From positions 1 to 56,155 of IMG/VR virus record IMGVR_UViG_3300050821_004792: a stretch of DNA of 56,155 nt, one strand, 5' to 3'. A program made the position numbers and the translations under genes. The stretch is from a virus. The stretch's first letter is position 1; each line of letters starts with the position of its first letter. The notes under the pieces are model-generated. The model saw only the letters and a list, made by a program, of their open reading frames with translations. It was not told the origin of the DNA and searched no databases. Shown one piece after another: positions 1 through 56,155 of this stretch.

Positions 1-213
1 TCGGTCTATGCCTACATAGGAAGCTTCTTCAAGCTTCCAATCTGGAAATATGTAAAGCATCCCCGTGGGAAGTATCCATTTCAGCCATGTGTGCAGCTGT
101 GGGACCTTGGGCTGGTACCGAGCTTTGATGGTAAGACTTGGCGGTTACATGGTGGCCCAAAGGCTAAGGTGATGTTCGAAATTACCAAGGAACAGTTAGC
201 TGCTAAGGAGTAG
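1..213 (+). CDS. C-terminal part of a repeat-containing phage protein (continues from the window end)
   Basis: The reading frame is open from base 1 and stops at TAG 211-213. The 70 visible residues begin SVYAYIGSFFKL and contain a conserved-looking stretch around PSFDGKTWRLHGG. There is no start codon, so the N-terminus lies off the left edge. The CDS at 55661-56155 runs off the right edge in a compatible frame and ends in S-V repeats of the same type (DSV/GSV) that this fragment begins with. I infer that the two pieces are one protein of about 235 residues. Its function is unknown. Confidence 0.8.
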   Translation, partial: SVYAYIGSFFKLPIWKYVKHPRGKYPFQPCVQLWDLGLVPSFDGKTWRLHGGPKAKVMFEITKEQLAAKE

Positions 214-216
214 CTT

Positions 217-417
217 ATGCAGGTATTTAAGCGGACCTTTGAGGCTGGTAAGCACCCGGAAGGGAGCTTGGAACGGGAGCGGCTAGCCGGTAGCAAGCTT
301 ACCAACCTCGATTATCCCACCTATAAGTTTGTGGTGCTGGATGAGGATGGGTATGTGAGGGAGATTTTCAGGACTGAGCAGGAAGCCGAGCGGTGGGCAA
401 GGGAGCATGAACTATGA
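217..417 (+). CDS. Small hypothetical phage protein
   Basis: This 66-residue protein has a good Shine-Dalgarno sequence (aaggag) about 10 bases before the ATG. It is charged, has no membrane segment and ends in a Glu/Arg-rich helix (EQEAERWAREHEL). It starts 4 bases after the stop of the preceding gene, and its stop overlaps the start of the LuxR-type HTH gene, so it is part of an operon. I do not recognise the family. Confidence 0.65.
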   Translation: MQVFKRTFEAGKHPEGSLERERLAGSKLTNLDYPTYKFVVLDEDGYVREIFRTEQEAERWAREHEL

Positions 418-686
418 CCCCAGCACAATACTTTTCCAAGTGGCATCCAACGGCGCCATGGCTCACAGCGAGACAAGCGGAGATTGTGAAACTCATGATG
501 CTGGGCCTGAGCAACAAGGAAATAGCGGCCAAGCTAGGGATTGTGCCGTCAACGGCGGAGACACACAGAGCCAATATCTATGAGAAAGCATATCCTGAGC
601 ATCGGCATTGGGCTAATGCTATGACGCTGACGAGGGAGTTTTGGTTGAAGTTTGCTGAGGATTACCGGAAGCGGGGAGGGAGATGA
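414..686 (+). CDS. LuxR/GerE-type helix-turn-helix protein
   Basis: This is a 90-residue protein. Residues 17-60 match the GerE/LuxR C-terminal DNA-binding domain: LTARQAEIVKLMMLGLSNKE followed by IAAKLGIVPSTAETHRANI. It has no receiver or ligand-binding domain, so it is a stand-alone HTH. Its ATG overlaps the end of the previous gene, and its TGA overlaps the ATG of the next. The family binds DNA and usually activates transcription. I infer a role in controlling phage or host genes. Confidence 0.8.
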   Translation: MTPAQYFSKWHPTAPWLTARQAEIVKLMMLGLSNKEIAAKLGIVPSTAETHRANIYEKAYPEHRHWANAMTLTREFWLKFAEDYRKRGGR

Positions 687-838
687 GCATGACCGTCAAG
701 CAGGCAATCGAGTGGCTAAGCAAGCTACCGGACAAGGACATGTTCATCCTGATCGGCTGTCCGCATTGTGGACGTGGACATCAGCTTGGGCGGATTGCAG
801 AGGCTGTAGTGCTGGAAGGCAAGGCTGAGGAGGAGTGA
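683..838 (+). CDS. Small protein with CxxC knuckle
   Basis: This 51-residue ORF starts at an ATG overlapping the previous stop (ATGA). It has an amphipathic N-terminal helix (QAIEWLSKLPDKD) and one half of a zinc-ribbon motif (GCPHCGRGH), and ends in an acidic tail. The overlap, codon use and CPHC motif support real coding. Its function is unknown. Confidence 0.55.
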   Translation: MSMTVKQAIEWLSKLPDKDMFILIGCPHCGRGHQLGRIAEAVVLEGKAEEE

Positions 839-843
839 TCGTC

Positions 844-990
844 ATGCAGGTTGAGAGTGAGCCTAGGCCGTTAGAGGTCATGCTGGTGTGGATGCTGTGT
901 GGGATCGTGAGTGGAGCGGGGCTGTATGGTGCGCTCAGGGTGGTAGCGGCGCTGCTGAGAGCTCTAGGAGTCAAGATAACGGGAGTTTAG
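844..990 (+). CDS. Small single-span membrane protein
   Basis: A 48-residue ORF starts 5 bases after the previous stop. Residues 12-40 are hydrophobic (VMLVWMLCGIVSGAGLYGAL then VVAALLRALGV) and predict one or two membrane helices after a short acidic N-terminus. The role is unknown. A membrane-active early protein is possible. Confidence 0.5.
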   Translation: MQVESEPRPLEVMLVWMLCGIVSGAGLYGALRVVAALLRALGVKITGV

Positions 991-1038
991 GGCTCAGCGC
1001 TGCTGGAAACGGCCCCAGCGTCGACTTTAGGAGGCATC

Positions 1039-1259
1039 GTGAGCAACGATCAGGTAACAAATCCGAGAGAATGGGATGATCTCCAAGTCATCCCGCTACA
1101 GCAATCTGCGTCAACTGCAACCTGGTTACCAATGCCAGCAGATGTCCGGCATGTGCCAGCTCGGAGTCGATCTATCCCTTGGCCAAATGGCTTGAAGATG
1201 TCGAGAGATCGCGGAAAGATGAGAGGCTGGTGACGGCCGTGATAGCGGGAGAATGCTAG
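1039..1259 (+). pseudogene. Zinc-ribbon protein read in two frames (frameshifted)
   Basis: A strong Shine-Dalgarno (taggagg) precedes GTG 1039, which opens a frame reading MSNDQVTNPREWDD. The sequence that clearly looks coding lies in the -1 frame, from about 1080 to TAG 1257-1259. It has a C-x2-C-x9-C-x2-C zinc ribbon (CVNCNLVTNASRCPAC) and a helical tail. That frame has TGA 1077-1079 just upstream and no ATG, GTG or TTG before the ribbon. Joining the two needs a -1 shift near 1077-1100. It is either a real frameshift mutation, a sequencing indel or programmed frameshifting; I see no classical slippery heptamer. Confidence 0.55.
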
Positions 1260-1268
1260 GAGGAAACC

Positions 1269-1577
1269 ATGAAAACGTTGAATGATTTTATGTTCGAGTC
1301 TCATGCTGAAGCAAGAAAGGCTGTCAACTGGGAGGATGCTACGGATGTGCTGCTCGAAGACGGCAACTGGTACTCCACACCCAACGGAGTAGCGCTAGTG
1401 CTTAAAGGGCCGGCTGGTAATTCTGGACCTTGGGTAACTTGGGTAGATGCTGAAGGGGACCGTGTGTATGCTCCGGTTAGTGGGGTCCGGGCGTTACGTG
1501 AGGAGCACTGGGAAGAGTGCGTTCGGGGACTCTATGAATCCTTACAACCCGATCCTTCCACCGAAGGGGCGTCCTAA
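1269..1577 (+). CDS. Hypothetical phage protein
   Basis: A 102-residue acidic protein begins at an ATG preceded by aggagg. It is Trp-rich (WYSTPNG, GPWVTWVDAEGD, HWEECVRGL) and suggests a small beta-rich fold. There is no recognised domain. It is the last plus-strand gene before the TGCAGTT repeat cluster. Confidence 0.65.
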   Translation: MKTLNDFMFESHAEARKAVNWEDATDVLLEDGNWYSTPNGVALVLKGPAGNSGPWVTWVDAEGDRVYAPVSGVRALREEHWEECVRGLYESLQPDPSTEGAS

Positions 1578-1593
1578 CGGAGAGGTAAAAACG

Positions 1594-1760
1594 TGCAGTT
1601 TCTCTTGTAAGTAATAGTAGTATATATAGTTAGTTACTGCATGGGGGGTGTGCAGTTCGTGCAGTTTCGTGCAGTTCAAACTGCATCAAACTGCATAACT
1701 GCATGAGGGTGATGCAGGAGGGTTGGGCCAATGGAATGTTGGGGTTACGGGGAAACTGCA
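1594..1760. repeat. TGCAGTT / AACTGCA repeat cluster (iteron-like)
   Basis: Four copies of TGCAGTT (1594-1600, 1651-1657, 1660-1666, 1670-1676) are followed by four copies of its complement AACTGCA (1679-1685, 1689-1695, 1697-1703, 1754-1760). The inner six copies are spaced by only 2-3 bases and form an inverted array. The whole non-coding stretch 1578-1799 lies between two converging genes, next to the 3' end of a RepA-like ATPase gene. I infer a replication-origin or protein-binding array. A transcription-end structure is the alternative. Confidence 0.6.
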
Positions 1761-1799
1761 TCCAATTTTCCCCAGTATCAGACAGACTTTTGCCAATCC

Positions 1800-2723
1800 T
1801 TACACTTTTGCCCGTTTTCGGTACTGGCCACGGCCGATTTTATCGAGCAAGCCGTCACCTACGGAAGCGCTCAGCCAGTTGTAGATTGTGCGCTCAGCTT
1901 TGAGGCCCTTGCTCATTCCATACTCGATAGCGTCAGCGGTGGTGAAGGTGAGTCCAGGCGCCAGCTTAGCCAGCCACACGTCGAGGATAACTTGGCCGAT
2001 AGTTTGCTGGACTTCGACAAGGTGGCCCTCAGCGTTGAAGCAGTAGTCAGATTCGTAAGCTGGACCGGAGTGGATGTTGAATCGAATCAGGCGCTCGCCA
2101 GAGGGGCCAGTTTCGATGAATTCGATGATTGTACCACAGCCAGCAGGCAGGCCGACAGAGCCAATTCCTGAATTGCGTGATGAGGACTGAGTCTCGCCAG
2201 ATTTCATCTTAGGACTGTGCGTAGAAGCCCAGAAGTCAATCCCGGTGCGTTGCGTGTAGAGATTGAGTTTGCGGATGAAGCCAAGAGCGGCCTTGTAGAG
2301 AGGTTCCTTGCCTTGGGGTTCGGGGATGAGCATAGCAAGCGCTTCGATAAAGACTAGCTCCGTACCCTCCGGTATCTTGTCGATGACGTATTTGAAGCTC
2401 CAGTCGATTTCCTGATCCATGAAGCTGAACATGGGGATCTTGCTAGGATCGAAGCCTAAAGCCTCCCAGGTATCGCGTGCATATTGCGAAGGCCGATCAC
2501 ACATCACATAGAAAATTTTGGTCGGCTTGGTAGGCTTGCCGAAGACTGGACGTCCATCGGTGAGAGCGTCTAGGATTGGGATACTGAAGCGTGTTTTGCC
2601 GCTGCCGCTGTTTCCGATGAAGAGGTTTGGAGCTCCCTTGGGAAGCACCCCGGGGACGTGCCATCGTATAGCCAATTTTCCGACCTTCCTAGGGGCCGGG
2701 GAGGTCGAGACCCCAGCCCCCAC
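1800..2723 (-). CDS. RepA-like AAA ATPase, probable replicative helicase
   Basis: This 307-residue protein has a Walker A motif at about residues 37-44 (GNSGSGKT) and a Walker B-like strand (ELVFIEALAMLI) near residue 125. The sensor region includes WASTHSPKMK, and there is a C-terminal winged-helix-like domain (TTADAIEYGM, TIYNWL). The layout fits the AAA_25/RepA hexameric helicase group. It starts at GTG 2723, alone on the minus strand, divergent from the SSB-tip gene and next to the TGCAGTT array. It probably unwinds phage DNA or acts in initiation. No primase domain is visible. Confidence 0.75.
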   Translation of the reverse strand: MGAGVSTSPAPRKVGKLAIRWHVPGVLPKGAPNLFIGNSGSGKTRFSIPILDALTDGRPVFGKPTKPTKIFYVMCDRPSQYARDTWEALGFDPSKIPMFSFMDQEIDWSFKYVIDKIPEGTELVFIEALAMLIPEPQGKEPLYKAALGFIRKLNLYTQRTGIDFWASTHSPKMKSGETQSSSRNSGIGSVGLPAGCGTIIEFIETGPSGERLIRFNIHSGPAYESDYCFNAEGHLVEVQQTIGQVILDVWLAKLAPGLTFTTADAIEYGMSKGLKAERTIYNWLSASVGDGLLDKIGRGQYRKRAKV

Positions 2724-2792
2724 AGTACCGGTTGAGCCCAGAGGATAGGCCCAAGCTCAGGATAGCACCACTGTCAAGAGGCGGTGAGCAAG

Positions 2793-2806
2793 CTAACCAC
2801 GCTTAG
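2793..2806. promoter_or_regulatory. Operator-like palindrome, copy 1
   Basis: CTAACCACGCTTAG is an imperfect inverted repeat in the 156-1 90-base divergent spacer between the helicase gene and the SSB-tip gene. Its reverse complement, CTAAGCGTGGTTAG, differs by one base from the perfect palindrome CTAAGCGTGCTTAG at 53019-53032 upstream of the other early operon. The shared site suggests one phage regulator acting at both places. Confidence 0.5.
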
Positions 2807-2869
2807 AGCAATTGTAAGGCCATATAAATTGCTGGAGCCTATTGACAAGGGGCCCGGAGCAGCGGTAGC

Positions 2870-2898
2870 TTGACACTCGTTGAAAGTTTTCAATACAC
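2870..2898 (+). promoter_or_regulatory. Candidate early promoter with palindrome
   Basis: A TTGACA -35 box lies at 2870-2875, with a weak AATACA-type -10 region near 2892-2898. The spacer holds a 14-base hyphenated palindrome, TTGAAAGTTTTCAA (2880-2893), where a repressor could bind. It reads towards the gene starting at 2913. The -10 match is poor, so the call is tentative. Confidence 0.35.
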
Positions 2899-2912
2899 AA
2901 AAGGTGATCGAA

Positions 2913-3452
2913 ATGAAGGAACTGAATATTACACAATTCACTGATATGCTACGGAATCTGGCAGACTTCTACGAGACTCACCCTAAGGCGCCGATCCCAT
3001 TCGACTTCAAGTATGGCTGGCTCAACGCATATCTGCCTGGTGGTGACGAAGGCAGGGCAATCTTACAGTCCCTAGGGAGCTTCAGGAAGGTGTTCGAAGA
3101 CGACTATTTCCGGGCTGAGGTGCAGGTTGGAGAGATGACGCTGAGATTCAGCACCAGGCGGGAGAATATCTGTGTGCGGAAGGTGGTAGGAACCAAGATA
3201 GTAGCAGAGACTGTGATTCCATCTTCCTATACGCCTGAAACTGTGATCCCCGCTCATGAAGAGGAAATTGTGGAGTGGGATTGTGGACAGCCCATTCATG
3301 GCGATGCTGAGCCTGTCCCTGCCTATGCTGAGGCTCCAGCTCCAGACGAGGCGGGATGGGGAGCTGGGCAGCAACCAGTGACGCCTCCATTACCGCCACC
3401 GTTGCCTGACGCAGTGAGCGTTGAGGAAGATATTGACGAAATCCCATTTTAA
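2913..3452 (+). CDS. Probable DNA-metabolism protein with SSB-like C-terminal tip
   Basis: This 179-residue protein starts at ATG 2913, which has a aaggtgat Shine-Dalgarno; an in-frame TTG at 2880 is less likely. An N-terminal alpha/beta region of about 110 residues is followed by a Pro/Ala/acidic linker (PVTPPLPPPLPDA) and the end VEEDIDEIPF. Bacterial and phage single-stranded-DNA-binding proteins end in an acidic tip D-D-D-I-P-F, which recruits partner proteins. The tip and disordered linker here match that arrangement, although I do not recognise an OB fold. It lies upstream of HNH, Cas4-like and Sak4-like genes, which fits a replication or recombination role. Confidence 0.65.
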   Translation: MKELNITQFTDMLRNLADFYETHPKAPIPFDFKYGWLNAYLPGGDEGRAILQSLGSFRKVFEDDYFRAEVQVGEMTLRFSTRRENICVRKVVGTKIVAETVIPSSYTPETVIPAHEEEIVEWDCGQPIHGDAEPVPAYAEAPAPDEAGWGAGQQPVTPPLPPPLPDAVSVEEDIDEIPF

Positions 3453-3467
3453 TTCTAGAATGGGAGC

Positions 3468-3884
3468 ATGAAAGTTTGTAAGAAGTGCTTAAGGGTGCTT
3501 GCTCCTACTGAGTTCTACAAGCATAGTCAGATGAGGGATGGACTGCTGAGTTTTTGCAAGTCTTGTGTAAAGGTTCGCATTACGCAGTATCGTAAGGCTA
3601 ATCTTGAGCAGGTACGGGAGTATGACCGTATCCGCAACAAGACAGATGAACGTCGGCGGCATCAGTTCCTTCATAGTAAGGCTTGGAAAAAGCGTCATCC
3701 GGAAAAGTATCGTGCTCATGTCAGTGCCAATAATGCAGTTCGTAGCGGCAAGTTGCAACGTCAACCATGTCAAGTTTGTGGATCTAGGGCCGAGAAGCAT
3801 CATCCTGATTACACAGATCCATTACGAGTAGTTTGGCTATGTTCTCGGCATCATCACGAGTTACATCGGAGATACAAAGACTAA
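3468..3884 (+). CDS. HNH endonuclease with N-terminal zinc ribbon
   Basis: A 138-residue basic protein. An N-terminal CKKC...CKSC ribbon (residues 4-33) is followed by a Lys/Arg-rich helix and a C-terminal HNH core: C-x2-C (CQVCG), EKHHPDYTDPLRV, then LCSRHHHELHRRY. Such enzymes are common in phages, as homing endonucleases or as packaging or recombination nucleases. It starts 15 bases after the SSB-tip gene and its stop is 1 base before the next start, so it is cotranscribed. Confidence 0.8.
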   Translation: MKVCKKCLRVLAPTEFYKHSQMRDGLLSFCKSCVKVRITQYRKANLEQVREYDRIRNKTDERRRHQFLHSKAWKKRHPEKYRAHVSANNAVRSGKLQRQPCQVCGSRAEKHHPDYTDPLRVVWLCSRHHHELHRRYKD

Positions 3885-3885
3885 T

Positions 3886-5292
3886 ATGATCATCATTGAC
3901 AGATCACGCTTGGAAGCAGCCATGGAGTGTCCAAGGAAATACTATTGGCACTATCTCCATGGTGGAAGCGGAATCGAGCGCAAGTCAGTAAGCGTCCCGC
4001 TGCTGACAGGATCGCTGATTCACTCACCGTTAGCGGCCGTGCTGCTACGCTATCGACAAGGACTTGATCTTGAGCTACAGCACATTGTCGATGACGCCAA
4101 GCAGGAATATGTCAAGGTAGTGAGCGATAGAGGGCTGCTGCTAGACTACTTTGATGGCTCTGATGCCCAGCTGGGTCAGGTCGAGTCCTCGCCGATAGCG
4201 TGGCAGGTCAATGAGCAGATAGCGCTGCTGGAAGCACTGGTAAAGGGATGGGTACGCGTACGGCTGCCGCGCCTTCTCGAGGAGTACGAGATTATCGACG
4301 TTGAACAGGAGCAGGCGATAACGCTGGGCAGAGATATTGTCATGCTCACGCGCAGAGATGCGTTGCTGAGGCGCCGGCAGACAGGGGAATACTTTGTGCT
4401 CAACTTCAAGACCACGTCCAATCCCGATCAAACCTGGCGTGAACAATGGAGGTATGATCAGCAAACGATATCAGAGTTCGTTGCCGCTGATGCGAGCGTG
4501 CGCGACAAGGTTGGGAGTGCTGCTGGTGGCGGTCGCTCCGCTCATCTGGACAGCGCTGTAAAGGCCCTAGACGGTGGCACTCCCAGCGTAATAGCAAGTC
4601 CGTCGGCTATGCCGACAGAATTAGCAGGTGGCCAAGGTAGCGACCATGTTGTGAGAGGCGTGCTGATCGAGGGCCTTGTCAAGGGCCAGCGAAAGCTGAA
4701 ATGGCCGGAGGATGTTGAGCCTGCGCAGTGGCGGCATAACTCGCCGCTGCTCTATCACTATGCTACAGCGGCCAATCCGCCGATGCCACGCAGTTACTAC
4801 GCGGATGCTTACCGCACCTGCACCGAGCCTCATCCGTGGCGGTGGGTGAAGGGCGGCCACTGCCCCGGCGGAAAGAAGCACAAGATCGGCGACGAATACC
4901 AGCGGGATATGGTGAGTCAAACGTGCGGTATTGACAGCTGGCTGGATTGGCTCAGCGAGAATGATCAGCAGACGCTGGAAGCACAGTTTATTGCGCTGCC
5001 TGCCATCATCCGTAGCGATTATGAGATTGAACGCTGGAAGCGTCAGACCATCGGCCAAGCGAATGACCTAGATGGCCGACGCGCGGAGCTGGAGATTGAG
5101 CAGGACGGTGGGGAGGCCACGCTCGATAATTGCTTCCCCATGGCAACGGGAGGAGGCAACTGCTTGCGACCGTCAAGGTGTCCATTCCTTGACCTGTGCT
5201 TTGGCGTGGCTGATCCAGACGACCGGGAAGCGTTTGTCGCGCGAGTGCCAAATCATCCAGCGGAGACAAAGCTAGTAACAATCAAAGTTTAA
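3886..5292 (+). CDS. PD-(D/E)XK nuclease, Cas4/AddB-like with Fe-S cysteines
   Basis: This 468-residue protein begins with the Cas4/RecB-type pattern ECPRKYYWHY (Cys15). GSLIHS supplies the motif I His, RRDALLRR supplies the Asp, FVLNFKTT is the (D/E)xK strand, and DQQTISEF supplies the Gln motif. Three more Cys cluster near the C-terminus (CLRPSRCPFLDLC), which with Cys15 is the known four-Cys iron-sulfur layout of AddB/Cas4. The acidic residue expected before K is Asn here (LNFK), so nuclease activity is uncertain. A low-complexity stretch of about 40 residues near 205-250 looks inserted (see the inverted repeats). It lies beside a Sak4-like ATPase, which suggests phage recombination. Confidence 0.78.
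   Translation: MIIIDRSRLEAAMECPRKYYWHYLHGGSGIERKSVSVPLLTGSLIHSPLAAVLLRYRQGLDLELQHIVDDAKQEYVKVVSDRGLLLDYFDGSDAQLGQVESSPIAWQVNEQIALLEALVKGWVRVRLPRLLEEYEIIDVEQEQAITLGRDIVMLTRRDALLRRRQTGEYFVLNFKTTSNPDQTWREQWRYDQQTISEFVAADASVRDKVGSAAGGGRSAHLDSAVKALDGGTPSVIASPSAMPTELAGGQGSDHVVRGVLIEGLVKGQRKLKWPEDVEPAQWRHNSPLLYHYATAANPPMPRSYYADAYRTCTEPHPWRWVKGGHCPGGKKHKIGDEYQRDMVSQTCGIDSWLDWLSENDQQTLEAQFIALPAIIRSDYEIERWKRQTIGQANDLDGRRAELEIEQDGGEATLDNCFPMATGGGNCLRPSRCPFLDLCFGVADPDDREAFVARVPNHPAETKLVTIKV
4513..4616. repeat. Inverted repeats inside the Cas4-like gene (possible in-frame insert)
   Basis: GGGAGTGC at 4513-4520 is matched by its complement GCACTCCC at 4577-4584. A second perfect stem, GTCGGC-TAT-GCCGAC, lies at 4602-4616. 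The encoded residues are Gly/Ala/Ser-rich and interrupt the region between the Gln motif and GVLIEGLVKG. The structure resembles a small palindromic element that spread in frame. Confidence 0.4.
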
Positions 5293-5311
5293 CTTGAAAG
5301 GTGGCTTGTAA

Positions 5312-6253
5312 GTGTCTAATTTCAGAGCGTTTAAGGCCGACTTGCTTTACGGACAGAGCGGTTTGTACAAGACCAGTAATTGCGGCTGGGCAGCGAAATA
5401 CTACTATGAGAAATACGGCCTCACCACGAGATGGGTAGGCGCCGATAACGGCGGCTGGGAACCAGTGGATCACCTAGTTCAACAGGGGATCATCGAAGCA
5501 TGGCCAATCCGGCTATGGCCAAACAAGATTGAGGCGCTGGATCTGGCGTGTCAGGGCTACTGGCCAAACTCGCTCACGGACCCGGCCAAGGGACTGATGC
5601 CACCGGCCGAGATAGCCAAGACCAAGGTAGGGCTATACGTATTCGAGGGGCTCACTAGTTTCGGCGAGGTGATCATGGATGCGTTGCGCAAGCCAGGGAT
5701 CAGCCTGAGCCAGGACCCAAACTATGTGCTGAAGGACGGAAACGCGACCTACGTAGGATCGAACATGTCCAACTATGGCTTCGTGCAGGACCGGATTGGG
5801 GAGTTCGTGACGAAGACGCACATGATTCCACAGGTGAAAAAGGTGCTCTGGACCGCCCTTGAAGGCCGTGGCGAGGACAAGGAGACCAAGTTACCAGTGT
5901 TCGGGCCAGCGATCGAGGGGAAGAAAGCTACGGCCAAGGCCTCTCAATGGTTCGGCAACACGCTACATATGGAGGCATGTGTAGCATCGACGCAGGTTGA
6001 CGAGAGTGCTAAGCAGATCAGCGTTACGACCGAAGTCAGAATGTATCTGCGCACTCACGTTGATCTGAACAGCAAGTTACCGTTCCCCGCCAAGATCCGG
6101 GCTCCGTTCGATATGGACCCCAAAGAGTGGAATGCGCGAGTTCCTGAATGGATGGAGCCAAGGATCGATAAACTGTATGCCTTGCTAGACACGCTTAAGG
6201 CTGAAGCGTCAGCACGAGCGGGGAAGTTGGCAGTAGTTGCAGTAGCTAAGTGA
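5312..6253 (+). CDS. Sak4/RecA-like P-loop ATPase (recombination)
   Basis: A 313-residue protein starts at GTG 5312 with gaaaggtgg upstream. The P-loop at residues 14-22 is GQSGLYKTS, a Walker A with Tyr in place of the Gly that normally precedes Lys. A Walker B-like strand (VGLYVFEGLTSF) lies near residue 107. The size and layout fit phage AAA_24/Sak4-type single-strand annealing ATPases. It follows the Cas4-like nuclease by 19 bases, so the pair is probably a recombination module. The C-terminus is helical and Ala-rich. Confidence 0.7.
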   Translation: MSNFRAFKADLLYGQSGLYKTSNCGWAAKYYYEKYGLTTRWVGADNGGWEPVDHLVQQGIIEAWPIRLWPNKIEALDLACQGYWPNSLTDPAKGLMPPAEIAKTKVGLYVFEGLTSFGEVIMDALRKPGISLSQDPNYVLKDGNATYVGSNMSNYGFVQDRIGEFVTKTHMIPQVKKVLWTALEGRGEDKETKLPVFGPAIEGKKATAKASQWFGNTLHMEACVASTQVDESAKQISVTTEVRMYLRTHVDLNSKLPFPAKIRAPFDMDPKEWNARVPEWMEPRIDKLYALLDTLKAEASARAGKLAVVAVAK

Positions 6254-6261
6254 CTTTAACC

Positions 6262-6273
6262 GGGCTATAGCCC
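6262..6273. other. Short perfect palindrome between genes
   Basis: GGGCTATAGCCC lies in the 36-base gap between the Sak4-like gene and the next, and just precedes its Shine-Dalgarno. It could be a weak hairpin that modulates read-through or translation. Confidence 0.3.
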
Positions 6274-6289
6274 AAAGGAGAACACGAAC

Positions 6290-6967
6290 ATGGCGGTAAA
6301 TTTGAATGATCTGAACTTGGTAGAGGAAGAGGTACCGCAGGTGGATTGGGACGCTCCGGAGGGAGGGCTATATCCACCCAGCATTCCGGTTGGGGATCAC
6401 GATTTCATCTTCAAGCTCGCCGATGATCCCTATCAGTCCATCCAGCGAGAAGGAAAGAATGCGCTTCAGGTGACGTATGCGGCTACGACTACCGTGGACG
6501 GAACCGAGAAGACGCTGAACTACCAGCGAGTGAACACGCACCGATCAGCGGGGATGGTAGCGGCTAGGCGTAACGCGAGCGCATTCGAGCTGCTCCGGGC
6601 GCTAGGGACGAGAGTCACCGAGCCCACCGCTAAGAACATAGCGGCCGCCTTGGAAGATGCGAGCAACTCAGCCAAGCACTTCACCGCTGGCGTTCAGTGG
6701 CGTGGCTACTGCGACCATGGTGTCAAGGGAGCCAAGGATGGAATCGAGGTGGCGACGAGGCCTAGCAAGAAGAAAGTAGCGGCTGGCACGCAGTTCGCCT
6801 GGCCGAGAAACGCTGACGGACAGTTCGAGCTATTCGTGACCTGCCCCAAGTGTAAGCAGGGAATGAAGGTCAACGCAGAGATCGCGGATTTCCATCTTCC
6901 CAAGGATGGGGTGACCACAGTGGCCAGCTCAACTAACGGTAATGGCACCAGCAGCGTGAATATCTAG
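6290..6967 (+). CDS. Hypothetical protein with four-Cys zinc-binding region, recombination cluster
   Basis: A 225-residue protein with aaaggag before the ATG. The N-terminal half is mixed alpha/beta. Cysteines at YCDHG (about 142) and CPKCKQG (about 194) could bind zinc. The C-terminal 20 residues are Ser/Thr/Asn/Gly-rich and probably disordered. It sits directly behind the Sak4-like ATPase, where many phages carry a single-strand-binding or partner protein. That role is inferred only from position. Confidence 0.65.
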   Translation: MAVNLNDLNLVEEEVPQVDWDAPEGGLYPPSIPVGDHDFIFKLADDPYQSIQREGKNALQVTYAATTTVDGTEKTLNYQRVNTHRSAGMVAARRNASAFELLRALGTRVTEPTAKNIAAALEDASNSAKHFTAGVQWRGYCDHGVKGAKDGIEVATRPSKKKVAAGTQFAWPRNADGQFELFVTCPKCKQGMKVNAEIADFHLPKDGVTTVASSTNGNGTSSVNI

Positions 6968-6975
6968 GAGGCTTG

Positions 6976-7230
6976 ATGCCCAACACAGGAACGAATGGTG
7001 ATGGCGTGAGCGGCGTGAGCCCACCGCTTCCCTCGGTCAGCCTGGCCGATCATATCTCGCTGGTTCTGCTAGATCTGGCAGGCGGCCCAGTCCGCCTCAA
7101 TCTCATCCTGAAGAAGCTAAATCAGCGCGGGGTCGTGATCACCGAGTCAGCAGTGATCAACTGTATGCAGCGGAAGCCTGAGCGATTTACACGATCGGAG
7201 CGAGGAATGTATGAGCTAGTTGTCGGGTAA
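6976..7230 (+). CDS. Small winged-helix-like protein
   Basis: An 84-residue protein; ATG 6976 is chosen because aggagg lies at the right distance. After a Gly/Ser/Pro-rich start, residues 25-80 suggest a winged helix (LVLLDLAGGPVRLNLILKKL, then GVVITESAVINCMQRKPERF, then RGMYELV). It may bind DNA. It closes the recombination block. Confidence 0.6.
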   Translation: MPNTGTNGDGVSGVSPPLPSVSLADHISLVLLDLAGGPVRLNLILKKLNQRGVVITESAVINCMQRKPERFTRSERGMYELVVG

Positions 7231-7237
7231 ATGGGCC

Positions 7238-7252
7238 AGACTGTAGCAGTCT
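7238..7252. terminator. Hairpin between operon segments
   Basis: AGACTG-TAG-CAGTCT is a perfect 6-base stem with a 3-base loop, 8 bases after a stop codon and before a fresh Shine-Dalgarno (taggag). It has no T-run, so termination is uncertain. It marks the break between the recombination genes and the secreted-protein genes. Confidence 0.35.
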
Positions 7253-7274
7253 AATTCGCTATAGGAGCGTCACA

Positions 7275-7670
7275 ATGATCAAGCAGATTGCCCTCTCTAT
7301 TTTGTCCCTGTTGCTGTTGCCGGCGTCGTTCGCGGTCGCACAGACCTATCAGTATCGGACTGAGCCGTCGCCAATGATATGGACGAAGCCAGATGGAGAG
7401 AAGTGGATGATTGTAGTCTGGTATCCACCTGCGGATTGCAGCGGCCTGGGAAATTCTCTTGTCTATTGCGAATGGGCTCCGGCGCGTCTAGGTGTGACGT
7501 GGGCTAAAACGGAATCTGAGGCAATAAAGTGGGCCAACGATACGCAATCAAACGTACTTGGCATCTATCGCGTCGAGGAAACGAAGCTCACTAAAACTGC
7601 AGTGCAAGAACGTGTCCCACAGCCTGATAGTTTTCGTAACAGAATCGTCTACAAATCGGAGAAACCATGA
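7275..7670 (+). CDS. Secreted hypothetical protein (Sec signal peptide)
   Basis: This 131-residue protein starts MIKQIALSILSLLLLPASFA and has the cleavage site AVA|QT, a typical Sec signal. The mature part is small and Trp-rich with two Cys (ADCSG, VYCEW) that could form a disulfide in the periplasm. Its stop overlaps the start of the next gene, which has the same kind of leader. The function is unknown. Confidence 0.7.
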   Translation: MIKQIALSILSLLLLPASFAVAQTYQYRTEPSPMIWTKPDGEKWMIVVWYPPADCSGLGNSLVYCEWAPARLGVTWAKTESEAIKWANDTQSNVLGIYRVEETKLTKTAVQERVPQPDSFRNRIVYKSEKP

Positions 7671-8185
7671 CCAAAGCCCTTCCCGCCCTATTCCTGCTGT
7701 TGTCTAGCATCTTTGCGGTCGCACAGACCCCAGCCTATACCACAAGCGTAAGTTTCGGGTGTAACGGAATTGTCTGCAACGGAGTGCCGCTCGATCAGGG
7801 CGGAGTGTGGCAGTTCATTGAATTGAACCAGGCATTCTCCGTGGACAACATAGTGAACGGAGTGTCCGTTTTGTATATCTACGGCAATCCGGGGAATTTG
7901 TCTACATACAACCCAGTCACTGGGGCTCCGGGCGGGATGCAGAACATCTCCGACCAGATTCCGCCGCCGCCCAATCTATACCTGAATGGCTCGACCGGAG
8001 CGGAGGGCACCTTGACCTTCAACTGGGGTGCGATCTCCAGCAACGGGACCACGTACTACACAGGGCATGCGGTAGTACAGGGGCATCGGGTCCGGCATTA
8101 CGCCCGCAGCCCGAGAGGAAGTGGGAGCTTCTACACGCAGATAGTGGTGGATGGGGCGCAGATTTATATCGACTCGGTGAACTGA
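7667..8185 (+). CDS. Secreted hypothetical protein (Sec signal peptide)
   Basis: A 172-residue protein with signal peptide MTKALPALFLLLSSIFAVA|Q. The mature region is beta-rich and Gly/Asn-rich with a CNGIVCNG pair, resembling the secreted fibre-like proteins further along on the minus strand. It is ATGA-coupled to the previous gene. Confidence 0.68.
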   Translation: MTKALPALFLLLSSIFAVAQTPAYTTSVSFGCNGIVCNGVPLDQGGVWQFIELNQAFSVDNIVNGVSVLYIYGNPGNLSTYNPVTGAPGGMQNISDQIPPPPNLYLNGSTGAEGTLTFNWGAISSNGTTYYTGHAVVQGHRVRHYARSPRGSGSFYTQIVVDGAQIYIDSVN

Positions 8186-8272
8186 TTGAGAGGGCAAGTG
8201 CGATTCAGCGCTTCCACTAACCCGGTCCGCCGAATCAGGGCAGCGGCCATCCCGCAAAGAAAGGAACCCGAA

Positions 8273-8520
8273 ATGAGACGCCATGCTAGGCCGCCGTTCA
8301 GTCGGTTCTGTGAACAGATTGAGATTGGAGACGGTTGTTGGAAAAGGCCCATCGCTTCAGCTTTGAGTATTTCGTGCAGTCCATACCTGTGGGACTCTGT
8401 GTACTGCATCACTGTGATAATCCACTATGCGTAAGGCCGAGTCACCTCTTCTTGGGAACCATGTCTGACAATACACAAGATATGGTTCGCAAGGGGAGGC
8501 ATCCTCGCGCAAGAAAGTGA
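8273..8520 (+). pseudogene. Broken HNH homing endonuclease
   Basis: ATG 8273, with aaaggaa upstream, begins a frame with the usual N-terminus of this family (PFSRFCEQIEIGDGCW). The C-terminal HNH core is in another frame: KAHRFSFEYF, then CVLHHCDNPLCVRPSHLFLG, then DNTQDMVRKGR, ending at TGA 8518-8520. The linking segment that normally holds W-x-G and G-Y-G is missing, and the frames change near 8335-8345. The gene appears inactivated by an internal deletion and frameshift. Confidence 0.7.
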
Positions 8521-8521
8521 G

Positions 8522-8746
8522 GTGCCAATTGACAAAAAATCATGCGATTCTGGCTATGAATTGCAGACAGACGGAACGTGCGCTCATTACGAGTGGCATG
8601 GCGACGAAATTCCCCCTGACTGGGGTAAGCCTTTTGAAAGCGACCGTCTTGATGGCAGTCATTGCGTTACTGAAACTAACCTTATTCCTGCCAAAACTGT
8701 CTGCACAAAACCTGCCAAACAAATCGCTGATCACCCGCGCCCGTAG
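8522..8746 (+). CDS. Small Cys-containing hypothetical protein
   Basis: A 74-residue ORF with GTG start 2 bases after the HNH remnant. Its sequence (SCDSGYELQTDGTCAHYEWH, DGSHCVTETN, TVCTKPAK) has four spaced Cys and looks translated, but the Shine-Dalgarno is weak. An overlapping frame at 8517-8774 is the less likely reading. From 8747 to 8854 I see no gene. Confidence 0.42.
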   Translation: MPIDKKSCDSGYELQTDGTCAHYEWHGDEIPPDWGKPFESDRLDGSHCVTETNLIPAKTVCTKPAKQIADHPRP

Positions 8747-8860
8747 AGACGCAGTACCGGAGGCGGCGAGTTAAATTCTGCGTCAAAAAGGTTCCGAATC
8801 AGCGACGGCTCGTTCCATGCCGCCGCCTGATCGGGCCATCACACAAAAGGAGCAAATGCA

Positions 8861-9196
8861 ATGGCACGAATCATGGTAGTCCTCGGATGTCTCATGCTGG
8901 GATTGGCGTTCTTGGCAACCCCGGCTCACGCGCAGTCACCACAGGCGGGCAAGCATGCTGCCATTCCGGTGCTGTCTGACAGGCTGTGCTGCGAATGCTG
9001 CGCCTCGTACGGGCCGTGCGGGTGTCAGATTTGTAGTCTGTGCCCACTGACGAAGCCAAGAGGGACGGAGCGGTCTATCTCGGAACTGGATCAACTGGAA
9101 AGCTTGGGAGTGCGAGTCTTCCGCAGTTCGCATCCTCTGATGGCTGGGCAGTCGCGGAAGTGTCCGAAGGTGGAAGCGTTGCTTGAGAAGAAGTGA
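8861..9196 (+). CDS. Secreted cysteine-rich protein
   Basis: A 111-residue protein with aaaggag upstream and the signal peptide MARIMVVLGCLMLGLAFLAT, cleaved at AHA|QS. The mature part has a dense cysteine block, CCECCASYGPCGCQICSLC. That could be a disulfide-rich knot or a metal site in the periplasm. An in-frame ATG 6 bases upstream is an alternative start. Confidence 0.65.
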   Translation: MARIMVVLGCLMLGLAFLATPAHAQSPQAGKHAAIPVLSDRLCCECCASYGPCGCQICSLCPLTKPRGTERSISELDQLESLGVRVFRSSHPLMAGQSRKCPKVEALLEKK

Positions 9197-9199
9197 GCG

Positions 9200-9218
9200 G
9201 TGGGGCGAAAAGCCCCAC
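9200..9218. terminator. Stem-loop with GAAAA loop
   Basis: GTGGGGC (9200-9206) pairs perfectly with GCCCCAC (9212-9218) around a GAAAA loop, just after a stop codon. The stem is strong, but only a short TT follows. It may be a weak terminator or an RNA-stabilising hairpin. Confidence 0.5.
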
Positions 9219-9232
9219 TTTGGAGAAGTGAT

Positions 9233-9625
9233 ATGAGTTTCGGAATTGGACCGCACGATTATGACTGTGATTGTTGGCGATGTCAGAGCCGTAGGAAGGC
9301 CGCGGAGTCCTCGAAAGCCAAGGAAGGGCCATTGCAGAAAATGGTTCTTGATTTAATTCGAGGCTATGTCCAGCGTCCAGATGTGCAGGCCAATACTCTA
9401 ACGATGCAGGTACTCAATTGCCTCGCTGGAGATGTGCAGGTATTGCCAGGGCAGACAGCGCCACGAAAGGGACCGCGTTGGAGTGTAGCGGCGTTGCCGG
9501 ATCGTGGCATCACGATTCCGTGCGATGGAACAGATTGTCAGTGGAACAATTCCGTACCGCACTTCCACGAACCTGCGAAAGTCGAGACGACCGGACAGGC
9601 ACAGGAAGCGCCAAAGGAGAAGTGA
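9233..9625 (+). CDS. Hypothetical protein with zinc-knuckle N-terminus
   Basis: A 130-residue protein. ATG 9233 is preferred because tggagaag lies before it; the in-frame GTG 9200 would place the hairpin inside the gene. The N-terminus has HDYDCDCWRCQSRRK, the middle is a helix (LIRGYVQRPDVQAN), and the C-terminus holds CDGTDCQW and a His (PHFHEP). It probably binds metal. The role is unknown. Confidence 0.55.
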   Translation: MSFGIGPHDYDCDCWRCQSRRKAAESSKAKEGPLQKMVLDLIRGYVQRPDVQANTLTMQVLNCLAGDVQVLPGQTAPRKGPRWSVAALPDRGITIPCDGTDCQWNNSVPHFHEPAKVETTGQAQEAPKEK

Positions 9626-9936
9626 TGAATCAAGAATATAGCGAGTCTAGCAATCTCGACGCGGACGAATGGGACGCGGAATATCGCCGCCAAGAAGCCG
9701 CTAAGGTTCCCTGCGAAATGTGCGTCAACGGCCAATGGGAAGCGGAGTGCTGTAACGGTGCGGACGGCTGTTCGTGTCATGGTCTACCCGTCCAAATGGG
9801 TACGTGCCAAGTCTGCGGTGGAACTGGGATGCGCTCTATCAACGCCGACAAAATGGCTAACGCCAACCTCATCCGTAGGAGTGGTCGTTGCTTCTTAGGA
9901 AGCGGACCACGTAGCGGATATTGGGCGGGAAAGTGA
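9625..9936 (+). CDS. DnaJ-type zinc-finger-like small protein
   Basis: A 103-residue protein whose ATG shares its A with the previous stop. Cys pairs CEMC, ECC, CSC and CQVCGGTG resemble the CxxCxGxG repeats of DnaJ zinc fingers. There is no J domain. It may bind zinc and protein or nucleic acid. Confidence 0.55.
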   Translation: MNQEYSESSNLDADEWDAEYRRQEAAKVPCEMCVNGQWEAECCNGADGCSCHGLPVQMGTCQVCGGTGMRSINADKMANANLIRRSGRCFLGSGPRSGYWAGK

Positions 9937-9949
9937 AGGAGTGAGGCCC

Positions 9950-10141
9950 ATGCAAAACGCAAGGATCGGTCTGATAGCAGTGATGTTACTGATGACAGCA
10001 GGCTGCGCAGCCAAAAACGTAGCTCGGGCCATGTACTGCGAGCACAAGACGCCGGACGGCAAACACTGTACAGTCTGGGCGAAGCATCCTACCGAGTGCG
10101 TGCATGACGTGTACGGCGGATGTACGGCGGATACGAAGTGA
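9950..10141 (+). CDS. Small lipoprotein
   Basis: A 63-residue protein with a lipoprotein signal (MQNARIGLIAVMLLMTAGCA; lipobox L-M-T-A-G-C). ATG 9950 fits gaagga better than GTG 9941. The mature part has four further Cys (YCEHK, HCTVW, ECVHD, GCTAD). It is a likely outer- or inner-membrane lipoprotein; it is too short to call a spanin. Confidence 0.6.
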   Translation: MQNARIGLIAVMLLMTAGCAAKNVARAMYCEHKTPDGKHCTVWAKHPTECVHDVYGGCTADTK

Positions 10142-10181
10142 CGGCGCTGGAGGATCTGACGCTGGAGACGGAGGCGAGGAA

Positions 10182-10373
10182 ATGACTGCTGAGGAGATTC
10201 GTAAAGAATCAGCGCATGGACCTAGGAATACGTCCGAGGATTGGATGGGGCATGCTATTTGGGAAGTCGCTGCACAACTTGCCGACTTAAATCAAATCCT
10301 GCGCATTCTTCCAGGAAAGTTTAGCGATGGAGACCGGATAAGAATTGAGGAGTTGGAGAAGCCGGAAAGGTAA
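10182..10373 (+). CDS. Small hypothetical protein
   Basis: A 63-residue ORF; ATG 10182 has ggaggcgagga before it. It is charged and mostly helical (WEVAAQLADLNQILRILPG). It sits 5 bases before the next gene. The function is unknown. Confidence 0.5.
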   Translation: MTAEEIRKESAHGPRNTSEDWMGHAIWEVAAQLADLNQILRILPGKFSDGDRIRIEELEKPER

Positions 10374-10378
10374 CCGAG

Positions 10379-10993
10379 ATGACAGACGAACGAGCAATCA
10401 AGGCAGCAAAAGAACTAGCGGACGTGTTTAATGCTTCTCGATATGTCGAGCAGAAAGCCGTCGAGATCATCGAGCGTCACTACCGGGCCGCGACGACAAC
10501 GGAGAGCCGCGATTTAGCCACGTTCATTGCTGAAGAGCTATTCGATACAAACCTGAGTGCCATCTCTGCCATCGCAGACATGATCCGCCCAATTTTAGAT
10601 AAATGGGCCGCGACGAAGGCAGAAACGTCACACGATGCTTTGTTGTTGATTGCGGACAACGTGATTAAAGAACTCCGCCAATGTCAAGGCATGGGAGAGT
10701 TGGCATTCAGTAGATCGCTGATCGCTGACGCTATCGGTGGTGCGACGAAGGCAGAAACGTGCCCCACGTGCGGCGAACCGTGGCAGATGGCAGATGTCGA
10801 AGCGTCAAACTGGCAGATGCACCCGAAGTATTGCCCTAATGCGTGGCACTCTCCTGCGCCAGCGCCACAGCAACCCACAATCGAAGTTTCGGCGGAACAG
10901 GTTGGACACTTCAAATCCGTCATCGGCACAGACAAGATAGTTGGTGCGCCTGTGCCAGCGGTAACCAGCGAAGAGGAAAGCGGCAATGCTTAA
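10379..10993 (+). CDS. Hypothetical helical protein with internal repeats and CxxC
   Basis: A 204-residue protein, mainly helical in the first 120 residues, with a CPTCGEPW half-ribbon and a Pro-rich disordered tail. Three related segments (AATTTES, AATKAETS, GATKAETC) recur. At DNA level a 19-base exact repeat lies at 10610-10628 and 10742-10760. Its end overlaps the UDG-exonuclease start. Confidence 0.55.
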   Translation: MTDERAIKAAKELADVFNASRYVEQKAVEIIERHYRAATTTESRDLATFIAEELFDTNLSAISAIADMIRPILDKWAATKAETSHDALLLIADNVIKELRQCQGMGELAFSRSLIADAIGGATKAETCPTCGEPWQMADVEASNWQMHPKYCPNAWHSPAPAPQQPTIEVSAEQVGHFKSVIGTDKIVGAPVPAVTSEEESGNA

Positions 10994-12335
10994 CTGTTCT
11001 AGCATCTGTAACGGCTGCCCAGCTCAGGCTTGGGGAGATAAGCGGATTATGCCCAATGGCAGCGGATCGAGCGGGATCATGTTGGTAGGTGAGTCACCTT
11101 GGCTGGACGAGATGAGGCAGGAAAGAAACTTCGCTGGAGCGGCAGGAGCAATGCTGGACAGGTGCCTGCGACGGCTAGGGATGGAGCGCCAGCAATTGAT
11201 CGTAGCCAACTCCGCATGGTGCAAAGCTCCAAGGCTCGGTTTCTTCGATAAACCCAGTCCGCTTAGCGAGGAAGTAATGGAACATTGCCGTCCACACTTG
11301 GATCAGCTGATTGAAAGAACCAAGCCAAAGGTGATAGTAACCTTGGGCGGAGTAGCGCTGAGGCGAGTGTGCGGTGTGACAGGGATCACCAATCGACATG
11401 GTTACGTCCATGACTCACCGTATGGAATCCCGGTGATACCTTCATGGCATCCGTCCTATATTCTCCAAGGAAACGCCAAGTTCCAGTCAGTTCTCATGTT
11501 TGCGCTGAGACGGGCACAGGAGGTAGCCAAGGGTGAGTGGCAGCGCTCGTCAATCAGCTATGTGCTGGATGATTATGAGGCAATGCAGAAATACCTAAGT
11601 GAGCCGGGATGGTCGTTGTTAGCGCTTGATATCGAAACTCCCAAATCCGGCAAGCTCGATGAGGAAACGGTCGATGAAGAGGACGCTAGCTACACGATCA
11701 TCCGCGCAAGCCTGAGCCATACTCCGAACACAGCCTGTAGCTTCCCATGGATTGAGCCGTTTATCAGCCTAGCACGTGAAGCTGTAGCGCGGGCTGGTGT
11801 GGTGATCATGCATAACGAAAACTTTGACCGGCCTAGGCTGGAAGCAGCAGGATTCAGATTCGGCGAGGTCCATGACTCCATGTGGGAGTGGCATTTCCTG
11901 CAAAGTGACCTGCCAAAGGGGCTCGGCTTCATCGCGCCGTTCTATTATGACGGGCCTTCATGGAAGCACCTGAACGATGCTCAGCCAGACTTCTACTCAG
12001 CATGTGACGCGGACGCGACAATTAGGTGCTATCTAGGAATCAAGCGAGATCTCCAGGCTCAGGGCCGCTGGGATCGCTGGCTGCGGCATTGCGTTCAGGT
12101 GCTGCCGATATTCAGACGTATGGGGCAGCGCGGAATTCTCATCGACCGGACCCAACAATCTGCGCTCAAGGTGCAGCTCCAAGCTGAATATGACGTGGCC
12201 TATGAGAAGCTGCAAGGTGAGGTGCCGGCGGCGGTACTGCCAGTGAAAGTGTACAAGACCGGGAAGCAGGGCGGTGTCGAGCATCGCGTTAAATGTGATT
12301 GTCAATCCAAGGAGGCTGTAAATGAGCAAGCATAA
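10986..12335 (+). CDS. Fusion: family-4 uracil-DNA glycosylase + 3'-5' exonuclease (first half of a split family A DNA polymerase)
   Basis: A 449-residue protein. Residues 1-185 are a UDG of the Fe-S type: Cys8, Cys11, Cys79 and Cys101, GESPW (35-39) and HPSYIL (155-160). Residues 205-360 are a DnaQ-like exonuclease with all three motifs: D215-I-E217, N277-x3-D281 and Y337-x3-D341. A polymerase-type helix follows (VLPIFRRMGQRGILID), and the protein stops just after a CDC zinc knuckle (437-439). The second half (C4/C7 knuckle, then polymerase) is at 13097. Family-4 UDG removes uracil from DNA; fused to a proofreading domain it could scan the template. Possible uracil control of phage DNA is inference. 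Confidence 0.88.
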   Translation: MLNCSSICNGCPAQAWGDKRIMPNGSGSSGIMLVGESPWLDEMRQERNFAGAAGAMLDRCLRRLGMERQQLIVANSAWCKAPRLGFFDKPSPLSEEVMEHCRPHLDQLIERTKPKVIVTLGGVALRRVCGVTGITNRHGYVHDSPYGIPVIPSWHPSYILQGNAKFQSVLMFALRRAQEVAKGEWQRSSISYVLDDYEAMQKYLSEPGWSLLALDIETPKSGKLDEETVDEEDASYTIIRASLSHTPNTACSFPWIEPFISLAREAVARAGVVIMHNENFDRPRLEAAGFRFGEVHDSMWEWHFLQSDLPKGLGFIAPFYYDGPSWKHLNDAQPDFYSACDADATIRCYLGIKRDLQAQGRWDRWLRHCVQVLPIFRRMGQRGILIDRTQQSALKVQLQAEYDVAYEKLQGEVPAAVLPVKVYKTGKQGGVEHRVKCDCQSKEAVNEQA

Positions 12336-12555
12336 GTCGGAGGAAGAGGTAATTATCAACTTTTTTCAGTCCGCCCACATTGAGCGGGCTATGGCGGTGT
12401 TTAACATGGTCAAGGCGACAATCAAGACGAGGACAGCGGCGACCGCTGAGCCTGCTCCGAAGCCAGTCATCCATCGGAGGAAGCGTAAGGCCAATTCTGG
12501 CAGCGTTCTTCCGCATCTTCCTGCCGATCAGGCGGTAGCGGTCAAGGAGGCATAG
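12322..12555 (+). CDS. Small basic hypothetical protein inside the polymerase split
   Basis: A 77-residue ORF; ATG 12322 has ccaaggagg upstream and overlaps the end of the UDG-exonuclease gene by 14 bases. The N-terminal helix (EEEVIINFFQSAHIERAMAV) is followed by a basic, probably disordered tail. It is the first of four small ORFs between the polymerase halves. Confidence 0.55.
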   Translation: MSKHKSEEEVIINFFQSAHIERAMAVFNMVKATIKTRTAATAEPAPKPVIHRRKRKANSGSVLPHLPADQAVAVKEA

Positions 12556-12557
12556 CG

Positions 12558-12719
12558 ATGCTGGCAACCTTCACTGGAACCGAAGAAGACCCCATCACTC
12601 ACCGGATGATCTCGGATCGGTGCTGGAATATGTGGCATCAAGAGGAGGATGAGGTACCACATAAAGACTGCTCAGCAGCCGGATGTGAGTGTACCTGTCA
12701 TGACTGGATGAAGCCATGA
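12558..12719 (+). CDS. Small Cys/His-rich protein
   Basis: A 53-residue ORF with ggagg 7 bases before the ATG. It ends KDCSAAGCECTCHDWMKP, a Cys-rich tail that could bind zinc. Its TGA overlaps the ATG of the next gene (ATGA). Confidence 0.5.
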   Translation: MLATFTGTEEDPITHRMISDRCWNMWHQEEDEVPHKDCSAAGCECTCHDWMKP

Positions 12720-12916
12720 CGCACTACCACAACCGCCAATATGACCAACGCTACTCAGCTGAGCGGAGATACCAACTCCGCTTGGCTGGGATGTGTGAGA
12801 GCTGCGGGAAGGTAAGGGTGGAGAGGTATGGGAAGTGTGCTGACTGCCTAGAGCGGCACCGACAGTCCAAGATGCGCAAGGGAGGGCACAATGGCCTATC
12901 ACCAACTTACCACTGA
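12716..12916 (+). CDS. Small zinc-ribbon protein
   Basis: A 66-residue basic protein with HNRQYDQRYSAERRYQLR followed by MCESCGKVRVERYGKCADC, a C-x2-C...C-x2-C ribbon. Such short proteins resemble the N-terminal part of phage HNH or DNA-binding proteins, but no nuclease core is present. It overlaps the next ORF by 26 bases. Confidence 0.55.
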   Translation: MTHYHNRQYDQRYSAERRYQLRLAGMCESCGKVRVERYGKCADCLERHRQSKMRKGGHNGLSPTYH

Positions 12917-13097
12917 AAGTGGCGGCGACGAGAATTCCCGGATCAACGAGGCCCGGGAAATTTGCCGGATGCTTGAAGAGTTCACCGAGCAGATGTCGGA
13001 AAAGGAGCAGTCTTTCATCGGCGATATGACTGACTGCGACTACTGTACAACAAAGCAACTGTTTTGGCTGCGTGATATCAAGGATAGGTACCTCTGA
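12891..13097 (+). CDS. Small helical protein before the polymerase gene
   Basis: A 68-residue protein with aagggagggcaca before the ATG. It reads EICRMLEEFTEQMSEKEQSF, then a CDYC pair, then LFWLRDIKDRYL. Its final base is the first base of the polymerase ATG, so the two are translationally coupled. Related short proteins are common in phage replication blocks; the function is unknown. Confidence 0.55.
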   Translation: MAYHQLTTESGGDENSRINEAREICRMLEEFTEQMSEKEQSFIGDMTDCDYCTTKQLFWLRDIKDRYL

Positions 13098-15268
13098 TGC
13101 CCAAATGTAGACGCTGCAAGGATACCGGGGAAACGTCAGAGTGGCATATCCCGATGGAGTTTAATCCCGGATCGGCGCTACAGAAAGCTAACCTGATCAA
13201 GCATTACGGGCTGGCCATGCCACACAAGCGAGGAGAAGACAGACTCACTACGGAATCCAAATACCTGAAGCGCTTCGCTAAGAAGTTTCCCGTCTTCGAT
13301 CGCATCATTGAGTGTCAGCAACGGGAGAAACTAATATCCACCTATATGTGGGAAGGTCGCCCCGATGGTCGTATTTCGACAATCTATGGATTCGCTCCGT
13401 CAACGTGGCGCAAAAGTAGCCGTCAAGTTAACCTTCAGAATATCCCGAAGCGGTCAGATCTTGCACATCTATTTCGAAAGATGCTCATTGCAGCACCTGG
13501 GCATGTTCTCATCGAGGCCGACTCGTCAGCAATTGAGGCAGTGCTTGTTGGCTTTTGTGCAGGAGATGCCGAGTATATTCGGCTGGCCCAGCTCGGGATT
13601 CACGACTTCGTTACCGCAAAGTGGTTATCGCTGGAGGTGGACGCCGGATGGGAAACAGAGAGTCTTAGAAGTGTCCTCAAGGGAATGAAGCGGGATCATT
13701 CAGACACTCGGGAAGCTGCTAAGCGTGGAGTACATGCTTGCCTTCCTGGAGATCACGAAGTATTGACTGAATCTGGCTGGGTACGTCTAGACGAGCTTTC
13801 AGCCGGAGTTCCTGTAGCACAGTGGGATAAAGGAAAGGTAAGTTTTGTCGCTCCGGTAAGGCACAGCTACAACTATCAGGGCTCTTTGATCAGTTTACAT
13901 GGTCGAGGGCTGAGCATCCGCATGACTCATAACCATCGTGTTCCTGTGTGTCGTGTTGGTCTCCATGATCTTAAAGTTCATCCAGCAGAAAGCCTCCCTC
14001 ACACAGGGCGGATACCAGTTTGTGGTGTGCTGGATGGGCCTTTAGGAACAGCAGGGTGGCTACAATTGGATATAGCGATCGCTGCGGATGCTAGTGTCAC
14101 CAAATTCAATCAGAGCGGTACGGCACAAGTAGCCTTCCACCTAGTGCGGCCTCGTAAGATTGAGCGTCTGAAGTGGCTGCTAAGAGTAGTCGGTATAAAG
14201 TTCTCGGTTAAGCCCTGTAAGTGCCACCCGAATGGTGTCAAGGTACGATTCACACATCCTGCGAATTCTCCTTGGCTAGAACGTGATTTGAAGACCTTTC
14301 GTATAACACCCTTACTCAATCTATCGCTGGCGACGAAGCGAATATTCCTTGAAGAACTGTTGCATTGGGACGGTACTGGCCGGGAACGGAAGGCTGGTAG
14401 CCAAACCAAATACATGTGCATAAACTACAAAAACGTCGTGACTGTGCAGACTATCGCCCATCTAACGGGTCAGCAATCACTAGTTCGGGGACATCCGCTA
14501 AATGGATATGTCAAGGACACAGATCGTCTCATATGGGACGCCTCTTATAATAATCGAAAGTTCTCTAGCATCGCTGAGAATGAACGCTGGGCAGAAACCT
14601 TTACAGGAACTGTTTATTGTCTGACCGTGCCGTCAGGATTCTTTATGGTACGTTATCAAGATCGGATCAGTGTAACTGGGAATAGCAACTACCTCCTGAG
14701 CCCCCACGGCCTGAACGATGAGTATCCTGAGTATTTCCCAACCCAGCGCAAGGGAAGGGAGTTCCAAGAGTTCTACTTCGGCTTGTTCCCCAAACTCCGG
14801 AGCTGGCACCAGTCGACGCTGGAGCGGGTGCATAGGGAAACGTACCTAGAGAATCACTACCAGTACCGTCACTACTTTTACTCCGTCTTCAGCTTTGACA
14901 AACGCCGGAATGACTGGATTCTCGGCGACGATGCCAAGCGTGCAGTAGCGTTCGTACCACAGTCGGACGCCTCAGCGATCCAGACCGAAGATATCATCCT
15001 GCTTGATAGCATGCTGGAAGTGGCGCCATATCTGCGTCTCATCATCCATGATAGCGTCGTCCTAGAAGTCCCCGAGAATGAGCTGGAATCGGTCGCTAGA
15101 AGGGTGCATACTGTGATGACCAGGCCACGAGCCGAGCTGGCCGGCCTCGCGATCGGCGCCGAGGTGAGCTGGGGACCAAGTTTAGGTGAGATGAGTCCGT
15201 TAACGTTTAAGGAGGAAACTAAATGCAATGTTCCAGAACAGCACGTTCAATTGGGAGTTTCGCTTTAG
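13097..15268 (+). CDS. Family A DNA polymerase domain (second half) containing an intein
   Basis: This 723-residue precursor yields a 408-residue polymerase after intein removal. It starts with PKCRRCK, completing the zinc knuckle of the upstream half. Visible motifs: the R-x-x-NLQNIPKR strand (112-119); motif A IEADSSAIEA with Asp142; O-helix TREAAKR (205-210); and, after the intein, motif C IIHDS (Asp652). Motif C has Ser where E. coli Pol I has Glu. RAVAFVPQSDASAIQ is the helix before motif C. The exonuclease is in the separate gene ending at 12335. It replicates phage DNA, presumably as a complex of both halves. Its 3' end overlaps the lipoprotein-like gene by 46 bases. Confidence 0.9.
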   Translation: MPKCRRCKDTGETSEWHIPMEFNPGSALQKANLIKHYGLAMPHKRGEDRLTTESKYLKRFAKKFPVFDRIIECQQREKLISTYMWEGRPDGRISTIYGFAPSTWRKSSRQVNLQNIPKRSDLAHLFRKMLIAAPGHVLIEADSSAIEAVLVGFCAGDAEYIRLAQLGIHDFVTAKWLSLEVDAGWETESLRSVLKGMKRDHSDTREAAKRGVHACLPGDHEVLTESGWVRLDELSAGVPVAQWDKGKVSFVAPVRHSYNYQGSLISLHGRGLSIRMTHNHRVPVCRVGLHDLKVHPAESLPHTGRIPVCGVLDGPLGTAGWLQLDIAIAADASVTKFNQSGTAQVAFHLVRPRKIERLKWLLRVVGIKFSVKPCKCHPNGVKVRFTHPANSPWLERDLKTFRITPLLNLSLATKRIFLEELLHWDGTGRERKAGSQTKYMCINYKNVVTVQTIAHLTGQQSLVRGHPLNGYVKDTDRLIWDASYNNRKFSSIAENERWAETFTGTVYCLTVPSGFFMVRYQDRISVTGNSNYLLSPHGLNDEYPEYFPTQRKGREFQEFYFGLFPKLRSWHQSTLERVHRETYLENHYQYRHYFYSVFSFDKRRNDWILGDDAKRAVAFVPQSDASAIQTEDIILLDSMLEVAPYLRLIIHDSVVLEVPENELESVARRVHTVMTRPRAELAGLAIGAEVSWGPSLGEMSPLTFKEETKCNVPEQHVQLGVSL
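13739..14683 (+). other. Intein in DNA polymerase (with degenerate homing domain)
   Basis: These 315 residues (215-529 of the precursor) begin with Cys: CLPGDHEVLTESGWVRLDEL is block A. Block B is GLSIRMTHNHRVPV, with THNH. The end, GTVYCLTVPSGFF...ISVTGN, is blocks F and G, followed by Ser as the +1 extein residue. The junction reads GVHA / SNYLLSPHG, inside the polymerase O-helix. The middle has weak LAGLIDADG-like segments (DIAIAADAS; FLEELLHWDGT), so homing activity is doubtful. The penultimate residue is Gly rather than the common His. Confidence 0.9.
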
Positions 15269-15792
15269 CATGTGTCGTGGCGATGGGCACGATGACCACT
15301 ACCGCCTGCCCCACCGACCAAGTGCTGGCAGACCTAAACTTGGCCCTACAGATCGCCGTCCAGATCATTCCAGCAGTGACGGCCGTCAGTCCAGTCGAGG
15401 GAGCTGCCATCCAACGAGTCAGCGCCGTCGCCACTGGGATCCTGACCGTAATCGAGTCCGACTATCGGGCATACGAGGCGTCTAAGGCCGTTACCGATCT
15501 CCAGAAGTTACAGGCAGTCCTCGATGCAGCCAAGGCTAACCTGACTGCTGAGATCGCTGCTGCTCACATCACCGATCCAGCAGTTGTCGCCAAGGTGACT
15601 GCGTGGGCCAATCTCATCTATAGCGTAACTGATGCGATCCTGAGCGCGATTGAGGGTAACGGCGGCGCCGCGAGTGTGCCAGTGCGAGCTATGAAACTGA
15701 GTAAGCCACTACCGACACCGAAGGCACTCAAGGCGGGGTGGTCAGGGAATGTCTGTAAAGGGGAAGAGGCATGCTCGGCTCTAGTTAGGTGA
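15223..15792 (+). CDS. Putative exported/lipoprotein-like helical protein
   Basis: A 189-residue protein with a strong aaggaggaaac before the ATG. Residues 8-29 form a signal-like hydrophobic stretch ending TTTAC, a possible lipobox. The rest is Ala-rich and helical (DLNLALQIAVQIIPAVTAVS), with a final Cys pair (VCKGEEAC). It is the last plus-strand gene and converges on the lysin gene, overlapping it by 8 bases. A spanin- or holin-like role is possible but not shown. Confidence 0.55.
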   Translation: MQCSRTARSIGSFALACVVAMGTMTTTACPTDQVLADLNLALQIAVQIIPAVTAVSPVEGAAIQRVSAVATGILTVIESDYRAYEASKAVTDLQKLQAVLDAAKANLTAEIAAAHITDPAVVAKVTAWANLIYSVTDAILSAIEGNGGAASVPVRAMKLSKPLPTPKALKAGWSGNVCKGEEACSALVR

Positions 15793-16177
15793 ACAGCCCA
15801 TTGGGGATCGTGGCTAGCACCTCCAGTTCCCGGTCCCCGCTGGTCCAGATCTTCTCCCGGATGTCCCGGCTAAGGATAATGCATCCCTCGCTGGAAAAGC
15901 CTGGGCTGATCACTGAGTCTCCATGGATCAGAAATCCGAATCTGTCGAACATGATATTGCCAGTGGAAGGGTCAAGAGGTAGAACGTATGGCCCATGTGT
16001 GACTGTGTCCCTAGGCTCTCCGATCGCATAGCCTCCTACCGGAATCGGTCCAAGATTGTGGAGGCTAGTGGCATCCGGGCGGTTCTTGTACTCAAGGGCA
16101 CCGGAGTAGCCAATTCCAATAAGGTCTCCGGTAGCGGAGTATATCCTCCCGCTGATTAACTCGTAGAACCAGCTCAT
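15785..16177 (-). CDS. L,D-transpeptidase-like peptidoglycan enzyme (DUF2778/Tlde1 type), candidate lysin
   Basis: A 130-residue protein with the motifs LHNLGPIPVGGYAIG, THGPYVLPLDPSTGNIMF, FLIHGDS and SSEGCIILSRDIREKI. The His in HGDS and the Cys in SEGCI are the catalytic pair of the YkuD-like/DUF2778 fold. Relatives cut or exchange peptidoglycan cross-links. Standing first in a block with membrane proteins, it is the best lysin candidate in the genome. There is no signal peptide, so it would need a holin. Confidence 0.78.
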   Translation of the reverse strand: MSWFYELISGRIYSATGDLIGIGYSGALEYKNRPDATSLHNLGPIPVGGYAIGEPRDTVTHGPYVLPLDPSTGNIMFDRFGFLIHGDSVISPGFSSEGCIILSRDIREKIWTSGDRELEVLATIPNGLFT

Positions 16178-16368
16178 ATCACTCTCCAGACCTTGGTAGA
16201 GAGCCAGTCGAGAATGGTGATCTGGGACTTGGGCGGAACCGGATCCATAGCCGTAGGCAAATCCTTGGGATCTGCTTCAACCTCCATCTCAATTACACGT
16301 AGATCCGTCGTGGGTGCCAGTACCTTGATCACCCGGACCCGGCGGATTTTGCTGAAGATGGGCATCAT
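16174..16368 (-). CDS. Small hypothetical protein, lysis block
   Basis: A 64-residue protein overlapping its neighbours at both ends by 4 bases. The sequence suggests a short beta-rich domain (VRVIKVLAPTTDLRVIEMEV). It lies between the transpeptidase-like gene and the glycosidase-like gene. The function is unknown. Confidence 0.6.
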   Translation of the reverse strand: MMPIFSKIRRVRVIKVLAPTTDLRVIEMEVEADPKDLPTAMDPVPPKSQITILDWLSTKVWRVI

Positions 16369-17240
16369 TTTCCGATGCGCTTCCCCGAGAGCACCGCTGC
16401 AATGTGCTCAATCCCTGTGCCCTCGTCATGGTCGTTCCAAGTCGCGATTGCGATATATGGCGCCGTCGCCGGCGTCACCGCTAGCTGATCAAAAAACCAG
16501 TTCCCGGCCTGATGATCGATTACCCGAGTTGGGAAGCCTCCCCATACCGACTGGGCATAGTTGCGGATCCCACGGAAACTGATAGCGGTTGTCCCGACAG
16601 GCATCGCCTGACCACCATCATTGAACATGACATTGACAGCTGGCACGCGCATTGTCGGCTTGAGGTTGTCAGCCTTTAGCGCCGCCAGCGAGTCTACGGG
16701 ATTGTGTGCGTCGGCCGGGATGCTTGGCCATGAGAATCCGGTATGCCACGAGAGCAGCGGAGATGGAATGACAGCTTGAACTGAGCCAATGTTAGCCCCT
16801 GCTGAGGCACCAAGGTCAAACTCTAGGATAAACTGCTCTGGAAGGTAGCAGGGGGAGGCTAGCATCCGTTGCGTATCGATATGCTGTAAGGCCGCGATCA
16901 CGGCCTGGGCAGGATTTGGTTGTCCTTTAGCGATCCACTGATCCAGCAGCAGCGCAAATAGCATCTGCCGCTCCATACAACCCTCCCAGATCTTAATCGT
17001 GGCATCATGGAGGAAGGGATTGACCGTAGGACCTTGCCAGGTAACGATTACTCCCTCGATCCCGCAGTCTCGCATAGTGTCGAGCTGAGCAGCGACCACA
17101 GCTGGATCATTTGACTGGTAGCGGCTGACACGATGAACCTTGACCGGATTCCCTTCACCGTACCACGCCATCATATGAGCGAGTAAGCGTCCATTCCAGC
17201 CAGGAATACCAGTCTGTAGCGTCTGCTTAAGATTCATCAT
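16365..17240 (-). CDS. Glycoside hydrolase GH71/GH99-like protein
   Basis: A 291-residue protein. Near the N-terminus it reads LLAHMMAWYGEGNPVKVHRV, then SRYQSNDPAVVAAQLDTMRD, then CGIEGVIVTWQGP. Near the C-terminus it reads IATWNDHDEGTGIE. This is the framework of GH71/GH99-like (beta/alpha)8 glycosidases, including the acidic residues late in the barrel. It has no signal peptide. It could cleave host wall or capsule polysaccharide, either at lysis or as a virion depolymerase. Confidence 0.68.
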   Translation of the reverse strand: MMNLKQTLQTGIPGWNGRLLAHMMAWYGEGNPVKVHRVSRYQSNDPAVVAAQLDTMRDCGIEGVIVTWQGPTVNPFLHDATIKIWEGCMERQMLFALLLDQWIAKGQPNPAQAVIAALQHIDTQRMLASPCYLPEQFILEFDLGASAGANIGSVQAVIPSPLLSWHTGFSWPSIPADAHNPVDSLAALKADNLKPTMRVPAVNVMFNDGGQAMPVGTTAISFRGIRNYAQSVWGGFPTRVIDHQAGNWFFDQLAVTPATAPYIAIATWNDHDEGTGIEHIAAVLSGKRIGK

Positions 17241-17466
17241 GGGGCGACCCCTTAGGCACTCCCGGCACCGTTACCGAGCTTGCATCTCTCTCGTCCTGCC
17301 GACCTTGGGCCTTAGCAGCGACCACCAGCTCCGTCAGACGGCTATTCAGACTCAGGTGGACATCTTGGATCTTGGACCCGTTACGTAGAGATGTCACGAA
17401 GGCCGCCAACGATAAGATTGTGGGGGCAGCTCCGGCAATCAGCGCGACTTGCACCGCGTCGGTCAT
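17227..17466 (-). CDS. Small membrane protein with coiled tail (holin candidate)
   Basis: A 79-residue protein. ATG 17466 has ggaggt upstream and is preferred to GTG 17484. One membrane helix (VQVALIAGAAPTILSLAAFV) is followed by a polar helical tail (LNSRLTELVVAAKAQGRQDE). This arrangement is usual for phage class III-like holins or lysis-associated membrane proteins. Confidence 0.6.
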   Translation of the reverse strand: MTDAVQVALIAGAAPTILSLAAFVTSLRNGSKIQDVHLSLNSRLTELVVAAKAQGRQDERDASSVTVPGVPKGSPHDES

Positions 17467-17467
17467 A

Positions 17468-17626
17468 TTACCTCCAGTGGACACTAAGCCCCGAGCTACC
17501 TAGGAGAATGCTCAGGTAAAAGCACGCCAAGCTGAGCCATCCCAGTGACCACCTCGGCTGGCCAACGTTGAAGCCGGCGAGACACGCCAAGCAGAAAGCG
17601 AACACTAGCAATATGGTCGAGATCAT
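17468..17626 (-). CDS. Two-span small membrane protein (holin/antiholin candidate)
   Basis: A 52-residue ORF with a perfect aaaggagg before the ATG and its stop 1 base before the next start. Two hydrophobic segments, STILLVFAFCLACLAGFN and SLGWLSLACFYLSILLGS, are joined by a short polar turn (VGQPRW). It lies between two other small membrane proteins. Confidence 0.6.
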   Translation of the reverse strand: MISTILLVFAFCLACLAGFNVGQPRWSLGWLSLACFYLSILLGSSGLSVHWR

Positions 17627-17638
17627 TGTAGTCCTCCT

Positions 17639-17950
17639 TTATCCAACAGCTTTGGGCGGCACGGGTGGTGCAGGTGGTGCATCCTTAATCGCTGCTACCT
17701 TAGCCTCGATTACTGCTTTCTGCTCCACAGCTGGATTCTCGACTGTGGAGACTGCTACCTGAGTTGCGGTCGAATGCTCATCCTGACCCTTAGCTGCTAC
17801 GCCAACAATGACTGGCCCAATAGCAGCAAAGCAGATACAGAGTATGTATAGCCATGGCGGCATCGCTACTTTGGCTGCGCCCAGCGCAATCGGAATCACC
17901 CCGAATCCTGCCATGATGCCACCAATCGTCGTTAACCAGTTCTTACGCAT
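17639..17950 (-). CDS. Two-span membrane protein with long tail (holin candidate)
   Basis: A 103-residue protein. Two membrane helices (TIGGIMAGFGVIPIALGAA and WLYILCICFAAIGPVIVGVA) are followed by a polar, Ala/Pro/Val-rich tail ending PPAPPVPPKAVG. The helix pair and its place beside the lysin genes fit a holin. Confidence 0.6.
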   Translation of the reverse strand: MRKNWLTTIGGIMAGFGVIPIALGAAKVAMPPWLYILCICFAAIGPVIVGVAAKGQDEHSTATQVAVSTVENPAVEQKAVIEAKVAAIKDAPPAPPVPPKAVG

Positions 17951-17960
17951 TTACGCCACC

Positions 17961-20900
17961 CTAGGGTACAATCTTAACTCCCCCCGTTCCATCAATCTTA
18001 ATACCAGTATCAATGGTCACACCACTGGTGGTAGATAACATGGAAAATGTAGCAGTGACCGTGGTCAAGGAGTTGATCGTCAATGAGCAGGTTGTTGCCG
18101 TTCCTGCACATGCGCCTCCCCAGCCGGAGAATATATTACCAGCATTAGGAGACTCTGTTAAGACTACGACAGTTCCTGGGGGATATGCAGTCGTACATGT
18201 ACCTGGGCAGGAAATCTGACTTAAGCTATCTTGGACTATGCCGTTGCCAGTTACGGTAAGGTTAAAGCTGAAGCCTGCATCCAAGAGCGGGCCGCTACCG
18301 CACGAAGTGGCACAAGTGTAAAGCAGGCTATTTATTGCGCTCTGGATCGTAGCCGGATTGGCCCCGTAGTCCGTGCCGTCGTCTGCTGCATTGTGGTAAA
18401 CGCTGGTTGAGTCGAGCACGTAGTTCTGAAAGTTTGCGTTGTTGCCGTCGAAGGCTACTCCATTCATCATGTCGTGCAGCCCAACGCAGGTGGCATCTGC
18501 CGCAGCACCGGGGCACACGGTTGCAGCCGGAAACGTCAGCGTGATCGGAGGATGAGCCCCTGCGTTTACGCCGCCCATTTCCGTATATTTCGTGTTGAGC
18601 CGTCCAGGAAAATCCGTGTACGTAGCAACGGAACTTACCGAGTCAAAAATCAACTCACTACATCCAATTGCGTTAAACCCGTTAGCACAGCCCTCTGCGT
18701 TTGTACCCCCTTGTGAAATCCACCCCGCCCACCCGGTAGTCGGCGTGTTCACGGCTACTAGATTATTTTTGAACGTAGAACCTTGCGCGACGATGTTTGC
18801 ATTACATCTTCCCATCTGGGCGACGGTGCCAAAGGCAGTGCCATTTTCTGTCGCTCCTGCTTGCTGCCAAGTCACGTTGCCGCCGCTCGTGCCGAGGTAA
18901 TAAAAAGTGCCGTTAAAGTCGCTAGGCGTCACTCCGCTAACTTCTACGATTAAAGACCCGGCATTGTTAAGTGTTGCCCAACCTGTAAGGCTGGTCAGAG
19001 CGGCAGTGACGATCCCGCCGCTGCGCGACAGGCTTGTAATCGTGGTCGTATGCTGAGGCCCTCCAGCGCATGCCGTATCCGAGTAAGGAGCCACAGGAAA
19101 AACTCCATCATAGATGAATCCGTTGTTGGCACCAGCCGCCGTCGTATCCATGATCATAGTGTTGTGGCTGAAGTTAACGTTGTGAGGGTTGCCGATGAAG
19201 TTTGTAATCACACAGTTGGTCGCGGTGGAAGCAACCGCTGATGTGTTATTGTAAACAACAGTTAATCCGCCCGGAACTGTGCCTGCTTGTGCTACAGGCC
19301 CAGTGCTAAACCCTGATATTGAAGTCGGTAAGTTCCAAGTCGAATCCGAACAACCTTGTACTGTGAAATAGTCCCCTTGAACGATCTGGGTCTGACTTAA
19401 TCCAACTGGTCCTTGTAAGCAAGTCAAAGTGATCTGCGATCCTGAACGGGTGCCATTACATATAAAGACCTGACCAGCACTGGCAAGTCTGACAGGATAA
19501 GGATGGCTTAATAGGTTGAAGTGATCGTAGAGATTACTGTTACCCTGGTCATAAATTACGTTGTTAGTGATGTTTACGTCACGCAGAGCGGGGGCAACGC
19601 CGCCGCCATTCGTCGGGTAGCCACTGCGCCCGCTTATGTCGAATCCAACCAGAGAATGACGGCAGATGTTATTCGTCTCCGTTATTTCTTGTAATACAGT
19701 TTGCGGATTATCACATTGCAAACCGGCAGAACACGGTCGCGGATTGAGTTCATAGCACTCCCCGTTTTGCTGCCCACTTTCATCAATAAGCTCGGCGACA
19801 TTCCCATCAATAACAACATATTGACCTACCTTCAGTTCAAATCCGGCTTTTAGTGTCAGGTTAGGTCCTAAATACCCACTCCCAACCAATGTCGGCGGAT
19901 TGGTAAAACGATTGCCGCGTACTTCCAAATTCTGAAGATAGTAGAACGGATCGGTTCCAGAAATACCTCCCGTTAAAAGAGGCATCGACGCGCCTGACAA
20001 CCAATTATGGACTATAGCCACCGGCCCCGTGCCACGGGCGATTCCAACCGCATGACTCTCGCCGCCACCTGGATAAGCAAAGTAATCACCGTAGCTATAT
20101 TTCAGTGAGCAATTAGAGCAATCGGCCAATTTTATTGCGGTGACGATGTGCGTCGTGCTTGGGCCGCCCGCATTGAAGGACGTAACGCAGGATGGGCTGG
20201 AGGCTGCCGTGGCAAGAATGTTAATTGAGAGTCCGGTGCCAACCCCTGGCTGCGCTCCTCCATCCGTGGTTGCTACGTTGTTTCCGACCGAATAACCTGA
20301 TCCAGCATTGGTGAGCGTAACCAGCGACACCACTCCTCCCGACACCGTGCTTGCAGAATAAGTTGCGGTTCCGCTCCCGGTATTTATTGTGCCCGTATCG
20401 TTCTTGACGTAACCCGTTCCTCCAGAATTGATACTGTACTGCGTTATGCCCCCGACTGCATTGCACCAATCTGTGCCGTTCCCGGTAAAGTAGATATTCT
20501 CTAGATGCCAGTTGGAGGCAAACTGGCTAATCTGAGTCGCAACATTCGTGCTCCCCGCTGATACTAGAAAGGTCGCCGCCGTGTTGGTTTTAACCACCCT
20601 AAAGTTGGCATTCTTGATCACGAGACCCGCCGGGCCGAGGTTCGTTGTCACATCCCATCCGCCAGATTGGATCAGCATGGCCGTGTTACCCGGACTTGGC
20701 CAATTCCCTTCTAGCGTCCACATCGAGCCGATATCATTCGCGCAGCCGTAATTGGTGCCTGTCCACCAAGTAGAGATGTCGCCAGAAGGAGGCTGGCGCG
20801 TTCCTGTATCGTCCGTGCCGTGCGAACATACCGTTTGCCCTTGGGGAAGCGGAGTGTCCGAGTCGAATACAATAACTTTTGTTGGGAGCGCTCCGGAAAC

Positions 20901-21239
20901 AATCTTGGGAAGGATGGTCAGGCTTTGGTATGCCGTCGCACCGGGACAAGGGGAAGGTAGTGTATGAGATGCTCCGGTCTGTATCAAGGTCCCGTGCTCC
21001 ACCTTGATAAGCCAGTTATCATCTACTCCATCAAAGGCCCAATCACAATACGCCTGCTGCATTGCTGCAAAACATGCATCTCCGGTGACGCACTGGTAAA
21101 AATCTCCTCCGGTCGGACCAAGCACACGAGTCGTTGTGAAAATAGGATCAACAATTTTAGTGGCCCATTGCTGTGGCAACGTCTGTGCATTAGCCAATAA
21201 CGCAAGCAAGACTGTACATATTGTTAAAGCTATTCTCAT
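17961..21239 (-). CDS. Large secreted-type beta-helix fibre/spike protein with InlB-type repeat end
   Basis: About 1092 residues. ATG 21239 gives the signal peptide MRIALTICTVLLALLANA|QT; an in-frame GTG at 21263 is less likely. Many short Asn/Gly/Thr-rich repeats and GNRF-, NNVI- and NNLV-type turns suggest a right-handed beta-helix (tail-spike or surface pectate-lyase-like). The C-terminus holds a divergent InlB/Big-type repeat (VVLTESPNAGNIFSGWGGAC, then TINSLTTVTATFS). It follows the next fibre gene by 1 base. It is a probable receptor-binding or enzymatic spike; the export signal on it is unexpected. Confidence 0.7.
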   Translation of the reverse strand: MRIALTICTVLLALLANAQTLPQQWATKIVDPIFTTTRVLGPTGGDFYQCVTGDACFAAMQQAYCDWAFDGVDDNWLIKVEHGTLIQTGASHTLPSPCPGATAYQSLTILPKIVSGALPTKVIVFDSDTPLPQGQTVCSHGTDDTGTRQPPSGDISTWWTGTNYGCANDIGSMWTLEGNWPSPGNTAMLIQSGGWDVTTNLGPAGLVIKNANFRVVKTNTAATFLVSAGSTNVATQISQFASNWHLENIYFTGNGTDWCNAVGGITQYSINSGGTGYVKNDTGTINTGSGTATYSASTVSGGVVSLVTLTNAGSGYSVGNNVATTDGGAQPGVGTGLSINILATAASSPSCVTSFNAGGPSTTHIVTAIKLADCSNCSLKYSYGDYFAYPGGGESHAVGIARGTGPVAIVHNWLSGASMPLLTGGISGTDPFYYLQNLEVRGNRFTNPPTLVGSGYLGPNLTLKAGFELKVGQYVVIDGNVAELIDESGQQNGECYELNPRPCSAGLQCDNPQTVLQEITETNNICRHSLVGFDISGRSGYPTNGGGVAPALRDVNITNNVIYDQGNSNLYDHFNLLSHPYPVRLASAGQVFICNGTRSGSQITLTCLQGPVGLSQTQIVQGDYFTVQGCSDSTWNLPTSISGFSTGPVAQAGTVPGGLTVVYNNTSAVASTATNCVITNFIGNPHNVNFSHNTMIMDTTAAGANNGFIYDGVFPVAPYSDTACAGGPQHTTTITSLSRSGGIVTAALTSLTGWATLNNAGSLIVEVSGVTPSDFNGTFYYLGTSGGNVTWQQAGATENGTAFGTVAQMGRCNANIVAQGSTFKNNLVAVNTPTTGWAGWISQGGTNAEGCANGFNAIGCSELIFDSVSSVATYTDFPGRLNTKYTEMGGVNAGAHPPITLTFPAATVCPGAAADATCVGLHDMMNGVAFDGNNANFQNYVLDSTSVYHNAADDGTDYGANPATIQSAINSLLYTCATSCGSGPLLDAGFSFNLTVTGNGIVQDSLSQISCPGTCTTAYPPGTVVVLTESPNAGNIFSGWGGACAGTATTCSLTINSLTTVTATFSMLSTTSGVTIDTGIKIDGTGGVKIVP

Positions 21240-21240
21240 A

Positions 21241-23427
21241 TCAGTGTACGAAACAACCACCACTTATAGTTATGGCTGATGCTGCACCCGCCGTTCCATG
21301 AATAATAAGAGTCCCAGTAGCTGCTGCCGAGGTGAACGTCCCAAATACGTTCGCTAGAAATGTTCCGGTTGCTCCCGGCGTTCCGCCAGTAAGGATGGTA
21401 TTAGCCGTCGTGCCTGCTGTAGTGATTGTTGCCTCAGTGGCAGCATTTGTGTTTGAGGTTTTTATTTCAGCAGACATACTGACATTGGTGGGTGCCTGAG
21501 CGAACTGGTAATCTAACGCCAAGGTCGTGGTACTTGACTCAGCATAAGCAAAACTACAGTCTATGCGCGTGGCAGTTGCCGCATTAGGTAAGGTGAAAGT
21601 GCAAATTGTTGTGGCCGAGTTGCTTATGGATAGGGCATTAACTTGGCACTTACCTCCGTCAATTATAGGTGTGGAAGAATTAAGATATTCTGTTGTTCCT
21701 GACCCTACGACGGATAGGTTGGCTCCAAGCGTCCCGGTGGCGCTCGCCGTTTGGCTGAATCCATAGGAAGCGGTGTCAGCTAATATTGGGCCCGAGGCGA
21801 GTATTTGTAATTTAGCTCCTCCGGTAATTGTGAAGGCAAAAGCGGCTGGCCCTGAAGCGTAAATCCCTGTATTCGATGCATGTGCAGCGAAATTGAAAGC
21901 TGGGTTAGTAGCGGTTCCTGTATTGAATGTAACTAGTCCTGTACCATTAGGAGAGATAAGTAGGTTTGCATTGCTGGTGGTGGTGCCAATAGTCGTCGCC
22001 GTTCCTGATGCACCTGTAAAATTTAGCCCGCCGTTAAGGTTGAGTGCGCCACCAGTTACAGGAGTAGTGAGCGATACCGATCCAGATGTAGTACCATTAA
22101 ACGTTATGTTTCCTGTGTTCCCCCCAACCGTACCGAATGTCATCGTTCCTGTACCGTTATCAACAATAGAGGTATCTGGACTAATAGTAGTACCCGCCGC
22201 AGCATAGTACGCATTTGCTGCTGCCGTTGCGTTGTTTATTGTGCCGCTACCGCCGCTACATGAGGTCTCGACACCACCATTTATGGAACATAGTAAGTTA
22301 CTCCCTACGAATCGTATGGTATTTTGCCCCGATACAGGCGTGACCGAGCCGGAACTAGTGTTTAGCGCTATACAAGAGTTGGTGCCATTACACGCTGTTG
22401 GTGGAGAAGCCCCTCCAGTTAGCCCTGTAGTGAAGTTGATATTTGGTGTAGTGAATAGGCCATCTCCACGTAGGGTGGTAATGGTTGGAGAACATGAGCC
22501 ATCCACATTAGACGCCGATGCACAAGTAGCAAAAAAGTTATAGTTGGCACTAGACACAGTTCTGGCAAATAGTTGTAACAGGTTGGCTGTGTACCCTGTC
22601 GCAAAGTCATATACAGTCAACGCAGTATGATTACTAGTAGCTGCTAGAGCCCACATCTTGCTTAATGGGCTAACGGTTAGGTTCTGGCAAAGGATCCCAG
22701 CCCCAGCAACCACTATGGAGGTATGTGTTGCTCCATTAGTGTTGCATATAGCGAAGGCATTATTCGGACCAACAGAGGCCACAAACGGATTATGGTAACT
22801 ACCCGTAGGTACGGCAACATTCAAATTATAAGATGTGTCGGTAACGGAGCTGGACGTATCCGTAATATTGAATGTTCCAGTTACCGGAGACACGCCAAAA
22901 TCCCCAGCAGTAAACGTCGTAGGAAATGTTCCGGTCCCTAACACGGTAGGCCCGCTAGGACTTAGTATAGTGTTTAATGTGCCAACCGCACCTGGTCTCG
23001 GTAGGATAACCGCCTGAGCAGGGATCAGCGCTGAGATATCCTGTGACGAGGTAAGCGATAGCGGAGCCATGCAGAATCCGAGTGGAGGATTAGCGACCGC
23101 TAGGCTGCTGTTGAAGCAAAATTGCCATTGTGGATTTGGGCCTTGGGGAGTTATCAGGGAGGTGTTAGTGAGCTGGACCGAGAAGTGGCCAAACGAGTCA
23201 AGCTGACCGATAGCGATAGGAGTGTTGACTGGGTTGGTACCGTTGACGAGCCATTGTTGGTTACCCGGAACTAGCTGAACCTTGCCGGAGCCATTTTGAT
23301 AAGGAGTACCGTTCGAGTCGACAACAACACCAGTCACGGTTATACTTTGTCCTTGACTGTTAATAACGCATAACAGTACTATAACGCATGCCCCCGCGAG
23401 ATGCAGAATGTGTGATTTGTGGTTCAC
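21241..23427 (-). CDS. Large secreted-type fibre protein
   Basis: 728 residues, starting at GTG 23427. The leader is MNHKSHILHLAGACVIVLLC with cleavage near SQG|QS, followed by a carboxypeptidase-regulatory-like beta domain (ITVTGVVVDSNGTPYQNGSG). The body is Gly/Thr/Asn-rich with short repeats (NGTTSGSVSLTTPVTGGALN), typical of trimeric fibres. The first 40 bases overlap an HNH gene on the opposite strand. Confidence 0.68.
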   Translation of the reverse strand: MNHKSHILHLAGACVIVLLCVINSQGQSITVTGVVVDSNGTPYQNGSGKVQLVPGNQQWLVNGTNPVNTPIAIGQLDSFGHFSVQLTNTSLITPQGPNPQWQFCFNSSLAVANPPLGFCMAPLSLTSSQDISALIPAQAVILPRPGAVGTLNTILSPSGPTVLGTGTFPTTFTAGDFGVSPVTGTFNITDTSSSVTDTSYNLNVAVPTGSYHNPFVASVGPNNAFAICNTNGATHTSIVVAGAGILCQNLTVSPLSKMWALAATSNHTALTVYDFATGYTANLLQLFARTVSSANYNFFATCASASNVDGSCSPTITTLRGDGLFTTPNINFTTGLTGGASPPTACNGTNSCIALNTSSGSVTPVSGQNTIRFVGSNLLCSINGGVETSCSGGSGTINNATAAANAYYAAAGTTISPDTSIVDNGTGTMTFGTVGGNTGNITFNGTTSGSVSLTTPVTGGALNLNGGLNFTGASGTATTIGTTTSNANLLISPNGTGLVTFNTGTATNPAFNFAAHASNTGIYASGPAAFAFTITGGAKLQILASGPILADTASYGFSQTASATGTLGANLSVVGSGTTEYLNSSTPIIDGGKCQVNALSISNSATTICTFTLPNAATATRIDCSFAYAESSTTTLALDYQFAQAPTNVSMSAEIKTSNTNAATEATITTAGTTANTILTGGTPGATGTFLANVFGTFTSAAATGTLIIHGTAGAASAITISGGCFVH

Positions 23428-24104
23428 GCTTCACCACCCATAACCCATATAGGAAATATTGCTCTAAGAAGTGTCGCCTCGCCGCGTGGCATGCTGCTCA
23501 CCCTGATTACGTGTGGCCTAAATCTCCAAGGCGCGGAACCGTTTCTAAGTGTAAATTCTGCGCCAAGCCATTTAAGGAATGGCACGCATCTCGACGATCT
23601 CTCTTCTGTTCCACATCCTGTGTTTCTAAATACGGCTGGGCTAACGGGCGCATGACTCCCACCCCATGCGGGATGAGGATCCATAAAAAGTGTGAGTGGT
23701 GTGGAAAAATGTTTGAAAGGCCGCCTTCGACCGCCGGAAGGTTCTGCTCCAATCACTGTAAGGGACTGTGGATGCTTAGTTTCACTGCTCCCAAGAAATG
23801 CGCTGAGTGTGGAATTGAGTTTGAGACTAAAAGACACTTGGCAGGGAGGGCTAAGTACTGCTCTCCTAAATGTAGTGCCGCTGTTGCTAAGAGGGCACGC
23901 AAGCGTCATCCAAAAGTCAGCAAGTTGATGCAAGGTAGAGAGAAAATTTGCGCTGCTTGTGGCTACGACTCCCATCCAGAAATACTCCATATTCATCATA
24001 AGGATAGAGATCGATCGAACAATGTCGATACTAACCTTGAATACCTTTGCCCGAATTGTCATGCCTTGGTTCATAGGGCCATTAAGTCGGGCGTCAATTC
24101 CTAG
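23388..24104 (+). CDS. Multi-zinc-ribbon HNH homing endonuclease
   Basis: A 238-residue protein on the strand opposite to all its neighbours. It has four Cys-x2-Cys ribbon units (CVICG...CSKKC, CKFCA...CSTSC, CEWCG...CSNHC, CAECG...CSPKC). The C-terminal HNH core is CAACG...LHIHHKDRDRSNN...LEYLCPNCHALVH. The repeated ribbons probably recognise DNA and the core cuts it. It sits exactly between two fibre genes, overlapping one by 40 bases and the other by 11, as expected for a mobile homing gene. Confidence 0.85.
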   Translation: MPPRDAECVICGSRFTTHNPYRKYCSKKCRLAAWHAAHPDYVWPKSPRRGTVSKCKFCAKPFKEWHASRRSLFCSTSCVSKYGWANGRMTPTPCGMRIHKKCEWCGKMFERPPSTAGRFCSNHCKGLWMLSFTAPKKCAECGIEFETKRHLAGRAKYCSPKCSAAVAKRARKRHPKVSKLMQGREKICAACGYDSHPEILHIHHKDRDRSNNVDTNLEYLCPNCHALVHRAIKSGVNS

Positions 24105-24555
24105 CCTCCACCCGGAATTCTGCGGTATAGAGTGGCGATCCGATCAAGGCCACTCCAACAGTTGTTGCCCATGTCACGGCAGTACCCGATACCACATACA
24201 TATCCTGCTGACCAGTGATCTCGGCGCTGGTCAAGCCTGTGCTGACGAGACTGGTCAAGTCTAGCACCTGTGGACCGACTAGTAGGCTGTTCCGGCTCAT
24301 GGCATTGCCGTTGTTCCATGCCAGCGTCAGCGCCGTGATCGTGCCTGCGCTTCCAACAGTGGTGGTGCGCATACTCCAGTGAACGGTATAGAGTCCGGTA
24401 GCGGGAGCCGTGAACACCGTACTAGCACCGTGCGCACCTGCAACGCTCGCGACCGTGAGAGTGGTCCAGTGGCTGCGCCCGGTAGGAGCATCGGCCGTCT
24501 GGGCGAGCGCTGCCGCTATCAGGCTAAGTGCCAGTACAAGTTTGAGTAAATTCAT
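24094..24555 (-). CDS. Secreted-type small structural protein
   Basis: 153 residues: signal peptide MNLLKLVLALSLIAAALA|QT followed by a single beta-sandwich-like domain (FTAPATGLYTVHWSMRTTTV). The domain resembles the C1q/TNF-like jelly-roll heads at the ends of phage fibres. It overlaps the next fibre gene start by 32 bases. It is a likely fibre head or accessory adhesin. Confidence 0.62.
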   Translation of the reverse strand: MNLLKLVLALSLIAAALAQTADAPTGRSHWTTLTVASVAGAHGASTVFTAPATGLYTVHWSMRTTTVGSAGTITALTLAWNNGNAMSRNSLLVGPQVLDLTSLVSTGLTSAEITGQQDMYVVSGTAVTWATTVGVALIGSPLYTAEFRVEARN

Positions 24556-26623
24556 ATGTTTTACCCGAAGTTGCGGTCCCTGCCCACTGATATGTATACG
24601 CTGTCGCTGATCGAGCTGTCACAGTCACGTCCCCGAATATATCGTTACCTCCGGTTTGAATCTGTCGGCATGCCGGAATATTGGTCCACGTGCCATCCAC
24701 GAAAGTAATTTGCAAGGTGGGATTGGCTGCAATGCCGGAGCCTCCAGTCGTGATCGTCACTATGTAAGCTGAATCCTTGCTGGTAGCAACCGTTATCGCT
24801 ATGGATGCGGTCGATCCCCAACCTGCTCCAATGGCAAACGCGCCAGAAGTGATCGTCGTTGCGTTATCAACGTTGAATCGCTTGCTGGTTGTGTTTCCTG
24901 TGGATGCCAGTGCTGCTGTAGTTACGCTGGTTCCGGCGCCTCCGGAAAGAGATAAATTCGCTACTGGAGTAGTACTGGCGACGGACAACGGTGCCGTTCC
25001 GGTAGACAGTGTTGATATGAACTGACCTTTGATGGAACTCGAAGAAGTGGTAGTTACGCTTCCTAGGTGATATTCGGCCTGCTGGTAAGGAAGAACGGCA
25101 GACCCATTCCAGCATCCCGCCCATCCAGCGGCATTGCTGAGGCCGGTAACGCTGCTATTTCCGATGTCGATCAGCGTTCCCAGTGGACCAAAACCGCAGT
25201 TGGATTGAGCGCTAGAGCCGATGATAGTCGTGGAAGTCGTTGCGGTAAGATTGACCTGATTCCCTTCCAAAAAGTATATCTCGGTGCCGAGACCTAAGTT
25301 GATTGGGTATGCGTTAGGGCCTAAGTCGCTTACCCCGACGATGTTGCCGATCATATTTACCGGGCACGCCGTAGTAGTTGTATCGTTCCTTGAGTTGATG
25401 AAGGGACCCCCGTCCGAGACTTCGTTTGCGATAATGTTCATCCCGCCAGATCCGCAATTGTCAACAAAGATATCTGCTCCGTTCACTCCAAACACGCTAA
25501 AGTTTCCGTTGCCTCCCATGTGATTGCGCTCGATAAGCTTCAGCGTTCCCTTGGAATCTCGCAGAGCTTGGAAGCAGTTATTGATACGGTTGTTGACAGC
25601 AGAACTATCGTCGGCGAACTGCCCATTCATAAAAATGCCGTAACTGTTCGAAGAGTTCTGGCACTGGATATAGTTGTTCTGGAAAGACGCTTGTTCAAGG
25701 TTCTGGGTGGTTCCGTCCCCGACTTGGAAGCCGATGTAGTTAGCGATGGCGGTCCCGCTGGTCGTGGTAGTTAGAGCCATCCCTTCGAAGTTGGCATACG
25801 TCGAAACCTTGCCGCCAGGTCCTAGATTGTTCCATTGAATCGATCCGGTAAAACTAGACGAGCAGCCTGTTCCCTTTGCATAGACTCCGAAATTACGGAC
25901 GCTGAAATAACTAGAGCGGTTGATCAGCAACACCGGACCGGCTGAACCCGAGCAGCCGAAGATGAATGGCGCTCCTCCCTGATTCGGCTGGAAGCCCTGC
26001 CCCTCAATCAGGAAGTTGGTCTGCCCGAAGATGACAATCTGGGATGCGGCTTGAAGTGTGCAGCCGTTCGGGATAATTACCTTGCTGCCGGAGATATTCG
26101 TGAACAGTGTATTTAGTGCCGTGCTGGAATCGGTGGCACCAGTGCAATCCACGCCAGCAGTATCACGGACGTCGATTACCGGCTTCAACTGATATAGAGG
26201 AGGCTGGCCTGACCCATTGGACACTAGTTGGGATCCTTGAGTAACCCCAGCAGGGACACTACTACTACCGCTGGAAGCAGGGGCTCCCGTGCGTACATCC
26301 CGCACATTGGATATCTGGCGTTGGTCGGTGGTAACGATGGCCACCGGATAGACGGTCGCAGTGAATCCGGTTGTGTTAAATGCAATTGTTCCGGCACCTA
26401 AGTCAACATAGACATAGATAGTGGGAGTATTTATAGGTAGATATAGGATGGTATTGGGGATAGTGGTGGGCACATTGTTAACGATAGCGATACCACCAGT
26501 TACGGTGAGTGTGCTGCTACCGATAGCGGTGCTGGATGGAGTGAAGTCATGGAGCTTGTTCTGGGACACGGCAAGGCTAGGTAGCAGAGCCAATCCTAGA
26601 ACGGTAATTAGGGTGATTCTCAT
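24524..26623 (-). CDS. Secreted-type pectate-lyase-fold tail spike
   Basis: 699 residues with leader MRITLITVLGLALLPSLAVS|Q. After a beta-rich stalk, VIDVRDTAGVDCTGATDSST marks the start of a pectate-lyase_3 beta-helix, the catalytic body of many phage spikes. Helix turns such as NNYIQC, NNRINN and ERNHMG follow. A C-terminal domain (about 590-699) probably trimerises. It is a candidate polysaccharide depolymerase or receptor-binding spike. Confidence 0.72.
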   Translation of the reverse strand: MRITLITVLGLALLPSLAVSQNKLHDFTPSSTAIGSSTLTVTGGIAIVNNVPTTIPNTILYLPINTPTIYVYVDLGAGTIAFNTTGFTATVYPVAIVTTDQRQISNVRDVRTGAPASSGSSSVPAGVTQGSQLVSNGSGQPPLYQLKPVIDVRDTAGVDCTGATDSSTALNTLFTNISGSKVIIPNGCTLQAASQIVIFGQTNFLIEGQGFQPNQGGAPFIFGCSGSAGPVLLINRSSYFSVRNFGVYAKGTGCSSSFTGSIQWNNLGPGGKVSTYANFEGMALTTTTSGTAIANYIGFQVGDGTTQNLEQASFQNNYIQCQNSSNSYGIFMNGQFADDSSAVNNRINNCFQALRDSKGTLKLIERNHMGGNGNFSVFGVNGADIFVDNCGSGGMNIIANEVSDGGPFINSRNDTTTTACPVNMIGNIVGVSDLGPNAYPINLGLGTEIYFLEGNQVNLTATTSTTIIGSSAQSNCGFGPLGTLIDIGNSSVTGLSNAAGWAGCWNGSAVLPYQQAEYHLGSVTTTSSSSIKGQFISTLSTGTAPLSVASTTPVANLSLSGGAGTSVTTAALASTGNTTSKRFNVDNATTITSGAFAIGAGWGSTASIAITVATSKDSAYIVTITTGGSGIAANPTLQITFVDGTWTNIPACRQIQTGGNDIFGDVTVTARSATAYTYQWAGTATSGKTYEFTQTCTGT

Positions 26624-26631
26624 AACTGCTC

Positions 26632-26677
26632 AGAAGAATTGGCAGTAACTACTCCGCTTGACCACGATCACATCCGC
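26632..26677. repeat. 46-base direct repeat, copy 1
   Basis: It is identical over 46 bases to 26841-26886. This copy is an orphan duplicate of the 3' end of the 807-residue fibre gene (codons for VIVVKRSSYCQFF and its stop). Together the copies flank a 163-base cassette with a small membrane-protein gene. Confidence 0.9.
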
Positions 26678-26828
26678 CTTTCAATTGACGCCATAGCCGC
26701 TTAGTACTTGATTTAATGCCTACACCGAACTCCCAAATACATAGCGCGTACAAAATGAGTGCTCCGATAGCGACAATTCGTAGGCCCCTATCGAGTTCGG
26801 CGGCCACTGAATAGACAGGTGCAATCAT
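26649..26828 (-). CDS. Small single-span membrane protein in a repeat-flanked cassette
   Basis: A 59-residue ORF with gaggttg before ATG 26828. One membrane helix (LRIVAIGALILYALCIWEF) is followed by a basic tail (KSSTKRLWRQLKGGCDRGQ). Its last codons run through repeat copy 1 in a different frame from the fibre gene. It is the only non-fibre gene in this stretch, and the function is unknown. Confidence 0.5.
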   Translation of the reverse strand: MIAPVYSVAAELDRGLRIVAIGALILYALCIWEFGVGIKSSTKRLWRQLKGGCDRGQAE

Positions 26829-26838
26829 ATCAACCTCA

Positions 26839-29262
26839 TTAGAAGAATTGGCAGTAACTACTCCGCTTGACCACGATCACATCCGCTGCGGTGCCGTTGG
26901 TAACGTAAAGTTGGAAGGTACCGGTATTGCCGCTCGCTTCTATTGTGCCGTTGATTTGTGCTTGGTTTAATCCAGTGTTTCCCGGTTGAAACGTAACTAC
27001 TGCTGTATTTGTAGCAGCAGGGATTGCGAGAGCGGTCCCGGTCGTGTAAGGTGTGGCCGCGCCAGTGTTGGTATCTACCCGCCCCCATGCATTGAAGTTG
27101 GTAACACTGGCCGAAAAACTTACTCCGAACTGGTCTCCGGCCACGTTGGTGGCCTGCGAATACATCAGATTACACTGAAAACTTGCGTTCGGCGTATTAG
27201 CGAAGTTAGGAAATGCGCAGCCAAGTCCGGTGATCGCTTGCAAACCGGCAGCATTGGCGCTAGTGAAATCTGCATTCAGAAATACTTTTCCGCTCAGGCA
27301 GGGAGATGTAATAAAGAATCCATTCACCGATCCAAAGGTGAAAAAGTGGCTCCCGTATGTCCCGGTTGGTGCGTTGATTTGCGCTACTCCGGTTCCTCCG
27401 CCAGTGGTCTCGATGCCTATATTGTTAGCGCCTAAGTCAACAAAGCCGCTGGTAATGTTGTTACCCGCTCCAATCTGAATGGCGAAAGCGCTGGCAAGAA
27501 CTCCGCCATTGGTTTGATCGTCGATCTTGATCCCGACATGGCCGTTGGTAAACGTGCCGCCTGTAACCGGGGTTTGAACCTCAAAGCAAAAATCGTTGAC
27601 ATGCGTGGCGCTGGCCTTCACTCCAGAATTGCATGACAACCCGACATTCTTCGTCGTTGTTGGCGTATTCGCTCCGCCGTAAAAATTGCCGATTGCTTCA
27701 AAGTGGCCGCCTTCACAAAACGCGCAGCTTCCATTGCCGTTGTTATAGGTAGCTCCAAACGTCCCCTCCGACAGATGTAGCACGCCACTGCCGTTGTGGT
27801 CGCTCTCGTGATATACGCCGTACCAGGCCCACTGATTGCCAGCGTAGCTGCTTGGCGTCGTAAGTTGGCCGTTCAGGGCAAAGACGTTTACGGGGTTATC
27901 TGGAAAGGCCGTCGCGATTCCAACGTTGAGCCCCATGATCGAGTGTGAAGACGTGCCATTAACGCTAGGTGCAGGCTTGGTGAATAGGACCGGGCAAACG
28001 TCGTGCATCGCAAAGCCATAGGCCGGGAAACCCGTTCCGTAGTTGCTTGCGCCTGTCGTGCTGCAAATACGGCCCGGAACGGACAATTGCCCGATGTTCA
28101 TGGACGGGTAAGTTGTGCCGTCGATGAAGGTGGCCTCTCCAACCTGAGTCATGGTCTGCGGCGATGCTCCGTTGCCAGACCCGTTATGGGAGATGGTGAA
28201 TGCGCTTACGGGATTAGCTTGCGTGACCTGCCCGGTTTCTGCGGCTGATGTCTGTGTACCGTGAGAAGTAGGATCGGTAAAGGTGAGGCTTGTAGCCGAT
28301 GCTGTGGTCAGGAATACGTTCTTATTATTCAGCCACGTTGCAGTCGTCAGACCTGTGAAGGTAACCTGCATGTCAGCGACAAAATTAGTGCCGCCCGTGA
28401 TGGTCAGGGTGACCACATTGCCAGCCGTTTCAGCAACGTTGGTTACTGTGGTGGATATCACGCCAGCGGTGATTACATCTGCGGTCGTCCAGCAATCGAC
28501 TGCAGTTGCGCCAAGAGTGAAGTAGTCGCCGCACTGATTAAAGACAGGACTGCCCGGATTGACGCCTAAGTTAGTCGCTGCGGTCGTGTTTGAGTGCGTG
28601 AGGAAGTTTGTCGCTGCCGTGTTACTTAGAGTCGTATTGAAGGTAGTGTTGGCGAATGTAGCGTTGCCTGTGGCAGAAAGAACAGCGTTCCATACAGGAG
28701 CGCCACCGCTACCTGAAACTATAGTCCAAACGGTAGCGTTACAGGTATATAGGTTGCCGTTGGTGGTATTCACCGCTACTTGGGTGGGTAAGCAGGTTCC
28801 TGTTGGAACACCCGCAAATGGGATAGGACTAACGTTACCTCCGCTGGGTCCGCCGCTGACTGATACTTGGCAAGTTACGGTAGGAGCGGTGCCGCCCGTG
28901 AGCGTAGCGGGAACGCAACCGATGAAGCGATAACCGAGCGGGCCGACAGTGCGAGTGCCAGCAGCCGATATAGTGTCGATCTGTACCCAAGTTGAGCCAT
29001 CGATCGAGCCCATCAGGTTGACGGTTACGGTAGCGGGAGAGCCGGTGGTGATAACCTGCCAAGTGTAGACGGAAGGAAGCAGGTTGCCGCTGCTGACAAG
29101 GTTAAGGGAGGTGCAGCCACCGGTGAGGCCGGGGTTGGTGCTGGTAGCGGTGGTGATGGCGTTGCAGGAAATGCCGATCCCGCCTCCACCAAGCACAGAT
29201 ACCTGAGCTAGGCAGAGGGGAGCACTTAGCAGGATGATAGCGAATATGAGCCTCTTTATCAT
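26839..29262 (-). CDS. Large secreted-type fibre protein
   Basis: 807 residues with signal peptide MIKRLIFAIILLSAPLCLA|QV. It is rich in Thr, Asn and Gly with repeated short beta units (ITATSTNPGLTGG; NATFANTTFNTTLSNTAATN). The second half holds Cys pairs (GNGSCAFCEGGHF). It ends VIVVKRSSYCQFF. The ATG is coupled (ATGA) to the upstream 51-residue gene. It is a probable tail fibre or surface adhesin. Confidence 0.68.
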   Translation of the reverse strand: MIKRLIFAIILLSAPLCLAQVSVLGGGGIGISCNAITTATSTNPGLTGGCTSLNLVSSGNLLPSVYTWQVITTGSPATVTVNLMGSIDGSTWVQIDTISAAGTRTVGPLGYRFIGCVPATLTGGTAPTVTCQVSVSGGPSGGNVSPIPFAGVPTGTCLPTQVAVNTTNGNLYTCNATVWTIVSGSGGAPVWNAVLSATGNATFANTTFNTTLSNTAATNFLTHSNTTAATNLGVNPGSPVFNQCGDYFTLGATAVDCWTTADVITAGVISTTVTNVAETAGNVVTLTITGGTNFVADMQVTFTGLTTATWLNNKNVFLTTASATSLTFTDPTSHGTQTSAAETGQVTQANPVSAFTISHNGSGNGASPQTMTQVGEATFIDGTTYPSMNIGQLSVPGRICSTTGASNYGTGFPAYGFAMHDVCPVLFTKPAPSVNGTSSHSIMGLNVGIATAFPDNPVNVFALNGQLTTPSSYAGNQWAWYGVYHESDHNGSGVLHLSEGTFGATYNNGNGSCAFCEGGHFEAIGNFYGGANTPTTTKNVGLSCNSGVKASATHVNDFCFEVQTPVTGGTFTNGHVGIKIDDQTNGGVLASAFAIQIGAGNNITSGFVDLGANNIGIETTGGGTGVAQINAPTGTYGSHFFTFGSVNGFFITSPCLSGKVFLNADFTSANAAGLQAITGLGCAFPNFANTPNASFQCNLMYSQATNVAGDQFGVSFSASVTNFNAWGRVDTNTGAATPYTTGTALAIPAATNTAVVTFQPGNTGLNQAQINGTIEASGNTGTFQLYVTNGTAADVIVVKRSSYCQFF
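26841..26886. repeat. 46-base direct repeat, copy 2
   Basis: It is identical to 26632-26677. Here it forms the true C-terminus of the fibre gene at 26839-29262. The spacing suggests duplication with insertion, or recombination between related fibre loci. Confidence 0.9.
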
Positions 29263-29414
29263 GTACGTTTCCTTTTAACGCGGTGATAACCGCCGCTGCG
29301 AGTCAGCCTGTGCTTACGTTGCATGTCGAGGGCGATGGCGACTGATTGACGCTGATCCTTACCTTCATGCATCAGCTTGGAAATCTTCTTCCCTACTGGG
29401 GAGCGCTTTTTCAT
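29259..29414 (-). CDS. Small basic protein, DUF6496-like
   Basis: 51 residues: MKKRSPVGKKISKLMHEGKD followed by QRQSVAIALDMQRKHRLTRS and a Lys/Arg end. The K-x-M-x-E-x-K...Q-A/S-IAIAL pattern is frequent in short phage proteins near virion genes. It is ATGA-coupled on both sides. It may bind DNA or be packaged; that role is inferred. Confidence 0.6.
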   Translation of the reverse strand: MKKRSPVGKKISKLMHEGKDQRQSVAIALDMQRKHRLTRSGGYHRVKRKRT

Positions 29415-31096
29415 TCCAGCCCCCAACTCTTAGGAGCGTTCTTCTTGAGCTTGGCTAGATCCTCGGCAGAGTAATTAGCGCCGCCGCCAGCCTTGGGTGG
29501 AGCTTGATAGCCTTGCGGCCATGCGGACTTCTGCAACGTTCCTAGCTCATCCTCGGCTTGTCGTAATTGCGAAACCGCGTTGTAGTCACCAGGATTACGT
29601 GCGATCTGCATCTTCAGGGAGTTAACCTTGTCGGTGGCGACTTTCATACGTTCGAGAGGTGACAAGGTTCCGGGCCTACCCGCACCGCGTCGTAACTGTT
29701 CAAGCTCATCCTCGCTCATCTCCCAGATTGGCTTGCGGATTATCTTACCGCGACTCTTTAGGACCTGAGATACGCGATTTTGTAGCTTCTGACCTTGCGC
29801 GGCAATCTCCTCCGCAGTAGGGGTACCAACAGTGCCGATTGCGCGGCTTGCTCCTTGGATCGGTGCGGAACGTGTTGCTGCGGCCATTGCTGCTGGATTA
29901 GGCTCAGGCAACGCATATGGCTTGACTTCGGCCCGGCTCATAGCGCTGCGCACGGCTTTAGCGACTGGATTTCCTTGAAGTTTAGCCAAGGCCTTGTCCG
30001 CTACGAACTGCTTCGTGTTGGATAGCGGATTGAGCGTCATAGGCTCGCGGGCGGCCTTGTTGGCGGCTACACGGGCGGTCGACGCTGATTCCGTCGTAGT
30101 CTCAGCGAGTTTCTCTAGGGAGCCAAATGCTGAGCGCGTCTTGGCCACGGCCTCAGCACCGATACCAGATAGTTCACCTAAGCGGCCGTAGAGCACCTTG
30201 CGGATAGATGAGGCCTCAGCATTCAGCTCAGCTGAAGACTTAACTGCTGAGCGGGCGGCAATTTCGCTGGCCTTGCCATACTTGGGCGACAGCTCAGCGT
30301 TGATCTGCGACAGGCGGGCATCGAGCTGGCCGAGGGAAGCAGTAGACGGTGAAGACGTCTCACCCGCATAGCCCTTGATCGCTGAGAGGTCTGCCGGAGC
30401 ATCCTTGAACGGGCCTAGCAGCTTATCATAGTAGTGGGATCGTATCGACGTCGACGCTTCCTTCATCGCCTCGGCTAGGTTCTCTAGCGAATCTAGCTTA
30501 ATCCCTTTGCTAGCGGCGAAGGTGATGATCTTGTCCAAGTGCTCACCAATGGCTTTCTCGAAGCGGGGAAGCTGCTCGGCAGCGGGATTGACCGCGTCGG
30601 TGAGCATCTTAGCTGCGGACTTGGACGACATTGCAGCGGCTTTCTTGGCTGCTGACTCGGGAGCTATGAACGAAAAGGGGATCTCGCCAACTTTGAGTCC
30701 GCCGCCGACGATATCCTTGGTAGCTTGCCAAGGCTGACCTTCGGCACCCTTGGTCGCGCCGCGCAGGATCTTGAGCAGGCCCTCGGGAATGGAAGTCAGG
30801 GGTAGGTTCTCAGTGGCGCCTTGGGCGAAGCCGCGATCGCCCATCATCTCGAAACGCATTTTTAGGTTGCTGATAGCATCTTCAAGGCCGCCTAGGCCAG
30901 TGCGGTGGCGCTCAGGGCCAATGGCAGCGCCAGGAGGGAGGAGACGATCAATGGCGTTGTCGGGGCGGACGCTGGAGACGGCAGCTAGAGCCCTGCCAAT
31001 TCCCTTCTTCTTAAAGTAGGCAACCGCTGCTTCCTTGGTTGTCCCCTCCGGGAACTGGTACAGATTGCCGTCCGGTCCTTGGATGGTCTGGCTCAC
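29411..31096 (-). CDS. Probable internal virion (ejection) protein
   Basis: 561 residues, beginning with TIQGPDGNLYQFPEGTTKEA, an N-terminal module found on many podoviral internal or ejection proteins. The remainder is Ala/Lys/Glu-rich and largely helical (SKSAAKMLTDAVNPAAEQLP). There is no enzymatic motif. It sits with three other Ala/Gly-rich genes between the tail and fibre genes, the usual location of ejection proteins. Confidence 0.6.
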   Translation of the reverse strand: MSQTIQGPDGNLYQFPEGTTKEAAVAYFKKKGIGRALAAVSSVRPDNAIDRLLPPGAAIGPERHRTGLGGLEDAISNLKMRFEMMGDRGFAQGATENLPLTSIPEGLLKILRGATKGAEGQPWQATKDIVGGGLKVGEIPFSFIAPESAAKKAAAMSSKSAAKMLTDAVNPAAEQLPRFEKAIGEHLDKIITFAASKGIKLDSLENLAEAMKEASTSIRSHYYDKLLGPFKDAPADLSAIKGYAGETSSPSTASLGQLDARLSQINAELSPKYGKASEIAARSAVKSSAELNAEASSIRKVLYGRLGELSGIGAEAVAKTRSAFGSLEKLAETTTESASTARVAANKAAREPMTLNPLSNTKQFVADKALAKLQGNPVAKAVRSAMSRAEVKPYALPEPNPAAMAAATRSAPIQGASRAIGTVGTPTAEEIAAQGQKLQNRVSQVLKSRGKIIRKPIWEMSEDELEQLRRGAGRPGTLSPLERMKVATDKVNSLKMQIARNPGDYNAVSQLRQAEDELGTLQKSAWPQGYQAPPKAGGGANYSAEDLAKLKKNAPKSWGLE

Positions 31097-32355
31097 TTCA
31101 TATCCTCCGGGCTGACGACGATCACGTTACCACGTCCCTTTACAGGAACCTTAGTCGCACCCGTAGGTGCCTTACCAGGAGTGCCACTTGGAGCTGGAAA
31201 CGCTTGTTCAAAAGTTGAGTTGCCCGTGTAGCCAGGGATACCGTATCCCATCTCCCACAGGAAGTCACCGTTCTCGGGCTCGACAATATCCGGGATATCA
31301 GCTCCGGTCACGCGCTTCACGGAGGCATTGAGTGCACCAAGGCGGATTGAGGCTGTCTTGGTGAAGGAGTTAAGCGCTTCCATTGTCATTGCCAAGGTGA
31401 GGTTCTCGTTCAGTATCTTCTGGGCATCCTCACGATCGGTCTCATATAGAGCGCGGTTGTTGAGCAGGAAGCTCTCGAACTCCTTACGTACTGGCTCCAT
31501 TTTAGCGAGCACGCCGATGATTTCGGGGGAGTTAGTGTATTCGCGGGCACGATTGAGGGGGATGTTGAGCAGGCGGATATCGAGGTTACCCAGCTGGCTG
31601 AAGTATTCCTTGAGATCCTTGGCATGACCTAGGAACGCGTTGAATGACGTGAGCTGAGCAGCGTAGTTTCCGGAGGCCACACTACGGGCCAAGGCAATTC
31701 TGGCTTGAACCTTGGGATCAAGCGCCGCCCAGCGAGGGCCGGTAAGGATCTGGTAACCGAGTGCACGTCCGGCTGCCTGCGATGCGGGGGTGGTGTTGGT
31801 TCCGAGGTAGGCCATGGCGTTGCGCTTCTCATCTTCGGTCAGATGCTTAGAGCCTTGGATGATGGCGCTTAGTTGGCTAGGATCGGTCATAGCCTTAGCT
31901 GCCTGCTTAGGATCAGCGTCAGCTAGGGCCTTGGCATAGAGGCGTTGAAAGTCGGCTTTGGGAGAACTCTTGGAAGATGGCCGTAAGTCTTCTCCTCCGG
32001 GAATATGCTCATATTGCCCAGTTTCTGTACTCAGACCCTCTGCGCCATGCTCACCAAATCTAATATCTGTATACGCTTTCTTGGGAGCGAACTCCTTAGG
32101 GGCGACTCCCATGCGGCGCTGTAGTTCCTCGGGGGTAGGCTCCCGGCCGAGGACTCCTTTGAGCTGGGAACGGATGCCCTCGGGCGTGTTGAGCGCAGCT
32201 GCCTGCTTCTCCATTCCGAGACGCTGCGTGATCTGTTCAAGGGCCATGCGTGATTGCAGCATCTTGAGCTTGCGGTCCTCTTCGGCGAGGCGGCCTTCGG
32301 CGATGTTTGAGCCAGTTCGGCCGATACCTTGGAGAATTGCTGTGAGGGCTCCCAT
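31093..32355 (-). CDS. Probable internal virion protein
   Basis: 420 residues from ATG 32355, which overlaps the previous stop (taATG); a TTG 18 bases upstream is less likely. It is helical, Ala/Leu/Glu-rich, with a coiled stretch at 15-60 and a long helical middle (NALARLLRR-like, FLLNNRALYETDREDAQKIL). It ends in a Gly/Pro linker. It is probably ejected or structural, judged by context. Confidence 0.55.
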   Translation of the reverse strand: MGALTAILQGIGRTGSNIAEGRLAEEDRKLKMLQSRMALEQITQRLGMEKQAAALNTPEGIRSQLKGVLGREPTPEELQRRMGVAPKEFAPKKAYTDIRFGEHGAEGLSTETGQYEHIPGGEDLRPSSKSSPKADFQRLYAKALADADPKQAAKAMTDPSQLSAIIQGSKHLTEDEKRNAMAYLGTNTTPASQAAGRALGYQILTGPRWAALDPKVQARIALARSVASGNYAAQLTSFNAFLGHAKDLKEYFSQLGNLDIRLLNIPLNRAREYTNSPEIIGVLAKMEPVRKEFESFLLNNRALYETDREDAQKILNENLTLAMTMEALNSFTKTASIRLGALNASVKRVTGADIPDIVEPENGDFLWEMGYGIPGYTGNSTFEQAFPAPSGTPGKAPTGATKVPVKGRGNVIVVSPEDMK

Positions 32356-32918
32356 TATGGCGTGTACCCCCAATTTGAAGGATCATCAGGACCGCTTACG
32401 GGAGGCACGTAGCTGCTGCCTCCGCTGCTCGCTGGAGGGGTCAGGCCCGGAGTCGGTGCCGGACCTGACGTTGATGGCAGAGGTTTGGAGAACAGGCTCA
32501 TAATCGGACCTAGATTTGCGGGTTGGCCGAATGTGCCGGCGGGAAGGCCGAGGGATTGTAGGACAGCGTTTAATGCAGTGCTTTGATTCTGCTGATAGAA
32601 CGGTGAGAGTGCTTGAGACTCGGTGGTGGCGATGATCCCCGGAGCCTGCGAGAGGCCGCGTGAGGCTAGGTCACCCTGGACCTGATTAGTAACCTCTTGC
32701 GTTAATCCCCTGTTGAGTGGTTGCTGGACTTTGGCCACCATCGCCGCAAGCTTAGCCGGATCCTTGAGCAGGCCCATCACAAAGTTTTGATAGTCGAGGC
32801 GCTTTTTTTCTTCCAGTATGTTCCCAGCCTCGCCAGCCGCAAGCGTACCGCCTTGGATTGCCTTCATGGCCCCAGGATTAGAGAAGAACGACGAGAATGC
32901 TTCAGATAGTCCCTGCAT
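32355..32918 (-). CDS. Probable small internal virion protein
   Basis: 187 residues. A Phe/Ala-rich start (GLSEAFSSFFSNPGAMKAIQ) is followed by helices with Gln/Asn and a Pro/Gly/Ser-rich disordered end. Gln-rich parts (TESQALSPFYQQNQSTALNA) resemble phage head-internal proteins. The assignment rests on position. Confidence 0.5.
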   Translation of the reverse strand: MQGLSEAFSSFFSNPGAMKAIQGGTLAAGEAGNILEEKKRLDYQNFVMGLLKDPAKLAAMVAKVQQPLNRGLTQEVTNQVQGDLASRGLSQAPGIIATTESQALSPFYQQNQSTALNAVLQSLGLPAGTFGQPANLGPIMSLFSKPLPSTSGPAPTPGLTPPASSGGSSYVPPVSGPDDPSNWGYTP

Positions 32919-32920
32919 GG

Positions 32921-33433
32921 TTAACCAGCCAATCCGCGAAATGAGTCGCTATTGAGCAAGCTGCTGATAAAGTCTGAGCCGCCGCCACCGCCTCCACCAC
33001 CTGCTCCGGGAACCCCCGTGGCACCGGGGGTAGACTGAGAGGGCTTGGAGAGCAGATCCAGTATGCCGCCGCCTCCTCCCCCTCCAGTAGTAGGAGTCAA
33101 GCCAGTATTTCCAGGGGCAGTCAATCCGAAAAACTTGTTCACGGCGTCTTGGATATTTCCAGTCGCTTGGGGATCGTTGGCAACTCCGGACTGAGTAGCA
33201 CCAAACTGAGCCGCGTACTCCGGTGAAACCGAGCCTCCCGTCATGGACTGGAGTGACGGAAGTTGCTGTCCGACGGCAGCCGCCTGTGATGCGTTCTGCG
33301 ACGTGGTTAATGGAGCTGGCCCAGTTGGGAGCTTGGGCTTGCCGGGCTGGTTCTCCAGCGAGTAAACTGTGCCTGCCGTGGCGGCTGCTGCACTCACTAT
33401 CGCTCCGATTGCCGTAATGATTGCTGGAGGCAT
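32921..33433 (-). CDS. Gly-rich virion-associated protein with N-terminal hydrophobic helix
   Basis: 170 residues. The N-terminus (AIITAIGAIVSAAAATAGTV) is hydrophobic and may be membrane-active. Two poly-Gly runs (GGGGGGG near residue 122 and again near 148) separate short helices. A hydrophobic helix plus a flexible Gly body fits an ejection protein that enters the host membrane. That role is inferred. Confidence 0.5.
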   Translation of the reverse strand: MPPAIITAIGAIVSAAAATAGTVYSLENQPGKPKLPTGPAPLTTSQNASQAAAVGQQLPSLQSMTGGSVSPEYAAQFGATQSGVANDPQATGNIQDAVNKFFGLTAPGNTGLTPTTGGGGGGGILDLLSKPSQSTPGATGVPGAGGGGGGGGSDFISSLLNSDSFRGLAG

Positions 33434-33888
33434 TACAAGCCCTCCTTGGGAAGCGGGGAGGCGAGCAAGGCCATGGAAGGCTCGATGATTCTGGCCATCG
33501 GGTGAGACTTCAAGATGATGTCAGCTAGGCGGCGTTGGGAATCGCCAGCAAGATTGACAATGGTGAGCAATCCACGCATGCCACGCGTCCGGCAATCAGC
33601 GAGGAATCGGCGCAGGAGCCGAGCCAGTGCTAGGTTACTTGCATCCTTGGCAATCGAGATCTGCCAGATCATCACTACTCCATGTGCGGGGGAAGCTATT
33701 AACACTCCCTTGATTATGCCATCTGTGTCTAGCACCCATACCCAGTTGGAATCGAGTTGGCCAGTCAGGTCGAAGGCTGCTTCTAGCTCAGGTGGGATCA
33801 CCTCCCCTGAGCGCATGAGACGCGCTTTTTCTACTGCATGCTTTCCGAAGAATCCGATGATGTCAAAGGGAGCTACGCTGTGACTCAT
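33433..33888 (-). CDS. GNAT-like acetyltransferase-fold protein
   Basis: 151 residues from ATG 33888, ATGA-coupled to the upstream tail gene. The pattern WVWVLDTDGIIKGVLIASPA, then VVMIWQISIAKDASNLALAR, then LLRRFLADCRTRGMRGL, resembles GNAT strands beta2-beta4 and the helix that follows. The acetyl-CoA-binding R/Q-x-x-G-x-G/A loop is not clearly conserved. Similar proteins occur in podovirus virion operons; the substrate is unknown. Confidence 0.55.
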   Translation of the reverse strand: MSHSVAPFDIIGFFGKHAVEKARLMRSGEVIPPELEAAFDLTGQLDSNWVWVLDTDGIIKGVLIASPAHGVVMIWQISIAKDASNLALARLLRRFLADCRTRGMRGLLTIVNLAGDSQRRLADIILKSHPMARIIEPSMALLASPLPKEGL

Positions 33889-36740
33889 GATATGGCTCCC
33901 GCGAGCACGCCAGCTGGCTTCGGCACAACATCCCAAGCAATTGCGTCAATCACGATCTGACCGGTTCCTGAGAGATCAGCGTCAAAGCGGTCATGGGTAA
34001 TGCCAACTGCTGCTTGCGCCATGACGTCACTGGAGCCGACACCGCCGCCATAGCCGAGACCTAGACCGAATCCCCCCTGCCCGAATCCTACCGATACTGG
34101 AGACACGGGCATGGGGATTGTCTGGGTGCCTTGGGGAACTCCGGCTACCCGGACATTGACATACATAGATGACGAGTTTTGCTGCCCACGGATGATGACC
34201 CGCCGTGCGTAGAGGCGGACATAGGCATCTTTGGAAGCTACCGTTGGAGTGCGCATAGTCCATAGCACAGATGCTGGAACGTTGATCCCTGCCGCCAACG
34301 TTGCCCACTGTGTGTCGCCTGCTTGCCAGCGCTGGAGCGTGCCATCTGAGTAGGAGCCCATCAAGGTGACCAAGGTCGACACGGTGGAGCGAGCCTGAGA
34401 TAGATTGGATAGCGCAAATGGCAGGTCAACTATCGACCAAGCCTTAAGTACCAGGTCAAAGCATAGCAGCCGGGTGAGCTGGCCATTGGTATTGACGCCA
34501 ACTGGGATAGCGCTGATATACATCGGTGGATTGGCCACAATCGAGGATTGTGAGAGGCCCATCGCGGATTGGTCGATAGGGGAGATGTCGGCAACGTCAG
34601 GATCATCAGATGCGAATAGGTATGGCTGGATCTGCTGTGATACGACCCTGTCAGTAACGCCATCGAACACTGCATATCCAAGGTGTGTGAGCCGCATCAG
34701 GCCAAATCCGGGGACGAATTGAAGGGTGCGTGGCCCAGTTAGGCCCATATCGGTCTGGACGCGCTGGATGGCAAAGTTGGAGGAGCCGAAGACGCCGACA
34801 ATCTGGTAGGTGGCGAATTGCTTGAACGCTGCTAGGGAGCCTTGTGGTGGGATTCCTTGTGCGGTGATAGTGAACGTGGCCAATCCCATCCCTTCTTGAC
34901 CATCATCCTTATCGAGGAAGGCTTGGTTGACGGGATTCCATGAGTTCAGGTTGTTCACGTCGCACATGCGTAGGGAGCAGGGGCCGTCGAGGCCGGTAGC
35001 GATGTTGGTAGGTGCCGTGTTGAACATCCACACTGAGCCTGCATAGACGGTGATGTGAGCACAGCCGGGAGGAGGCGGAGCAGCAGTGTTAAGCAATCCC
35101 GCTTCCCTCCAGATCACGCTGCCATCAGCGACTTGACCGCCAACGGTGATAGGGAATGTTGGCTGGGCACCGCCGCTCGTTCCGGCTTGGACTGCTTTGT
35201 AGTAGTGACCGTTGCTGATAGTTGGTGTGATAATGGAGTTGACTGAGTAGGCGACTGAGGCGGTCCAGACCGGATAAGACGGTATGAATAGTGAGATCAC
35301 CGGGATCGTGCTGACGGTAAGTGTCCCTCCGCTTGAGGCTGCTTGACCGATAGCAGAGGGATTGAAGATGGTTACCGAGGTGGTTGAGGGGATGGTGATC
35401 GTCGGGAAGGCACTGGCTCCTTGGCCATTCGTGTTATAAGCTGGATTAGTCACACCCGCGATAATAACGTTTGCGCCTGGCCCCTGAACAGTGTTGATTC
35501 CATGTGGTGTAGCAGTGGTAATCGTAACCACGCCAAACGCATCCACCGAAATCGCTGATATGGCCACTGACACAGCTGGATTAGTCAAGGTCCCGTTCGG
35601 ATCCGAGTAAACCTGCGGCGGGAATCCGTTGCCCAGCGCAAGCACAGCCTGGTTAGTGAACTGAACAATCTGCGGGATCAGCGAAACGTTCCCTGCCTTA
35701 CCTCCGCTAAGGGTTGATCCTTGTTGGTTGCCTCCACCGTGACCTCCGATGCCACCCCCGCCCGGACCGCCATCAGGTAAGAACACGTCAGCGGGAAATA
35801 AGGCAACGATATTAGCGTTGGTGTAAACGATTCCGGCCGGTGCCGGAGGCATCGCATAGAGAGCAGTCTGCTGGGTGGTGTCAGTAAGAGGAGGTCCTGA
35901 ACTGACAGTTAGTGTTCCCCCTAGAGTTGGAGTGTGTGAGCCTACTAACGGAGTGCCGCTTAGGTTAAGTACGGTATTGGATACGTTAAAGTTTATGACG
36001 TAAGAGCCGTTATAGCTGGAATCGGAGCCAGCGGTGTAGGTTACAACGCTACCTGGAGTTGCTAGGAATGATGCAGCTAAGGTTAACGTAAATATACCTG
36101 GAGGGAAGGACATTGCTAAGGATACAACGCTTAGCACGGTACCTCCACTGGTTGCTGCCCCTGTATCGGTAAAGGTAACTGAAGCAGTACCTAAGACGGG
36201 TTGGGTCACGGGCAGGCCGGATCCTATAAGTAGTGATTCAGTGCCGGAACCGGTACCGCGATAGATGTTATAGGAGACGGCATTAGGGACTGTGTTCCAT
36301 GTGAGCGTGATTTTATGGTTAACCGCGACTGCAACACTAGCCTCATTTGAGGCTGTGGTCTCGCCGCCGACATTGTCGATGGAGGTTACTTTATAGAAGT
36401 AGGTAGCAGCAGGTAACGTACCGCCCGCGCCGCCATCAACTGCTACTAGGTGTCGTGGTGATCCTAGCTGCTGGTCAAGGGCCTTCATGATACGGAGATA
36501 GTATGGTGCGACTCCGGTCGGCTTGAAGAAGAAGGTGCAGAGATCGCGTCCACGACCGGAGGTGGGGACGCCGTTGTAGGCGTTGACTAGCGCTGATCCG
36601 TCGCAGGTCTTGAAGCCGCCTCGCTTGGTCAGGAGTAGGTTGGATGCTCGCGGAACTGAACCCTTGGGCTGAGATAATACTCCGGTGGAGGCATCGACGC
36701 CTCTGATCCATGGACCAAACGAAATGGGCTTAACGGCCAT
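33885..36740 (-). CDS. Large tail protein (nozzle/stabilisation type) with FN3-like domains
   Basis: 951 residues. The start (ISFGPWIRGVDASTGVLSQP...PRASNLLLTKRGGFKTCDGS) matches the opening of podoviral tail nozzle/stabilisation proteins. An FN3-like domain near 115-165 (ITLTWNTVPNAVSYNIYRGT) is followed by further beta domains and a Gly-rich loop. The late part (VWMFNTAPTNIATGLDGPC, then FQVPGFGLMRLTHLGYAVFD-like strands) suggests a beta-propeller-like body. It sits between the adaptor and internal-protein genes. Confidence 0.6.
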   Translation of the reverse strand: MAVKPISFGPWIRGVDASTGVLSQPKGSVPRASNLLLTKRGGFKTCDGSALVNAYNGVPTSGRGRDLCTFFFKPTGVAPYYLRIMKALDQQLGSPRHLVAVDGGAGGTLPAATYFYKVTSIDNVGGETTASNEASVAVAVNHKITLTWNTVPNAVSYNIYRGTGSGTESLLIGSGLPVTQPVLGTASVTFTDTGAATSGGTVLSVVSLAMSFPPGIFTLTLAASFLATPGSVVTYTAGSDSSYNGSYVINFNVSNTVLNLSGTPLVGSHTPTLGGTLTVSSGPPLTDTTQQTALYAMPPAPAGIVYTNANIVALFPADVFLPDGGPGGGGIGGHGGGNQQGSTLSGGKAGNVSLIPQIVQFTNQAVLALGNGFPPQVYSDPNGTLTNPAVSVAISAISVDAFGVVTITTATPHGINTVQGPGANVIIAGVTNPAYNTNGQGASAFPTITIPSTTSVTIFNPSAIGQAASSGGTLTVSTIPVISLFIPSYPVWTASVAYSVNSIITPTISNGHYYKAVQAGTSGGAQPTFPITVGGQVADGSVIWREAGLLNTAAPPPPGCAHITVYAGSVWMFNTAPTNIATGLDGPCSLRMCDVNNLNSWNPVNQAFLDKDDGQEGMGLATFTITAQGIPPQGSLAAFKQFATYQIVGVFGSSNFAIQRVQTDMGLTGPRTLQFVPGFGLMRLTHLGYAVFDGVTDRVVSQQIQPYLFASDDPDVADISPIDQSAMGLSQSSIVANPPMYISAIPVGVNTNGQLTRLLCFDLVLKAWSIVDLPFALSNLSQARSTVSTLVTLMGSYSDGTLQRWQAGDTQWATLAAGINVPASVLWTMRTPTVASKDAYVRLYARRVIIRGQQNSSSMYVNVRVAGVPQGTQTIPMPVSPVSVGFGQGGFGLGLGYGGGVGSSDVMAQAAVGITHDRFDADLSGTGQIVIDAIAWDVVPKPAGVLAGAIS

Positions 36741-36742
36741 AA

Positions 36743-38428
36743 CTATTGTATAAGCTCCACTAGGAAACTGACCGGCGTGACCTGATCTGTAGCGGCTACG
36801 TTGAACGTTGCGGTTATTGCCTGAGAATTACCAAAGTTAATAGCTGACGTTCCCGAGTTAAACACCGCCGAGAGGCCTGTGGTCACACCTGTGAGATTTT
36901 CATAAGCCTCACGTTGCCAGTTTTGAGCAGTCTGGCTGCCACCATTGTTAAAGATTTCCCAAGTCACGCCCTCGCGAGACGTAGTGTTGTTGTTCGCATA
37001 GGTAAGAGAGTCGATCAAGGTCCCACCAATGCTTAATTTATAGATAGTCGAAACTGTCCCGGTACTATGTAGATACTTGAGCTTTATACGTAATCCTTTG
37101 CCGAATGCGAGGACGTTAGCTGGGAGAGTGTAGGTATATAGCGTAGCATCTCCACCAGTTCCGACGATTGCCGATCCTGATTGCTGCTGATTTAGCAATG
37201 TCATGCCGACGCTTGAGTTGGCTTGGAATACAAACGCCTTATCGCCTCGGAATGGCTCATCAAGAACTTGACCGGCAGTGTATGAAGCGTTGAAGTCACT
37301 TGGCATGGTTGCGCCGTTTGTGTAGTTGATGATGCGTAAACGGGCATGCCCAGAGCCCATGTTCACGATCTGCGTAATGGTACGACCGCCGGTTTGCGTC
37401 AACATCCCATCGATCACTAAATATGTGGCAGCCGTGTTAAAGCTGATAAACTGACCCTGAGTACCGGAGACTACATCGTCTTGCATCTCGCCGCCGAATA
37501 TCTTGACCACTCCAGCTGTAGCGGTGATGTACTGTGAGGTGCCGCCAGCCAGATTCTCGAAGTGCTCTTGCTGAGATGAAAACTGTCCAGCAGCGGTCAT
37601 AGATAGCGCTACCGTTGAGTTATCGTCGTAGGAGTTCCCAAACGAGACTACTTCTGCATTTCCAGTAATCGAGATCCCTGTCCCATTCTGGAAAATGGTG
37701 TTACCTAGTAGGCGATTATTTTCGGTCGTACCGGGGAAGATGATTCCTACTGTGCAGGTAGGTCCGATCACGTTATGGAAGATGGTGATCAGGAAAGCAT
37801 TGCCCACGCTGATGCAATTGCTGAAGTTGGAGATTCTGTTGTCGAAGACTAGAGCTTGCTCTGCTCCATTCCCGGCCCCTACCCCGAGTAGTAAGCCCTG
37901 AGATGTCCCGCCTGAGCCGAGCAACGTGATGTCCCGCAGCCCGCCTTCTTTGTGCGCTACACCCCAATCAAATGTGATGGCGACGGCAGTAGTGGAGGTG
38001 AACGTTAAGGTCGTTCCGTTAGCGTCTCCTTCCAGGATCGCGTATTTGCCGGAAGTGTTCAGTACGATGGGAGTGGAAAAGTTGTAAGTACCGGCGATGA
38101 TGTGGATGCGACCGCCGTTGGATGGGAGGGCGGCGTAAGCGGCGTTGACTTGGGCTCCAATATCGCCGCTTCCCCAGGTAGCAGCGCAAGAGCCGCCAAC
38201 TACCGATTGCCCGTTCATCTTGCAGATTTGGGTTATACCCGTAAAGGTACTGGGTCCAGGTAAGGAAGCTGGATTTAGGGAATCGATAATGGACATGTTC
38301 TGGTTCATCAGAACGCCCCAGTTGAGCTGGCCGGTGGGGGGGATGTTGAGGCCGAGGTTGGGCGTGGTCTGGGCGACGGCAAGCACAGGGAGGATCAGGA
38401 TCAGGGCGAGGATGAGTAGCTTCTTCAT
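36743..38428 (-). CDS. Tail spike with signal peptide and phage tail-adaptor motif
   Basis: 561 residues. MKKLLILALILILPVLAVA|Q is a textbook Sec signal. The next residues, TTPNLGLNIPPTGQLNWG, are the motif that usually opens phage tail-fibre proteins and anchors them to the tail. A pectate-lyase-type beta-helix follows (QVNAAYAALPSNGGRIHIIA), then a jelly-roll-like C-terminal domain (150 residues). The ATG overlaps the adaptor gene stop. A spike role is likely; the export signal directly before a virion-anchoring motif is odd. Confidence 0.75.
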   Translation of the reverse strand: MKKLLILALILILPVLAVAQTTPNLGLNIPPTGQLNWGVLMNQNMSIIDSLNPASLPGPSTFTGITQICKMNGQSVVGGSCAATWGSGDIGAQVNAAYAALPSNGGRIHIIAGTYNFSTPIVLNTSGKYAILEGDANGTTLTFTSTTAVAITFDWGVAHKEGGLRDITLLGSGGTSQGLLLGVGAGNGAEQALVFDNRISNFSNCISVGNAFLITIFHNVIGPTCTVGIIFPGTTENNRLLGNTIFQNGTGISITGNAEVVSFGNSYDDNSTVALSMTAAGQFSSQQEHFENLAGGTSQYITATAGVVKIFGGEMQDDVVSGTQGQFISFNTAATYLVIDGMLTQTGGRTITQIVNMGSGHARLRIINYTNGATMPSDFNASYTAGQVLDEPFRGDKAFVFQANSSVGMTLLNQQQSGSAIVGTGGDATLYTYTLPANVLAFGKGLRIKLKYLHSTGTVSTIYKLSIGGTLIDSLTYANNNTTSREGVTWEIFNNGGSQTAQNWQREAYENLTGVTTGLSAVFNSGTSAINFGNSQAITATFNVAATDQVTPVSFLVELIQ

Positions 38429-39669
38429 GGGATGATAATTCCGCCGGCGACCGAATCGGAAAATGTAGGAGTGTTGTAGCTCCCTCCAACCTGAATCCTC
38501 GACGCTACTCCCTTATTCGAGCGGAACCATTCCTGAGCCTGCTTGAAGAAGGCTTCTTCCAGCTCAAGGCCACCTTTGACATCCTGCTCGGCTTTCTTGG
38601 CCTGGGCTAGCATCCAAGTGGGGAGGATCGAGGCCCAGCCATGGGGAGCTTGGAGCGTGACTGCGGATTGACCTGGAGAATATTTGATCCCAAAGGTCCG
38701 CTTACCACACCAGAACAGGGATAGCTCAGTAACAGTCGTGCCGGAGGGCCAGGCTTGGGCTGTGGAGGCGCCGAGGGAGCGTATCAGGCCAGTCAGGAAG
38801 CCGCCAGCGGTTGACGCGTAGGCTACGATCTCTGTTCCAAGAGGGCCGCTAAACTGAGCAAATCCGAACGGCAGCAAGAAGGCTCCAGAGTTGTTGATGG
38901 CGACTGAGGTATCGGTAGCGAGCATGTTGGCGGTGGTGGCCGCCACTCCAGAGGTCCGGTCAGGCTGGTAACCAACCTCGATAACCTGCTGATCAGTGTT
39001 GACCGAGATGGTCACCCGGCTCAGGACTGATGAGGTAACTGAGTTTCTCCGGAAGAACTCCGCTCGCTGTCCACCCTTTACCCAGTAGCCGCCGTACCAG
39101 ACATCGGTGATGGAGAGCCAGGTGCCAGGGCAGACATACATTGGTTGGCCGACGACGGTGGGAACGCCCGCATAGTCGAGCACCCCGCCGACCACCCGCG
39201 AGAACTCGGAGAGGCCCTCGTTAAGCCATGAGTATAACGTTGAGGCTCCGAAGATTGGACCGTCAGAGTCGAGCAGGTAAGCAGTTGATCGCGCTGGAGG
39301 GATACCGAATCCAGTAGGTACAGCAGAGACTGTGAAGGGTGAGGTAGCGGATTCGGTGAATTGAATCTCGGAGCCGGCCAAGCCGCCGGGCTGAGAGAGA
39401 TAAACACGGATGGCAACTGCTCCGGGTAGCAGAGCCGAGGTCACCTGAATCCCTTGAGCAGCACCAACGGTAAGAACTAGGGATTCTTGAGACTCTAGTG
39501 TCTCGCCCCAGTTATTGCGCTGGGTAACGACAGCGAAGTAGGTACCTGTGGGAAGGGTGGACGCTGCGGATGCGACCACTGCGAAGGTGGCGGCAGGAGC
39601 AGGGAGCGTAGGGGGCAGGTCCGGAATCTTGTTCCGGACACTAAACAGGACGTCTCCGATAAGTGCCAT
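38425..39669 (-). CDS. Head-tail adaptor / connector protein
   Basis: 414 residues. The N-terminus (ALIGDVLFSVRNKIPDLPPT) resembles podoviral gp4/gp11-type adaptors. A beta-sandwich insertion follows (ATFAVVASAASTLPTGTYFA), then YSWLNEGLSEFSRVVGGVLD and a C-terminal helix bundle (QAKKAEQDVKGGLELEEAFF). It follows the capsid genes and precedes the spike and nozzle genes, which fits a connector. Confidence 0.6.
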   Translation of the reverse strand: MALIGDVLFSVRNKIPDLPPTLPAPAATFAVVASAASTLPTGTYFAVVTQRNNWGETLESQESLVLTVGAAQGIQVTSALLPGAVAIRVYLSQPGGLAGSEIQFTESATSPFTVSAVPTGFGIPPARSTAYLLDSDGPIFGASTLYSWLNEGLSEFSRVVGGVLDYAGVPTVVGQPMYVCPGTWLSITDVWYGGYWVKGGQRAEFFRRNSVTSSVLSRVTISVNTDQQVIEVGYQPDRTSGVAATTANMLATDTSVAINNSGAFLLPFGFAQFSGPLGTEIVAYASTAGGFLTGLIRSLGASTAQAWPSGTTVTELSLFWCGKRTFGIKYSPGQSAVTLQAPHGWASILPTWMLAQAKKAEQDVKGGLELEEAFFKQAQEWFRSNKGVASRIQVGGSYNTPTFSDSVAGGIIIP

Positions 39670-39701
39670 TTCCTAATCCTTTCCCTATGAAAAGAGGCCA
39701 A

Positions 39702-39728
39702 GGAGGTTAATGTCCCTCCCTGACCTCC
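39702..39728 (-). terminator. Stem-loop with downstream T-rich tract
   Basis: On the minus strand GGAGGT and ACCTCC form a 6-base stem around a 15-base loop, followed by ttggcctctttt. It lies in the 99-base gap between the decoration-like gene and the adaptor gene, the longest gap in the head genes, and may attenuate read-through after the abundant capsid messages. Confidence 0.4.
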
Positions 39729-39768
39729 CTTCTTCCCCAAGCAGCGGCGGCAAAAACTGTTACGACTC

Positions 39769-40464
39769 CTAACTCGTTGTCGAGACTTCCACGTCCTCGA
39801 TCGCGACGGCGGTAGCACCGGTTAACGTAGTCAGAACGCTGCACGATGTAGCGGCGATGTCAACTTCGAACGGGAACAGGATATCCATACCACCAACGCT
39901 AGTACCGAGCACTCCAGCGTTGCCGTATTGACCGGTCAGGGTCATCACGCCGACAGTAGCCGTGGCGCCTGCATTGCGGTCAAGGGTGACTTGACCAGCA
40001 CTCTGATAGCTCAGGATATAGGCATAGAGAATGGTCGCGCCTGTGCCGGCGGTCGACACGGAGATCGGCAGGCCGACCATGGCTGGAGTGAATGGATTCG
40101 ATGGGGCAGTCAGGATCGCTGCACCGGAGGTGATGTGACCGTCAGTCGAGCCGATAACCGTGCCGCCAGGAATGATAGAGAGCAGTCCTGTAGGCGTGAC
40201 TGGAGCAAAGGAGCCGACCAAGACCAAGGTTGTGCCATCGTTTAGCACTACCTGAACGCTGGTGACGGTCGGAGCGGCAACGGAGGCGCCATAGATCTTG
40301 ACTCGCACATATCCTTTGCTGAAGGCTGGAGCGAGCGAGCCTAAGGTGACGGTGGTGGTAGCAGCCGCGCCTAGAGCCTGATTCTGCTTCAGGAATAGCG
40401 AGTCTTGCTGGATGGGAGAGCCGAAGCTCGGTAGGATTGCCCAGAGCCGGTTTAGGAACGCCAT
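39769..40464 (-). CDS. Capsid-associated (decoration-like) structural protein
   Basis: 231 residues. An N-terminal helix (LNRLWAILPSFGSPIQQDSL) is followed by Ala/Thr/Gly/Val-rich beta segments with an Ig- or tail-fold look. It is the first gene after the major capsid gene. A decoration or minor head protein is likely but not certain. Confidence 0.55.
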   Translation of the reverse strand: MAFLNRLWAILPSFGSPIQQDSLFLKQNQALGAAATTTVTLGSLAPAFSKGYVRVKIYGASVAAPTVTSVQVVLNDGTTLVLVGSFAPVTPTGLLSIIPGGTVIGSTDGHITSGAAILTAPSNPFTPAMVGLPISVSTAGTGATILYAYILSYQSAGQVTLDRNAGATATVGVMTLTGQYGNAGVLGTSVGGMDILFPFEVDIAATSCSVLTTLTGATAVAIEDVEVSTTS

Positions 40465-40522
40465 CTTGATGTCTCCTTAGTGCGAAATCTGAACTTACTA
40501 GGGGACCGGAGTCCCCTGTGCT

Positions 40523-41527
40523 CTAGGTCATGCCGTTGATGATCGCGGCAGTACGGGGATTCACGTTGGTCAGCTGCTCCACAACGACCACCCTCGTGCT
40601 CACCACTTCCTGGTTGCTGCTCATCAGCCAAGGCCGGATGATGTAATAGCCCTTGTTGTGATAATTCATCCAGAAATATTTGCTATTCCACATATACGCC
40701 GTACCTGCCGTGATGTACTGATCAGCTAGCACCACGCAGTTGTTAAAACGGAAGTGGTAGCGGATTGACGTCTGCACCGGCTCCTTGTCGGACATGTTAT
40801 TCACGACGTTGATGATTGACGGCGAGGAGCTAATGTTAGCCGTGAACTGGGTCTTGAAGTTACCGTAGTCGTAGTTGTTCATGAGGAAGGTGTCAGGTTC
40901 GTCGTAGCCGAAGGCGAGGGACTGATAGAGCTTCTCAGCGTTGATCACGGTCAGGGCGCCAGCACCGTTAGCGACTGCTGGAGATGGGTTCCATGCGGTC
41001 GTGGTCGAGCGGTTGATCCCGGCGATGGTATTGTTCTGAGTGGCGATCCAGTTGGGGATGCTGTCGATATCAATCGCCGAGTTTTGCGGTGCGATTCCCC
41101 AGTTGGCACGGGCAAGTTTGGGTAGCAGTGAAGCCGCGCAGACTTGCATTTTGGCCTTTACCACGTCGATCGCGCTAGCGCCGCCAGATCCGAGGATCAC
41201 GTCGAGGGTTGGGATCGCCGCAGCTTGGTAGTAAGCTCGCCATACCTGGTTGGCGGGCTGGATAGAGTCGATAACGGAAGTGTTTAGGAGCTGGTCTCCC
41301 CAGAACGCGCCACCGGTTGGTTCCTCTTGGGTGAGCAATGGGAATATCAGCTCAGCTCCGGTGATGTGTTTGCCGGAGCGCTGGAGAGCCCAGTGGGTGG
41401 GGGAGGGCTTGATCACGATATCCGAGAGGAATGGCGCAATTTTCTTCTGACTAATTGCATCGAGCGTCCCCTGTAATAGTGCTGAGGGAGAAGATATTCC
41501 AGTTCCAACTACGCCTACTCCAGGCAT
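40523..41527 (-). CDS. Major capsid protein
   Basis: 334 residues, preceded by aaaggagcaatc. The N-terminal arm (LDAISQKKIAPFLSDIVIKP) and the P-domain-like later part (NYDYGNFKTQFTANI; IRYHFRFNNCVVLADQYITA) fit an HK97-fold capsid. The scaffold-like gene is two genes upstream, and the decoration and adaptor genes are downstream, the usual order. I recognise the fold from context and size more than from one motif. Confidence 0.7.
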   Translation of the reverse strand: MPGVGVVGTGISSPSALLQGTLDAISQKKIAPFLSDIVIKPSPTHWALQRSGKHITGAELIFPLLTQEEPTGGAFWGDQLLNTSVIDSIQPANQVWRAYYQAAAIPTLDVILGSGGASAIDVVKAKMQVCAASLLPKLARANWGIAPQNSAIDIDSIPNWIATQNNTIAGINRSTTTAWNPSPAVANGAGALTVINAEKLYQSLAFGYDEPDTFLMNNYDYGNFKTQFTANISSSPSIINVVNNMSDKEPVQTSIRYHFRFNNCVVLADQYITAGTAYMWNSKYFWMNYHNKGYYIIRPWLMSSNQEVVSTRVVVVEQLTNVNPRTAAIINGMT

Positions 41528-41544
41528 GTGATTGCTCCTTTAAA

Positions 41545-41967
41545 CTAAACTTTCGGCGCTACAGGGGCCACAGGTGGAGGGGCCACTGGAACGGGTGGTA
41601 CGGAAACGGGTGTGGAGGCCGCCACTGGCTTCTGTACTGCTGCGAACGCTTTCGCGAAAGCCTCCGCATCGACCGACTGAAGGGCCTGCTTATAGGCAGC
41701 TGCGTCGGCTTCGGCTTTGGCCTTGGCAGCAGCGTCGGCAGCAGCGGCAGCGGCGGCAGCCGCCTTAGCAGCAGCCTTATCGGTTAGCTCCTTCTCAGCC
41801 TTCTTGAGTTCGGTGGGATCGGTGATGATCAGGCCGACCTCGTCAACAACCATGGTGGACATCTGGTCGGCTACATAAGCTAAGGCTGCGCCCCCCAGAT
41901 TGACTCCGCTATCGTTCAGGGCCCGATTCAGGCTAGTCGCGAATCTCGTGTTGAAGCCATCTTTCAT
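41545..41967 (-). CDS. Ala-rich coiled protein of the head operon
   Basis: 140 residues. A folded start (FNTRFATSLNRALNDSGVNL) is followed by a long Lys/Ala helix (AAAKAAAAAAAAADAAAKAK) and a Pro/Val tail. It sits between scaffold and capsid, so a capsid-assembly helper or minor virion protein is possible. Confidence 0.55.
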   Translation of the reverse strand: MKDGFNTRFATSLNRALNDSGVNLGGAALAYVADQMSTMVVDEVGLIITDPTELKKAEKELTDKAAAKAAAAAAAAADAAAKAKAEADAAAYKQALQSVDAEAFAKAFAAVQKPVAASTPVSVPPVPVAPPPVAPVAPKV

Positions 41968-41974
41968 AGGTCAC

Positions 41975-42802
41975 CTATTGAAGCTGGGATGGATCGAAGG
42001 CCTTTTGCGCTTCCTCCAGCTGTTGCATCAGTTCGTCGTCGCTCATGACGTCGTCACCGAGACCTTCGAGGCCATGTTCCTCGACGGCAGAGCGCTTGGC
42101 ACCGGCACCCTTACCACCGCCAGCGGATGACGGCCGTGACGTGGCCGCTAGTCGAGAACGCTGGAGTCCCTCACGGATTCCCTCCTCACGAGCCAGTTTC
42201 TTGGCCTCCTCGATGTCGTCGACGCGGGTCAGCTGGTTGACGGCCTTATCCACTGAGGGGAAGCCGAATTCGTCGAGGATGTTGTTCTTGGTGGCATACT
42301 CACGGACTTTGTCACGGTCCCAGTCAGCGTAGTCCTTGGACTTCTTTAGCTTGGAAGCAACACGCTCAAACTGGTTGCTCCAGCGCTCGGTAGCGAACAT
42401 GACGGCAGCTTTCTCAAAGGCAGCCTTGAGGGACTCGCGTTCAGCCTTTTCAGCTTTCAGTTGAGACTCGAGAGCGGCAACGCGTTTACGAGCCGGAGTC
42501 CACCAGTTGTTAGTCTCCCACTCATCTTCCTCACCGGTTGGCTGCTTGCCACGAGCAGCTTCGGCTTCGATCGCCTTTTTCTGCATAGCGTCGAGGTTGT
42601 TGTAGATTTCGCTAGCCTTGGTGGCCATCTCGGTCGCTACGCGTTCGCGCTCGGAGGCGGCGGTGAGCTTGTCGGAGAGATCCTTTTGCTGCTTGGTGGT
42701 CAGGCCACGTAGGTCGCCAAGCTTAACTTTGTGTTCACCGAGCTGCATTTCCAGATCATCGGTGAAGGTCTTCGAGTCGTTCAGAATTTCTTGAAGTGTC
42801 AT
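41975..42802 (-). CDS. Scaffolding protein
   Basis: 275 residues, highly charged and helical, with long coiled-coil stretches (about 45-135) and an acidic C-terminal region (GLGDDVMSDDELMQQLEEAQ). It has no hydrophobic core domain, matching phage scaffolds. It is encoded upstream of the capsid gene. Confidence 0.7.
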   Translation of the reverse strand: MTLQEILNDSKTFTDDLEMQLGEHKVKLGDLRGLTTKQQKDLSDKLTAASERERVATEMATKASEIYNNLDAMQKKAIEAEAARGKQPTGEEDEWETNNWWTPARKRVAALESQLKAEKAERESLKAAFEKAAVMFATERWSNQFERVASKLKKSKDYADWDRDKVREYATKNNILDEFGFPSVDKAVNQLTRVDDIEEAKKLAREEGIREGLQRSRLAATSRPSSAGGGKGAGAKRSAVEEHGLEGLGDDVMSDDELMQQLEEAQKAFDPSQLQ

Positions 42803-42804
42803 CG

Positions 42805-43242
42805 CTACATTCCTCCGCTAGGGGATGGTTCAGCTTGGGGTGGCTGGGCGGCGCCCATGTTGAGAGGTGCTCGAACGGCGCTGTTGGTTGAAGCGGCTTG
42901 CTGGATCTCTTTGATGACCCGGTCAAATTGAGGAACCAGCTTGAGTAGTTGACCGGCTACGTTAGGGAGGCGTTCAAGGTTCTGCACGCCCAGTGATGCA
43001 CAGATTTTCTTGATCTGGGTGACCTGCCGAAGCAGCATTCCTGGATCAGCTCCCTTTAGCTCGGAGACTTGCTGGGCATACTGGGCACCTGCGTCCTCGC
43101 TGGGAGCGCCGCTAGCGCCGGGTACTCCGGGCATCCCTGGCGTCTGACCAGGCATGGTCGCTCCAGGCGCACCGCCGCCACCAGCTGTCCGCGACTGGAG
43201 CGCGGACATGATGATTGACGAGAGTGGATTGCCAGCGCTCAC
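42805..43242 (-). CDS. Hypothetical head-operon protein
   Basis: 145 residues: a Gly/Pro-rich start (GGGGAPGATMPGQTPGMPGV), a central helix (LLRQVTQIKKICASLGVQNL) and a Pro-rich end. Similar proteins lie between portal and scaffold genes in other podoviruses. The function is unknown. Confidence 0.55.
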   Translation of the reverse strand: MSAGNPLSSIIMSALQSRTAGGGGAPGATMPGQTPGMPGVPGASGAPSEDAGAQYAQQVSELKGADPGMLLRQVTQIKKICASLGVQNLERLPNVAGQLLKLVPQFDRVIKEIQQAASTNSAVRAPLNMGAAQPPQAEPSPSGGM

Positions 43243-43458
43243 TTAGCCTTTCGTGCCGTCCCCGAATAACTTGATCAGGTTAAGGGGATCAGGGCTGACA
43301 TAGTTGGTATCGCCGACTGGGCCAGCGACTTCTTTCATGTCATTGGGAGGGACCAGCGCATCCCCCTCGGCGTCGATATTGAGGGGGGTGGCCATGTCGG
43401 GGAGGCAGCCTTTGATGGGCGTGCCATACATATCGGGATAAGTTCCTTTGTTTTTCAT
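43243..43458 (-). CDS. Small hypothetical head-operon protein
   Basis: A 71-residue protein, acidic and Pro/Asp/Gly-rich, with little predicted structure. It starts 10 bases after its upstream neighbour and ends directly before the next gene start. The function is unknown. Confidence 0.55.
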   Translation of the reverse strand: MKNKGTYPDMYGTPIKGCLPDMATPLNIDAEGDALVPPNDMKEVAGPVGDTNYVSPDPLNLIKLFGDGTKG

Positions 43459-43468
43459 AGCTTAGCTC

Positions 43469-43855
43469 CTAGCGAACTCCTTCTCTGGCGAATGGCGCTT
43501 TCAGCTTACGGCTGGCACCTTTGAAATTGATTTTGGCTTCGCGGCGCTGGGACATGCTGCTTGGACCCTCGGGAACTAGGTCACCCGCATTCTTGTACGA
43601 TCCTTCGAATTCGGTGAGGGCGTAGTTGGCAACTGTTTGGGGGCCTTGGGCAGGCCAGCCATAAAACTCGGAGTCAGGAACAGTCGTGCCTTCGGGGAAA
43701 TAGCCAAGGGGATCTTCGGGAACGCCACCAGCGGTGACGGGATTGTGATCGTACTGGGGGCCTGCGTAGCTCTCGTTCTGGGGAGAGAGCAGCACCACCC
43801 GCTGATCTTCCTTCATCGGTGCACGGTTGCGTAGGCCGTGTTCGTTGTCCTGCAT
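43469..43855 (-). CDS. Hypothetical head-operon protein
   Basis: 128 residues, Pro/Tyr/Gln-rich in the middle, ending in a basic segment (REAKINFKGASRKLKAPFAR). It has no recognised domain. It follows the cluster of tiny basic proteins. Confidence 0.55.
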   Translation of the reverse strand: MQDNEHGLRNRAPMKEDQRVVLLSPQNESYAGPQYDHNPVTAGGVPEDPLGYFPEGTTVPDSEFYGWPAQGPQTVANYALTEFEGSYKNAGDLVPEGPSSMSQRREAKINFKGASRKLKAPFAREGVR

Positions 43856-43876
43856 CAGGTCACCTCAGAGTTGTGA

Positions 43877-43896
43877 GGGAGGCGGTTAAGCCTCCC
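43877..43896. terminator. Stem-loop between tiny basic gene and head genes
   Basis: GGGAGGC (43877-43883) and GCCTCCC (43890-43896) form a perfect 7-base stem with a GGTTAA loop. No T-run follows on the minus strand, so it may stabilise or separate transcripts rather than end them. Confidence 0.45.
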
Positions 43897-43905
43897 CCGG
43901 TTAGC

Positions 43906-43974
43906 TTACTTGCGTTTGCCCTTACGGCCATGACGCCCGCCGCGCCGATTCTTGACTTCGGTTAGCTTCATCAT
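43906..43974 (-). CDS. Tiny basic peptide (22 residues)
   Basis: ATG 43974 has aagggag upstream. The peptide, MMKLTEVKNRRGGRHGRKGK plus two residues, has about half Lys/Arg/His. It is one of four short basic ORFs in a row. At this length coding is supported only by the Shine-Dalgarno and by the similar neighbours. Confidence 0.45.
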   Translation of the reverse strand: MMKLTEVKNRRGGRHGRKGKRK

Positions 43975-44039
43975 TGGTTTAGCTCCCTTCTGGCAACAGC
44001 CACAAAGCGTTTCCGCCTCAGAGCAACGCTGTCACCGGT

Positions 44040-44165
44040 TTAATAACGTCCGCTTTTGCGCCGTCCGCGTCCCTTGCCGCGCTTCATTTTCTTTCCTCCA
44101 GCCTTCACCGTGCCCTTGCGCATGTCGAGGGCAGGAATTGTCGAGGGCACTGGCGTATACTTCAT
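44040..44165 (-). CDS. Tiny basic protein (41 residues)
   Basis: MKYTPVPSTIPALDMRKGTV opens the protein, and the end is KRGKGRGRRKSGRY. An internal ATG with ggaggaaag upstream (at the codons for MKRGKGRG) could also make a 15-residue form. Its ATG overlaps the preceding TGA. The strongly cationic tail suggests nucleic-acid binding. Confidence 0.5.
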   Translation of the reverse strand: MKYTPVPSTIPALDMRKGTVKAGGKKMKRGKGRGRRKSGRY

Positions 44166-44299
44166 TTCCGGATACCGCGTCTTCCCCTCATCCGCGATTT
44201 ACGATTCAGCTTTCCTGGCTGCGACTTCGTGGCCATCTTGTGAGGGCCGAGGCGCATGACCTTATGTGAGGGATGCTCGACATTGCTGAATTTTGCCAT
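44162..44299 (-). CDS. Small basic protein, paralog B (45 residues)
   Basis: MAKFSNVEHPSHKVMRLGPH followed by KMATKSQPGKLNRKSRMRGR and RGIRK. It has ggggag upstream and a start sharing one base with the stop of paralog A. It has the same length as paralog A and shares PHKMA-x-KSQP and the end R/S-M-RGRRG-I/V-R. Confidence 0.6.
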   Translation of the reverse strand: MAKFSNVEHPSHKVMRLGPHKMATKSQPGKLNRKSRMRGRRGIRK

Positions 44300-44436
44300 C
44301 AGTGCCGAACTCCCCGGCGGCCACGCATTGAGCGCTGGTTCTGGCGCTTGGGTTGGGACTTGTTGGCCATCTTGTGTGGCATGAAGCGTTGGACCTTGGT
44401 TTTGGCACTCCCTGGGTCGGTGTGTTTACCTGCCAT
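44299..44436 (-). CDS. Small basic protein, paralog A (45 residues)
   Basis: MAGKHTDPGSAKTKVQRFMP followed by HKMANKSQPKRQNQRSMRGR and RGVRH. It has aggag upstream. It is a tandem duplicate of the next gene with the same length and C-terminal motif. The composition resembles packaged DNA-condensing proteins; this is inferred. Confidence 0.6.
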   Translation of the reverse strand: MAGKHTDPGSAKTKVQRFMPHKMANKSQPKRQNQRSMRGRRGVRH

Positions 44437-44444
44437 GACGTCTC

Positions 44445-44672
44445 CTAGGCTCGCGCCGCACTTTGGTCGACGTACTCTTGCATGGTCAAAGCCTGAGAGC
44501 GCATATGATCAAGGAACTGATCCTCGGTCATGTCGACAACGTTCCCGTGAGGCTCAAAAAACGGCGGGTATGGTCGGCCGTCGACCGCAAACTGAGCCAG
44601 CCAGCACTCTCCATCCTTGACCAGACGGAGCATCTCGAACTTATGGCCGATGAGTTCGGGATAGTAGCTCAT
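44445..44672 (-). CDS. Small hypothetical head-operon protein
   Basis: 75 residues with a compact alpha/beta look: FEMLRLVKDGECWLAQFAVD followed by FEPHGNVVDMTEDQFLDHMR. The fold is unknown. It lies just downstream of the HTH gene that precedes it in the operon. Confidence 0.6.
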   Translation of the reverse strand: MSYYPELIGHKFEMLRLVKDGECWLAQFAVDGRPYPPFFEPHGNVVDMTEDQFLDHMRSQALTMQEYVDQSAARA

Positions 44673-44708
44673 AGAATCAGCGTGGGGGCTATAGCGGCCA
44701 ATGTCAAC

Positions 44709-44924
44709 TTATGGTGTGGAGTTTGTGGTGATGCGGGTGTAGATGTAGCGGGGGACGCCGACGATCCAGTGACCAGTTTCGTCCTGACGGAGCATGTAAC
44801 CGAGTTCGATCATGAAGCCATTGACGCACCAGCGCCGGATGGATTCGGGATGGCGGTTATAGATCTCGGCTACGGTGGATATTGGCAGCCAGACGAGGTC
44901 GGGATCTTGGAGGGAGGGGATCAT
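44709..44924 (-). CDS. Small helix-turn-helix (MerR/excisionase-like) protein
   Basis: 71 residues. WLPISTVAEIYNRHPESIRR fits an HTH_17-type DNA-binding helix pair, followed by a wing-like MLRQDETGHWIVGVPRYIYT. Its ATG overlaps the portal stop. Inside a head operon it could be a packaging helper or late regulator. Confidence 0.62.
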   Translation of the reverse strand: MIPSLQDPDLVWLPISTVAEIYNRHPESIRRWCVNGFMIELGYMLRQDETGHWIVGVPRYIYTRITTNSTP

Positions 44925-46651
44925 CGGGGCCTCTTCAGCTTAGCCATAGCTGCCAGCTCCAGTTCACGGATATTCTCTTCTGCCAGCTCATCCGATTGAG
45001 GCAGGTCAAGCGTTTCGAGAACATATTTAGTTGGGATCATCTTAGCCTTGGCGAGAGCGCTGACCACTGAGCGCAGCGCACCAGCACTGATTACGCGCAT
45101 TGATCCCGGATCAAGATGAGCATCATAACTGTCCATGGAGTCGGATGGGATAGGCTCCCAGGTTGTCTGATTCAGTTCGCCTCGCTCCATTGCGGGGACT
45201 CGATCACTAACGTTCTTGTAGCGGGCGTCCACGTAAAAGACAATCTGCGCAAGACGTTGGAGTGATTCGGCAAGTAGTCGTCCCCGCAATCTAGTCTGAT
45301 AGTGACTTTGCCACAGGGTAGCATCGAATAGGTCAGGCGATACATTTCCACCTCCAGATTGGCCTTGACGGGCCTCACTGAATCCCTGTAACTCTTTCTG
45401 GAGCGCGAGCAGTCCGGCCGGGACATTGATCATATGCTGGGGCATGGGCTTGATGTCGATAACCTGCGGGACGTCGGCGCCTTGGTTGATGACGAGAACC
45501 TCACCGGGCAGCCATCCAATTTGATTCGGATCTAGTCCAGTGTTAGCCTTGATCACGATTACATTGTTATTAGTGCGAACCATATTCTCAAACGTCTGGC
45601 CATACATCTTCTCAGCGAGATCCTGCAAGCCGCGTGAGAGCTTGATCGGTGGTGGTCCCCAGAAGTTAGACAAGGTCGGCATCGCAGAGACACGGATAAT
45701 CGGAAATGTCCCGCGCTCATCGTCGGGGAGCTGGGGGACCCAGTTATTGCCATCAGCTAAGACAACATCTTCGCAGTCAGTAATCCAACGGCCATCAGGG
45801 AACATGTAGCCGAAGCGGGGCTTGACCAGGAGCCGGGACTCGGCAGCGGTGCCAGCGTAGTTCTCGACCTTCTGTCTAGTGTTATCAAACAGGAATGTAT
45901 GACGGAGCCGGACTCGGTTATCCCTAAACATCTTCCGTGTCTGCGAGGAACCCTGCTGCGATAGAGGTGAGTACTCTGGGTACTCGATATTGCTGTCGAC
46001 AGTGCCGTAGGGATCTGAGGTCGATTGCCGGACTCTTCCCTTTACCCTCCAGCCTTGCTCAGGGAACTGGCGATGGACCTCATCCAGATACATCCAGTCC
46101 CAGTATTGGACCCAACTCCAGTCAGAATCGGACTTACAGAAGGGATCAGGAAGCACAGACTCAGGATCGCGAGCTTCGACCCAGGTCATTCCCTTGCCAC
46201 GACGCGCAGATGGAGCGAAGCCAACTTGGAGGAATCCTAAGTTGCTTAGCATTGCCCAGATCACGCTCTCGAGGATCCGGTTGTTGTAGCAGCCTTGGCG
46301 CCAGTTAGCTTGGAAATACTTCTCGCGAGGGTCGTCACGCTTGCCTTCATTGGTGATGTAGACCTTGATGGAGGCATCGGTGATGTCGGTGGCTTCGTTC
46401 AGGACTAGAGTCTGGAGCTGCGGAATTCTTACTGCTGGACGGTATGAGGGCCGATTCCCGCCGTCATCAGTGAGGTTATAGAATTCCTTGATGTCGCGGA
46501 AGTAGTCACGGCCGAGATATTTGTCGCGTTCAGTTGTGCTGATCCGCTCAAGCTCATCTAGCTGCCTGATGATTGCGCGGTCGGCGCTGACCTCGGGAGG
46601 GAGCGACTTCTTCTCCGTGACCACGTCGTAGCCGACATACATCGGAGGCAC
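44921..46651 (-). CDS. Portal protein
   Basis: 576 residues. It has a long N-terminal helix region (RAIIRQLDELERISTTERDK), the clip/wing-like middle (PESVLPDPFCKSDSDWSWVQ; GWRVKGRVRQ) and the stem-like helices (SRGLQDLAEKMYGQTFENMV; LQKELQGFSEARQGQSGGGN). The size and place directly downstream of the terminase genes fit the portal of a podovirus. It forms the dodecameric DNA gate. Confidence 0.78.
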   Translation of the reverse strand: MPPMYVGYDVVTEKKSLPPEVSADRAIIRQLDELERISTTERDKYLGRDYFRDIKEFYNLTDDGGNRPSYRPAVRIPQLQTLVLNEATDITDASIKVYITNEGKRDDPREKYFQANWRQGCYNNRILESVIWAMLSNLGFLQVGFAPSARRGKGMTWVEARDPESVLPDPFCKSDSDWSWVQYWDWMYLDEVHRQFPEQGWRVKGRVRQSTSDPYGTVDSNIEYPEYSPLSQQGSSQTRKMFRDNRVRLRHTFLFDNTRQKVENYAGTAAESRLLVKPRFGYMFPDGRWITDCEDVVLADGNNWVPQLPDDERGTFPIIRVSAMPTLSNFWGPPPIKLSRGLQDLAEKMYGQTFENMVRTNNNVIVIKANTGLDPNQIGWLPGEVLVINQGADVPQVIDIKPMPQHMINVPAGLLALQKELQGFSEARQGQSGGGNVSPDLFDATLWQSHYQTRLRGRLLAESLQRLAQIVFYVDARYKNVSDRVPAMERGELNQTTWEPIPSDSMDSYDAHLDPGSMRVISAGALRSVVSALAKAKMIPTKYVLETLDLPQSDELAEENIRELELAAMAKLKRPR

Positions 46652-47178
46652 TAGGAGGTCACCTCGTCTTCGTTATCTTCATCGTCATCAGGTTTAGGTA
46701 ATGGAGGAAGTGGGAGCGGCGCAGTCTTCGGAGCTTTCCCGGCGCGAGCCTTTTTCTCCGGCTCCGAGAGCCACTTAGCAAGAGCATCGCCGGGTAACTC
46801 CTCAGAGCCACCCTCACTTTTCCTGAATTGCTCAATGTCAATCATCATGCCGATCCAGTCTTTAGGGGTGAGCATGCCGGTGGTCACCAGCAACTGGCCT
46901 CCTGCCGCTACTCGGTCTTCCAAGTCTGCCCATGCAGCCGAGCGCCCCTTTCGCCTCAACTTGTTGAATTCGATCCCAATATCTCGGATAAGTCCTTCTG
47001 CTGCTGCTCGTGCTCCCGGCGTAATTGTGCTTCCACCCGGCGGGCTTTGATGTTCTTCTCCAGTTTGAGCAGATCGGCCTCGCTCGGAGGCTTGCGGATG
47101 GAAGGCTGAGGAGCTGAAGCGGTCCCTACCGAAGTTGCGACTTGCTGTGATGGGCGGTTTTGAGCTGGCGTTAGGCAT
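46651..47178 (-). CDS. Hypothetical protein, long overlap with upstream gene
   Basis: 175 residues from ATG 47178, which has a good ggag. The last 115 residues (IGIEFNKLRRKGRSAAWADL; GMLTPKDWIGMMIDIEQFRK) look folded and end in an acidic Pro-rich tail. The first 70 residues lie in the 223 bases shared with the other gene and are Ser/Pro/Arg-rich. The alternative is that translation enters this frame by -1 slippage from the upstream gene. Confidence 0.55.
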   Translation of the reverse strand: MPNASSKPPITASRNFGRDRFSSSAFHPQASERGRSAQTGEEHQSPPGGSTITPGARAAAEGLIRDIGIEFNKLRRKGRSAAWADLEDRVAAGGQLLVTTGMLTPKDWIGMMIDIEQFRKSEGGSEELPGDALAKWLSEPEKKARAGKAPKTAPLPLPPLPKPDDDEDNEDEVTS

Positions 47179-47408
47179 TCTGGCTCCAGTGGGAATATAG
47201 CTGCGTGCCTTGATGCGAAGCGTAGCACAAGTTGATCATGTTTGGAATCCGTGTCTTCAACGAGGATTTGGCGGGCAGCTTCAAGCTCGACACCACGAAT
47301 GGCCTTCAGCGGTATACGGAGTTCGCCGCCGGCTTCAATCGTTAGCGCAGTGAGGAGCTTGGTCAGGTAGCGGACGACTCCCTGTGGCGAAGTATCAGAT
47401 GGCGGCAT
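46956..47408 (-). CDS. Hypothetical protein of the packaging block
   Basis: 150 residues. The first part is alpha/beta (GVVRYLTKLLTALTIEAGGE; LRIPLKAIRGVELEAARQIL) and the end is a charged coiled helix (ADLLKLEKNIKARRVEAQLR). It overlaps the next gene by 223 bases in another frame. The function is unknown. Confidence 0.6.
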   Translation of the reverse strand: MPPSDTSPQGVVRYLTKLLTALTIEAGGELRIPLKAIRGVELEAARQILVEDTDSKHDQLVLRFASRHAAIFPLEPECLTPAQNRPSQQVATSVGTASAPQPSIRKPPSEADLLKLEKNIKARRVEAQLRREHEQQQKDLSEILGSNSTS

Positions 47409-47826
47409 CGATCGGCTCCTTCTCCTCAGAGGGGATCAGGGATCGGAGGATGGTACAGCGTTCATGAAGTGAGCACTTATCGGAGATGATGGCGTCGTCA
47501 TCGCAGCGGCAATAGTCGAGTTCGATCCCGTCGATGAGAGAGGCGATACGGCCGCGTATCGGGGCTAGCATGTTAAGCACCATGAGCAGCTTCTCCCTAG
47601 TGAGCTTAGCTAGTTCATCCTGATGGATGATATCGAATGCATCACGTAGGGTGCCATCGCGCTCGGGGATGACTGGGAAGATGCGGACGTCGGTAGGAAC
47701 GTCCCGTGGGAATCGCATCTCTTCAACATCGAACATACGCATATCGATAAGCAGCGAGTCTCCGGGCTCAAGGTGGAGTTTCGCTACGTGCTGCTCGAAT
47801 TCCTTTTGCGTCATCCTCGTTTTCAT
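47395..47826 (-). CDS. Hypothetical protein with Cys cluster
   Basis: 143 residues. There is a regular alpha/beta N-terminal half (EFEQHVAKLHLEPGDSLLID) and a late Cys set (YCRCDDDAI, KCSLHERC). It starts with an ATGA overlap and overlaps the next gene by 14 bases. The function is unknown. Confidence 0.6.
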   Translation of the reverse strand: MKTRMTQKEFEQHVAKLHLEPGDSLLIDMRMFDVEEMRFPRDVPTDVRIFPVIPERDGTLRDAFDIIHQDELAKLTREKLLMVLNMLAPIRGRIASLIDGIELDYCRCDDDAIISDKCSLHERCTILRSLIPSEEKEPIDAAI

Positions 47827-47996
47827 TCAGCCTCCGAGAGTTCGATGGATGGAGCAGTAAATTTGCGATTTGCGTATTCGCAGCTGGATGAGGGATGGAT
47901 CAGGACGTAGCCTAGGATGCTGTCACAGTCCCAGCGTAGGACCGCATGGCAATTGGCACAAGCCATAGTCTGCATGATTCCGGTGACGACGAGCAT
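47823..47996 (-). CDS. Small CxxC protein between terminase and head genes
   Basis: A 57-residue ORF with aggag before ATG 47996. It contains ACANCH, C-D-C and one more Cys, which may form a zinc knuckle. It shares its start/stop with both neighbours, so translation is coupled. The function is unknown. Confidence 0.55.
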   Translation of the reverse strand: MLVVTGIMQTMACANCHAVLRWDCDSILGYVLIHPSSSCEYANRKFTAPSIELSEAE

Positions 47997-49759
47997 TATA
48001 GTTCTCCTAGGACTGAGCGGCAGCGTTTTAGCATCGGTCTCATGATCATCTTCAGGTCGTCACGGAGCGCATTCTGGAGCGCGGCTTGCGGGGAGAGCGC
48101 GGCGAGGCCGGTCAGGTTATCCCGGTTCTCCTTGTCCAGATAATTTGCTTTCCAGTTCAGGATATTCGGTGGTGGATACTGAACGCACGCGATGAGTGCA
48201 AAGCACACCGCCATGAACACGTCATCGTGGCCATGTTCAACCTCCCATCTCATGCCTGTAGCCATGGTCATTAGGTCCATTTGCCGCACGATCTCATCAT
48301 CCTTGAGGGAGAGGCCACCAGGATTATTTTTCATGCCGTCATGGAGCTTTCCACGGAATGTGGAGAGCAGCAGATCACGTGATCGTGATTGAGTCTCAAA
48401 GCCTAGCGCGTGACTCTTGAATTTGCCTACCTGCTTATCATCCTTACCTTTCCATACGTACCAGTTAGGATACATGTAGGTGTCGCGCAGAACCTGCTGA
48501 CACCAGAGGCCTAGGTTGCCGGTCAGCTCGATATTCATCATCGCTTTGTTGTACCAGCGGCCGGCCTTGTCGACATCGTCGGCCATTTCAACCGGGTTGA
48601 CCCAATCGCTAAAGCGAGCAGCGACATCGCCGGTAGTGCCATTCAAGACCACATAGCTTGCGAAGTCGCCGCTAGCTCGACCAGTTTCCTGCTCGATTCC
48701 TCTCGCGCAGTCGACGCCGATATAATAGTGGCATCGGGCGATTGGATACTCCCAGATCAGCAGCTTGCCACGGGGATTTTTGACGAAGGTGATTTGGCCA
48801 CCTTTACGCAGCAAGTTCCCTTTCACTATCGGAGCTTTCTTGGTGCTCGCAGCAAACCTGATCTCTTCAGTGGTAAATGCGGGATCACCCGTAGCGACAA
48901 AGGCTACTTCCGGAGTATGTGGGTACTCCTGATTAAAGAGTAATTCTGAACCTTTGCATTCTCCCTCTAGCGTCATGCGCATCCATGCGATCTGTGCAGG
49001 AGTTGCATTAAAGTGCTTACCCATCAGCTCTCTTTCGAAATCAGTGGCAGGGGCATCCTCAGCTTCGGCCGCATCCCGGTAACAGGCTGGATCGTCCAGC
49101 CAGCTCAGGAATATCGGAGTATAGCCATTCCACTTTGCTCCAACAGCGTGTGCTGCATTCCAGTATTCGTAGAAAGTCTCACCGATACCGACGCGGCCCT
49201 GAGCTGTGGATTCGAGGGTGATCACCGTATCAGGGGCCTTGGATACTGCGGGAAGAATTGAGACAAACGATTGCTGACCGGGGTAACTCGCTGCTTCCGA
49301 AAGATGAAGGTACGATAGCGTCAAGCCTCTACCCGTACCTACGCTTCCTGCGGTTGCCAGATCAAGGTTGGATTCTCCTAGTGAATGTGGGAAGATAATA
49401 GACTTGGTCCGTACATCAACGATGCCAGGGAATTTATCGTTAAGTGCACTCATCATATCGCGCGGGACTCGGAACAGGCCCTTGTCGGCGACATCCTTTA
49501 GGTGAGCCACGATCATCGCGTGGGCTTGGGAGCGGGCGAGACAGTGTGCAGCGGCGAGCGCATCAAAATAGCTACTGCCCCCGACGCGACGTGCTTTAAG
49601 GAGGATTACGCGAATCGAGCCATGCTTGACGTAGTGCTCCTTGACCATCTGGTGCAGGCGCACCTGGTTAGGGTTAAGCACGAAGGGGACGGAGGTCCCA
49701 AGGTCCCTATGTTTGATTGGGAGTTTCGATAAGAACGCTCTAGCCTTATCTAAATTCGT
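47996..49759 (-). CDS. Terminase large subunit
   Basis: At least 561 residues. The packaging ATPase has LLKARRVGGSS (Walker A-like) and LSYLHLSEAA (Walker B-like). The RNase H-like nuclease has YYIGVDCARG and a late HDDVFMA. The first conventional start is GTG 49681, which has no Shine-Dalgarno and would remove a coding-looking stretch (NLDKARAFLSKLPIKHRDLG, then TSVPFVLNPN). That stretch runs in frame up to a TAG at 49769-49771. TAGGAG lies 6 bases before ACG 49759, my preferred start (587 residues). Terminase cuts and pumps DNA into the prohead. Confidence 0.85.
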   Translation of the reverse strand, partial: TNLDKARAFLSKLPIKHRDLGTSVPFVLNPNQVRLHQMVKEHYVKHGSIRVILLKARRVGGSSYFDALAAAHCLARSQAHAMIVAHLKDVADKGLFRVPRDMMSALNDKFPGIVDVRTKSIIFPHSLGESNLDLATAGSVGTGRGLTLSYLHLSEAASYPGQQSFVSILPAVSKAPDTVITLESTAQGRVGIGETFYEYWNAAHAVGAKWNGYTPIFLSWLDDPACYRDAAEAEDAPATDFERELMGKHFNATPAQIAWMRMTLEGECKGSELLFNQEYPHTPEVAFVATGDPAFTTEEIRFAASTKKAPIVKGNLLRKGGQITFVKNPRGKLLIWEYPIARCHYYIGVDCARGIEQETGRASGDFASYVVLNGTTGDVAARFSDWVNPVEMADDVDKAGRWYNKAMMNIELTGNLGLWCQQVLRDTYMYPNWYVWKGKDDKQVGKFKSHALGFETQSRSRDLLLSTFRGKLHDGMKNNPGGLSLKDDEIVRQMDLMTMATGMRWEVEHGHDDVFMAVCFALIACVQYPPPNILNWKANYLDKENRDNLTGLAALSPQAALQNALRDDLKMIMRPMLKRCRSVLGEL

Positions 49760-49768
49760 AGCAAGCTC

Positions 49769-50239
49769 CTAGTGCCGGCTCAACGCCGCCATCGGCTTGG
49801 ACTTTAAGTAGTACTCATGACAAACTGCGCTACAGCAGAATTGTGGATCAGGCACACGTAGGCCGTCGACAACCTTGAACACTCCATCATCACGGGAGGC
49901 CCATTTCCCGTCGTCACCAGTTTTCTTACATAGCGCCTGGACCGATTTAGGGATGATGTCCTTGTGGAGCTGAGTGAAGCATATCCATCGTGGGCGAGAT
50001 TGTGACTGCCTGTCGAGCACAATCCTTGCGGCGGCATCGTACTCACGGCGGAGGTCACCGAGTTTGGCCATGGCCTGGTCGAGAGGCGCATGATGCCAGT
50101 CGAAGGGAGGCGCTATCAGAGGATCGCCATAAGCATGGGCTAATGCATCGTGTTCGGTCTGTTTTGCTTGCTGGAGGGAGGTGGCTTTGGCGAGCCTTGT
50201 AGCGGCGGCTTTAGCACGAGCTTCGGCGGTCCAGGTCAT
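49769..50239 (-). CDS. Hypothetical protein before terminase (possible small-subunit partner)
   Basis: 156 residues: an Ala/Lys-rich helical start (AEARAKAAATRLAKATSLQQ), then an FDWHH-type region and a Cys-containing end (RWICFTQLHK; FCCSAVCHEYY). It is in the same frame as terminase, separated by a single TAG. Position fits a small terminase subunit, but no HTH is visible. Confidence 0.55.
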   Translation of the reverse strand: MTWTAEARAKAAATRLAKATSLQQAKQTEHDALAHAYGDPLIAPPFDWHHAPLDQAMAKLGDLRREYDAAARIVLDRQSQSRPRWICFTQLHKDIIPKSVQALCKKTGDDGKWASRDDGVFKVVDGLRVPDPQFCCSAVCHEYYLKSKPMAALSRH

Positions 50240-50667
50240 CTAGAGCCTCCAATGAACGAAGCCATATCAGTTCCTGTAGCCATGAACCGAACATGTTGGC
50301 TTCGTTCCTCCATAACGAGATGGGGGCAGACGAAATAATGATGTGTCTCAATTGGCACTTCCACTGAGTCCCAGACTACAGGAAACCATTCCACAAACCA
50401 CTGCGGTATGAACTTATGCTTAAACATCTGCCATACGCCATTGGGCCAGCGGATAGTCTTGGTTTCAGTGCGAGAGGGTATACGCCCAGCAAGGCACCAC
50501 GATCTCATCTGTAACACGAGTTCAGTGGAGGCTTGACCGATTATGGCCTTGATATCTGCGTTATTCGCTAGACCGGGATAGTCTGCAATAGCCCTCACCG
50601 CATATAGGAAAATCTTCTCTGCCTCAAATGTACGGAGGGATTCTGTGACGTCCATTGTGGTTCTCAT
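50236..50667 (-). CDS. Hypothetical phage protein
   Basis: 143 residues, aromatic in the middle (WPNGVWQMFKHKFIPQWFVE; WFPVVWDSVEVPI) and ending with HHYFVCPHL. ATG and stop overlap the neighbours. The WPNG...W pattern recurs in small proteins of other podoviruses near terminase. The function is unknown. Confidence 0.6.
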   Translation of the reverse strand: MRTTMDVTESLRTFEAEKIFLYAVRAIADYPGLANNADIKAIIGQASTELVLQMRSWCLAGRIPSRTETKTIRWPNGVWQMFKHKFIPQWFVEWFPVVWDSVEVPIETHHYFVCPHLVMEERSQHVRFMATGTDMASFIGGSR

Positions 50668-50927
50668 TTATTGATTAGCTCCTTGGAGGGCATCATAAAG
50701 TATCGCGTCTGCTTGGCCGCTGCCCGCTCAGCCTCGCTGGCTCGCTGCGTGCGGTCGATCTCAAGCTCATAGCGGGCGCGTTCGGCGGTGCGAGGCTTGC
50801 TCACTTTCCATATCAGGTGACAGCTAGCACAGGTGAAGACCCAACTTTGCTCATCTTCGCCTAGGAGCCTGAGCATTGAGCGCTCACAGACACCTTCACG
50901 GACATTTGGACAATTTGGTAATTTCAT
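50664..50927 (-). CDS. Zinc-ribbon protein with coiled tail
   Basis: 87 residues: a Cys at NCPNVREGVC and a CASCH knuckle complete a ribbon (residues 6-37), followed by a long Arg/Glu/Ala helix (RARYELEIDRTQRASEAERA). It is ATGA-coupled on both sides. It probably binds DNA or protein. Confidence 0.6.
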   Translation of the reverse strand: MKLPNCPNVREGVCERSMLRLLGEDEQSWVFTCASCHLIWKVSKPRTAERARYELEIDRTQRASEAERAAAKQTRYFMMPSKELINK

Positions 50928-51184
50928 CGGCCCTTCCTAAACGGATAGCTCTCGCCATCAGTATTGAAATAGTCGCACACATAATCTGGATCGATTGGAT
51001 CATCAGTCTTTAGTCTAACAATCTCGCACACACCAAATCGATCGCGGACGCGTTCGAAATAGTGGGAGCACCGCTCGCATCTGTATTGGATGAACTCGGC
51101 ATCGCGATAGTCGACATCTTCAGGGGTGAACTTGACTGGCCGATCAGCCAACATCTTCTCGTATTCGTCAAAGTTTATGGACAT
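50924..51184 (-). CDS. Small zinc-ribbon protein
   Basis: 86 residues with RCERCSHYFERV and later GVCEIV and YVCDYF, giving four to five Cys that could bind a metal. The acidic N-terminus reads NFDEYEKMLADRPVKF. ATGA-coupled downstream. The function is unknown. Confidence 0.6.
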   Translation of the reverse strand: MSINFDEYEKMLADRPVKFTPEDVDYRDAEFIQYRCERCSHYFERVRDRFGVCEIVRLKTDDPIDPDYVCDYFNTDGESYPFRKGR

Positions 51185-51419
51185 GAGTCAGCGTCCCAGC
51201 GCTAATACGATGACCGTTATCAGCAACGCGAGGGCAAGGGAGAGTAGGTCTTTTTCCAGTTCCGTCATCGTCAATTTTCCCCGTGTTGTGTGCAATGGTC
51301 GATGGCTTCAGCTTGGCGTACCATCTGCATACTATGCAGTCCTTTCGCTGTGTGTCCCCTTCGGCAAGGTGGTAGACATGGTAGATCCAGTTGCCTTCCA
51401 CCAGCCGAAAGGGACTCAC
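51168..51419 (-). CDS. Possible small protein, uncertain C-terminus
   Basis: 83 residues from GTG 51419. The first 50 residues (LVEGNWIYHVYHLAEGDTQR; KDCIVCRWYAKLKP) look coding and carry CIVC. The end is Arg/His/Pro-rich and lies over the membrane-peptide ORF in another frame. A frameshift near 51290-51300 could explain the change. Confidence 0.35.
   Translation of the reverse strand: MSPFRLVEGNWIYHVYHLAEGDTQRKDCIVCRWYAKLKPSTIAHNTGKIDDDGTGKRPTLPCPRVADNGHRISAGTLTHVHKL
51188..51268 (-). CDS. Tiny membrane peptide (26 residues)
   Basis: MTELEKDLLSLALALLITVI plus VLALGR: an acidic start and one strong membrane helix. It lies just before the zinc-ribbon gene. It overlaps the 83-residue ORF at 51168-51419, and at most one of the two readings may be used there. 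The length makes this tentative. Confidence 0.4.
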   Translation of the reverse strand: MTELEKDLLSLALALLITVIVLALGR

Positions 51420-51434
51420 ATATTCACACTTCCA

Positions 51435-51514
51435 CTAAACCGCTCAAGGAGTGAATGAGCCTGAGGACCGGTTTAGAGTCCCTGCATCCCCACTCGTTAC
51501 CCACCCACTCCTTG
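51435..51514. terminator. Structured intergenic region (nested inverted repeats)
   Basis: CTAAACCG (51435-51442) pairs with CGGTTTAG (51469-51476). CAAGGAGT (51445-51452) pairs with ACTCCTTG (51507-51514). The two pairings compete, so alternative folds are possible in the 102-base gap after the Ig-like gene. It could be a terminator, attenuator or RNA switch-like element. Confidence 0.45.
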
Positions 51515-51521
51515 AACCTCA

Positions 51522-52058
51522 TTAAACTGCTGGCTTGCCCTGGCTGACCACGCCACCAACTGGTAGTAGCGCTGGCGGAGCCAGATATGGAACCTTTGCG
51601 GTGGCGGTGATATTGACGACCGCGCCGGCTGGGTTCGTATAGCTCGCGGCCCAGTTTAGGTTAAAGCTGCCTCCTGCGACCGCCGTCGCTGCGGCGGTGA
51701 CGACTGCGCTTAGGCCATCAGCGGCCGGCGCCAGCGTGACTGTTGGATCATCAACTGTGAAAGTTGGAATCGGTGAGCCTGTCGGTAGCGCATCGGCATT
51801 GCCGTTGATGTCGACCGGCGTAACGAAAAAGGTGTCCTTGGCTCCTGGCACTAGGCCTAGGATGGTTCCTGTAACTGGCATATTTGCTCCTTGTGTGATA
51901 ACTCCCTTAACGGGAAATCTTGGTGAAAGTATGACACGGATGGCATGGAGATCCTGAGCAATTTGGTGCAAGTCGTGGGCGATGGACTGGTCGGGGCGGT
52001 TAGTAAAGAAGAACCGCGCATAGAGGGAGTCGCTTTGGCCCTGATCATCGATCGTCAT
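51522..52058 (-). CDS. Ig-like virion-type protein with possible internal start
   Basis: 178 residues. Residues 1-55 form a helical part (DQSIAHDLHQIAQDLHAIRV) and residues 60-178 a beta-sandwich (TFFVTPVDINGNADALPTGS; DGLSAVVTAAATAVAGGSFN). A strong caaggagcaaat lies directly before an internal in-frame ATG (codon 60, MPVTG). So a full-length product and a separate Ig domain could both be made. It may be a surface or accessory virion protein. Confidence 0.6.
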   Translation of the reverse strand: MTIDDQGQSDSLYARFFFTNRPDQSIAHDLHQIAQDLHAIRVILSPRFPVKGVITQGANMPVTGTILGLVPGAKDTFFVTPVDINGNADALPTGSPIPTFTVDDPTVTLAPAADGLSAVVTAAATAVAGGSFNLNWAASYTNPAGAVVNITATAKVPYLAPPALLPVGGVVSQGKPAV

Positions 52059-52255
52059 CGGAATTCAATCTCTCCATCAGGGTTAGGGGGAGTGTTGGCT
52101 ACCCACACGGATCCGGATGCTTCCTCGGAATCCCGCGCCTTCTCAAGCAGCCATACGATCATTGAGTTCAGCGATCGACGGTCGCGGTCGGCCTTAGCCC
52201 TAAGCCACTCTTCCAGCTTGGGTGGCAACCGTAGCTTAAATCCATTTTTACCCAT
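52055..52255 (-). CDS. Ribbon-helix-helix (Arc-like) regulator
   Basis: 66 residues. GFKLRLPPKLEEWLRAKADR followed by RSLNSMIVWLLEKARD is the Arc/MetJ fold: one strand, then two helices. Such dimers bind short palindromes. It is the first gene of the long minus-strand operon, and a perfect palindrome lies about 45 bases upstream. An autoregulated repressor of the late genes is a reasonable inference. Confidence 0.78.
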   Translation of the reverse strand: MGKNGFKLRLPPKLEEWLRAKADRDRRSLNSMIVWLLEKARDSEEASGSVWVANTPPNPDGEIEFR

Positions 52256-52265
52256 CTAGAGGGCG

Positions 52266-52310
52266 ACGTTATCACGGCGCTCAAATGGCGTCAAGGGGGT
52301 CACTTTGACC
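52266..52310 (-). promoter_or_regulatory. Promoter and operator for the minus-strand operon
   Basis: On the minus strand, TTGACG (52294-52289) and TAACGT (52271-52266) are spaced by exactly 17 bases, with TG one base before the -10 (extended -10). A perfect palindrome, GGTCA-AAG-TGACC, lies at 52298-52310 just upstream of the -35. The predicted start is only a few bases from the RHH start codon, which has no Shine-Dalgarno. Confidence 0.5.
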
Positions 52311-52483
52311 TCACTCGAAATATACCTGTCATCTATGTAGTGACATCGTGATCCAACTCACCCGCACAGGCGGAGGAGCGACGGGGGGCTCGGCTCGACA
52401 AGATGGGGTACCCGTTGAAGGGGGGGAGCGGCGTGAGTAGTAGCGCTTATATCGATAGCGGTCTATGTAGTGTGTACGTACAT

Positions 52484-52654
52484 TTATGGCTGTACGCGGT
52501 TAGGCCAGCGGATGGCCAAGGCGCGGAGGATGTTGGCGCGTGAGGATGCGCGTTTGCGAGTGGACCTAGACTTGCCACCGAGGCGGCCGGCATAGCGTAG
52601 ATGCTCGCGTAGCGTGTCTATCCGCGCCCTGCGCGTGATTGCGGCTGTGGTCAT
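52484..52654 (-). CDS. Small Arg-rich protein
   Basis: 56 residues: MTTAAITRRARIDTLREHLR, then GKSRSTRKRASSRANILRAL, ending WPNRVQP. Its ATG overlaps the previous TGA (ATGA), which supports coding. The strongly basic sequence suggests nucleic-acid binding. The 170-base stretch 52311-52483 before the RHH operator holds no gene I can support. Confidence 0.5.
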   Translation of the reverse strand: MTTAAITRRARIDTLREHLRYAGRLGGKSRSTRKRASSRANILRALAIRWPNRVQP

Positions 52655-52851
52655 GGTTGCGTTAGCGGCGAATATGCGCCAGTCTTTGCAGCTGCGCGAC
52701 GCTCTGCGGCGATACGTTTGCGTGCGATTCTCGCTTCGGCGCCAGGGATTCTTCCCGATGCGCGTATCACTCGATTCGCCGCATGAGCGCATCGCGCATG
52801 CCAAACTGATCGTGCTTGAGCGGTTGTGCGAATAGTTCCGTTTGTGCGCAT
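52651..52851 (-). CDS. Small Arg/Ala-rich protein
   Basis: 66 residues, Arg/Ala-rich and helical (ARIARKRIAAERRAAAKTGA), ATGA-coupled to the next basic ORF. No clear Shine-Dalgarno precedes ATG 52851, so the start could lie further in. It is a probable nucleic-acid-binding protein of unknown role. Confidence 0.42.
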   Translation of the reverse strand: MRTNGTIRTTAQARSVWHARCAHAANRVIRASGRIPGAEARIARKRIAAERRAAAKTGAYSPLTQP

Positions 52852-52888
52852 CGACGTTAGAACGTAATTGTAGCATGGTGGGTTGGCG

Positions 52889-52918
52889 CGTATACGCCTG
52901 TACGTGCGGGATTGTCAA
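52889..52918 (-). promoter_or_regulatory. Candidate promoter for the basic-protein pair
   Basis: On the minus strand, TTGACA (52918-52913) and TATACG (52894-52889) are spaced by 18 bases, 40-70 bases upstream of the Arg-rich genes. It is a consensus -35 with a fair -10. Confidence 0.45.
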
Positions 52919-52935
52919 GTTGGCATTACAGTGAG

Positions 52936-52961
52936 TGAAAACTATATTTGTAACGTTTTCA
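52936..52961. promoter_or_regulatory. Inverted repeat in the divergent control region
   Basis: TGAAAAC (52936-52942) and GTTTTCA (52955-52961) flank 12 A/T-rich bases. The same GTTTTCA half-site is in the palindrome at 2880-2893, which supports a common DNA-binding protein. Confidence 0.45.
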
Positions 52962-53018
52962 TTGATATACATGGGGTTATAGCGATTTATCTTGACAAGG
53001 ATTGAAATGTTTGAGAAG

Positions 53019-53032
53019 CTAAGCGTGCTTAG
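53019..53032. promoter_or_regulatory. Operator-like palindrome, copy 2
   Basis: CTAAGCGTGCTTAG is a perfect 6-base inverted repeat around GT, 25 bases before the first early gene and 22 bases after a TTGACA (52992-52997). It differs by one base from the site at 2793-2806 read on the other strand. Confidence 0.55.
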
Positions 53033-53056
53033 TTAAATTCACTTTGAGGTGCGCAC

Positions 53057-53266
53057 ATGTACACGTCGATAAACTTCAAGACTAAAAAGCAGCTGAAAGA
53101 GGCAGTAGCGGCAGGCAGGCAGGTAACGGTGTTTCAACCGGGCCCGTTTGGCGGGAATGAACCGAGGGACGGCCGCATAGCGCTCGAGGGGCCGCACTAT
53201 CCCGAACCGCACAAGTGGTATGCGGATTGTGATCTGAAAGACGGTGTAGTTGTCAAGGTTCGCTAG
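53057..53266 (+). CDS. Early-type small protein
   Basis: 69 residues, first gene of the early block, with GAGGTGCG 3 bases before the ATG. It has a compact alpha/beta look (KTKKQLKEAVAAGRQVTVFQ; GRIALEGPHYPEPHKWYADC). Similar short proteins with a leading K-x-L-x-E/A-A-V pattern recur in phage early regions. The function is unknown. Confidence 0.65.
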   Translation: MYTSINFKTKKQLKEAVAAGRQVTVFQPGPFGGNEPRDGRIALEGPHYPEPHKWYADCDLKDGVVVKVR

Positions 53267-53336
53267 AGGTGACGTTAGCAGGGCCCGCAACGGTATGGAC
53301 CTTGCTAGCGATGCGGCTAGCATCTGAGGTGCGAAC

Positions 53337-53663
53337 ATGAAACGAGTGAGAGTAGGCAAGCTGTACCGCTATGAACCTGTCCTGATAGACAGGTGCAATC
53401 CGCCACACGATATCGAAACTGGGAACATTGTGCGAGTGGTAAATCTGCATGGATGTCCGCGAGCTAACACAATGGGACACTGTCACGTAGAGCACTTGGG
53501 AGGAGAGTTTGCTGGCCTAGTTTGCTGCAATTCTCTGCAAGATCTTACGCCATGGGAAGCAAAGCAAGTGCGTCATGCGCGTACGCCAGCGAAGCATAGG
53601 ATTCCGTCGACAAGGTTCACAATTGAGTACGATGAGCGCTCACCTCGAGAGGTGACGCTGTGA
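53337..53663 (+). CDS. Early-type protein with Cys/His motif
   Basis: 108 residues with GAGGTGCG before the ATG. The start, VRVGKLYRYEPVL, opens a small beta-barrel (SH3-like) followed by NLHGCPRANTMGHCHVEHLG and VCCNSL, where Cys and His could bind metal. Its end overlaps the next start (GTG). The function is unknown. Confidence 0.6.
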   Translation: MKRVRVGKLYRYEPVLIDRCNPPHDIETGNIVRVVNLHGCPRANTMGHCHVEHLGGEFAGLVCCNSLQDLTPWEAKQVRHARTPAKHRIPSTRFTIEYDERSPREVTL

Positions 53664-54364
53664 AGCTACTCACAGTTGAGAACGCCAAAACCGTTAAAGG
53701 CGAGAAACTGGGATATCTAACAGGGATCCTGTATCTTGCGCCGGCAAACGAATCAGGAGTCTTGAACGTTTGCCCTATGTCGACTGCGGGATGTCGCAGG
53801 GATTGCCTCTACACTGCAGGACGGGCCGATATCTTCCCTGCCATCATTGCAGCTAGGATACGTAAGACGCAATGGCTAGCACGGGATAGGGAAGGATTCC
53901 TCGAGCAACTACGGCGAGATATCCGTTCACTAGTTGCTCGAGCAAAACGTGCTCACCTTATTCCAGCTGTGAGAGTGAACGGAACTAGCGACCTACCACA
54001 ACTAGCGCGTAAGATGGCGGCCGAATTTCCAGATGTGCAGTTCTACGATTACACGAAGATTCCTAGGCCGTGGGCAAGGCAAACGGCAAACTATCACCTT
54101 ACCTTTAGCTTGAGTGAATCCAATTTCCAAGATGCGCTCGAGACCCTGCAGCATGGAATGAACGTTGCAGTAGTGTTTAACGTGAGACGGGGGCATGAGC
54201 TACCTGAGGTCTGGCGGGGAGTTCACGTTATCGACGGTGATGCACATGACTTGCGATTCTTGGATGCTCACCGTTTTGGGCTGATAGTGGGACTGAGGGC
54301 TAAGGGTAGAGCACGGAAGGATTCCAGTAGCGGATTCGTTCAAATTGCAGAGGTGCGACTATGA
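53660..54364 (+). CDS. GP88-like conserved phage protein (three-Cys cluster)
   Basis: 234 residues from GTG 53660. It carries KTVKGEKLGYLTGILYLAPA near the start, CPMSTAGCRRDCLYTAGRAD at about 39, VNGTSD near 120, FPDVQFYDYTK near 140 and GLRAKGRARKDSSSGF at the end. This matches the 'Gene product 88' family of phage proteins with a C-x5-C-x3-C cluster (Cys39, Cys45, Cys49), possibly a metal or Fe-S site. The biochemical role of the family is not settled. It is in the early block with ATGA coupling. Confidence 0.75.
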   Translation: MKLLTVENAKTVKGEKLGYLTGILYLAPANESGVLNVCPMSTAGCRRDCLYTAGRADIFPAIIAARIRKTQWLARDREGFLEQLRRDIRSLVARAKRAHLIPAVRVNGTSDLPQLARKMAAEFPDVQFYDYTKIPRPWARQTANYHLTFSLSESNFQDALETLQHGMNVAVVFNVRRGHELPEVWRGVHVIDGDAHDLRFLDAHRFGLIVGLRAKGRARKDSSSGFVQIAEVRL

Positions 54365-54597
54365 AACAACGAATTGCGGTGCAGGTTTTGAACGGCGCAA
54401 CGGGAGAGATTAGGGAAGTAGTGGCGAACGTTGCGGCAACGGATGAGCAAGAGGCAGTTAACAAGCTATTCGCTCGAGCACGGAAGGATGACTATTACTA
54501 TCGGTTTTTGGGTCACTCCAGTGTCATCAGGCCAACCGTCGACGGGGCAGTATCGCTCGAGCATGAGAGTCAAACGTACTGGGCACTTGAGGTGTAG
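54361..54597 (+). CDS. Early-type small protein
   Basis: 78 residues with GAGGTGCG upstream. Strand-helix-strand pattern (IAVQVLNGATGEIREVVANV; EQEAVNKLFARARKDDYYYR). No recognised domain. Cotranscribed with the GP88-like gene (4-base overlap). Confidence 0.6.
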   Translation: MKQRIAVQVLNGATGEIREVVANVAATDEQEAVNKLFARARKDDYYYRFLGHSSVIRPTVDGAVSLEHESQTYWALEV

Positions 54598-54624
54598 GAG
54601 TCTAATTCAATTCGAGGTGCGACA

Positions 54625-54975
54625 ATGCCGATTACAGAGAGTGAGCTAGGACAGTTTACTGGTAGCGAAAACTGGTATCAGCACGGGCTGATAAGGCGCA
54701 TAACGTTCACAGATGGCGCGAAGTACCTAGCGGACAATGCAGGCGCGTACTGGCTGATAGACGCCATTGCGATATCTCAGATGCGGCCGCGAGTTAGGGC
54801 TGAAGAGTTCCAAGTGTGGACACTGACGGTCAAGGGGAGTAAGGCCAAGCTAACGTGCGAGGACGGTAACGGGAATCAAGTGTATCTGCAGAGGATAGGG
54901 TTTACGGATTTCCCGTTGCCTGAAGTGAAACTGTGGTTCTCCAACAACGTGATTATGTTGCCAAGTGAGTACTAA
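54625..54975 (+). CDS. DUF6876-like phage protein
   Basis: 116 residues. It contains QFTGSENWYQHGLIRRITFT, DGAKYLADNAGAYWLIDAIA, LTCEDGNGN and LWFSNNVIMLPSEY, the conserved pattern of the DUF6876 family in phages and mobile elements. The function is unknown. It is preceded by GAGGTGCG. Confidence 0.72.
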   Translation: MPITESELGQFTGSENWYQHGLIRRITFTDGAKYLADNAGAYWLIDAIAISQMRPRVRAEEFQVWTLTVKGSKAKLTCEDGNGNQVYLQRIGFTDFPLPEVKLWFSNNVIMLPSEY

Positions 54976-54996
54976 AATTTCAACTCGAGGTGCGTT

Positions 54997-55212
54997 ATGT
55001 CATGGAAACCTGAAGTAATCGCGGATTCAACGGGAAAGTGGTGCGGTAACGGACTAAGGTTCGCCACGAAACAAGAAGCTTTGGACAATGTACAGGACTT
55101 GGCCAATCGATGGTTCCTAGTAGAGGACACTCGAGTCGTAGAGTCGGATGACCCTGTCAATTATGCTTGGATCGACGGCAAACTGATAGCACTCGAGGTG
55201 CCTTGTGAATAA
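54997..55212 (+). CDS. Early-type small protein
   Basis: 71 residues with GAGGTGCG 2 bases before the ATG. It reads GNGLRFATKQEALDNVQDLA, then DPVNYAWIDGKLIALEVP, a pattern of short phage proteins that begin 'W-P-E-V-x-A-D-x-x-G'. The function is unknown. Confidence 0.62.
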   Translation: MSWKPEVIADSTGKWCGNGLRFATKQEALDNVQDLANRWFLVEDTRVVESDDPVNYAWIDGKLIALEVPCE

Positions 55213-55384
55213 GCGAATCCAACTTTTGAACAGACTGGCCAATATCAGGGATTTTCTCCGCGATGCGAACGCGGGAGTCATCCCACAAAGGTTAGTTGAG
55301 GACTTCAACCGACTAGCGAAAAACTTGGGCGCGGATGAGGACTGGTGTGTATCGCGCCTTGAGAGCTTGTCTCACGGGCAGTAG
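55205..55384 (+). CDS. Early-type small helical protein
   Basis: 59 residues from GTG 55205, overlapping the previous gene by 8 bases, with GAGGTG upstream. It is helical: KRIQLLNRLANIRDFLRDAN; EDFNRLAKNLGADEDWC. The function is unknown. The following 74 bases to 55458 hold a GCGCG...CGCGC inverted pair and no gene. Confidence 0.55.
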   Translation: MNKRIQLLNRLANIRDFLRDANAGVIPQRLVEDFNRLAKNLGADEDWCVSRLESLSHGQ

Positions 55385-55458
55385 TTCGCACCTCCTGCTC
55401 GAGGGACCGTGGGGCGCGCATACGTTAAACGCGCAAAGTTTGAAGGGAGACCAACACA

Positions 55459-55659
55459 ATGAAAGCAATCAAATTAGCAGTGGTGACCATGGTGGTGACC
55501 ATGGTAGGTAGCCTAGGCGCCAGTGATAGGCCTAGGTCCATAATCCATGTCAGTCATCTGACCACAACGGAGATAGGCGTTACCTGTGTGAACGGTGCTG
55601 ATCCGACAGGCAGCAAGATTGACGATGTTCTCATCATCAGCTGTAGAAAGGATAACTAA
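55459..55659 (+). CDS. Small exported protein
   Basis: 66 residues: signal peptide MKAIKLAVVTMVVTMVGSLG|A, then a short domain with two Cys (VTCVNG, IISCRK) likely to form a disulfide. aaggga lies before the ATG. A 12-base tandem (tggtgaccatgg) encodes the repeated VVTM. Confidence 0.55.
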   Translation: MKAIKLAVVTMVVTMVGSLGASDRPRSIIHVSHLTTTEIGVTCVNGADPTGSKIDDVLIISCRKDN

Positions 55660-55660
55660 A

Positions 55661-56155
55661 ATGTGTAAGGCGTTCAGCAGTATCATAGAGCCTAATGCGA
55701 AGGTAACGTGGAAGCTGGGTGTGGATTCGCACACGGATCTGTTGGAGATGGCTTTCCTTAAGGATGAGACGAGCGATCCGGTGCAGATGGCGTTTGCCAG
55801 AGTTGAGATCACGCCGGATAACGGAAGTTACCTGGAACCGGACAAGTGGACATTGAAAGTTGATCAGGCGATCACGCCGGCTTGGTTTGCGGAGAAGCAT
55901 CGAGAAGCGGCACTAGGGGCGCATGAAAAGTGGCTGGCGGCTCTCGATAAGGTGCTGGTTAGGAAGCCGATTGTATATCCATTCAGGATTAAGCCTCCAG
56001 TTAGGATTACCAAGCAGCATATAGAGTTGCTGCGTAAGTGGGACTCGGTCAGGGGCTCGGTCAGGGACTCGGTCTGGGACTCGGTCTGGGACTCGGTCAG
56101 GGGCTCGGTCAGGGACTCGGTCTGGGACTCGGTCTGGGACTCGGTCAGGGGCTCG
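55661..56155 (+). CDS. N-terminal part of a tetrapeptide-repeat phage protein (continues at window start)
   Basis: 165 residues, open to the right edge. An N-terminal domain (about 1-125) with LGVDSHTDLLEMAFLKD and KWTLKVDQAITPAWF is followed by KPPVRITKQHIELLRK and then repeats of W/R-D/G-S-V to the end. The frame matches 1-213, which begins SVYAYIGSFF. Such WDSV-repeat proteins occur in other phages, but their role is unknown. Confidence 0.78.
   Translation, partial: MCKAFSSIIEPNAKVTWKLGVDSHTDLLEMAFLKDETSDPVQMAFARVEITPDNGSYLEPDKWTLKVDQAITPAWFAEKHREAALGAHEKWLAALDKVLVRKPIVYPFRIKPPVRITKQHIELLRKWDSVRGSVRDSVWDSVWDSVRGSVRDSVWDSVWDSVRGS
56039..56155 (+). repeat. 12-base tandem repeat with 48-base higher period
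   Basis: About 9.75 units of 12 bases (NGG-GRC-TCG-GTC) are ordered WDSV, RGSV, RDSV, WDSV and then repeat, giving a 48-base period that appears at least 2.4 times. The array runs into the window end, so the true copy number is not known. Confidence 0.9.

Follow-up and report, generated by a model that had tools for sequence, protein, structure and literature searches.

The window, a virus record from IMG/VR analysed over its whole length of 56,155 bases, encodes a family A DNA polymerase (hereafter W) for which one ancestral gene, joining a uracil-DNA glycosylase (UDG), an exonuclease and a PolA domain, is divided in two; judging from the sequences, this is a genuine, inherited fission, and the cut runs through a zinc knuckle. 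Gene A (10986..12335, plus strand) codes for 449 amino acids comprising a family-4-like UDG domain, a DEDDy 3'-5' exonuclease, the thumb helix H and the first half of the knuckle. Gene B (13097..15268, plus strand) codes for 723 amino acids, or 408 without an intein, comprising the second knuckle half, the remaining thumb, the palm and the fingers. Both genes lie where an earlier note on this DNA had placed them; they are neighbours and are translationally coupled. The product of gene A ends in HRVKCDCQSKEAVNEQA at the stop codon, a terminal stretch also given at another length as VKCDCQSKEAVNEQA, and that of gene B begins with MPKCRRCKDTGE. The profile of the phage polymerase family PHROG 17 was matched over positions 481-885 in A and resumed at 895 in B. 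This continuity across the two genes indicates a single ancestral polymerase that was cut once.

The UDG domain of A (residues ~8-165; 11007..11480, plus strand) was recognised by Pfam (PF03167, E 5.2e-22, 78.9 bits against a cut-off of 24.3). The residue table shows the four Fe-S cysteines C8, C11, C79 and C101 as well as N75 and H155, and the HPS motif is present, which places the domain in the UDG superfamily. Because its match to TIGR00758 (E 3.9e-23) reached 82 bits, under the curated subfamily cut-off of 125.3, we call it family-4-like and its activity putative. From this domain we can only infer a check for uracil during replication, as the earlier note had suggested. The fusion of UDG, exonuclease and PolA is itself old and common, being widespread among PHROG 17 phages (e.g. 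SPO1 gp31). Alignments and the residue table further revealed the exonuclease motifs ExoI D215/E217, ExoII D281 and ExoIII Y337/D341 (11628..12008, plus strand), that is, the D-E, D and Y...D pattern of the DEDDy 3'-5' exonucleases. The first knuckle half, C437-D-C439 (12294..12302, plus strand), is found near the C-terminus.

Gene B starts with the second knuckle half, C4-RR-C7 (13106..13117, plus strand), and carries the motifs A (D..E), B (K...Y) and C (HD) of family A polymerases together with a Pfam DNA_pol_A match (E 5.2e-29). Motif B is whole only once an intein, missed in the earlier note, is taken out. This intein spans 315 residues from C215 to N529, with S530 as the +1 residue (13739..14683, plus strand). 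An alignment to the intein annotated in Mycobacterium phage Turj99 covered block A (CLPGDHEVLTESGW), block B (MTHNHRVP), block F (VYCLTVPSGFFMVR) and block G (ISVTGN/S); Cys1, the T..H pair, the terminal Asn and the +1 nucleophile are all present, and AADAS and HWDGT are LAGLIDADG-like. Residues 215-529 matched inteins of phage primase and ribonucleotide reductase genes with E down to 3e-25, and these matches extend roughly as far as the borders of the intein. Sequence searches of Pfam, NCBIfam and PDB returned no match for the intein, no relatives of it were found in IMG/VR, and its single-sequence structure model (pLDDT 33) was too low for use. At this position the split relative G026 reads HGSNYLLS with no insert, which constitutes an empty site. 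The intein is thus predicted to need splicing out for the 408-residue mature polymerase half to form. A fractured gene with a split intein, reportedly the arrangement of Dassa et al. grouped with the MIJ3-type split polymerase, was rejected as a class for W, since A ends in KCDCQSKEAVNEQA and the intein is whole inside B.

Family members were collected with a motif-A DNA pattern (16 members) and a second motif pattern (3 more), giving 20 with the window. A single-protein pattern search combined with an alignment search for close relatives gave no match, and the second motif pattern applied to genome contigs retrieved 21 Pelagibacteraceae loci, none encoding this polymerase family. Eight of the 20 members are split (W, G026, G039, G021, G025, G027, G023 and G029), a count that gives no frequency as the sample was drawn by motif, and 12 are intact as far as read. 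The unsplit UDG-exonuclease-polymerase relatives are 45-52% identical, and aligning the junction with them, as the earlier note had proposed, showed a complete knuckle in G037 (RCECKRTRKATGRCLLCDGLG, CxC...CxxC), G028 (VCECKRVRKATGRCLLCDDTR, CxC...CxxC) and G038 (TCSCGSARGETSSGKCRKCKGTG; wider reading NVTCSCGSARGETSSGKCRKCKGTGHLTW). The knuckle is therefore ancestral and the cut runs through it, in agreement with that note. In W the cut lies between KCDCQ on A and KCRRC on B. G026, from a different metagenome, shows the identical split with four coupled ORFs and no intein; its A ends in EVECPLCTKEVEV at the stop codon, its B starts as TTG-TCKKCGDTGK, and its cut lies between EVECPLC and TCKKCGDTGK. 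The worry that relatives might share the split with no unsplit ancestor thus proved unfounded, both kinds being present. In a third knuckle-split lineage, G039, the genes overlap, A carrying TCEKC and B carrying TCSTC, and gene B most likely starts at a GTG after GGAGG, inside the end of gene A. All three lineages carry CxC/CxxC on A and CxxC on B, two cysteines per subunit, and the tail sequence near these cysteines differs among them.

An AlphaFold model of the intact G038 protein (18-sequence alignment, mean pLDDT 85) adopted a Klenow fold (best PDB match E 1.3e-25). The four cysteines (468, 470, 482 and 485) lie between its strands 462-467 and 490-497; residues 471-490, at pLDDT 54-75, are among the least certain thumb stretches, and no metal was modelled. 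By this model, the first such strand would end A in W and the second would begin B. The thumb itself is cut in W: helix H stays with A and the other thumb elements go with B, so that B alone is devoid of thumb helix H. Furthermore, the fission site aligns with the insertion point of T7 gp5, which follows the first thumb helix and precedes the FNPxS segment. This T7 gp5 insert is the established thioredoxin-binding domain (Bedford 1997, via citing papers).

We consider it probable that the two products assemble into one two-subunit polymerase through a hairpin and a shared zinc site. Subunit A would bring the UDG, the proofreading exonuclease and thumb helix H, and subunit B the remaining thumb, the palm and the fingers, the intein in motif B being spliced out first. 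The break lies at the apex of a hairpin that is inserted after thumb helix H and before the FNPGS segment. There the C-terminal strand of A with its CxC could be paired with the N-terminal strand of B and its CxxC, forming an intermolecular beta-hairpin with a zinc site common to both subunits. Such a meeting of the subunits and rebuilding of the site, as the earlier note had anticipated, we infer from the 2+2 retention of cysteines and from the splitting within a domain. A likely route would be that this tolerant loop acquired a stop and an internal start, giving an overlapping-gene state as in G039 and G025, and that small phage genes then accumulated at the junction, as in W and G026. By analogy, the closest experimental support for assembly comes from phage 25, of which the split 43A/43B proteins co-purify and polymerise (PMC2988022).

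Alternatively, the products could act apart, A as a free repair UDG-exonuclease and B as a proofreading-free polymerase, with the cysteine pairs either left over or binding zinc separately. Separation does recur in the family (8/20), and the polymerase of ctLwi270 is cut at the exonuclease/thumb boundary, which suits independent modules. Work cited in PMC10061031 indicates that PolA with a truncated thumb retains some activity, and with such tolerance B might work alone. However, the position of the W cut inside the thumb, the two cysteines per subunit in every knuckle-split lineage and the continued adjacency and coupling of A and B argue against separate action, which we regard as unlikely.

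On the tree of the split label, supported branches force at least three changes and parsimony needs four, a count that may include re-fusions. The knuckle character requires one change. A single clade of the three knuckle-split lineages was not rejected (p 0.156), so the knuckle split represents either one event followed by a re-fusion or two events. G021, G025 and G027 are split and have no knuckle, which indicates that zinc is not required for splitting. In G021 and G025 the cut lies in the same thumb loop as in W; the G025 genes overlap with no insert, and the G021 halves, also with no insert, are in frame with a single TAG between them (L086 reverse complement, 2748-2750). Readthrough of this TAG is conceivable, yet it is followed by a TTG start whose homolog serves G025. 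G027 is cut in the thumb loop as well, with a weakly methyltransferase-like ORF in between; its gene A also contains a low-complexity Ser/Gly/Ala-rich insert of ~160 residues between UDG and exonuclease (L084, about 1919-2410). G023 and G029 are cut at the thumb/palm boundary, and in G029 the halves are parted by 3.5 kb of other genes (L085, 3528-6905), including two large ones of 539 and 405 aa. We tentatively propose, as a possibility that falls somewhat short of even chances, that the thumb-tip loop is a recurrent fission site where phages repeatedly made a two-subunit polymerase, one clade being zinc-clasped with half of the cysteines on each subunit.

The gap between A and B in W measures 761 nt (12336-13096) and holds four tightly coupled small ORFs on the plus strand, which bears out the earlier description. 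ORF1 (12322..12555), a basic protein of 77 residues, starts 14 nt within gene A; ORF2 (12558..12719; 53 residues, Cys-rich C-terminus CECTCH) begins 2 nt past ORF1 and overlaps ORF3 (12716..12916; 66 residues, two CxxC pairs) at an ATGA; ORF4 (12891..13097; 68 residues) overlaps ORF3 by 26 nt, and its stop overlaps the start of gene B at a TGATG. ORF1 has a homolog at the same place in G026 (L083:4471-4683, minus strand; local score 69, equalled by 0/2000 shuffles), and homology of ORF2-4 between W and G026 was unsupported, the best pair, W2-G4, reaching 0.036 among 16 comparisons. With ORF1 alone in common, the cargo turns over while the split persists. As for the presence of the intervening block in close relatives, a point raised by the earlier note, the sharing with G026 thus extends to ORF1 and the block is not conserved as a unit.

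The content of these gaps bears on whether a homing endonuclease, since lost or decayed, made the split, as proposed for split T4-type genes; the ORFs would then be remains or later arrivals, and the halves might still assemble. The G023 gap does hold an Endonuclease VII ORF (Pfam E 7.7e-20), and precedents exist (PMC2988022). However, ORF1-4 matched no endonuclease family in profile searches, the G023 cut lies elsewhere (thumb/palm), and G039, G021 and G025 are split with no insert, which renders this origin distinctly unlikely. W was also compared with the homing-endonuclease-split kind represented by phage 25 43A/43B, and this assignment was rejected as there is no endonuclease gene in the W gap. 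It is very improbable that an intron or an inserted mobile element makes up the gap and is spliced out or bypassed to yield one polypeptide. Introns and inteins are common in phage polymerase genes, SPO1 gp31 has an intron, and one was suggested for MEP401 (PMC10580990), but Rfam searches detected no intron in the window at the gathering threshold nor in L083-L085 and L087, B starts at the TGATG, and the end of gene A overlaps ORF1. In addition, the small ORFs of G026 are mostly different while the gene ends are the same, and G039 and G025 are split without an insert.

The tree placed W and G026 as sisters with support of 100/100. Their proteins are 59/61% identical (A/B) by global alignment and 58-60% by BLAST, and the tails near the cut are 42% conserved vs 59-61% elsewhere, a weaker conservation that speaks against the assembly of the halves. 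Gene A gave pN 0.296 and pS 0.847, and gene B pN 0.294 and pS 0.822; the saturated synonymous sites and the low nonsynonymous divergence point to purifying selection on both halves. All checked catalytic residues of the UDG Fe-S site, the exonuclease and the polymerase are kept in both W and G026. The records are metagenome contigs and the G021 halves are parted by one in-frame TAG, yet the same split on the independent G026 contig, at this divergence and with intact catalytic residues, leaves a negligible chance to a sequencing frameshift, a decaying pseudogene or an assembly error, including the one at 12310-13100 that the earlier note had considered.

Split phage polymerases are already known from phage 25, MEP401 and MIJ3. 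In the Aeromonas T4-type phages 25 and 44RR (gp43A/gp43B; PMC2988022), a replicative polymerase is likewise cut, with extra sequence or genes between; that polymerase is, however, of family B, its halves are separated by a seg endonuclease gene or by an untranslated spacer, and no UDG or zinc knuckle is described at the break. The Methylophilales phages MEP401/402 (PMC10580990) also have a family A polymerase split in two ORFs, with one small ORF between, kept in many relatives, but the cut lies in the polymerase domain just before motif A, the UDG domain is absent and residue 762 is Phe. Pseudomonas phage MIJ3 (PMC6892783) combines a split PolB with a split intein whose two parts sit on either side of the break and could reunite the chain, whereas the W intein is whole, inside B and far from the break. 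The PHROG 17 or SPO1-type polymerases (SPO1 gp31, PMBT14, vir526) carry UDG, exonuclease and PolA domains in this same sequence within one enzyme; those examined are single chains, those aligned have no thumb knuckle, and they bear Phe762 or Tyr762. T7 gp5 has its extra segment at the same place (first thumb helix / FNPxS), a likeness that we draw from position: it is a single chain without UDG, and its insert is the binding site for host thioredoxin, with no CxC/CxxC knuckle. In Caulobacter phage Kuura and in ctLwi270 (MW202554), UDG-exonuclease and PolA are likewise separate with small ORFs between, but Kuura is cut inside the exonuclease, ctLwi270 at the exonuclease/thumb boundary, and both share only about 21-26% identity with the window proteins. 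What appears to be new here is the in-thumb fission through a zinc knuckle, the 2+2 cysteine retention and the recurrence at the T7 insert site; a limited, partial literature search found no description of in-thumb knuckle fission.

Splitting an essential enzyme within one domain should be costly, yet this split is inherited and repeated close together. The series from intact with knuckle, through split and overlapping, to split with four genes makes the fission testable stepwise. If the zinc site is shared between the subunits, W would be a natural metal-clasped split polymerase, useful for conditional or switchable enzymes; if recurrent zinc-clasped fission is true, the UDG-proofreading module would be detachable or tunable.

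At the position of E. coli PolI Phe762 in motif B, the residue table gives His213 in gene B (13733..13735, plus strand), and His occupies this position in 20/20 family members and in Caulobacter phage Kuura (L008). One viral PolA survey retained only Phe, Leu or Tyr at 762 (PMC9069017), so this clade may be unstudied; our literature search returned no paper on a His762 polymerase, and the family is likely under-sampled.

Downstream of the polymerase, the window encodes a Tlde1 domain protein (15785-16177, minus strand; Pfam E 4.4e-12) with homologs in L051, L058 and L084; the Tlde1 family is known from type VI secretion effectors. The capsid, portal and terminase genes (40523-49681) are ~70% identical to those of phages L013-L046 (TerL about 70%), and no relative of the W polymerase was found in the six longest of these records, which indicates that structural and replication modules are mosaic. 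In G039 (L093, 8415-9017), gene A is immediately preceded by a homolog of the window gene at 6290-6967. That gene and gene A are separated in the window by ~4 kb of small ORFs (6973-10993), so that small genes have gathered both inside the polymerase and upstream of it.
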